Positions 1 to 31,017 of a DNA stretch of 31,017 nucleotides are shown one piece after another. The notes beneath the pieces are model-generated. The model was not told where the DNA came from and ran no database searches. It saw nothing but the letters and a program-made list of their open reading frames with translations. The stretch spans positions 1-31,017 of the forward strand of contig JAGSHN010000007.1 of assembly GCA_029855935.1 (NCBI GenBank), written 5' to 3'. The translations under genes and the position numbers were made by a program. Each line of letters begins with the position of its first letter. Within the stretch, counting starts at the first letter, position 1. The stretch comes from Candidatus Thorarchaeota archaeon. Lineage in GTDB: Archaea > Asgardarchaeota > Thorarchaeia > Thorarchaeales > Thorarchaeaceae.

Positions 1-2445
1 AATACCGTCGCTTCCACAGGCGTAGACAGTATTATTCGTCAGAATCAGGTTATGACCGACCTCAAAACGAATCCCATAGCCACTAATGTCATGAATGATA
101 TTTCCCGACAAAGTGATATTGTTCGGCAAGCGGGATGAGTCTACGTAGCCAGCATAGACTCCTGCGGTTCCACCGTAGATCACATTGTTCGAAACGGTTG
201 CATAGTCAGTGGAAATCCAATCCAGGTCAATGCCGTAGCCGTCATAGAGATGAATCTGATTACCGCTGATGTTCACTCCTGTGCCGCTTCGTGTGAGCCT
301 TATCGCACCTGTTGTGTTTTCAAAGGTGTTGTCAGAGATCGTGCAATAATCCGCGATATCGAAAGTGATCGGGCGGGAAGTTGAGTCTTCAAAGGTGCAG
401 TTCCTTACACTCACATTATAGGAACCGTATGTTGAAAGGGTGGTAGCACCAAAGTCAACTGATTCGATCTGGGTGAGATTATCGTAGTTGACCTTCATTC
501 CTCTGTCGCGTATGATACTGTTCACAACAGTCACATTCTGTGAGTTCTGGATAGTAAAGTAGTCGCCCTCTACGACGATGTTATTCACACGGGTATCTTC
601 AATATGATCGACTGTAAGACCGGAGTCAAAGGCAGAGTCCTCTAGCATGATTCTCTCGCCAGCGGGATCGATTGACAGGAGGCCTGCTGTGACGTTTGTA
701 CCACTGACTGCAATCAAGTCCTGAGTGGAGATATCCAGTCCAGAGGCGGGAACGGTGAACAGGCTTCCAGTCAAAGCGACCCACGAGTGCGATGTTCCGG
801 TGATGTCCCCACCGAGTGTTCCTGAAACGGATTCGGTCACGAGTCCAGCGCCCGAGCCTGACAGCGTGATAGCTCCGGGAACGGTGAGGCTATGATTCCA
901 GTAGGCATGAGGAGTAGTGATCACCCAAGCCCCTGATCCGGGAGGCAGCTCGCCAATCTTGTAGACCGGATGGTTGTCTGTTATGTTTCCTCCGGTTCCA
1001 TCCGCATCGAACGCCGAATCACCAAACCAGTCATTGTCGCCGTCTGTACCATCGTAGGTGTCCCATAGATTTCCAATGGTTCCGTTATCCCAGACAGTGT
1101 TCGTGTGGTTATAGTCAAAGGCTGTGCGACTGCAATACATGAATGCATTATTGTAGATGGTGTTGTTCATGCTGGTACTATTGATTCCGACACCGACTCC
1201 TGCGGCGATAAAGAGGTTGCCCGTGATCGTGACGTTCGACGCGTGATCTTCCAACCGAACACCATATTCTCCGGGTTGGCCGACCAAGTTGTTTTCAATA
1301 GTGATGTTGTGGATGTATTGTCCTTTCAGCCAGATGGCACTACCATCTAGGAACGAAAAGGCATTGGCCTGAATCAAGATGTTCCGCGAATAGGCCGGAT
1401 TGGCATGGTAATTGCCATCCACATATATTGCAGGGGCCGAGTTAGTTCCGAAATACTTGGAGTACTGGCCATGTAGATAAGCAAACTTGTTGTTCACAAT
1501 GGTTGTGTTCGAAGCAGAAGCAACAGAGGGCTCAAGCATGATCCCGGTGGCCCATGACTCTGTGATCTCGTTGTTGATCATCCGAGTCGCGAACCCTCGA
1601 TCGAAGATGACCGGATACGCCGAACCAGATGAATCCCCGACACTGGTGAATGTATTGTCCTGTATGAGAGTATTTTGAGCGCTGGGACCGACCTCTATGA
1701 TTGAAGTGTAATCGAATGCTCCAGAAACATGACAGTCGTGAAACGTATTTCCTTGAATGACCACTGCATTGGAAGAACCATATCCAACTGAGATGAGCCT
1801 CGTGGGCACATTTGTCCCTGAACTGTATGATCCGTCGAACTCATTAAAGCTAACATTTACACATCCAAAAAGGCCGTAAGGGATGCTGATGAGAGTAGCA
1901 TAGTTGCCGGTGTAGTTGCGAAACGTGTTTCCAGTCACTGTTGTGTAGTAAATGCCCCCACCTGAAGTACCCCCAATTGAGATATGATCAAGGTTTTCTA
2001 TTAGTGATCCATTGATGTCGCCGGATGCCCTAGCGGCATAAGTGATATTCAAGCTCTTTGTTGTGGAATAGAGATGACTATCAATTATGTCGAGGCTTGT
2101 ATCACTCCCAGCCCTTATTGAACTTGATGACCCAGAGGGTGCGAAATTGATCGTCGTATTGGTCAGATTCAATGACCCGGGCGAGTTTATCACGATATCT
2201 CCATAGACCGTCAATACTTCATCGACATACGTTGTGGACTGGTTGATGATCCAGTCCCCGCTTCCTGGATATTTGTCCCCGCTCGTACTTGCCGTGGTTG
2301 TTGGCGGCGTGAACATTGCATTCGAATGAGGAACGGTATCCAAGTCGTGATGCGAATTGACCGTCGGCTGTGACCCAAAAATACCTATTAGGCCAATTAG
2401 CACCACAAGCCCAACTGCCATGGTTGTGGTGGCGGAAAATCTCAC
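1..2445 (-). CDS. NosD-like right-handed beta-helix surface protein, 3' end outside window
   Basis: I read this by translating the reverse complement: the frame stays open for 815 codons from GTG 2445 to the window edge, so the C-terminus is missing. Residues 1-25 look like a signal peptide: a short basic start (MRFSATTT), then a hydrophobic run (MAVGLVVLIGLIGIF). The mature part has many short turns of the type N-x-x-I/V-x-x-N-x-F/I (for example VVIQGNTF, ITIENNLV, VTITGNLF), typical of NosD/pectate-lyase-like parallel beta-helices, with many N-x-S/T sequons. A non-helical stretch with a DTYDGTDGDNDWFGD-like segment near residues 460-480 interrupts the coils. The GTG start is chosen because GAGGT lies 6 bases upstream and the full signal peptide is kept; ATG 2421 would remove its N-terminal part. 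Probable role: exported, cell-surface or adhesin-like. The ligand is unknown. By analogy with the protein at 10176 it may end in a membrane anchor, which cannot be seen here. Confidence 0.85.
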   Translation of the reverse strand, partial: MRFSATTTMAVGLVVLIGLIGIFGSQPTVNSHHDLDTVPHSNAMFTPPTTTASTSGDKYPGSGDWIINQSTTYVDEVLTVYGDIVINSPGSLNLTNTTINFAPSGSSSSIRAGSDTSLDIIDSHLYSTTKSLNITYAARASGDINGSLIENLDHISIGGTSGGGIYYTTVTGNTFRNYTGNYATLISIPYGLFGCVNVSFNEFDGSYSSGTNVPTRLISVGYGSSNAVVIQGNTFHDCHVSGAFDYTSIIEVGPSAQNTLIQDNTFTSVGDSSGSAYPVIFDRGFATRMINNEITESWATGIMLEPSVASASNTTIVNNKFAYLHGQYSKYFGTNSAPAIYVDGNYHANPAYSRNILIQANAFSFLDGSAIWLKGQYIHNITIENNLVGQPGEYGVRLEDHASNVTITGNLFIAAGVGVGINSTSMNNTIYNNAFMYCSRTAFDYNHTNTVWDNGTIGNLWDTYDGTDGDNDWFGDSAFDADGTGGNITDNHPVYKIGELPPGSGAWVITTPHAYWNHSLTVPGAITLSGSGAGLVTESVSGTLGGDITGTSHSWVALTGSLFTVPASGLDISTQDLIAVSGTNVTAGLLSIDPAGERIMLEDSAFDSGLTVDHIEDTRVNNIVVEGDYFTIQNSQNVTVVNSIIRDRGMKVNYDNLTQIESVDFGATTLSTYGSYNVSVRNCTFEDSTSRPITFDIADYCTISDNTFENTTGAIRLTRSGTGVNISGNQIHLYDGYGIDLDWISTDYATVSNNVIYGGTAGVYAGYVDSSRLPNNITLSGNIIHDISGYGIRFEVGHNLILTNNTVYACGSDGI

Positions 2446-2451
2446 TAGAAG

Positions 2452-2456
2452 ACCTC
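2452..2456 (-). promoter_or_regulatory. Ribosome binding site of the left beta-helix gene
   Basis: GAGGT on the minus strand, 6 bases before GTG 2445. It supports the GTG over the internal ATG at 2421. Confidence 0.6.
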
Positions 2457-2490
2457 GGAGTAACTATGGCCTGCTGTGACTGAAGATTCG

Positions 2491-2497
2491 TTTTAAA
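2491..2497 (-). promoter_or_regulatory. Candidate TATA box for the left beta-helix gene
   Basis: The minus strand reads GGGTTTAAAAC here, 46 bases before GTG 2445, a suitable distance for an archaeal TATA box plus a short leader. A second AT-rich stretch (CTATTTATCTATATG, about 2530-2544) lies further upstream and is an alternative. Sequence match only. Confidence 0.4.
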
Positions 2498-2525
2498 CCC
2501 ATCACATACGGAGACGTTCTGCAAT

Positions 2526-2750
2526 TCATATAGATAAATAGAGGATGATATCAAGGATGTTGGCTTGGCGAAAAATGTTTGCCATACTTGGAACGAACGC
2601 TTCAGGCTCGCTGAGGTCCGTGGGGATGGTCTCAACGATCGAGGCGGTGATGCGTGCGTACGGCTGGAATCCCTGGAGCTGCAAGTGTGTCAGGTTGCTC
2701 ATCGACCACATGAGAGTTGAACCTTCGACTCTTTGAGGACTTCTCAGCAC
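2526..2750 (-). CDS. Candidate small protein of 74 aa, unknown
   Basis: I do not recognise this protein. The ORF starts with GTG 20 bases after the stop of the KaiC-like gene at 2771 and could be the last gene of that operon. It fills most of the otherwise empty stretch 2446-2770. Codons in the middle (from about 2700 down to 2590) favour C or G in third position, as in the neighbouring genes, and the translation is plausible (for example ITASIVETIPTDLSEPEAF). Against it: no good Shine-Dalgarno before the GTG, and an AT-rich 3' end that overlaps possible promoter sequence of the next gene. A later start at ATG 2711 or ATG 2702 is possible. The overlapping plus-strand ORF has no convincing features. 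Confidence 0.35.
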   Translation of the reverse strand: MLRSPQRVEGSTLMWSMSNLTHLQLQGFQPYARITASIVETIPTDLSEPEAFVPSMANIFRQANILDIILYLSI

Positions 2751-2770
2751 GGGTCAGTCAGTGAGTGGCG

Positions 2771-3460
2771 TTACCAGTTCAGAACAATCTGCCACTCGCT
2801 TCTGTCGTGTGAGGACATCACGGGGACATACTCTATGGGGTTGAACGGGAGGTCGACTCCGAGTGACTTGCGCACTTGGAGGTAGTGTCGTCCCCGCGAT
2901 GTGCTCAGGTTGATGATGCCGTGTGCCAATGAGAAGAGCTGATTCATCGTGATTCTGTCGGTGGCATTCTCGTGTATCAGGTAGAACTCGATTGAACCGA
3001 CCTTGACGCTCTCCTCGACCGACTCCTTGAAGAATGAGACGACATCGCGTGGGGAGAAATCGATCAGGAGAGGTGTAAGCCCCTCAAACGTCACCACGTC
3101 CGGTCCGTACACTCTTCTTAGCTCTCTCATCATAATGTTGATCTCGTGCAAGCGGGGCGCACAGGAGTGCTCGCCGAGCACCTCCTGACCGTAGCGCACC
3201 TCGAGGATCTTGAAGTAGTCGTCCTGCAGTCGGGCCACGTCGCGCATCAGGTCCCGGTTCCTTGCCTCAGTGATGACCTGCAGTGTTCGCAGGCCGTCGT
3301 GGAGCGCCTGCCTGAGAAGAGTCAGCATGAACAAGTCGTAGTGGCTATCTTGTGTGGCCGTCACCACGAACACGTAGCCTCTCGGTGGTGCTCTGAGCAG
3401 TCTTCGGACCACATCCGGATGCCCGTGCGTCTCCTCCTTCCGATGCTTTTCTACAGGCAC
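2771..3460 (-). CDS. KaiC/RAD55-like protein without a functional P-loop
   Basis: 229 aa, about the length of one KaiC-type RecA-fold domain. The end of the domain is recognisable: around residues 121-145 a GLTPLLIDFSPRDVVSFFKE segment corresponds to the Walker B strand and following helix of archaeal KaiC-like proteins, and near the C-terminus LQVRKSLGVDLPFNPIEY matches the usual 'RKMRG...PFEI' ending. The P-loop position (residues 34-41, after PPRGYVFVV) reads TATQDSHY in place of GxxGxGK[ST], and the Walker B acid position reads FEG in place of IDS. ATP hydrolysis is therefore unlikely, and a binding or regulatory role is more probable. It follows the response regulator by 24 bases, so the two are likely cotranscribed. 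The GTG start is the ORF maximum and lacks a strong ribosome binding site. RecA-like fold: fairly sure. Function: unknown. Confidence 0.7.
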   Translation of the reverse strand: MPVEKHRKEETHGHPDVVRRLLRAPPRGYVFVVTATQDSHYDLFMLTLLRQALHDGLRTLQVITEARNRDLMRDVARLQDDYFKILEVRYGQEVLGEHSCAPRLHEINIMMRELRRVYGPDVVTFEGLTPLLIDFSPRDVVSFFKESVEESVKVGSIEFYLIHENATDRITMNQLFSLAHGIINLSTSRGRHYLQVRKSLGVDLPFNPIEYVPVMSSHDRSEWQIVLNW

Positions 3461-3484
3461 TCGCTTGCCACATCCAAGCCGAGA

Positions 3485-3871
3485 CTAGGAAGCGAGCCCG
3501 AGGTGTTTCTGAATGGTGGCGATGAGAGCACTGCCCGACAGAGGCTTTACGATGTAGTCATCTGCTCCGACCTCGCGACCTCGTCTTATGTCCTGATCGA
3601 AGCCCCTGGCCGTGAACATCAGCACCGGCACGCCTTCGAATCTCTTGTCGGCCTTTATCCGACTGCATACCTCGAAACCGTCGAGGCCTGGGAGGACCAC
3701 GTCTAGCAATATGAGGTCAGGATGTTCGTCAATCGCCTTCTCGATGGCCTCCTCACCGTTCTTTGCGGTGACCACCTCGAAGCCGTGTCCCTCAAGGAAC
3801 TTCTTGGCGAGTTCGACGGTGACCTCCTCATCGTCGACAACGAGTATCTTCTTGGTAGCGTTGCCGTCCAT
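3485..3871 (-). CDS. Stand-alone response regulator (receiver domain only)
   Basis: 128 aa, one CheY-like receiver domain and nothing else. Visible key residues: acidic pocket D13-D14 (ILVVDDEE), phospho-acceptor D57 (LILLDVVLPGLDG), switch Thr87 (MFTARG) and Lys109 (YIVKPLSG). All are present, so it should accept phosphate. Start ATG 3871 has GAGGAG 5 bases upstream (3877-3882). It has no DNA-binding or enzymatic output domain, so it must act through a partner. The immediate neighbours are KaiC-like proteins, upstream the two-domain ATPase (219 bp away) and downstream the P-loop-less one (24 bp), which are the obvious candidates. No histidine kinase lies in the window. A promoter-like element and a perfect dyad are seen upstream at 3965-4022. 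Confidence 0.9.
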   Translation of the reverse strand: MDGNATKKILVVDDEEVTVELAKKFLEGHGFEVVTAKNGEEAIEKAIDEHPDLILLDVVLPGLDGFEVCSRIKADKRFEGVPVLMFTARGFDQDIRRGREVGADDYIVKPLSGSALIATIQKHLGLAS

Positions 3872-3964
3872 TGGAACTCCTCTGCTCTGTCGTTGTTCTC
3901 TCCTCTGTCACGGCAAGGAACCTCTCTCGAGCCCACATCCTGTCATCTGGCCTTTTGCAACGGA

Positions 3965-3973
3965 CATTAGTAA
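3965..3973 (-). promoter_or_regulatory. BRE/TATA-like promoter of the response regulator gene
   Basis: The minus strand reads CGAAAGGCTTACTAATG: a purine-rich BRE-like CGAAA directly followed by a TATA-like CTTACTAAT. It lies about 95 bases before ATG 3871, implying a leader of roughly 65-70 bases. It suggests the regulator and the downstream KaiC-like gene are transcribed separately from the upstream ATPase gene. Confidence 0.45.
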
Positions 3974-4003
3974 GCCTTTCGGGCTCGTATGATGATGCCC
4001 CCA

Positions 4004-4022
4004 GATCGATTGGGAATCGATC
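4004..4022. promoter_or_regulatory. Perfect inverted repeat, possible operator
   Basis: GATCGATT, three Gs, AATCGATC: two perfect 8-base arms around a 3-base centre. It sits about 30 bases upstream of the TATA-like element at 3965-3973, where activator sites often lie in archaea. It could bind a dimeric regulator or form an RNA hairpin. Binding is an inference. Confidence 0.45.
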
Positions 4023-4060
4023 CCAGACCCGCACCGGGACCAATGGGCCTCCAATTCTGC

Positions 4061-4089
4061 GGGTGCCGGCTGTTCTGTGGCCAGCACCC
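4061..4089 (-). terminator. Hairpin directly after the two-domain KaiC-like gene
   Basis: GGGTGC at 4061-4066 pairs with GCACCC at 4084-4089; after one mismatch GGC (4068-4070) pairs with GCC (4080-4082), leaving a 9-base loop. It starts one base beyond the stop codon on the minus strand. No T-run follows, so it is not a classical intrinsic terminator; it may protect or define an mRNA 3' end. Confidence 0.4.
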
Positions 4090-4090
4090 G

Positions 4091-5509
4091 TCAGACCACC
4101 GGCACGAGATCGTAGTCGAGAAACCCTGTCTCCAACCTTGGCGTGAGAACGAGGAACCCTGTCCGGGGGTTTGACCCGTAGAGCGCTATCACCCCGCACA
4201 GCTGTCTGACGACGATGTGGACTGTATGAGGCACACGGCTGCACAAGACTTCCTGATGTCTGGTGAGGACGGCCACCGTCGTGGTGCTAGTTTCGGCCAG
4301 GGATGCCGCCATCTCGGCCATCATCCCGGCTGCGTCATGGGATCCGTACATATTCTCAAGAGTGTCGAGTGAGATGAACTGGGTGACATCTTGGCCAAAG
4401 CGGCGCGCCAGCTGATGAACTTCGTAGCGAAGCTCCTGCAAGGTCCTCTGCGGGTCGTCGTCGAGTGTTCTCACGTTTGAGGACGAGCTGACATAGTGCC
4501 TGCCGAAGAAGATCATCTGATTGTTGACGGCCTCCCTCTCCACGAAGTAGCTCAGTCCCCGAACGAGTCGCTCTTGGGACCAGCCTTCGGGGAGCACCAC
4601 GACAACACCACGTCCGAGCTGAAGCTGGTTGGAGAGGAACGGGATGTAGAGAGTCTCAACGTACGGTGATGTCATGCTATCAATCTCAATGAGATTGACC
4701 ATCCCCTTCTGGAACCCCCCGTGAAGGAGATTGTCGAGTCCGCGGCTACCTGTGGATACGTGCCTCTTCGAGGCGTCGCGAATTGGTTCTCTTCCGATGG
4801 TGATGGCCGGGAATCTATGCCGGTACCAGGGAATGTACTTGAACCTCCCTCCGTGCAGTGTGAAGAGAAACTCATCCTGATCGACTGTGGCACCACGCAG
4901 TTTGTGGATTCTCATCACGCGATAGGCACGGTCCTCTTCTCTCATCCTCGTGAGGGAGACTATCCCATCGGCGGCTCTGAGCAATGTCGCCCTCAACTGA
5001 TCGTCTTGGGCATTGTCCGCGACGAGGACAAGTCGTCTGTTCCCGCTCCTGGCGGCACTGGTCAGGGCGCGCTGGATGTCTTCCTGTAGGGCGGGTGGGT
5101 AGTCACCCAGAAGATGAGTGAGCGAGTCAATGATGATTGTGGGGCTCTCTATCGCCTCACCCTCTGCAGCTGATATTGTTCCGAGTAGCACGTCGAGGTC
5201 ATTCGAGCGCAGCGTGTCGGACGTCAGCTGTCCCGGCTGGTCGACTATTGTGCACCTCCGCTCCCATTCCTCAGTGGACTGTAGCGACCGTCTGTACTCG
5301 TCAACGCTCTCTGACGATGTGATAATGAGATGCGACTCTGGGAACGTCCTGAAGATCTCCCGGGCCAGAAGGGTCTTCCCTGCTCCCGGTTCGCCCATCA
5401 CGACGAGGACATATCCCCGGTCGGCCTTCAACACCTCAGCTACGAGAGGAGGTATGGCACCTGCCTCGGCCATGTCTTTCACCGTTTCGGCGTCGGGTTG
5501 GGCCCGCAT
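4091..5509 (-). CDS. Two-domain KaiC/GvpD-like ATPase, second P-loop lost
   Basis: 472 aa with two RecA-fold halves, as in KaiC and GvpD-type proteins. The first half has an intact Walker A, GEPGAGKT at residues 39-46, and a Walker B-like PTIIIDSLTHLLG near residue 125. The second half begins about residue 250 with the typical STGSRGLDNLLHGGFQKG, but the P-loop site reads EIDSMTSPYVET, so GK[ST] is missing; a Walker B-like FISLDTLENMYG remains. One half probably binds and hydrolyses ATP while the other is structural or regulatory. ATG 5509 has no clear ribosome binding site; ATG 5473 is a good alternative because GGTGA lies 5 bases before it, and the P-loop is kept. The gene follows the acetyltransferase by 59 bases and ends next to a hairpin. 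Assigning it to COG0467-like RecA-superfamily ATPases is safe; its specific process is not known. Confidence 0.85.
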   Translation of the reverse strand: MRAQPDAETVKDMAEAGAIPPLVAEVLKADRGYVLVVMGEPGAGKTLLAREIFRTFPESHLIITSSESVDEYRRSLQSTEEWERRCTIVDQPGQLTSDTLRSNDLDVLLGTISAAEGEAIESPTIIIDSLTHLLGDYPPALQEDIQRALTSAARSGNRRLVLVADNAQDDQLRATLLRAADGIVSLTRMREEDRAYRVMRIHKLRGATVDQDEFLFTLHGGRFKYIPWYRHRFPAITIGREPIRDASKRHVSTGSRGLDNLLHGGFQKGMVNLIEIDSMTSPYVETLYIPFLSNQLQLGRGVVVVLPEGWSQERLVRGLSYFVEREAVNNQMIFFGRHYVSSSSNVRTLDDDPQRTLQELRYEVHQLARRFGQDVTQFISLDTLENMYGSHDAAGMMAEMAASLAETSTTTVAVLTRHQEVLCSRVPHTVHIVVRQLCGVIALYGSNPRTGFLVLTPRLETGFLDYDLVPVV

Positions 5510-5568
5510 TCGGATAAATTCATGCCCTGTGTTGTCCAGTCTGGTTCTGTCCCGCTGTATCGCACGTC

Positions 5569-6123
5569 TCAGTCACGTGGTTCACGAAAGAGCTCCATCT
5601 TGTGGATGTCCACATACCTGCCGTCTATGAAGTTGGCCTCGTGGGCGGTACCATATATCTTGAAGCCGAGCTTCTGATAGAGATGGACGGCCCGTTCATT
5701 GAAAGCGTAGACGGAAAGTGCGATACGCCGGAGATTCAGGTGCCTCCAGCCAAAGTCGATTAGGAGCCTAAGTGCCTCGCCGCCATAACCCTTGCTCCAG
5801 TTCTGGGGATCGTGAATCGCCACGCCGAGCTCAGCAGAACGCGACATCCAGTTGATGGAGTGCAGTCCGCAGAGGCCAAGAAACTCGTCGTCCTCAATCC
5901 GCTCTATTACGAAGACGAAGTTCTTCCTCTGCTCCATCAGGCGGATCTGCTGACGAATCCATTCCTCCTCACTCTCGTAGGCGTCGGGGATGACCCCATT
6001 AAGAAGAATCTTCAGCTCGGGATTGTTCCAGCCCCTCCAGATGTCATCAAGGTGCCTCAGTCCCAGCGGCACAAGTCGTACTCTCTCTCCGTTGAACACT
6101 ATGCTCATCTCCCTCTTAGTCAT
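5569..6123 (-). CDS. GNAT-family N-acetyltransferase, RimJ/RimL-like
   Basis: 184 aa, normal length for the RimJ/RimL branch of GNAT enzymes, which move an acetyl group from acetyl-CoA to an amino group of a protein or small molecule. Family landmarks in order: VRLVPLGLRHLDDIWRGWNNPE near the start, FLGLCGLH with the strand pair SAELGVAI, the acetyl-CoA-binding motif A QNWSKGYGGEALRLL near residue 110, and NERAVHLYQKLGFKIYG near the end (motif B). Its ATG overlaps the stop codon of the upstream TPR gene (ATGA), so the two are translationally coupled. ATG 6108 is an alternative start but has no room for a ribosome binding site. The substrate cannot be told from sequence. Coupling to the TPR gene suggests that protein, or its partner, as a possible target. 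Confidence 0.88.
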   Translation of the reverse strand: MTKREMSIVFNGERVRLVPLGLRHLDDIWRGWNNPELKILLNGVIPDAYESEEEWIRQQIRLMEQRKNFVFVIERIEDDEFLGLCGLHSINWMSRSAELGVAIHDPQNWSKGYGGEALRLLIDFGWRHLNLRRIALSVYAFNERAVHLYQKLGFKIYGTAHEANFIDGRYVDIHKMELFREPRD

Positions 6124-7709
6124 GCACCCTCCGTTGTCTCCGCCAGCCTATTGATGAAGGCCTTCAGAAAAGGACAGAGTCTCTGCATCCAGCGGATGTT
6201 TCCATAGCACTCCTTGTTCATTGTCTTTCTGTCCACCCTGCACTGGAAGTCTAGCTCGGGGTCGAAAAACACACAGTATGTGCTGGTCAGACTCTTCTTT
6301 TCGAAGATACGCTGACGGATTCTCCTCATCTGCTCAAGGTCGCTATTGCCCTCCCAGTCCTCTGGGCGTCCTACTTTCTCCCGAATCCTGTCTAGGAGGT
6401 CGGAGGGAGCATTATTGCTCTTTTGCCAGTGGACACTCAGAATGCTCACGTCAGCCAGAAACACTGAGAGGGGGAACAGCACCTCACTGGCGGTTCGTCG
6501 GGCCTCCTCGTAGTGGGCAAGAGCCCCCTTCGCGTGACCTTGAAGCGCGTGAACATCACCGGCCAACAGATGCGACAAGATCTTGAGACTCTTCATTCCT
6601 GACTTTGAGGAGATCTGTGCGGCCTCTTCGTACCTCTTCACGGCCTCGTCTGGCTCGCCCTTCCTAAGTGCTACTCCGCCGAGATTGATGGTCGCAACTA
6701 CTAGGCCGCGCACATACTCGGCCTCCTGACTAATCTCAAGGGCTTTCCGATTGTACTTCTCCATAGGTTCGAGCTGGCCCAGCGCCCGGTCCACCTCTCC
6801 GATGTTTATCAGTGAACGGACCAGACCTATCTGATTGTTCAGCTGCTGAGTGATTATCATCTCGTCCTCGAACATATCGCGGGCGTCCTGAAAGCGTCCC
6901 GTTGAGAGGAATATCACACCGAGCAGGTTCATGGCCTGCGCAAGGCCGTCTAGATATCCCATCATCTCAAACTGTGTCCTTGCGTAGTTGACGAGCTGCA
7001 CTGCCTCCTCGTATTCCTTGCTATTTTCGAGCACAACGGCACGCTCGTACGCTATCTTGGCCTCAGCCAGTCTGTGATTGAGCGCGTTGGCAGTCTTTGC
7101 TGCTGCATCCAGTCGAATGAGTGCCTCGTCCAACGCTCCCTGAAGGACAGCTACTCGCGCAAGAGCGAGATGACAGTCGAGAAGGGCGGCCTGAACACGA
7201 TTCCTGATGTCCTTGTCGTTCTTCGTTGCCTCTGTGACTCTCTCAATCGTGTCCATGGCGATTGTCTTGGCACGCTCTGTGTAGCCTAGCTCGATGAGGA
7301 GCGTTGCGTGTTGCCCGGCCAGTTCGGCAAAGGCAATATAGTTGCTGGCCTGCCACGCCTGATTCACGTACGTCTGAAGGTTGTTCACCCAGCGTGGGTC
7401 AAGGCTCTGCCTACAGAGGCTTGCCGCGGCATAGCCCCTACAGACAACGTTCTTTGTGCCTTTCGACAGTATCTGGTTGTAGCCGTACATCCCACGGAGA
7501 AAGCACGCCTTTGCTATCATTGACAGGAAGCCATCGGAGTGGTTCTTCCACTCACCCGTTGCGACGTACTCTGCAAGGGTGTCCGTGAAGCTTCGGAAGG
7601 GGTCTGCCGTTCTCCTCAGCGGATCGGCCAGACGTCTGACGAGTTCCTCTCTCTCAGCATCCTCTATCTCATAGACCCTGAACTCTGGGATTATCGGCTC
7701 GTCCGTCAA
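6120..7709 (-). CDS. TPR-repeat protein with four evenly spaced C-terminal cysteines
   Basis: 529 aa, soluble, without signal peptide or membrane helix. From about residue 130 to 420 it is a run of helical tetratricopeptide-type repeats (for example AMNLLGVIFLSTGRFQDARDMFE, INIGEVDRALGQLEPMEKYN, INLGGVALRKGEPDEAVKRYEEA), a scaffold for protein contacts. The N-terminal 120 residues and the C-terminal part are not recognised. The C-terminus has cysteines at 479, 490, 501 and 512, each exactly 11 residues apart, in a segment of about 35 residues; this could bind a metal or an iron-sulfur cluster. The start is TTG 7709: a TGA lies two codons upstream in frame, and the next in-frame ATG would cut into the conserved part. 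Last base overlaps the acetyltransferase start. First firm gene of the minus-strand operon; likely an adaptor in the KaiC/receiver signalling block (inference). Confidence 0.82.
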   Translation of the reverse strand: MTDEPIIPEFRVYEIEDAEREELVRRLADPLRRTADPFRSFTDTLAEYVATGEWKNHSDGFLSMIAKACFLRGMYGYNQILSKGTKNVVCRGYAAASLCRQSLDPRWVNNLQTYVNQAWQASNYIAFAELAGQHATLLIELGYTERAKTIAMDTIERVTEATKNDKDIRNRVQAALLDCHLALARVAVLQGALDEALIRLDAAAKTANALNHRLAEAKIAYERAVVLENSKEYEEAVQLVNYARTQFEMMGYLDGLAQAMNLLGVIFLSTGRFQDARDMFEDEMIITQQLNNQIGLVRSLINIGEVDRALGQLEPMEKYNRKALEISQEAEYVRGLVVATINLGGVALRKGEPDEAVKRYEEAAQISSKSGMKSLKILSHLLAGDVHALQGHAKGALAHYEEARRTASEVLFPLSVFLADVSILSVHWQKSNNAPSDLLDRIREKVGRPEDWEGNSDLEQMRRIRQRIFEKKSLTSTYCVFFDPELDFQCRVDRKTMNKECYGNIRWMQRLCPFLKAFINRLAETTEGA

Positions 7710-8045
7710 TTTTGGTCAGGCATCCCGGTCTTTTTCCAGATGTGCCAATCCTCTTCTCCTGCTTGCGTTTGACGCCTCATCAAAGGCACTATAGTGCAGC
7801 TCTTCGCCAGTCATTAGTGTTTCGCGTGTGTTGTCAGGATTCTCTCGGCTCCTCGCACGCCGGGAGAGGCCCCCTCGCATTGGCCCGAGCGCCACATGTG
7901 ACACGTGACCTGCTCGCGAGGGATGCCTATGCGATTGCCAAGAGTTATAACCGCACACGGGACATAACGACGGAGTAGGACCGTGCCCGCGTGCAGTCGC
8001 GGCACAAGCGCGGATACGGCGTGAAGAGGACGGTGCACCTACACA
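7710..8045. other. Divergent promoter region between TPR operon and KaiC-like gene
   Basis: 336 bp between divergent genes. TTATAA at 7945-7950 (AGAGTTATAACC) is palindromic and could serve as TATA box in either direction; for the plus-strand gene it predicts a leader of about 70 bases. That leader would hold a hairpin at 7983-8005 (GTGCC/GGCAC, then GCG/CGC with one bulged base, 6-base loop). On the minus strand the only gene-like item is the 32-aa ORF at 7716. Other ORFs here overlap each other and look random. Confidence 0.45.
7716..7814 (-). CDS. Candidate 32-aa ORF before the TPR gene
   Basis: ATG 7814 to TGA 7716, ending 6 bases before the TTG start of the TPR gene. The translation (begins MTGEELHYSAFDEAS, ends LEKDRDA) is hydrophilic and charged, with plausible codons. 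No Shine-Dalgarno is visible, and the ATG lies in a CGAAACACTAATG stretch that resembles the promoter element at 3965. It could be a short leader peptide, or simply leader sequence of the TPR mRNA. Confidence 0.22.
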   Translation of the reverse strand: MTGEELHYSAFDEASNASRRRGLAHLEKDRDA

Positions 8046-8801
8046 ATGTCCCTTGTGAGAGTGAGTACGGGCGTGCCGGGGCTTGATGAGGCTCTCGGCG
8101 GGGGGCTTGAGATGGGGCGATCGGTCCTTGTTGCTGGTGGCCCGGGTACCGGGAAGAGCATCCTCACTTGGCACTTCCTATTCGAGGGGGTGAGGGAGGG
8201 TGAGGCCGGTGTGCTTCTCTCCCTCGATCAGGACGAAGATATGATTCGAAGGGACATGACGAGGTTGGGTATGAGTGTCGACAGTGCTGTCGAGTCTGGT
8301 CTACTGACTCTCCTCTGCGGTGACCTACGCGTTGTCCCGCGTGAGGGCGGATACGAGTATCTCATTGCCTTTGACCATCCTCTTATGCAGGAGCAGCCGC
8401 TGACAATTCCACGCCTAGCGGACCTCGTCACGCGGCGGGCCAAGGAGGTCAATGCCCGACGCATTGTCGTCGACGGGATAGGTCCTCTGTTGGAGCTCGC
8501 GGGGTCGAGCTTTGAGATACGACAGCTTGTCTACTCCTTCATTCGGAGTCTTGCCTCGTGCGGCACGACCGTGATGCTGACACACGAGCTGAGGACCATT
8601 CCAGGTGCGGTGAATGATGAGATGCCCTTCTTCATTGTCGATGGTGTCATCAGGCTTGACATGGTCTACAGGACGGGCGACTACATCAGGACACTACGCA
8701 TTGTCAAGATGCGGGGCATCGAGCATGTGATGCGCCCGATAATGTTCAAGGTCACATCCGAGGGAATCATCGTGTTTCCGGACACCAAGATTCCTGATTG
8801 A
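8046..8801 (+). CDS. Single-domain KaiC-like ATPase
   Basis: 251 aa, the usual size of archaeal single-domain KaiC homologues (COG0467). The N-terminus has the family signature STGVPGLDEALGGGLEMGRS, then an intact Walker A GGPGTGKS at residues 31-38, and a Walker B-type strand ARRIVVDGIGPLLEL near residue 142. The C-terminal part, IRTLRIVKMRGIEHVMRPIMFKV, is the typical ending. The site after the second strand reads LDQDEDMIRRD, where many KaiC proteins have a conserved EE pair, so catalysis may differ. It is the only KaiC-type gene on the plus strand, and it converges on the receiver gene at 8811 with only 9 bases between stop codons. ATG 8046 fits the conserved family start. KaiC relatives work as ATP-dependent switches or oligomeric timers; the actual role here is unknown. 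Confidence 0.9.
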   Translation: MSLVRVSTGVPGLDEALGGGLEMGRSVLVAGGPGTGKSILTWHFLFEGVREGEAGVLLSLDQDEDMIRRDMTRLGMSVDSAVESGLLTLLCGDLRVVPREGGYEYLIAFDHPLMQEQPLTIPRLADLVTRRAKEVNARRIVVDGIGPLLELAGSSFEIRQLVYSFIRSLASCGTTVMLTHELRTIPGAVNDEMPFFIVDGVIRLDMVYRTGDYIRTLRIVKMRGIEHVMRPIMFKVTSEGIIVFPDTKIPD

Positions 8802-8810
8802 TGTCTTTTC

Positions 8811-9194
8811 TCACTCTACTCTAAAGACGGGTGCCACCTTGCGAACAATGTCTGTCAGGTCGTACATACTGAACGGCTTGACGAGGTAGGCCCTTGCTCC
8901 TGCGGCGAGGAGCCTCTCGCTCGCGCCAAAGCGCCCCTCAGTGATTGCAACTATGGCGGTGCCGCTGTCGACATCGAGGATCTTCTCGATGAGGCGCACC
9001 ATCTCGTACTCGTCAAGGCCAAGGTCCACAATCACCACGTCCGGGTGATGCATCCTGATGAGGCCTATGAGCTCCATCTGGTCGGAGCACTCCGCCACCA
9101 CATGCATCCCGTCATCCTCAAGGGCAATCCTCACCAGGGATCGTAGAAATGAGACATCTCCCGCAACGACAATTGAGGGGTTCGGTCTTGACAT
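8811..9194 (-). CDS. Stand-alone receiver domain with altered acidic pocket
   Basis: 127 aa, one CheY-like domain. Phospho-acceptor Asp57 (VVIVDLGLDEYEM), a switch Thr (AITEGR) and the Lys of YLVKPF are present. The metal-binding pair, normally DD or ED, reads G12-D13 (IVVAGDVSF), and the usual P-G/P-x-D-G after the acceptor is LGLDEYE, so phosphorylation may be weak. ATG 9194 is chosen because GGGGAG lies 5 bases upstream; the longer reading from TTG 9239 would overlap the previous gene. It follows the other receiver gene by 25 bases, so both are probably on one mRNA. There is no output domain. Confidence 0.88.
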   Translation of the reverse strand: MSRPNPSIVVAGDVSFLRSLVRIALEDDGMHVVAECSDQMELIGLIRMHHPDVVIVDLGLDEYEMVRLIEKILDVDSGTAIVAITEGRFGASERLLAAGARAYLVKPFSMYDLTDIVRKVAPVFRVE

Positions 9195-9199
9195 CAGCT

Positions 9200-9205
9200 C
9201 TCCCC
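9200..9205 (-). promoter_or_regulatory. Ribosome binding site of the second receiver gene
   Basis: GGGGAG on the minus strand, 5 bases before ATG 9194. It supports the short form over the TTG start at 9239. Confidence 0.6.
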
Positions 9206-9219
9206 TCACGGAGATGTTG

Positions 9220-9582
9220 TCAGGACGCAATTGCAGCATCTACGAGCTCAAGCATATGGCGTATCGTCACAGGCTTGAGCCCAAAGCTTGCAGCCCCTTG
9301 GTCGAGGGCCTTATCCTTGATCTTCGCATCCGCGCTGATGAAGACTATCTTCGCATCGGGGTTGATTTGAAGGATCTCCCGCATCGCGTCGAGCCCGTCC
9401 TTGTTGGGCATCCGGTGGTCGAGAATGATGACATCAGGCTTAGGGTCCATCTCCTTGTAGATCCTCACTGCTTCCTCGCCGTCATACGCATCGGCAACGA
9501 CTTGATGGCCTTTGATTGCAAAGACATCCTTGTATAGTCTGTGCAGGATGACCTCATCGTCCACGATGAATATGGTGGCCAT
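9220..9582 (-). CDS. Stand-alone response regulator (receiver domain only)
   Basis: 120 aa from ATG 9582. Standard CheY-type receiver: D8-D9 pocket (IFIVDDEVILHRL), phospho-acceptor D55 (VIILDHRMPNKDG), a Ser at the switch site (FISADA) and the Lys of FGLKPV. The open frame continues 67 codons upstream, but that part is of low complexity and not domain-like, and receiver proteins normally begin right before the first strand, so ATG 9582 (or TTG 9594) is preferred. It is the first gene of a two-receiver operon running towards the KaiC-like gene at 8046. It carries no output domain; a phosphate-relay or partner-binding role is likely, with kinases encoded elsewhere. Confidence 0.9.
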   Translation of the reverse strand: MATIFIVDDEVILHRLYKDVFAIKGHQVVADAYDGEEAVRIYKEMDPKPDVIILDHRMPNKDGLDAMREILQINPDAKIVFISADAKIKDKALDQGAASFGLKPVTIRHMLELVDAAIAS

Positions 9583-9708
9583 GGCGTTCGTCAACCCGGA
9601 TGCTTCTCTATTCACTGGGGCGGCACCGGTGGGGGACCCTGTATTCCGTCCTCCTTCAGTACTTTTCCTCCCAGCGCAAGTGTCTTTCGTCTTGCTATGT
9701 TCACTCCC

Positions 9709-9717
9709 GATATAAAT
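9709..9717 (-). promoter_or_regulatory. TATA box of the two-receiver operon
   Basis: The minus strand reads ATTTATATCG, a good archaeal TATA box. The predicted transcription start is near 9685, giving a leader of about 100 bases before ATG 9582. The leader contains an orphan GGAGG without a following start codon. Confidence 0.55.
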
Positions 9718-10110
9718 CAATTCGTGGTACTCTTCCGTCGGTTTCCGGCTCGACCGACGAGGCCCAATAATGACACAAGCCAAGAAACGACGGGTCTTTG
9801 CTGCTGGCTGGTGCGACCCATGCCCCGTTTTGACCCCCTGCCGCAGTCCCTGTTATGACCGTCCAGTCACAGGCTCCCAATTCCTGTCAACAGCATCTAG
9901 CAGGTGGCTGTGAATCACACGCACAAATCTTAAGACCGTTTCCCACAATATGAGTACAGACCGTTGCGCCCCTGAGAGGAGAGCCGTCCAAGGAGGGATT
10001 AGTCTGTACCAGTCCCCACCGACGGAATTGAGTGCGCGATTTGGCGAGCACCATCACCTATCACTGATTTCTGCATACGGTCTTCTTGATCGAGTCGGTC
10101 AGCAGTGAGG

Positions 10111-10118
10111 CTATACTC
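10111..10118 (+). promoter_or_regulatory. Possible TATA element of the beta-helix gene
   Basis: CTATACTC, 57 bases before ATG 10176, predicting a leader of about 35-40 bases. Weak match. Confidence 0.3.
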
Positions 10119-10161
10119 GAACTCCGCCAATCTCTCCTTGTTGGGCGACCAAAGATACGAC

Positions 10162-10167
10162 GGAGTG
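10162..10167 (+). promoter_or_regulatory. Ribosome binding site that fixes the start at 10176
   Basis: GGAGTG, 8 bases before ATG 10176. It supports the start directly before the signal peptide over the upstream frame opening at 10086. Confidence 0.55.
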
Positions 10168-10175
10168 ATGGTCAG

Positions 10176-12791
10176 ATGAAGAGAGAGAGCGCGGCAATAT
10201 TTCTCTTGTCGGTTCTAATCCTGTCAACATTGCCGCTGCTTGGTCTGATCCGGACCAGCGGGCGGCAACCGAACGCGGTCACGTACACACGGCAGGCGCA
10301 TCCCGCCTACGTGAGTCACGCCCCCATCGTCATAGATGACGATTCCGATTTTGCGACGCAGGGCTGGCCCGGGAGCGGTACTGAGGCCGATCCCTACGTC
10401 ATCGAGGGACTCAACATAACCACAGAAGGAACGTGCATTGATATCCGGTCCACTACAGTGTACTTTGTGATACGCAACTGCCTGTTGGTGTCCACAGGCA
10501 CAGACAGTCAGTACGTGATCTATCTACGCGGCGTGTCACACGGGAGGGTCGAGTCGTCAACGCTCATCGGGGCCAGATATTCTGTGTTCATGTCCCTAGT
10601 TTCAGATATCTCGGCTACGAACATAGTGGCGAGCGGGTCTGGCGAGAGAGCCGCCTACGCCTACAAAGGCGGAGACTTGGTCTTTGACAACTGGACCGTC
10701 CACGATAAGCAGTATGGTATCACGTGCGTATTGTCTGACAACGTCAATGTCACCAACTCTCGCATCTGGGCCGAGATCTACGGACTGTGGTACAGTAGGT
10801 GTACGAACTTCTCTGCCACAGAGAACAGCTTCTACGGATGTTCGCCTTCCCTAGACTGCCGTGACAGGAGCCAGATTCCACTCAATATGACGGGGAACAC
10901 CGTCAACGACAGACCTTTGTTGTATCTGAACGGGACCATCGACACAGTGGTTGACACCAGCAACTACGGGAGTGTGATCCTCACAAGCACTCGCAATGTC
11001 ACACTCTCGGGTGGAATCTTCTCTGACGTTTCAGTGGGCATCCAGACACACTTCTGCGAGAATACATCAGTCGCACATGTGTCAGTGAGTGACTGTGTCT
11101 ACGGAATCTTTGTCGGCTACAGCAACTGGACAGCGGTCTCGTACAGCACTTTCAGCGATTTCACGTCTGCTGGCGTAAACGTGGGTGCTTCTTGCATGGG
11201 CCTGAACGTAACGGGCTGCACATTCACGTCAAGCGAGGGCGTTGGCATAGGCTCGACTGCGATGCCAGAGATTCGCATCAACTCCAACGTGTTCGTGGGC
11301 TGCGGTGTAAGAGAAGTCGCCCACGAATATCAGGACTGGCCAGTGGAGATGTGGAACAACACTGTCAACTCGAAACCCCTCGGCTACCTGGTCAATCAGA
11401 CCGATCTTGTCGTTGACGGCTCTGAGTACGGCCAGCTCTACATAGTCGGATGTGTCAACACGACGGTCACGGGTGGTACTTTCAAATTGGTCGGTCCAGC
11501 CGTGACAGTCGGCCTCTCAAACCTGACATTTGTCCGGGACGTCGAAGTAGATGGTATGGGTGAGTCCATATGGGGCATTATGGGCATCCTGTCGAACAAC
11601 TTCACTATCGCGGACACAATGCTGAAGAATTTCGGCTGGTACGGTGTCTATCTTGAGCAAGTCTCGAATGTCACTGTTGATGAACTGAGAATCTGCAGAG
11701 CTGAGACTGGTATCGCATGTACTACAAGCCAAGTTGTACGCTTCACCAATTGCAGAATCTGGAATTGCACTGGTGGATTCGGAGGCATCTGGCTGTACAA
11801 CACGGAAAACTCGACACTGGTCAACAATACCATATTCGGCTGTAGCAACTACGGTGTCTGGATTCGGGGCACCAGTAGCGTTGACATCTACGGGAACAAG
11901 TTTGGGTGGAACGCCCAGAACGCAGCAGATGACAGTGGTGTCAATTGGGACAATAGTGTCGACACGGGCAATGCCTGGAGTGACTACGAGGGGGTTGGTG
12001 ACTACGTCATCGGCGGAACGGTGGGTGGCACTGATCACTATCCGTTGGTCCTGACCGATGACACTCCGCCTGAGATCTCATCACCTCCTGACGCGGAGTT
12101 CGAGGAGGGAGATGCGACCGCCATCGTGACATGGGATGTCAGCGACCAGTACCCTCACTACTACGAGGTCTACCGCAACGGGAGTCTGGTAGAGTCAGCG
12201 AGCTTCTGTTGCCAGCAACAGGCATCAGTTCATCCTGAGGGCACTGCTGGCGAGATATGGAACTACACGGTCGTTGCGTACGACTACGCTGGGAACAAGG
12301 CCAGCGATACAGTGTTCGTGCACTTCACTCCGGCAACAGCACCATCAATCGACCATCCAGATGACATCACCTTCACACAGGGCGTCGGAACACACATCAT
12401 AACGTGGCATCCGTCGTCCGTGACACCGGACAGCTATGTCCTCTACGTGAACGGCACAGTCACCGAGAGCGGCCCGTGGGACGGCTCCGCCATATCGGTG
12501 GAGGTAAGCGACCTGACAGAGGGCGTCTACAACTACACGCTGTTCGTGAACGACACAAGAGGACTGTCCGCATCTGACACGGTGATTGTGACGGTAACTC
12601 CACAGGAAACAACGACAACCACCACTGGAGGGACGACCACCGGGACCACGAGTGAGACCACCACTGAAACTACCGCTCCGGGCGGTCCGCCACTTGACCC
12701 GCTGCTTGTGATTGCCCTAGTTGCCGGGGTCGTCGGGGCAGTCGTCGTTGTACTTGTTGTCATCAACAGGCGACGTTCCAAGGTTGTCTGA
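10176..12791 (+). CDS. NosD-like beta-helix surface protein with Ig-like domains and C-terminal anchor
   Basis: 871 aa. The signal peptide MKRESAAIFLLSVLILSTLPLLGLI starts at ATG 10176 behind GGAGTG; the 30 codons upstream in frame are not protein-like. Next come PIVIDDDSDFATQGWPGSGT and DPYVIEGLNI, the usual lead-in of archaeal NosD-type proteins, and then a long right-handed beta-helix up to about residue 620 with many N-x-S/T sequons and turns such as NVTNSRIW and NSTLVNNTIFGCSNYGVWI. Two Ig/fibronectin-like domains follow (about 630-715 and 715-805), then a Thr-rich linker (many TTT and GTT), a membrane helix (LLVIALVAGVVGAVVVVLVVI) and a basic tail NRRRSKVV. It is thus an exported protein, anchored at its C-terminus, with the helix outside. 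It resembles the left-edge gene. Role: adhesin or carbohydrate-interacting protein (inference). It is followed by a 390-bp gap and a separate promoter. Confidence 0.9.
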   Translation: MKRESAAIFLLSVLILSTLPLLGLIRTSGRQPNAVTYTRQAHPAYVSHAPIVIDDDSDFATQGWPGSGTEADPYVIEGLNITTEGTCIDIRSTTVYFVIRNCLLVSTGTDSQYVIYLRGVSHGRVESSTLIGARYSVFMSLVSDISATNIVASGSGERAAYAYKGGDLVFDNWTVHDKQYGITCVLSDNVNVTNSRIWAEIYGLWYSRCTNFSATENSFYGCSPSLDCRDRSQIPLNMTGNTVNDRPLLYLNGTIDTVVDTSNYGSVILTSTRNVTLSGGIFSDVSVGIQTHFCENTSVAHVSVSDCVYGIFVGYSNWTAVSYSTFSDFTSAGVNVGASCMGLNVTGCTFTSSEGVGIGSTAMPEIRINSNVFVGCGVREVAHEYQDWPVEMWNNTVNSKPLGYLVNQTDLVVDGSEYGQLYIVGCVNTTVTGGTFKLVGPAVTVGLSNLTFVRDVEVDGMGESIWGIMGILSNNFTIADTMLKNFGWYGVYLEQVSNVTVDELRICRAETGIACTTSQVVRFTNCRIWNCTGGFGGIWLYNTENSTLVNNTIFGCSNYGVWIRGTSSVDIYGNKFGWNAQNAADDSGVNWDNSVDTGNAWSDYEGVGDYVIGGTVGGTDHYPLVLTDDTPPEISSPPDAEFEEGDATAIVTWDVSDQYPHYYEVYRNGSLVESASFCCQQQASVHPEGTAGEIWNYTVVAYDYAGNKASDTVFVHFTPATAPSIDHPDDITFTQGVGTHIITWHPSSVTPDSYVLYVNGTVTESGPWDGSAISVEVSDLTEGVYNYTLFVNDTRGLSASDTVIVTVTPQETTTTTTGGTTTGTTSETTTETTAPGGPPLDPLLVIALVAGVVGAVVVVLVVINRRRSKVV

Positions 12792-13116
12792 CGGGCACAG
12801 GTTCTTTCTTCCGGACGGTGGCGGGCGATGGCGGATTCCGTCGCCTCATACCACCGTTCCGGTTATTTCTTGCTCACAATATCGTCCCCACCTCTCCTCG
12901 CATATGGTTGCAGGGTGACTCTTCGTTCTGGAGGTCCGCATTGCCGCTGCCGCTAGTGACACGACCGCTTGTGGCCGGACGGAGGCGCTTCAGGATTGGA
13001 GACGTACCCGACAGAGAAGAATCGTAGGATGGAATCAGTCCCCAGGTTCTATGGGCGAAGGGTTGAGCCAGCATTGTCAATGACCACTAGTTTATTCGGG
13101 AAATTGCCGGGGAAGA

Positions 13117-13124
13117 CTTATATC
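13117..13124 (+). promoter_or_regulatory. TATA box for the propeller/giant gene pair
   Basis: CTTATATC, a good archaeal TATA box, 57 bases before ATG 13182. Predicted start of transcription is close to 13145, giving a leader of about 35 bases. Confidence 0.6.
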
Positions 13125-13143
13125 CAAACTACCCAACACTACA

Positions 13144-13160
13144 CCAGTTCTAGGAACTGG
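13144..13160. promoter_or_regulatory. Perfect inverted repeat at the predicted transcription start
   Basis: CCAGTTC, TAG, GAACTGG: perfect 7-base arms around 3 bases, 20 bases after the TATA box and 21 bases before ATG 13182. The position suits a repressor operator that blocks RNA polymerase, or a hairpin at the very 5' end of the mRNA. Its sequence differs from the dyad at 4004, so a different factor would be involved. Confidence 0.5.
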
Positions 13161-13168
13161 CAGTGGTT

Positions 13169-13174
13169 GGGAGG
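13169..13174 (+). promoter_or_regulatory. Ribosome binding site that fixes the start at 13182
   Basis: GGGAGG, 7 bases before ATG 13182, which opens directly into the signal peptide. Confidence 0.6.
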
Positions 13175-13181
13175 CAGCCGG

Positions 13182-15188
13182 ATGAGAGAAGCCGCGCCAC
13201 GGTGGGGTGGAGCTGTGACTGTACTTGTTCTTGTGCTCGCCCTCGGTGTTTCTATCTGGGGAACTGATGCAGGTCGGGCCACCGTACCTGCTGGCCCCGG
13301 GAATGACGTTTCCGCCGTGTGTTCAGGTCCCAACGAGTTCTATGCAGCCCCCTCGCAGATCAACGTATCTCCGAGTTGGACGCACGACTCCGGAAAGAAT
13401 CTGTACATTCGGCCAGTGGCGATCTCTGGCGATGGGTCAACAGTCATCGAGGGCAGCGACACACTGGTCAGTCTGTTTGATGCCCACAGTGGAACTCTGC
13501 TGTGGACTCACGACGTCGGTGGCATGGTCTTTGATGCTGAGATCTCAAGAGATGGCAACACCTCGGTGGTGGGAGCGAACACCACACAAGTGGTGACCTT
13601 CCAGCGTTCCACGGATGTTCCACTCTGGACTGCCAACTGCAGCGATTGGGTTGCCACCGTAGATGTATCGGCAGACGGGTCCGTAATTGCGGCTGGCGAC
13701 ACATCTGGTATGATCTACCTGTTTCACAGGGACTCCAATCAGCCGGTGTGGACGTTCAACGCGACCGAGAGCGTCTTCTTTCTTGACCTCTCGTCTGATG
13801 GGTCGACGCTGGTTGCCGCTTCAAGGAACTACACTGTGAGCGATACGATCTACCTCTTTGATACCACAAGCAACAACACGCTCTGGACATTCTCCGCGTC
13901 GGATGCCTTCTTTGAGGTCAGCGTATCTGCGGAGGGCGAGTTGATTGCAGTGGCCGCGAACGATGCCCTCTATGTCTTCTCACGCAACAGCAATGCGACC
14001 GTCTGGAAATACGGTGGTGATGGCTTTTGGTCCCTGGACGTCTCAGAGAATGGAGATACCATCGTGGCAGGGAGATGGCGTAGGGACACGGAGAGTGTCT
14101 ACGTGTGGCACTCCGACAGCAATGAAACAGTATGGAGATTCAGGACATCATATGAGATACCCGACGTGGCAACATCCGAAGATGGCAGAGAGATTGTGGT
14201 TGGATGCATGGACAACGTGACCCGAGTATTCTCTGTGACCTCGAACGAGACCGTTCTCCAGTACACATCGAGTGGTGAAGTCAACGCGGTCTCCGTATCT
14301 GAGTCTGGTGATGTTTTCGTTGTTTCAAGTGCAGGGGGCCAGACACACCTCTTCGAGCTGTCAGAGCCGCAAGCAGGATCGGTATCGCCCACACGGACTG
14401 CCTACGGTACGTCCGAACAGGTAGACCTGACCGCACAGGTCAATCCGGGCACAGCGCCCATCTCAGCCGGCCTGGTCTTGTACAGCACCGACAATAGCAC
14501 GTGGAGCACGGCAGTGATGCAGAATGCAACCTCCCTGTCCAGTTCGCCCGTGGTCTTCAACGTCTCAATCGGGCCCTTCTCTGAGGGGCGCATCTACCTC
14601 CACACGTGGTTCAATGATACCTTGGGGTTCGTGGATGAAGGACAGACCATCCACGTTGATATCGACGGTACACCACCTGAGTTGTTGTCTCTAACGTACG
14701 AACCTCAGACCCCTACCTCAGAGGATGCAGTTCTCGTCAATGTCTCGGTCGACGATGCAGTCAGTGGGGTCGCCGCCGTCACCCTGCGGTACTCTGTGGA
14801 CGGGGGCAACGACTGGTCCGAAGTGGCAATGGTCTCCTCGTCTGGTTCGTCCTATACGGGGACAATTCCGCCACAGCCCAACTCGACCGTCGTATTGTTC
14901 TACATTGTCGCAGTCGATGGTGTGGGCAATGAGATCACTCTTGACAACCATGGCGATTACTTCTCGTATACGGTACTGGACTACTCAGCCACAACAACGA
15001 CAACGGGCACCAGTACTACTTCTGGCAGTACCACCGGGCCCTCAGGAAGCCAGCCAGGTCAAGCCCTGAGTATAGTCTTCGTGGGGCTTGCGGTCCTTGC
15101 GGCCGCAGGTGTTGCTGGTAGTTTCCTGTTTCTGATATACTTGCGTAGGGAGCGTCTAGGTGGGCCCAGTCCCTCGCAAAATGTCTAG
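13182..15188 (+). CDS. Secreted beta-propeller protein with Ig-like domains and C-terminal anchor
   Basis: 668 aa. Signal peptide: MREAAPRW, then VTVLVLVLALGVSIW. Residues about 60-390 form seven or eight repeats of about 40 residues, each with a 'S.DG..I..G' segment, a strand such as IYLFHRDSN, and a W-T/K/R-F closing strand (WTHDVGG, WTANCSD, WTFNATE, WTFSASD, WKYGGDG, WRFRTSY): a WD40/PQQ-like beta-propeller. Two Ig-like domains follow (about 395-490 and 490-600; the second with the DDAVSGVAAVTLRYSVDGG pattern), a Thr/Ser-rich linker, a membrane helix (LSIVFVGLAVLAAAGVAGSFLFLIYL) and a basic tail. The longer frame from 12969 is rejected because the TATA box, dyad and ribosome binding site all lie inside it. 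Only 7-16 bases separate it from the giant gene, so they are probably coexpressed and may act together on the cell surface. Ligand unknown. Confidence 0.9.
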   Translation: MREAAPRWGGAVTVLVLVLALGVSIWGTDAGRATVPAGPGNDVSAVCSGPNEFYAAPSQINVSPSWTHDSGKNLYIRPVAISGDGSTVIEGSDTLVSLFDAHSGTLLWTHDVGGMVFDAEISRDGNTSVVGANTTQVVTFQRSTDVPLWTANCSDWVATVDVSADGSVIAAGDTSGMIYLFHRDSNQPVWTFNATESVFFLDLSSDGSTLVAASRNYTVSDTIYLFDTTSNNTLWTFSASDAFFEVSVSAEGELIAVAANDALYVFSRNSNATVWKYGGDGFWSLDVSENGDTIVAGRWRRDTESVYVWHSDSNETVWRFRTSYEIPDVATSEDGREIVVGCMDNVTRVFSVTSNETVLQYTSSGEVNAVSVSESGDVFVVSSAGGQTHLFELSEPQAGSVSPTRTAYGTSEQVDLTAQVNPGTAPISAGLVLYSTDNSTWSTAVMQNATSLSSSPVVFNVSIGPFSEGRIYLHTWFNDTLGFVDEGQTIHVDIDGTPPELLSLTYEPQTPTSEDAVLVNVSVDDAVSGVAAVTLRYSVDGGNDWSEVAMVSSSGSSYTGTIPPQPNSTVVLFYIVAVDGVGNEITLDNHGDYFSYTVLDYSATTTTTGTSTTSGSTTGPSGSQPGQALSIVFVGLAVLAAAGVAGSFLFLIYLRRERLGGPSPSQNV

Positions 15189-15194
15189 TCTGTA

Positions 15195-15200
15195 GGTGAT
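15195..15200 (+). promoter_or_regulatory. Ribosome binding site of the giant gene
   Basis: GGTGAT, complementary to the usual 16S rRNA 3' end. It overlaps two possible start codons (GTG 15196, ATG 15199) and is 4 bases before GTG 15205, so the last is probably the real start. Confidence 0.5.
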
Positions 15201-18200
15201 GCTTGTGAGCAGAGAGCGACTATTGATTGTGTTCTTCGTGGGGTTCTTCTTGGCAATCTTGGTTGCGCCGCATAGGGCCGCAGCAGTGCCGATTGTGGAT
15301 CCCGGCGGTGGGGGAGCGTCCACTGACAACAGGGTACTAAACGGTAGCTTTGAATACGGTACTACCTCCTGGAGGGGATCTGGGATTGGCACTCCTAAAG
15401 TCGTAACGACCAGACACGTGGACGGAGACCACTCGCTACGAATCTCTGGTGTTGTCACTCTGGGAACCGCTATATACCAGATGTCGCAGGACGTAACCGA
15501 CCCAGAGCCGATTACGAAGAACACACGGCTGTGCGCGTCAATAATCTTGGAGCACGACTACACCATAGCTGCGGCGACGGTCATCCTTGTGGTTTCTGTA
15601 AGTCCCAATCACTCGTTTGTTCTGGCCTACTACGTGAGCGACAATCTTGATTTCCCAGACCTCAACTTCTTGGGAATAGAGCAATATGTCATTGAAGTGG
15701 GAAACAAACAGGGTGCTTGGAAGTCATTCTGCAGGAATATCTCTGATGACATCCAGACGAAGACGGGATACGACCCTGCAGACCTCTCCATCAAGAGAGT
15801 GATACTTGATGTACGCAGTTCAAGTGTCGGCCTTGGTGCATCGTGCACTGGCTATTTTGACGACCTCTACTTGGGCAGCACACCTCCGGGCATTTGGGTA
15901 AACAACCCCGACGACGAACAGTGGGTGAGTGGGACCTACACGTTCTCAGGAACTGCAGTGGACCACCGCGGGCGGGGGCTTGCCTTCGTGGCGGCTCGGA
16001 TTACTACTCCGGGCCACCTGATACCAGACTTCATGGGCCTCTGCGATGGGACGACCGAATGGAGCCTTGAATACGACACCACCCATCTCAGCGAAGGTCG
16101 CCATGAGTTCAGAGTAGATGTTTTTGACAACGCTAACACGTGGGCGCACGCCTCGGTCTTCTTCAGGGTTGACAACACCAACCCAAGTGGCACGATATCC
16201 AATCTTGAGACAGACCACTACTACCGTGGCGTGGTCACTGTGACCGGAAGCGCCAGCGACGCTCTGAGCGGAGTGGACCGAGTTCGGGTGAGAATCGACA
16301 ACGGTGAGTGGGAGGCGGCAACAGGGACCACATCGTGGTCCTATGAATGGGATACGACCACTGTGAGCGACGGGAGCCATACGTTCACTGCTCGTGTGTA
16401 TGACCGGGCCGGCAACTACGTCGACAGGTCTGTCCGGGTCAATATCGACAACAGTGCTCCGAGCCTTGGCACAGTCACGTTCGGTCCCAGCTACGGGTCA
16501 CTCAATCAGGAATTCACAATAAGTATCAGTTCCATCACCGAGACAGGTTCGGGGGTGAAGAAAGTGGAGGCCACGGTGAAGCGGCCGGATGGCTCCACGT
16601 TCACTGTCAAAATCTCAAAGAAGAGCGATGGATCGTGGGAGGGTTCCTTCCCGCTGGGGAGCAGTGATGCAGAGGGCACGTACACGCTCGTCTCAATCTA
16701 TGCGATTGACAAGATTGGTAATGAAGTGACCAACGCTTACTCGAAGAAGATTGTATATGACTACACGGCTCCCACCCTCACATTCACCTCACACGACAAC
16801 TATGACCAGATATCGGGAACTGTCACCCTTTCGGGTTCTCTGAGTGATGCTGTCTCCGGACTGTATGCTGCAACAATCACGATAGACGGCTCTGAAACGT
16901 ATGACATAGTGTCCAGTAGTGGTACGTGGAGCTTCAGCCTCGACACAACGGCATACGATGACGGGTATCACGTGTTCAGACTTCAGGCCCGTGACAGAGC
17001 AGGAAACGTCAGGATCATCACCTACTATCTTGCGATAGCGAACAGTCCTGAGCCTGTTGCGCCGTTCATCCCCGTAGTGAATGAGAACGGCGACTACCTC
17101 ACAACAGCCTATGTGACAGTGGGGAGTTCACAGGTCACCATCCTCTGCACATTCCCCGATGGCCCCCCTGGTACGATGGCATATCTTCTTGTTGCACCGC
17201 CGTTTGACTCGCTGTGGTCGCTTCAAGATGTTGCGATAGTCGTCGATGACGGTTCGCCTGAGGGCTCGACCAAGAGTATTCTCTCTGTCTGCGAGTGGAG
17301 TACGGACACTCACAGTCTGTCGTTTCCCCTCTCTGCAGACGGCGGTGTTGGCCGTCGCTCGGTGATAGCGTTTCTCAGCAAGGCTCAGCTGTCGTGGTCA
17401 GTTTCTTCTCCGTCGAAGGTAGTCTATCAGGGACAGGAGTTTACCGTCAGTTTTACCCTTGAGAACTACGACAGCCTCTCCGAGGCCTACGGCGGAGAGT
17501 TCCGTGCGGAGCTCATTGCCTATCAGGACGGTCAAGGTGTCGTCCTTGGCACGGCTGAATGTGACTCTTCAGGGGTCTTCACGTTTGTGACGACGATTGG
17601 ACCAGGTATTCTTCGCGGGGGACCGTTGACACTCCAAGCTCGACTTATTGACGTTCCAAGTTCGGTCTATGACACCACAGACTTGACCTCACCTTTGTTT
17701 GATGGATTCGTGTTCTACGAGCTGATCGGCTGGGAGTTCAGTCCAGACACCGACACAATAGTTCACTACTCTCCCACCGTGTATGACCAGCGTCAGGTCA
17801 CGGTCGAGGTCCGCATTGTCGACTCTGCGGGGATTGCTACCACAATGGTTGGACAGGTGGTTGAGGTGACAGTCACCGGCCCCGGAGTGAGCGATTCATT
17901 GCTGATCTACCAGACAGAGCACGATGACGGCACATACGCTCTATTCTCATACTCGTTGACGACTGCAGGGCAGTATATCATCAATTTCACATATGTGCCC
18001 ACAGGATACTACTATGGTGTTGTCAGCAGGACGATCACAGTCCAGCTATATCAGCAGCGCCCGGTTGAGACAGCGCTGGATGTTCCTGAATCATTGCAGG
18101 TGGGAACCACGGTGACTCTGCGGGCACGCGTAGTGGATGTGTGGGCTGGGGGGTACCCGGTGGCGGGAGTTCAGGTCACGTTCCAGTACCAATCCTCCGG

Positions 18201-21200
18201 TGTCTGGACCGACATTGGCACAGCCTCCACGGACGGAGACGGGCTAGCAACGTTGACATGGTCGCCTGCTGCTGATGAGTGGGCACGAATCGCAGGCCAA
18301 GACATCATCATAAGAACGATCAGTCAGTCCAGCGCAGTCTATCAGGCCTCGGAAGTTCAGCAGACTGTTGCCGTTGGGCTTGTTGGAACTTACTTTGTGA
18401 CCCCTGTGGCCACTCCGGCGCAGATTCTTACTGGCGAGCAGATCTGCATCGAGCCGCGTCTGTTCGACCAGTTTGGCAACATCCTCGAACACAATCTGAC
18501 TGTGGAGATAGTGGGGCCATATGGATACGTCCAGAGATTTGAGATGACAGCTGGCCCGGACTCGTCGCTGAACCTCACCCTCGACCTGTGGGGCAACTAC
18601 ACGGTGGAGGTGACCTATGCTGGCGACTCTGTTTATGGTGGAAACAGTGTGACCGAGAGTATCAGGGTGATCGGCCTTCTGACGTTCCCAGTAGTCACTG
18701 TCACGCCCGACCCGGCGAGCATCGTTGCTGGTGAGCCGTTCAACGTGCAGTTTGACCTCACCGATATCAACGGGGAGGCGATTCTCGGCGCGACGCTGCG
18801 TGTGAGTGTGACTTGGGAGGGCATCACCAGCGGGTATGTGATTGTGACCGGGGTGAATAGCACAATCACTCTGAGCTACGAGACTCGGGGCATCGCGCAA
18901 GTTCTCTGTCAGTTCGATGGTGACGCAACCTACGAACCGAGCGAGCAGAGTATTGCAGTATCTGTTCAGCGCCGCCCGGTCTCAATAGATCTCACCGTGC
19001 CGATGGACACTGTCTATCCGTATGTTGGACCCTCACTTGTCTCGTACTCATTGAGTGCCACTGTGGTGGACGCGCTCACAGGCCAGCCTCTGGACAACGT
19101 ATCAGTGGTCTTCTGCTACGTGACTGAGAACAGCACGGTGCTACTCCCGGTATCCAACAGCACTGGTGACTTCAACGTGACGCTTGCGTCGGAGTATCTG
19201 GCGTGGGGCCTCTTCAATAGCATAGGGACCTCATACACAGGTTCGACAGGAGGGGCGTCGGCTGAGTGGCAGGTACCCTCGATGAATGAGCAAACACTCT
19301 ACATCTTTGCTGTGACAGAACAGAGCGACAGGTATCTGACAGGGGTGAGTACGGTCTACCCCGTTGAATTCGTGCGAATACCGACGACTGTGGCGGCGGA
19401 GGCAGAATGGACCGGAGTCGGAAAAGAGGTCAACGTGTCACTGTCACTCGAAGATGTGTTCGCCCTCCCGCTGTACGACAAGGAGGTCCACTTCACTATC
19501 AGCAGTATTCTTGACTCCAAGGTGGTCGCCGAGGGAACCGCGATCACAGGTTTCAACAGCTCATTCAGTATTCAGGTACCCGAATATGGGGCCTACACCA
19601 TCACAGTGTGGTTCGAGGGCGATGAATACTATCAGCCTTCCGGCGAGTACTCTGCGGTCTTCGTGGTGTCGTGGCGAAACGTCGGTATCAGTCTCGCAGC
19701 TCCGGACTGGGCATATCCGGGCGAAGAGATTCAGCTCAGCGCGCACGTCACTGATCTGAATGCCACACCGGAGAGCCATCTACTAGAGCCCGTGACCGTG
19801 TACTTTGCCTGGAAGGACGAGGCTGGGTTCCACGCCATAGGGTCGGCGCTCACCGATGAGGCGGGCACAGCCGTGCTGGAGTGGGCCTCGCAACTCGTCC
19901 CGGGCAGATATCAGCTCGTTGCGTACACTCATCGGCAGACAATCTACGATGTCGGCCTCAGTCAGTTCCACGCCTTTGAGATTCGCCCCATCAGGACGCA
20001 CCTGAGCGTCTCGGTCAATCGCACGGTCACCTGGTCGTTCAACTACACCTATGACTTCTCGGTCTCCCTGACAGATCAGTTCGGAAACAATCTGACAGGC
20101 GAGGTCGTGACACTCCGATTGACGGACAACTACACCGACCTCTGGTCGTTCCTCCATTTCGATGAGGATGCCATCTGGGAGTTCGAGGACGGATCCTGCT
20201 ACGGAAATCCCCTCTATCACCTCTTCGAACTGAGAGTGGTCATCGGGTACAATGACACATTCACGTGGGTTGTACCTGGGTGTATTGCTGACCGAATCTT
20301 GTTCGCTCCAAGGGCGATTGCGATTGCTGAGTACAGCGGCAATGTGACCTACCTCCCCTCTGTGTACACCACGAAGATGGACAACTGCCTGCTGAACACT
20401 CGGACTGACGTACTACTTGGCAATACCACTCTCATGCCGGGCGTGCCCGTGACTCTGACAGTCAATGTCACAGACGAAGATGGATGCATTGTCTCAAACG
20501 GCGTCGTAACGATTGTCATCGAGGACGATTTCGGACAGTCTGAGAACTGGACCATCGACTTGGGCGCCAACAACAGCATTGTATGGACCCCGTGGTCATT
20601 CGGACGTTTCACCATACACGCTGAGTATACAGGCGGCAGGTTCTATGAACTGGACTGGCACTGCGGATGTCATCATCATCCGCTGCGGGGAATTCTACGC
20701 CGTATGCGTCTCACGCGAAGCTACAATATCACAACGGTGGCTGTGGAAGGTCGACCAACTCTGCTGACGATGGAGGAGTTGCCCACTCGTCTGACTGCTG
20801 GAGAGGGCATCCTGTTGAGAGCCTCAGCCGTAGATGCTCTGACCGGTAGTCCGATACCCGGACTTGAGGTGAGGTTCTACTATCTCACCTCCGATGGGGA
20901 CTTCATCCTCGTGGGATCCAATCGTACCAATGAGGCTGGACAGGCCATCTATGTGTTGGACCCACCAGCGCCATCCAAGGGACAGGGCTACGAGTCCGTA
21001 TTCATCTTTGCGCAGGGCCTATCGTCAAGGACATCTGTGATGTCGTCCGTGCCACAGTACCCGACGGAGATCTGGCCTCCATCTGAGCAGTTCCAATCTT
21101 TGAGTCAGTCCGCGGCGTCTCCGGCACAGCACGACCGAGGTACTGCACGTTCTCAGATTGACATCATTGCACTGCCCATCCTCATCTCGGCGATGGCCGT

Positions 21201-24200
21201 GCCTCTGCAGCTGCTCAGGTCTCGGAACAGGCGTCTGTTCAAGCTGTTGATGATTGCTGTGGTGTTGTTCTCTGTCGTCTTCACCTTGTACGGCGTGCTC
21301 GGACTGGAGTCGATGAACCATCCCTTCAGGGCGGCCCTGATAGAAGACGTGCGTACGAATTTCGAGAGCGTGTCAACGCCGACGGGCAGGCCCTATGCGC
21401 CGGACAGCGATCCCGTGATGACGGGATCACTATCGTTCGGCACCATCCGAACGGCTGACTCCGGGACTATTCCATCAAGTCTTGCAGGCTACGCCGTCGC
21501 CTCGCCGAACGCGAGCTACATCGTTGTTCCTCTCAGAAAGAGACTGTGGGTGAACTTCACGGCTCACGGGCACTATGTCATCACCGTCGTCGATGGTGAC
21601 AGACAACCTATTGATACGGTGGCTGGATTTGCAGACGGGAATACGACCGTAGACTTCACGATATCATCGGACAAGTATGACCCTGGCTCGACCTATGCCG
21701 TCAACATCTTTGTCACTGTACAGTCTGGTGGAATCACCTATGGCGACACGTCGTGGATAGTGATGTACGTGTCGAAGACGGCAACCCATCTCGACCTCAC
21801 CCCGGAGTACGATTCTCTATACTACAGTGCAACGGCCAGAACGATGACATTGGCTGCACGACTGACCCGAGTACTTGAGAACGCGACAATTGCCAACAAG
21901 GTGGTCAGCTTCAGGTACAGGTCGGCAACCGATCTGAACTGGACTGACATTGGAACCAGTGTCACGGACGAGCGTGGTATTGCCACAATAGAGTGGTCCC
22001 TCAGTCTCACTCCAGGTAGCTATGTTGTCAACGCTACGTTCGCAGGTGACTCTACCCACTTCGGGTCTACATCAGCCAAGGTGGTTGAGGTCAAGGGCGT
22101 GGCCACGGTACTGAACTTTGTAGAGGGGGCCCCGCTGAGAACCTCGGTACAATACGGTCACGCTGCCACGTTCTATGCTCGGCTCACCGACTCTCTCCAC
22201 GTGCCTCTTCAGAACAGGACTGTGGAGTTCTATGTTGTGACCGGCGACCGCAGCTATCTCCTCGGTGCCAACAGGACGGGTCCTGACGGTCTTGTCGAGT
22301 TCACCTATGCTCCGTACTTCATCGCAGGCCTGTATGACATCTTGGCGGTCTTCCCGGGCGATGCCAATCACGCCCCGTCGAGGCTCACCTTCTCCGGCGG
22401 TCTGCAGGTGTTGCCAAGAATATGTGTCTTCAGTTCCGAGCTGGCTGTGAGTGCTGTAGCTGGTGACACTGTGATCATCTCCGTTCCTGTCACCGACGAC
22501 CGTGGTGTCCCAGTCAGCGGAAGTCATGCCAGATTTGAGGTCTACAACCCGGAGTCCGGCACGTGGGACGTGATTGGCGAGACCGACACAGACCAGGGTG
22601 GCTACGCGACCATCGAGTACACGGTGAATGTCACGCCCGGTGCCTACGTGATCAGGCTTGTCATAGAGGGTGATGCGACACTTGATGGTGGCGTACTACA
22701 GGGAACTCTCACAGTCGGCGCAAGACCAACGACGGTTCGCCTGGTCAGCGTGGAGGGCGACTACGGTCAGGCTGTCACATTGACTGCACACCTCCAGGAC
22801 TCCGACGGTCTGGCCCTCCCGGACTCCACACTGCTATTCTATGTGAGGATCGATGACACTTGGCGCTTCATCGGTTCCGCACTCACGACCTCGGACGGGT
22901 GGGCTGAACTGTCCTGGGTGATTGACCTCCCCGCGGGACAGTACGATGTGCGAGTCGTCTTTCCGGGTGACAGCCTACACGCATCCAGTCAGTCAGTCGG
23001 TCCAATGATGACTGTCGAGACTGTGCCTGCGGTGTTGGCCCTATCCGTGCCCACTGAGGCCTTCATCACGTTGCCAATGTCTGTCAACGTCTCACTGCAC
23101 GATGCGCTAGGCGCACCGCTTGGACAGCGAGTGGTCACGCTGTCAATTGCACCATCCACTGGCGTCGCGACGACGGTGACGCTTCAGACCGACGAGAACG
23201 GCACTGCCTCGTTTGTCTACGTTCCGCCGTACCTTGGAGAGTACTCTGTGACTGCGACCTTTGCGGGCGACTCGTTCTATGATGACTCAACAGCGAGTGG
23301 ACAGTTCGTGGCAAAGAAGATAGAGGTCTCAATCTCCCTCGTCCTCAGCAAGACCAGTGGGCACAGGGGCGATAGGATTCTCTTCTCAGGAATGGCCACG
23401 ATACGGCCTGATGGAGAGACTGTTCCGGCCTACCGCGGCATCCCGTTTGATATGGTTCTCGTGGGCAACGAGGACTTTCCCGTTGGGAGTTACAGCATCA
23501 GGACGGAGGACGGCGGTGTCATCACTGGCTGGTGGGAGATACCACGATACCTGTCCGACAATATCAGCAGACTGTTCGATGCTGGCGACTACACATTCAG
23601 GGTGAGTGCTGCTCCCGGGACTGCCTTCACCGGGGAGACTACCTTCGAGTTCAGGATAATTCTCCGGACGACCCTGACTGTCGAGCCAGTCTATCCAACT
23701 GTCAACGGGGCAACACTCAGCAGTCCCTACGTCGACATCCCTATGGGTTTCACCTTCTCTCTTGTCGACGAGGACAACCGACCAATGCAGGACTATCTGC
23801 TCTATACCGACATCGATGGCTCTGGCTGGAGTGAGGTCTCCACCGACAAGTCTGGTCAGTGGTCGGCCAATGGATTTGTCCCCGACACTGCCCGTGGCAT
23901 CTATGCTCGTGCGAAGTTCGAGGGCACTCCCTACTTTGACCCCGCGTGTGACGGTGTCGCACTGCAGGTCCTACGTCGTGATATGCGACTGAGCATGACC
24001 CTTGGCAACACCTATGTCCATCGTGGCGACGAGCTTGTGATCACCGTGTCTGCCACCGACCTGCTTACCGGTAATCCGATTACGGGAGAACCGGTCGAGT
24101 TCGTCGTGTACGTAGATGGCGAGAAGATGGCAACGACCTCAGTCAGCGCGACGCCCTCCCTGCTGGGTATTGTCCTGCCCTCCTGGGTGAAGGCCGGAAA

Positions 24201-26148
24201 CCACTCAGTCACTGTCCGTGCCGATGTCTCAAGGGTGTACCTCTCGGATGAAACCGAGCAGGTCATCTCTGCTTACGAGCATACCCGATTGGATCTCACC
24301 GTGCCCTCCGAGGCAAACACAGAGGACCAGGTTCGCGTCCTCGTATCGCTGGAGGACGAAGATGGCCTTCCTGTGAGGGACAGATTCGTCACGGTCTCCA
24401 TCACGAAGCCCGATGGTTCTATGCTCCTCAGAATCCTGAGGACAGACGCTCTCGGCCACGGATCCACTGTTCTCACGCCAATGAGAGGCGGGGTCTACTC
24501 CCTCTCGGCAGAGTTCGGTGGGGAGTTTCACTACGTTCAGAGCAGTGTCGAGCCAACAGGGATGATTGTCGAGGCGCTTGAGGCCCAGAGCGAGGCTGGT
24601 CCGTCTCCGCTGTGGATGCTACCAATCATTCTGATGATAATCGTCAACTGCTTCTTGGAGGCGGCCACTCTGGGAATGGTGAGCTTCCTTGATGTCTCCG
24701 TGCCGATGGGTGGTGGCACTCTCAGGCTATTCAAGTACTCCTATCCGTGGATCGAGATCCAGTGGGCCAAGGTAAGGGTGGGCCTCGTGGACGTGGACGT
24801 ACCGGTTCCCGTGCTTGTCCTGAAGAGTGAGGCCAGCTACGAGTGGCAGTCTGATGACAAGAGTGTCACCGTGAGTTCAAAGGATGGCGATGCTACGGCC
24901 ATGCTCTTTGGGAATGCGAATCTGATGGAGGTCGTGGACGATGCCTGGTTGAAATTCCAGCCTGACTTCAGTGTTCCCCAGGAGTCCACTCCCTCCCCGG
25001 GCAGACCGGGCACCGACACGAGATCAACATCCGCTTCTGCCATGTGCGAGACTGTTGACACTATGCCGTCCTCCATCTTGTACGACTCCCCACACACTGG
25101 TGTCCCGTTCGCGGAGACACCGGTTCTTCCTGAGCCCCGAGGAACGGCCAGTTCGCACAGTGGCTTCACAGTCGAGATACTCACTCCCGCAATCGGTCAG
25201 AGAGTGGAGGCTGGTGTCCCGGTGACAGCACTGGTCGACGGTCTCAATGCCTCGCAGATCGACTCTGTGAATCTGTACGTTGACGATGAGCAGGTCGACA
25301 CAATGTCACCCTACATAGAGACAAGCAATGCGACCTGGTTCAAGGGATTCTGGTATTCTCAAGAGCTTGACGGAGTGACCCCGAAGTGGAGCAACGGTCC
25401 GCATATGCTGAAAGTCGAGGTGAGGACAAAGTCCGGAGAAACATCAGAGGCCAAAGTTCCAGTCAACGTGTTCAACCTCTCGACAATTGGCCTGGGATTC
25501 ATCATAATGCTGGCGACGGAGGTCCTCATCACTGTCCTGGTAGCTCTGCTTGGACCATTGATAGAGAAGGCCATAGAGTTCATCGCCAAGTCGAATCCGA
25601 CGGCTGGCGGCATTCTTGAGGCCATCGCATCAACGCTGCTCTTTGTACTGACGTACTATATGACGATCTTCCTCGTCGATATGCTGCAGGGACTTGTCGG
25701 CTACGGTTTCCTGACGACCAAGATACTCGGGACATCGTTCATGTCTGGCCATCTCATCGGCCTGATTGTCTTCATTCTGGGAATGATTCTTGGGATGACT
25801 GTGTCGGGATTCAAGACAAAGAACTATAGGACAGCTGACAGATTGGCGCTGTTTGTGACTGGATTGACCCTGAAGGTCTACTTCAAGTTCTTGGAGCGGC
25901 ATCTCCCCGATATTCTGGCAGGCTTTGGGCCAGCTGCCGACTTCGTGGAGTTCGAGATTAGTGTGCTTGAGTCAGGTCTAGAGGAGCTAGTAATCGGAAT
26001 CCTGCTTGCTCTCATGTACAAGAAATACGTGTCGAAGCAGATGCGGAACACAATGCTATATCAGTCAGGAGCGATGGGTATCTGCATAGCAGGAATCGAG
26101 ATTATCTTCATAACAGAGAGAGAGGCAGAGATACTGTATGAGGAGTGA
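15196..26148 (+). CDS. Giant Ig-repeat membrane protein, about 3650 aa
   Basis: One uninterrupted frame of 3650 codons (numbers count from GTG 15196; the ribosome binding site favours GTG 15205). Order of parts: signal peptide (about 10-30, LLIVFFVGFFLAILVA); a jelly-roll, carbohydrate-binding-like domain (about 50-230, beginning VLNGSFEYGTTSW, ending YFDDLYLGS); Ig-like domains of the 'D..SGV..V....DG' type (230-620); then a long tandem of Ig-like domains with 'L.D..G.P', 'IG.A.TD..G.A.L.W' and 'G.Y.....F.GD..Y' signatures. In the middle (1988-2037) two membrane helices flank a basic loop (RSRNRRLFK). A second Ig tandem follows (about 2140-3120), a membrane helix at 3140-3163, another Ig-like part (about 3320-3425), and a C-terminal bundle of about five hydrophobic segments (3430-3637). 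I count roughly two dozen Ig-like units. One unit carries an HCGCHHH cluster at 1822-1828. Cotranscription with the propeller gene is likely. Role: very long surface stalk or adhesin (inference). Confidence 0.88.
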   Translation: MMLVSRERLLIVFFVGFFLAILVAPHRAAAVPIVDPGGGGASTDNRVLNGSFEYGTTSWRGSGIGTPKVVTTRHVDGDHSLRISGVVTLGTAIYQMSQDVTDPEPITKNTRLCASIILEHDYTIAAATVILVVSVSPNHSFVLAYYVSDNLDFPDLNFLGIEQYVIEVGNKQGAWKSFCRNISDDIQTKTGYDPADLSIKRVILDVRSSSVGLGASCTGYFDDLYLGSTPPGIWVNNPDDEQWVSGTYTFSGTAVDHRGRGLAFVAARITTPGHLIPDFMGLCDGTTEWSLEYDTTHLSEGRHEFRVDVFDNANTWAHASVFFRVDNTNPSGTISNLETDHYYRGVVTVTGSASDALSGVDRVRVRIDNGEWEAATGTTSWSYEWDTTTVSDGSHTFTARVYDRAGNYVDRSVRVNIDNSAPSLGTVTFGPSYGSLNQEFTISISSITETGSGVKKVEATVKRPDGSTFTVKISKKSDGSWEGSFPLGSSDAEGTYTLVSIYAIDKIGNEVTNAYSKKIVYDYTAPTLTFTSHDNYDQISGTVTLSGSLSDAVSGLYAATITIDGSETYDIVSSSGTWSFSLDTTAYDDGYHVFRLQARDRAGNVRIITYYLAIANSPEPVAPFIPVVNENGDYLTTAYVTVGSSQVTILCTFPDGPPGTMAYLLVAPPFDSLWSLQDVAIVVDDGSPEGSTKSILSVCEWSTDTHSLSFPLSADGGVGRRSVIAFLSKAQLSWSVSSPSKVVYQGQEFTVSFTLENYDSLSEAYGGEFRAELIAYQDGQGVVLGTAECDSSGVFTFVTTIGPGILRGGPLTLQARLIDVPSSVYDTTDLTSPLFDGFVFYELIGWEFSPDTDTIVHYSPTVYDQRQVTVEVRIVDSAGIATTMVGQVVEVTVTGPGVSDSLLIYQTEHDDGTYALFSYSLTTAGQYIINFTYVPTGYYYGVVSRTITVQLYQQRPVETALDVPESLQVGTTVTLRARVVDVWAGGYPVAGVQVTFQYQSSGVWTDIGTASTDGDGLATLTWSPAADEWARIAGQDIIIRTISQSSAVYQASEVQQTVAVGLVGTYFVTPVATPAQILTGEQICIEPRLFDQFGNILEHNLTVEIVGPYGYVQRFEMTAGPDSSLNLTLDLWGNYTVEVTYAGDSVYGGNSVTESIRVIGLLTFPVVTVTPDPASIVAGEPFNVQFDLTDINGEAILGATLRVSVTWEGITSGYVIVTGVNSTITLSYETRGIAQVLCQFDGDATYEPSEQSIAVSVQRRPVSIDLTVPMDTVYPYVGPSLVSYSLSATVVDALTGQPLDNVSVVFCYVTENSTVLLPVSNSTGDFNVTLASEYLAWGLFNSIGTSYTGSTGGASAEWQVPSMNEQTLYIFAVTEQSDRYLTGVSTVYPVEFVRIPTTVAAEAEWTGVGKEVNVSLSLEDVFALPLYDKEVHFTISSILDSKVVAEGTAITGFNSSFSIQVPEYGAYTITVWFEGDEYYQPSGEYSAVFVVSWRNVGISLAAPDWAYPGEEIQLSAHVTDLNATPESHLLEPVTVYFAWKDEAGFHAIGSALTDEAGTAVLEWASQLVPGRYQLVAYTHRQTIYDVGLSQFHAFEIRPIRTHLSVSVNRTVTWSFNYTYDFSVSLTDQFGNNLTGEVVTLRLTDNYTDLWSFLHFDEDAIWEFEDGSCYGNPLYHLFELRVVIGYNDTFTWVVPGCIADRILFAPRAIAIAEYSGNVTYLPSVYTTKMDNCLLNTRTDVLLGNTTLMPGVPVTLTVNVTDEDGCIVSNGVVTIVIEDDFGQSENWTIDLGANNSIVWTPWSFGRFTIHAEYTGGRFYELDWHCGCHHHPLRGILRRMRLTRSYNITTVAVEGRPTLLTMEELPTRLTAGEGILLRASAVDALTGSPIPGLEVRFYYLTSDGDFILVGSNRTNEAGQAIYVLDPPAPSKGQGYESVFIFAQGLSSRTSVMSSVPQYPTEIWPPSEQFQSLSQSAASPAQHDRGTARSQIDIIALPILISAMAVPLQLLRSRNRRLFKLLMIAVVLFSVVFTLYGVLGLESMNHPFRAALIEDVRTNFESVSTPTGRPYAPDSDPVMTGSLSFGTIRTADSGTIPSSLAGYAVASPNASYIVVPLRKRLWVNFTAHGHYVITVVDGDRQPIDTVAGFADGNTTVDFTISSDKYDPGSTYAVNIFVTVQSGGITYGDTSWIVMYVSKTATHLDLTPEYDSLYYSATARTMTLAARLTRVLENATIANKVVSFRYRSATDLNWTDIGTSVTDERGIATIEWSLSLTPGSYVVNATFAGDSTHFGSTSAKVVEVKGVATVLNFVEGAPLRTSVQYGHAATFYARLTDSLHVPLQNRTVEFYVVTGDRSYLLGANRTGPDGLVEFTYAPYFIAGLYDILAVFPGDANHAPSRLTFSGGLQVLPRICVFSSELAVSAVAGDTVIISVPVTDDRGVPVSGSHARFEVYNPESGTWDVIGETDTDQGGYATIEYTVNVTPGAYVIRLVIEGDATLDGGVLQGTLTVGARPTTVRLVSVEGDYGQAVTLTAHLQDSDGLALPDSTLLFYVRIDDTWRFIGSALTTSDGWAELSWVIDLPAGQYDVRVVFPGDSLHASSQSVGPMMTVETVPAVLALSVPTEAFITLPMSVNVSLHDALGAPLGQRVVTLSIAPSTGVATTVTLQTDENGTASFVYVPPYLGEYSVTATFAGDSFYDDSTASGQFVAKKIEVSISLVLSKTSGHRGDRILFSGMATIRPDGETVPAYRGIPFDMVLVGNEDFPVGSYSIRTEDGGVITGWWEIPRYLSDNISRLFDAGDYTFRVSAAPGTAFTGETTFEFRIILRTTLTVEPVYPTVNGATLSSPYVDIPMGFTFSLVDEDNRPMQDYLLYTDIDGSGWSEVSTDKSGQWSANGFVPDTARGIYARAKFEGTPYFDPACDGVALQVLRRDMRLSMTLGNTYVHRGDELVITVSATDLLTGNPITGEPVEFVVYVDGEKMATTSVSATPSLLGIVLPSWVKAGNHSVTVRADVSRVYLSDETEQVISAYEHTRLDLTVPSEANTEDQVRVLVSLEDEDGLPVRDRFVTVSITKPDGSMLLRILRTDALGHGSTVLTPMRGGVYSLSAEFGGEFHYVQSSVEPTGMIVEALEAQSEAGPSPLWMLPIILMIIVNCFLEAATLGMVSFLDVSVPMGGGTLRLFKYSYPWIEIQWAKVRVGLVDVDVPVPVLVLKSEASYEWQSDDKSVTVSSKDGDATAMLFGNANLMEVVDDAWLKFQPDFSVPQESTPSPGRPGTDTRSTSASAMCETVDTMPSSILYDSPHTGVPFAETPVLPEPRGTASSHSGFTVEILTPAIGQRVEAGVPVTALVDGLNASQIDSVNLYVDDEQVDTMSPYIETSNATWFKGFWYSQELDGVTPKWSNGPHMLKVEVRTKSGETSEAKVPVNVFNLSTIGLGFIIMLATEVLITVLVALLGPLIEKAIEFIAKSNPTAGGILEAIASTLLFVLTYYMTIFLVDMLQGLVGYGFLTTKILGTSFMSGHLIGLIVFILGMILGMTVSGFKTKNYRTADRLALFVTGLTLKVYFKFLERHLPDILAGFGPAADFVEFEISVLESGLEELVIGILLALMYKKYVSKQMRNTMLYQSGAMGICIAGIEIIFITEREAEILYEE

Positions 26149-26152
26149 CATC

Positions 26153-26239
26153 GTGTCGACTCACTGGCGACAGAGGAAAGGTCTCCAGCCCGTCTACCGT
26201 CTGGGAGAGTTGCCTGATGAACGGATCAGAGAGGTGTGA
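26153..26239 (+). CDS. Candidate 28-aa ORF after the giant gene, maybe a broken 47-codon ORF
   Basis: GTG 26153 is 7 bases after an AGGAG (26141-26145) that overlaps the end of the giant gene. The product begins MSTHWRQRKG and ends PDERIREV before a TGA at 26237. The same frame then stays open for 18 more codons (DRDPVAAGQLISEGEGAD) to a TAG at 26294-26296 and still looks protein-like, so this may be a 47-codon ORF broken by one stop mutation. The protein is not recognised. It fills part of the 282-bp gap before the next gene; the rest of that gap holds only a promoter-like element. Confidence 0.3.
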   Translation: MSTHWRQRKGLQPVYRLGELPDERIREV

Positions 26240-26381
26240 GACCGTGACCCGGTCGCTGCCGGTCAGCTCATCTCAGAGGGCGAAGGCGCGGACTAGGGCA
26301 ATCTCGTTTCCCCAGCGAGTCGACGATGAGGTGGTTCTGAGTGTTGACTGCACTCGACGATGCTCTGGTCTTGCGTACGAC

Positions 26382-26396
26382 GTACTGATATAGTAC
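26382..26396 (+). promoter_or_regulatory. TATA-like element inside a short dyad
   Basis: GTACT-GATAT-AGTAC: 5-base arms flank the AT-rich centre, and TGATATAG is TATA-like, 45 bases before GTG 26431. It is the probable promoter of the small membrane protein gene. The dyad could allow a regulator to compete with TBP. Confidence 0.35.
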
Positions 26397-26430
26397 CATC
26401 TACCGTCCTGGCGAAGAGGAGAGAGACAGG

Positions 26431-27042
26431 GTGAAGGACGAGCACTCGGAGGCGGACGAAGCTCTGTTGGAGATCGCTGTGGGGATGTGCGAGCGGCTCG
26501 GTATCGCTCCACCAGAGCGAATCGAGATGGATGCAAACACACTCCACATCTTTCCGGCCGCACTTGGTGTCGCGACGCTCCCACACTTGGACAACGACGG
26601 CACACTACATCTCCACCCCGCGCTCGTAGAGGAGCTCGGCGATGAGGCCGTGGCCCAGGCAATTCTCCAGACCGTACTGCGCCGACGTGGCAACGTACTG
26701 GTCCGTTGGCATCCGTACATGTACATTGTTCTCCTCATTGTGCCTTGGGTCGGGGCCTTCATGGGCTTCGACTATGTGGAGGGGATCTCGACATCCTTGC
26801 CTCTGCCCCTGCTCTACCTTGTGCCCCTGCTGGGATACTGGGTGGGTGCTCTTCTCTTCGAGCGCGTGTATCGGCCCCACATAGAGTTTGTCGTGGATAC
26901 GATGAGTAGGATGGGCGTCTGGAACGAGGAGGATGCACGCGAGTTTGCGCAGGGCACCAAGACTGGTATGAGGTACCTTGCGCTCTGTCTATGGCTCCTC
27001 CTCTTTGTGCACGTAGGGTTCAGGATTGGCCTGTTCCGCTAG
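26431..27042 (+). CDS. Small membrane protein resembling an M48 peptidase without HExxH
   Basis: 203 aa. The soluble N-terminal 90 residues recall the start of M48 (HtpX/Ste24) metallopeptidase domains: CERLGIAPPERIEMD, then LHLHPALVEELGDEAVAQAILQTVLRRRGN at 59-88, where M48 enzymes have '...sLl..L..eEl.aVlaHElgHi...'. At the expected HExxH site the sequence reads TVLRR (81-85), so no zinc site is present. Three hydrophobic segments follow (about 96-113, 122-142, 182-202) with a basic stretch and a charged loop between the last two. GTG 26431 has GAGGAG 9 bases upstream; no in-frame ATG precedes it. If related to M48, it is a pseudoenzyme, perhaps binding membrane proteins. The relation rests on pattern only. 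It could be an unrelated three-helix membrane protein. Confidence 0.7.
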   Translation: MKDEHSEADEALLEIAVGMCERLGIAPPERIEMDANTLHIFPAALGVATLPHLDNDGTLHLHPALVEELGDEAVAQAILQTVLRRRGNVLVRWHPYMYIVLLIVPWVGAFMGFDYVEGISTSLPLPLLYLVPLLGYWVGALLFERVYRPHIEFVVDTMSRMGVWNEEDAREFAQGTKTGMRYLALCLWLLLFVHVGFRIGLFR

Positions 27043-27143
27043 TGGCGGCCTAGCGAAGCCGATTTCCCAATCCTTTTGAGCAGGCCCCCGCCAAACAACA
27101 GCGGTTGGCGCGTATGAGTAGTCGAGTTGGTGGCGTGGGAACA

Positions 27144-28043
27144 ATGAATACAGCGGTACTATCAACATTCTCGATTGCTGCGAGAGACCCCGGGAATGGC
27201 GACCTGGGTGTGGCCGTGCAGAGCAAGTTTCCTGCGGTCGGTGCCATCGTGCCGTGGGCGAGGGCCAATGTTGGCGCCATCGCCACACAGGCGTGGGCGA
27301 ATGTGTCCTACGGTCCGAGAGGACTTGAGCTGCTGGCTCAGGGAATGTCTGCGGGCGACGTTGTCAAGAAACTGGTCGCAGAAGACGAGCGGGCAGAACA
27401 CAGACAGGTCGGCGTAGTGGACTCGAAGGGCCGTGCTGCCGCTCATACAGGGTCGGAGTGCATGGAGTGGGCCGGTCACATCGTTGGTGACGGCTACGCG
27501 TGTCAGGGCAACATCCTCGCGGGGGAGGCTGTGGTGACCTCCATGGCCGAGGCGTTCGAGAGTACAGAGGGTGATCTCATCGACAGACTGTTCGCGGCAC
27601 TCAAGGCCGGACAGGCCGCTGGTGGTGACCGCCGCGGGATGCAGTCCGCGGCGATGCTTGTGGTCCGCGAGGCTGGTGGTTACGAGGGCGGCTCTGACAG
27701 GTACTTGGACATCAGAGTGGACGACCACCCCGACCCAATCAACGAGCTTGAGCGCATCTCCAAGATCTACGATATGACGCTGCTGAGCCGTGAGGACCCG
27801 AGCAGGCTGTTGACCATAACCGGAGATGTCGCACAGCGGGTCCAGGAGGCGCTTGTCGCACTGGGCTATCTGGACACCGTCGCTGGGCCGGGGTTCCCGG
27901 AGAGGGCGCAGAGGGCCCTCAACGAGTTCATCGCGGTCAACAACTTTGAGAACAAGATGCGCGATGATGGCAAGATCTGGCAGAGCGTCTACGACTACCT
28001 GCTCGACAAGGCACGTGAGAGGAAGGCCAGACTCCGGCGCTGA
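27144..28043 (+). CDS. DUF1028 family protein with C-terminal peptidoglycan-binding-like domain
   Basis: 299 aa from ATG 27144. The first 220 residues are a clear DUF1028 domain, which has an Ntn-hydrolase-like fold and no established reaction: LSTFSIAARDPGNGDLGVAV at the start, then VPWARANVGAIATQAWANVSYGPRGLELL, VGVVDSKGRAAAHTGSECMEWAGH, YACQGNILAG, AGQAAGGDRRGMQSAAMLVV and DIRVDDHPDPINELERI. Residues about 230-299 (EALVALGYLDTVAGPGFPERAQRALNEF...) resemble the peptidoglycan-binding-like domain often found at the end of this family. ATG 27144 is chosen because members begin a few residues before 'TFSI'; TTG 27105 or ATG 27114 would add an unconserved tail. No signal peptide, so probably cytoplasmic. 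Last gene before the CRISPR region. The role in an archaeon without murein is unclear. Confidence 0.88.
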   Translation: MNTAVLSTFSIAARDPGNGDLGVAVQSKFPAVGAIVPWARANVGAIATQAWANVSYGPRGLELLAQGMSAGDVVKKLVAEDERAEHRQVGVVDSKGRAAAHTGSECMEWAGHIVGDGYACQGNILAGEAVVTSMAEAFESTEGDLIDRLFAALKAGQAAGGDRRGMQSAAMLVVREAGGYEGGSDRYLDIRVDDHPDPINELERISKIYDMTLLSREDPSRLLTITGDVAQRVQEALVALGYLDTVAGPGFPERAQRALNEFIAVNNFENKMRDDGKIWQSVYDYLLDKARERKARLRR

Positions 28044-28557
28044 GAGAACGCTGTTCCACGAGACCACCTCGCCAGCCCGGCTACGCGGCACCTACTCATC
28101 ACGACATACCGAAGAATTGATATTCAAAACTCGAAGAACTCTTCCGTGGAGAATGGCATTCGGTCCGGGGAGCGTCAACAGCCCCCTGAAGACCTGAGTG
28201 AATGAGTAGAAGGAGGGTAGGCGCAATGGCCAGCAAGTCAAAGGAGATAAACGTGCTGAAGGAGTCCAGTAGGATCATTCCGAGCAATGCGCGACCCAAG
28301 ACGGAGACGAAGTTTCCGAAGATTGACTCATTGAACCGCCTGTAGGCGATCTTGAGGAACCGGGGCACGACCGTACGCCAGACTGCGCGATGCGGTGCCG
28401 TGCGTCCGGGTCCCCCGTTTTTCTGGTCTGTTTCGTACACTCCAACACCTGAGGGTCGGAACAAGTGACCCGCGAGATACTCCCTGAGAGATGCGGCGTT
28501 GACCTGAATCACCCGTGCACGCCAAGTGTGACTGGGAGCCAATCCGAAACTAGAAGT
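28044..28557. other. Gap between DUF1028 gene and CRISPR array
   Basis: About 510 bp. The only ORF of note is the doubtful minus-strand one at 28099-28542. I see no RNA gene, and no AT-rich leader; this fits the view that this is the distal end of the array. Near 28541-28557 the plus strand reads AATCCGAAACTAGAAGT, which resembles part of the CRISPR repeat in opposite orientation. Confidence 0.45.
28099..28542 (-). CDS. Doubtful ORF, possible decayed transposase end or unknown protein
   Basis: 147 codons from TTG 28542, with no ribosome binding site; a TGA precedes the open frame at 28561-28563. The middle, VVPRFLKIAYRRFNESIFGNFVSVLGRALL, followed by a hydrophobic stretch ending LLLLIHSGL, loosely recalls the C-terminus of DDE transposases of IS5/ISNCY type ('YRRRSNVESTFS...', '...LCHN...LIQ'), but DDE residues cannot be assigned. 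Codons in the middle (RFLKIAYRRFNESIFGNF) are C-rich in third position, as in real genes here; the ends are not. It could be a transposase remnant, a small hydrophobic protein or a chance ORF. No inverted repeats or target duplications were seen. Confidence 0.28.
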   Translation of the reverse strand: MAPSHTWRARVIQVNAASLREYLAGHLFRPSGVGVYETDQKNGGPGRTAPHRAVWRTVVPRFLKIAYRRFNESIFGNFVSVLGRALLGMILLDSFSTFISFDLLAIAPTLLLLIHSGLQGAVDAPRTECHSPRKSSSSFEYQFFGMS

Positions 28558-28721
28558 GTCTCAGCTCCGCCTCGGTCAGATTCAAACTGGCGTCTTCGTT
28601 TTTGAAGAACTTGTGTATGGTCTGTCAGAACCTGCCTGTAGTCCGATTCAAACATTGGGCGGTCATCGTAGTGATCGTGGCTATGCCGCCTCTCAACCCT
28701 ACCGCCTAGTCCGATTCAAAC
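28557..28721 (-). repeat. Three degenerate repeats at the distal end of the array
   Basis: Copies at about 28557-28587, 28623-28653 and 28690-28721. Each keeps the plus-strand right end (GATTCAAAC, longer in the second and third) while the left half has many changes and single-base length differences. Spacers of about 35 and 36 nt between them are still normal. Read on the minus strand, the 5' half of each repeat is retained and the 3' half (the crRNA handle) is lost. Confidence 0.85.
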
Positions 28722-31017
28722 GTGCAATATCCACGCAATGATGCCCTGAAGGAATGCGGTTTCAACCCTACTTCTAGTCCGATTCAAGCTCGTCAGGATA
28801 GTCCACAGATGGGGTGGAATGCGATAGTTTCAACCCTACTTCTAGTCCGATTCAAACTTCTTCTACAGGGCATTGGGTGGTCTGTCTGGCCTTGGTTCCA
28901 ACCCTACTTCTAGTCCGATTAAAACCGGACTCTGTCATCGTGCAGAGTGCCGACAGAGAGTAGTTTCAACCCTACTTCTAGTCCGATTCAAACGATACCA
29001 TGCGTGTCGCTAAGGTCAAGCCAATCGAGGTTTCAACCCTACTTCTAGTCCGATTCAAACAATCGACATCTACCTCTATGCGCCGAGTTACTGCGAGGTT
29101 TCAACCCTACTTCTAGTCCGATTCAAACACGTAATCAGACGCACCGAGCCTGACCCGATATACGACGTTTCAACCCTACTTCTAGTCCGATTCAAACTCT
29201 CCTCCTACGAGGATGGAGAGGCGCGTGGAGTTGTGTTTCAACCCTACTTCTAGTCCGATTCAAACGAGGGCTACTCCGAGTCCTTCGCCGACGTCAGCGA
29301 TGTTTCAACCCTACTTCTAGTCCGATTCAAACTCATCATCTACATAGTACAGCCCACCGTCCTACACAGGGTTTCAACCCTACTTCTAGTCCGATTCAAA
29401 CGCTGATGAACGCAACAATTGCCAGAGCAGTAGCAATGTTTCAACCCTACTTCTAGTCCGATTCAAACACCGAACACTTCCCAGAGACCCTGTCTCTCGC
29501 GATGAGTTTTAACCCTACTTCTAGTCCGATTCAAACCGTCTTGTCTGGCCCGCTCGGACTCGCATTCGAGCTGTTTCAACCCTACTTCTAGTCCGATTCA
29601 AACGCGGGAGATGGACTTCGATCAACTCCTCCGCGCCATGTTTCAACCCTACTTCTAGTCCGATTCAAACGCGAGATAGTCGCGGGCGATATAGTGTCAA
29701 TCCGGGAGAGTTTCAACCCTACTTCTAGTCCGATTCAAACTCCTTCGTTTCTTGTTTTTAAGATGATAAGACGCCTAGTTTCAACCCTACTTCTAGTCCG
29801 ATTCAAACCCGCGTGCGTTTCATTGACGAGCTGTACGCGATTGTGGTTTCAACCCTACTTCTAGTCCGATTCAAACGAGTGGAGTTCGAACACTTACATC
29901 TACGACAACACAGTTTCAACCCTACTTCTAGTCCGATTCAAACTACAACAGGGAAATCTGTTATCACACCCGCAACAGAGGTTTCAACCCTACTTCTAGT
30001 CCGATTCAAACCACAGGGTCGACATCTATGACGCCCGTGCCGTCCTCGGTTTCAACCCTACTTCTAGTCCGATTCAAACAGCGAGAGCTCAGGCTGCTGA
30101 GATACGTCTACGTCTGTTTCAACCCTACTTCTAGTCCGATTCAAACCTACTCGAGGAGGAGATTCGCGGGCTGTTCTACTGTGGTTTCAACCCTACTTCT
30201 AGTCCGATTCAAACCCTCCGAGTCGTTGACATCACCGTCATCTGACCGTGTCGTTTCAACCCTACTTCTAGTCCGATTCAAACCCACAGTGGCAATGAAC
30301 CTGAGCACCTTTGCCACCAGGTTTCAACCCTACTTCTAGTCCGATTCAAACAGACTGGATGAAGTGCGCAATCATCCTGATCATCATGTTTCAACCCTAC
30401 TTCTAGTCCGATTCAAACGAGGACGAATCACCCTAGTGAATCCCTACAAGTTGCGTTTCAACCCTACTTCTAGTCCGATTCAAACTGGGTGGAGGAGGCC
30501 TGTGGATATGACCTACACCCCAGTTTCAACCCTACTTCTAGTCCGATTCAAACGCGATGAGATGACAAGGACGATAGAGATATACACAGAGTTTCAACCC
30601 TACTTCTAGTCCGATTCAAACTGAGGAGGCCTATACCGTTGTGGAGGGTCTTCTTGAGTTTCAACCCTACTTCTAGTCCGATTCAAACTCGCAATGTGTC
30701 GTACCGACGCTATCAGACTGACCCTGTTTCAACCCTACTTCTAGTCCGATTCAAACCAATGGTCACGAGGACCGTCAGCGCTCACGACCTCGGTTTCAAC
30801 CCTACTTCTAGTCCGATTCAAACCCTCAGTACCTCCTCTGCGAACTGCTCCAAACAGCTAGTTTCAACCCTACTTCTAGTCCGATTCAAACGAGTATGCA
30901 AGGGCCGAAATGAAGAAGTTCCATCGCGGTTTCAACCCTACTTCTAGTCCGATTCAAACAGATAGTCGACATCAAATCGCACCCGCTCACCACTGTGTTT
31001 CAACCCTACTTCTAGTC
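28557..31017 (-). CRISPR. CRISPR array: 37 repeats, 36 spacers, continues beyond right edge
   Basis: The repeat is 31 nt; on the plus strand it begins GTTTCAACCC and ends CCGATTCAAAC, and the two ends form an imperfect inverted repeat. Full-length copies start at 28759, 28827, 28895, 28963, 29030, 29098 and so on, with spacings of 67-70 bases. The last copy starts at 30997 and is cut by the window edge after 21 bases. Spacers are 35-39 nt, mostly 36 or 37. The three leftmost copies are strongly degenerate; copies at 28759, 28895 and 29506 have one or two changes; the rest look identical. Decay at the left end and the 3' sequence on the minus strand (GGGTTGAAAC, close to the ATTGAAAC-type crRNA handle of type I and III systems) both point to minus-strand transcription with the leader to the right. 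No cas gene lies in the window, so the type cannot be stated. Confidence 0.98.

Follow-up and report, generated by a model that had tools for sequence, protein, structure and literature searches.

On the forward strand of the window, by which we mean the whole 31,017-nucleotide stretch of DNA analysed here, lies an intact open reading frame (positions 15196 to 26148, no internal stop) encoding a giant Ig-tandem surface protein of 3650 amino acids. The host is a Candidatus Thorarchaeota MAG. A first-pass annotation, made from the sequence alone, had described one unbroken frame of about 3650 codons, and both its size and its coordinates proved exact. The start codon is GTG 15196 or ATG 15199, only a few bases beyond the stop of the preceding gene, a spacing that suggests that the two genes form one transcription unit. 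The upstream gene (12969 to 15188, forward strand like all features below) encodes a WD40/PQQ-like beta-propeller surface protein of 739 amino acids, recognised by Pfam propeller matches, with a signal sequence, an Ig/FN3-like domain and one C-terminal transmembrane (TM) anchor at residues 703-725 (dG -2.27). On the same apparent-free-energy scale, each of the two neighbours of the giant gene carries a single C-terminal anchor, as had been annotated.

The giant protein opens with a signal peptide (residues 2-33; 15199 to 15294; dG -2.33), which occupies the same position in the L011 homologue and is likely cleaved near AAA-VP, where we infer the site. It is followed by a non-Ig domain at the tip of arm 1 (residues 35-230; 15298 to 15885), 30-41% conserved in L011; a Pfam search of these residues returned zero matches and, judged by eye only, the domain may resemble a carbohydrate-binding module. 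Arm 1, an Ig-like tandem delineated by HMM units and Big_3_5/Big_7 matches (residues 230-1927; 15883 to 20976), runs into a disordered linker (residues 1928-1987; 20977 to 21156; pLDDT below 50 over 1941-1992) ahead of a membrane hairpin. Directly past the hairpin lies the most conserved block of the chain, a beta-rich domain (residues 2096-2195; 21481 to 21780) with a mean pairwise identity of 56-57% and strands in the AlphaFold model. Arm 2, a second Ig-like tandem (residues 2196-3126; 21781 to 24573; nine HMM units spanning 2177-3099), ends at a further hydrophobic helix, TM3, beyond which come a beta-rich region with a conserved [YI][SA]YP[WS] motif (residues 3163-3245; 24682 to 24930) and a final Ig-like, Big_7-like domain (residues 3325-3426; 25168 to 25473) just ahead of a C-terminal membrane bundle. 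A self-built HMM recognises 21 Ig-like units; with the Big_7 units near 230-510 and the one ahead of the bundle, the whole chain holds about 25, and the earlier count of some two dozen was right. The hydrophobic stretches by Kyte-Doolittle hydropathy are the signal peptide, two segments within 1986-2040, another around 3139-3160 and a group that runs from 3425 to the C-terminus.

A restricted family with a linked propeller gene

When GTDB contigs were scanned with a profile of the hairpin region, matches were found only in Thorarchaeota or unnamed-archaeon MAGs (isolates Dive96_bin4.146, C14-20 (two contigs) and A399). Full matches to both the hairpin and the C-terminal profiles occur in only four genomes, from two genera of one family, among 227 genomes of the phylum. 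Homologues in the three other genomes are colinear with the window protein and 35-39% identical to it. The G009 homologue is complete (3652 amino acids) and aligns over 3565 residues at 36% identity with no rearrangement, the hairpin lying at residue ~2000 in both complete proteins. Two copies are present in G019 and at least two in G003, all of them contig fragments; the MAG contigs are fragmentary and the homologue alignments shallow. Literature searches found no paper describing this family.

The propeller gene lies directly upstream of the giant gene in all five copies with visible upstream DNA (window, G009, G003 and both G019 copies). Full-length orthologues of the propeller protein (32-38% identity) are limited to the four genomes encoding the giant protein, and matches elsewhere involve chiefly its C-terminal Ig/FN3-like and anchor region. 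This invariable adjacency, together with the restriction to the same four genomes, provides the best functional lead, and the two proteins probably cooperate at the surface, where they may be physical partners.

A conserved hairpin within the Ig tandem

The central claim of the first-pass annotation was that two hydrophobic helices with a basic loop between them break the Ig tandem at residues 1988-2037, and hydropathy and free energy both bear it out. The pair falls at 1986-2009 and 2011-2040 by Kyte-Doolittle, and at 1988-2008 (dG 0.52) and 2013-2035 (dG -3.02) by an apparent-free-energy scale of the Hessa type, whose values were checked solely against the signal peptides and anchors of the two neighbouring proteins. 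TM1 (residues 1988-2008; 21157 to 21219) is indicated by hydropathy, dG and an AlphaFold helix, and TM2 (residues 2014-2036; 21235 to 21303) by dG and an AlphaFold helix at 2012-2041. By the positive-inside rule, the loop RSRNRR between them (residues 2008-2013; 21217 to 21234) is predicted to face the cytoplasm. TM2 carries at its outer end the juxtamembrane motif LYxxL[GA]xESxxxPF (residues 2031-2044; 21286 to 21327), found in 5/5 copies that cover the region.

TM2 exceeds the best segment of a shuffled sequence in hydrophobicity in 60/60 shuffles, and its dG ranges from -2.6 to -3.4 across five homologues. TM1 alone is not extreme against shuffles and is only marginally hydrophobic in the window protein; its support comes from its conserved position, and in three homologues it is clearly hydrophobic. 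Elsewhere in the arms, over 13,947 residues from seven homologous fragments, dG never falls below 1.5. The hairpin keeps its position in all four copies that span both helices, as it does in a fifth copy that spans TM2. Mean pairwise identity is only 19% in TM1 and 30% in TM2, yet both remain hydrophobic and the loop remains basic in all five sequences (RSRNRRLFK, GKLNPNLLR, RLNPQLRK, HRVRPDVFR and SRRNRKLLM), so that hydrophobicity rather than sequence is what is kept. Basic residues precede TM2 and acidic residues follow it.

Such a hydrophobic pair could in principle stem from an error of assembly, from a frameshift or from the buried core of an Ig unit, but nothing found speaks for any of these, and they are extremely improbable. 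The pair recurs at the corresponding position, with no stop, in contigs of independent MAGs, which rules out an assembly artefact. An AlphaFold model of residues 1860-2300 shows two helices, 1988-2010 and 2012-2041, flanked by disordered linkers and lying outside any Ig unit, and this, like the hydrophobicity preserved in all copies covering the region, argues against buried Ig strands. Models of the giant protein were built on alignments of five sequences with mean pLDDT about 60 (60.7 for residues 1860-2300), and for that reason only the helical hairpin itself was taken from this one.

Topology and the C-terminal membrane region

The polytopic bundle that had been proposed for the C-terminus resolves into six helices (residues 3428-3650; 25477 to 26145). 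Summed over six homologues, lysine and arginine number 59 in the loops TM4-5, TM6-7 and TM8-9 and 5 in TM5-6 and TM7-8, an alternation by which the bundle would begin and end on the outer side. If arm 1 is outside too, TM1, TM2 and TM3 must together cross the membrane an even number of times. TM3 (residues 3139-3158; 24610 to 24669; dG -0.96) consists of a short hydrophobic run followed by a conserved N/D and mostly E. Every possible combination of the nine helices was scored with an in-house function at three charge weights; at each weight the best topology comprises TM1, TM2 and the six bundle helices, with TM3 dropped. TM3 is therefore unlikely to be a simple membrane crossing and is probably a re-entrant or interfacial helix.

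Conservation of N-glycosylation sequons fits the placing of both arms outside. Sequons are conserved above reversed motifs in arm 1 (20/55 vs 8/46 columns, p 0.045) and in arm 2 (10/27 vs 2/29 columns, p 0.009); distinct sequon sites counted alone show no excess, and only site conservation discriminates. The topology prediction that the first-pass annotation had called for thus favours a hairpin whose basic loop is cytoplasmic, with arms 1 and 2 on the outer side.

The parity of crossings would also be satisfied if only one hairpin helix crossed, leaving arm 2 in the cytoplasm until TM3 returned the chain to the outside. This arrangement scores second at the lowest charge weight, by a small margin (11.86 for the best topology vs 11.48), and the weakness of TM1 in the window protein speaks for it. 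We nevertheless regard it as improbable, since the basic-before, acidic-after flanks put the N-terminal side of TM2 inside, so that TM1 must cross, and since arm 2 bears conserved sequons and TM1 is clearly hydrophobic in three homologues.

Proposed architecture, origin and comparison with known systems

On balance the giant protein is probably an intact chain stitched through a single membrane at two places, a reading for which the intact frame, the conserved hairpin, the topology preference and the partner linkage were computed. It would then be a giant fibre of the thorarchaeotal envelope, lineage-specific and exported through the signal peptide at its N-terminus. Arm 1 (~1950 amino acids) would project freely with the non-Ig domain at its tip, probably over 60-75 nm if each Ig unit adds ~4 nm. 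After the flexible linker, TM1-RSRNRR-TM2 would dip through the membrane and the chain would re-emerge outside. Arm 2 (~10 units, contour roughly 40 nm) begins at the hairpin and runs to TM3 and the bundle; with both of its ends fixed in the membrane, it would form an arch, closed by the re-entrant helix and the six-helix bundle, rather than a free stalk. Of the two-armed, membrane-stitched stalk that had been proposed, the hairpin and the placing of both arms outside are thus supported, and the second arm becomes an arch unless the chain is cut. With two anchors, the surface filament may be strongly held and laterally spaced, and together with the propeller protein it could serve in envelope scaffolding or in contact with surfaces or partners.

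Only a proteolytic cut could free arm 2, the simplest being one at TM2, which would then serve as an internal signal peptide. The product would be a polyprotein, in which TM1 and the basic loop anchor the first protein and signal peptidase cuts after TM2, leaving two arms, one of 2000 residues anchored by the hairpin and one of 1100 residues anchored by the bundle. Such cleavage, the chief rival reading, seems to us rather unlikely, although it would dispense with the awkward arch. TM2 has a basic n-region, a hydrophobic core and, in all five copies, G/A at -1 and V/S/G at -3 of the putative cut site (VLG-LES, SLA-LES, VLG-IES, GLA-MES and GLG-VES), and TM1 with its basic tail resembles the C-terminal anchors of the neighbours. 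Bunyavirus glycoprotein precursors use internal signal peptides in this way to separate their products. Tetrabrachion offers a second analogy, as an archaeal surface protein cut into two chains (PMC5744192). Against cleavage, LYxxL[GA]xESxxxPF is invariant around the putative site, which is rare for cleaved signal peptides, and a polar c-region is absent ahead of it. That each gene yields two giant Ig fibres, cut at LG/LA-xES on the outer membrane face and served by a dedicated WD40 partner, is somewhat more doubtful still; if true, it would give an Asgard archaeon a two-fibre surface complex derived from an archaeal surface polyprotein.

The layout of the chain (Ig, then linker, TM, basic tail, signal-like helix and arm) matches what would be expected if two surface proteins had been fused head to tail, and such a fusion had been suggested. 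Profiles of arm 1 (residues 1281-1860) and arm 2 (residues 2095-2780) were searched against the 227 genomes of the phylum, and neither half was found there as a separate gene: arm 1 matches are confined to the four genomes carrying the giant protein, and long arm 2 matches in other genomes are generic Ig tandems. An origin by fusion is plausible but unsupported.

Thorarchaeota belong to the Asgard archaea, the group closest to eukaryotes. Imaging of 'Ca. Lokiarchaeum ossiferum' showed a single membrane that lacks an ordered S-layer and bears complex, unidentified surface proteins, and irregular Asgard surface proteins of this kind are considered relevant to the contacts between cells that have been proposed for eukaryogenesis (PMC9834061). 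The giant Ig family is a concrete candidate for the unidentified surface structures of Thorarchaeota, one that comes with a co-travelling gene for a WD40/PQQ-like propeller protein.

Profile searches of solved structures found nothing, and Foldseek against the PDB returned only generic Ig/MG chains for both models, with query TM-scores of 0.11-0.29 that assign no fold to the bundle or the beta regions. The best rows belong to the alpha-2-macroglobulin/complement family, which shares chains of MG-type Ig-like domains at those low query-normalised scores; the giant protein has no CxEQ thioester. Bunyavirus glycoprotein precursors, whose processing is reviewed in PMC7926653, resemble it in having two ectodomains separated by an anchor helix, a basic loop and a signal-like helix, but are not homologous to it, and cleavage here is putative. 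Tetrabrachion of Staphylothermus marinus, the two-chain protein cited above, is likewise a giant archaeal multi-arm surface filament; its stalk is a coiled coil, whereas Pfam and HMM matches place Ig-like units in that position of the giant protein, which is Ig-like along its whole length and carries a membrane hairpin inside the chain. Bacterial fibrillar adhesins share the long tandem of Big_1/Big_3/Big_7 families on an exported chain, with a non-Ig domain at one end, but the giant protein has archaeal single-membrane anchoring at two sites and no recognised adhesion domain.

Within the phylum, the giant Ig proteins whose frames reach the C-terminus (L075-L079, L082, L105-L107 and L111-L113) have one helix at or near that end, in some of them ~130-200 residues before it, and a signal peptide wherever the N-terminus is present; L108 and L109 are cut before the C-terminus and have no internal helix in the part covered. 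The mid-chain hairpin, rightly called unusual, is specific to the giant-protein family within this sample, and its combination with a terminal bundle was not seen among the other giant Ig proteins compared. The PGF motif, which with a TM helix and a basic tail at the C-terminus marks archaeosortase substrates, was found neither in the window protein nor near TM1 or the C-terminus of its homologues. For archaeal surface-layer proteins, anchoring by a C-terminal helix or a lipid has been described (PMC8559796). The giant protein shares with archaeal S-layer and surface glycoproteins a signal peptide, a tandem of Ig-like beta-sandwiches, membrane anchoring and predicted N-glycosylation sites; it falls outside the class with a single C-terminal anchor, for where they have one terminal helix or PGF-CTERM, it has an internal hairpin and a six-helix bundle.

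A propeller gene beside the giant gene

Directly 5' of the giant gene, in all five copies with 5' sequence to inspect, lies a gene for a WD40/PQQ-like propeller surface protein (window 12969-15188; 5592-7421, 714-2678, 3792-5816 and 3-1409 in the homologous loci L080, L110, L124 and L125, respectively). The propeller protein is found only in genomes that carry the giant protein, and the two are likely to form a two-protein surface module.

Surroundings and variant copies

In the window, two NosD/beta-helix surface-type proteins are encoded near this module at 10086-12791 and 1-2445 (-). Beside the surface-protein cluster, two neighbouring response-regulator ORFs (8811-9239 and 9220-9783 (-)) overlap. 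A DUF1028 protein (27105-28043 (+)) has a putative peptidoglycan-binding-like domain, its host being an archaeon.

Both giant-gene copies of genome G019 are disrupted near the N-terminus, by an in-frame stop (L125 2173-2175) or a frameshift (L124, about 6280-6294), reflecting either sequencing error or decay. On a further contig (G019:C542; L083 3321-4061 (-)), the N-terminal part of the WD40 protein runs in frame into the final ~70 residues of the giant protein, which reflects either whole-locus deletion or an assembly chimera, G019 being a low-coverage MAG.

A conserved block beside the hairpin

Conservation of the giant protein is highest in residues 2096-2195 (window 21481-21780), a family-specific block just outside the membrane hairpin and a candidate docking site.
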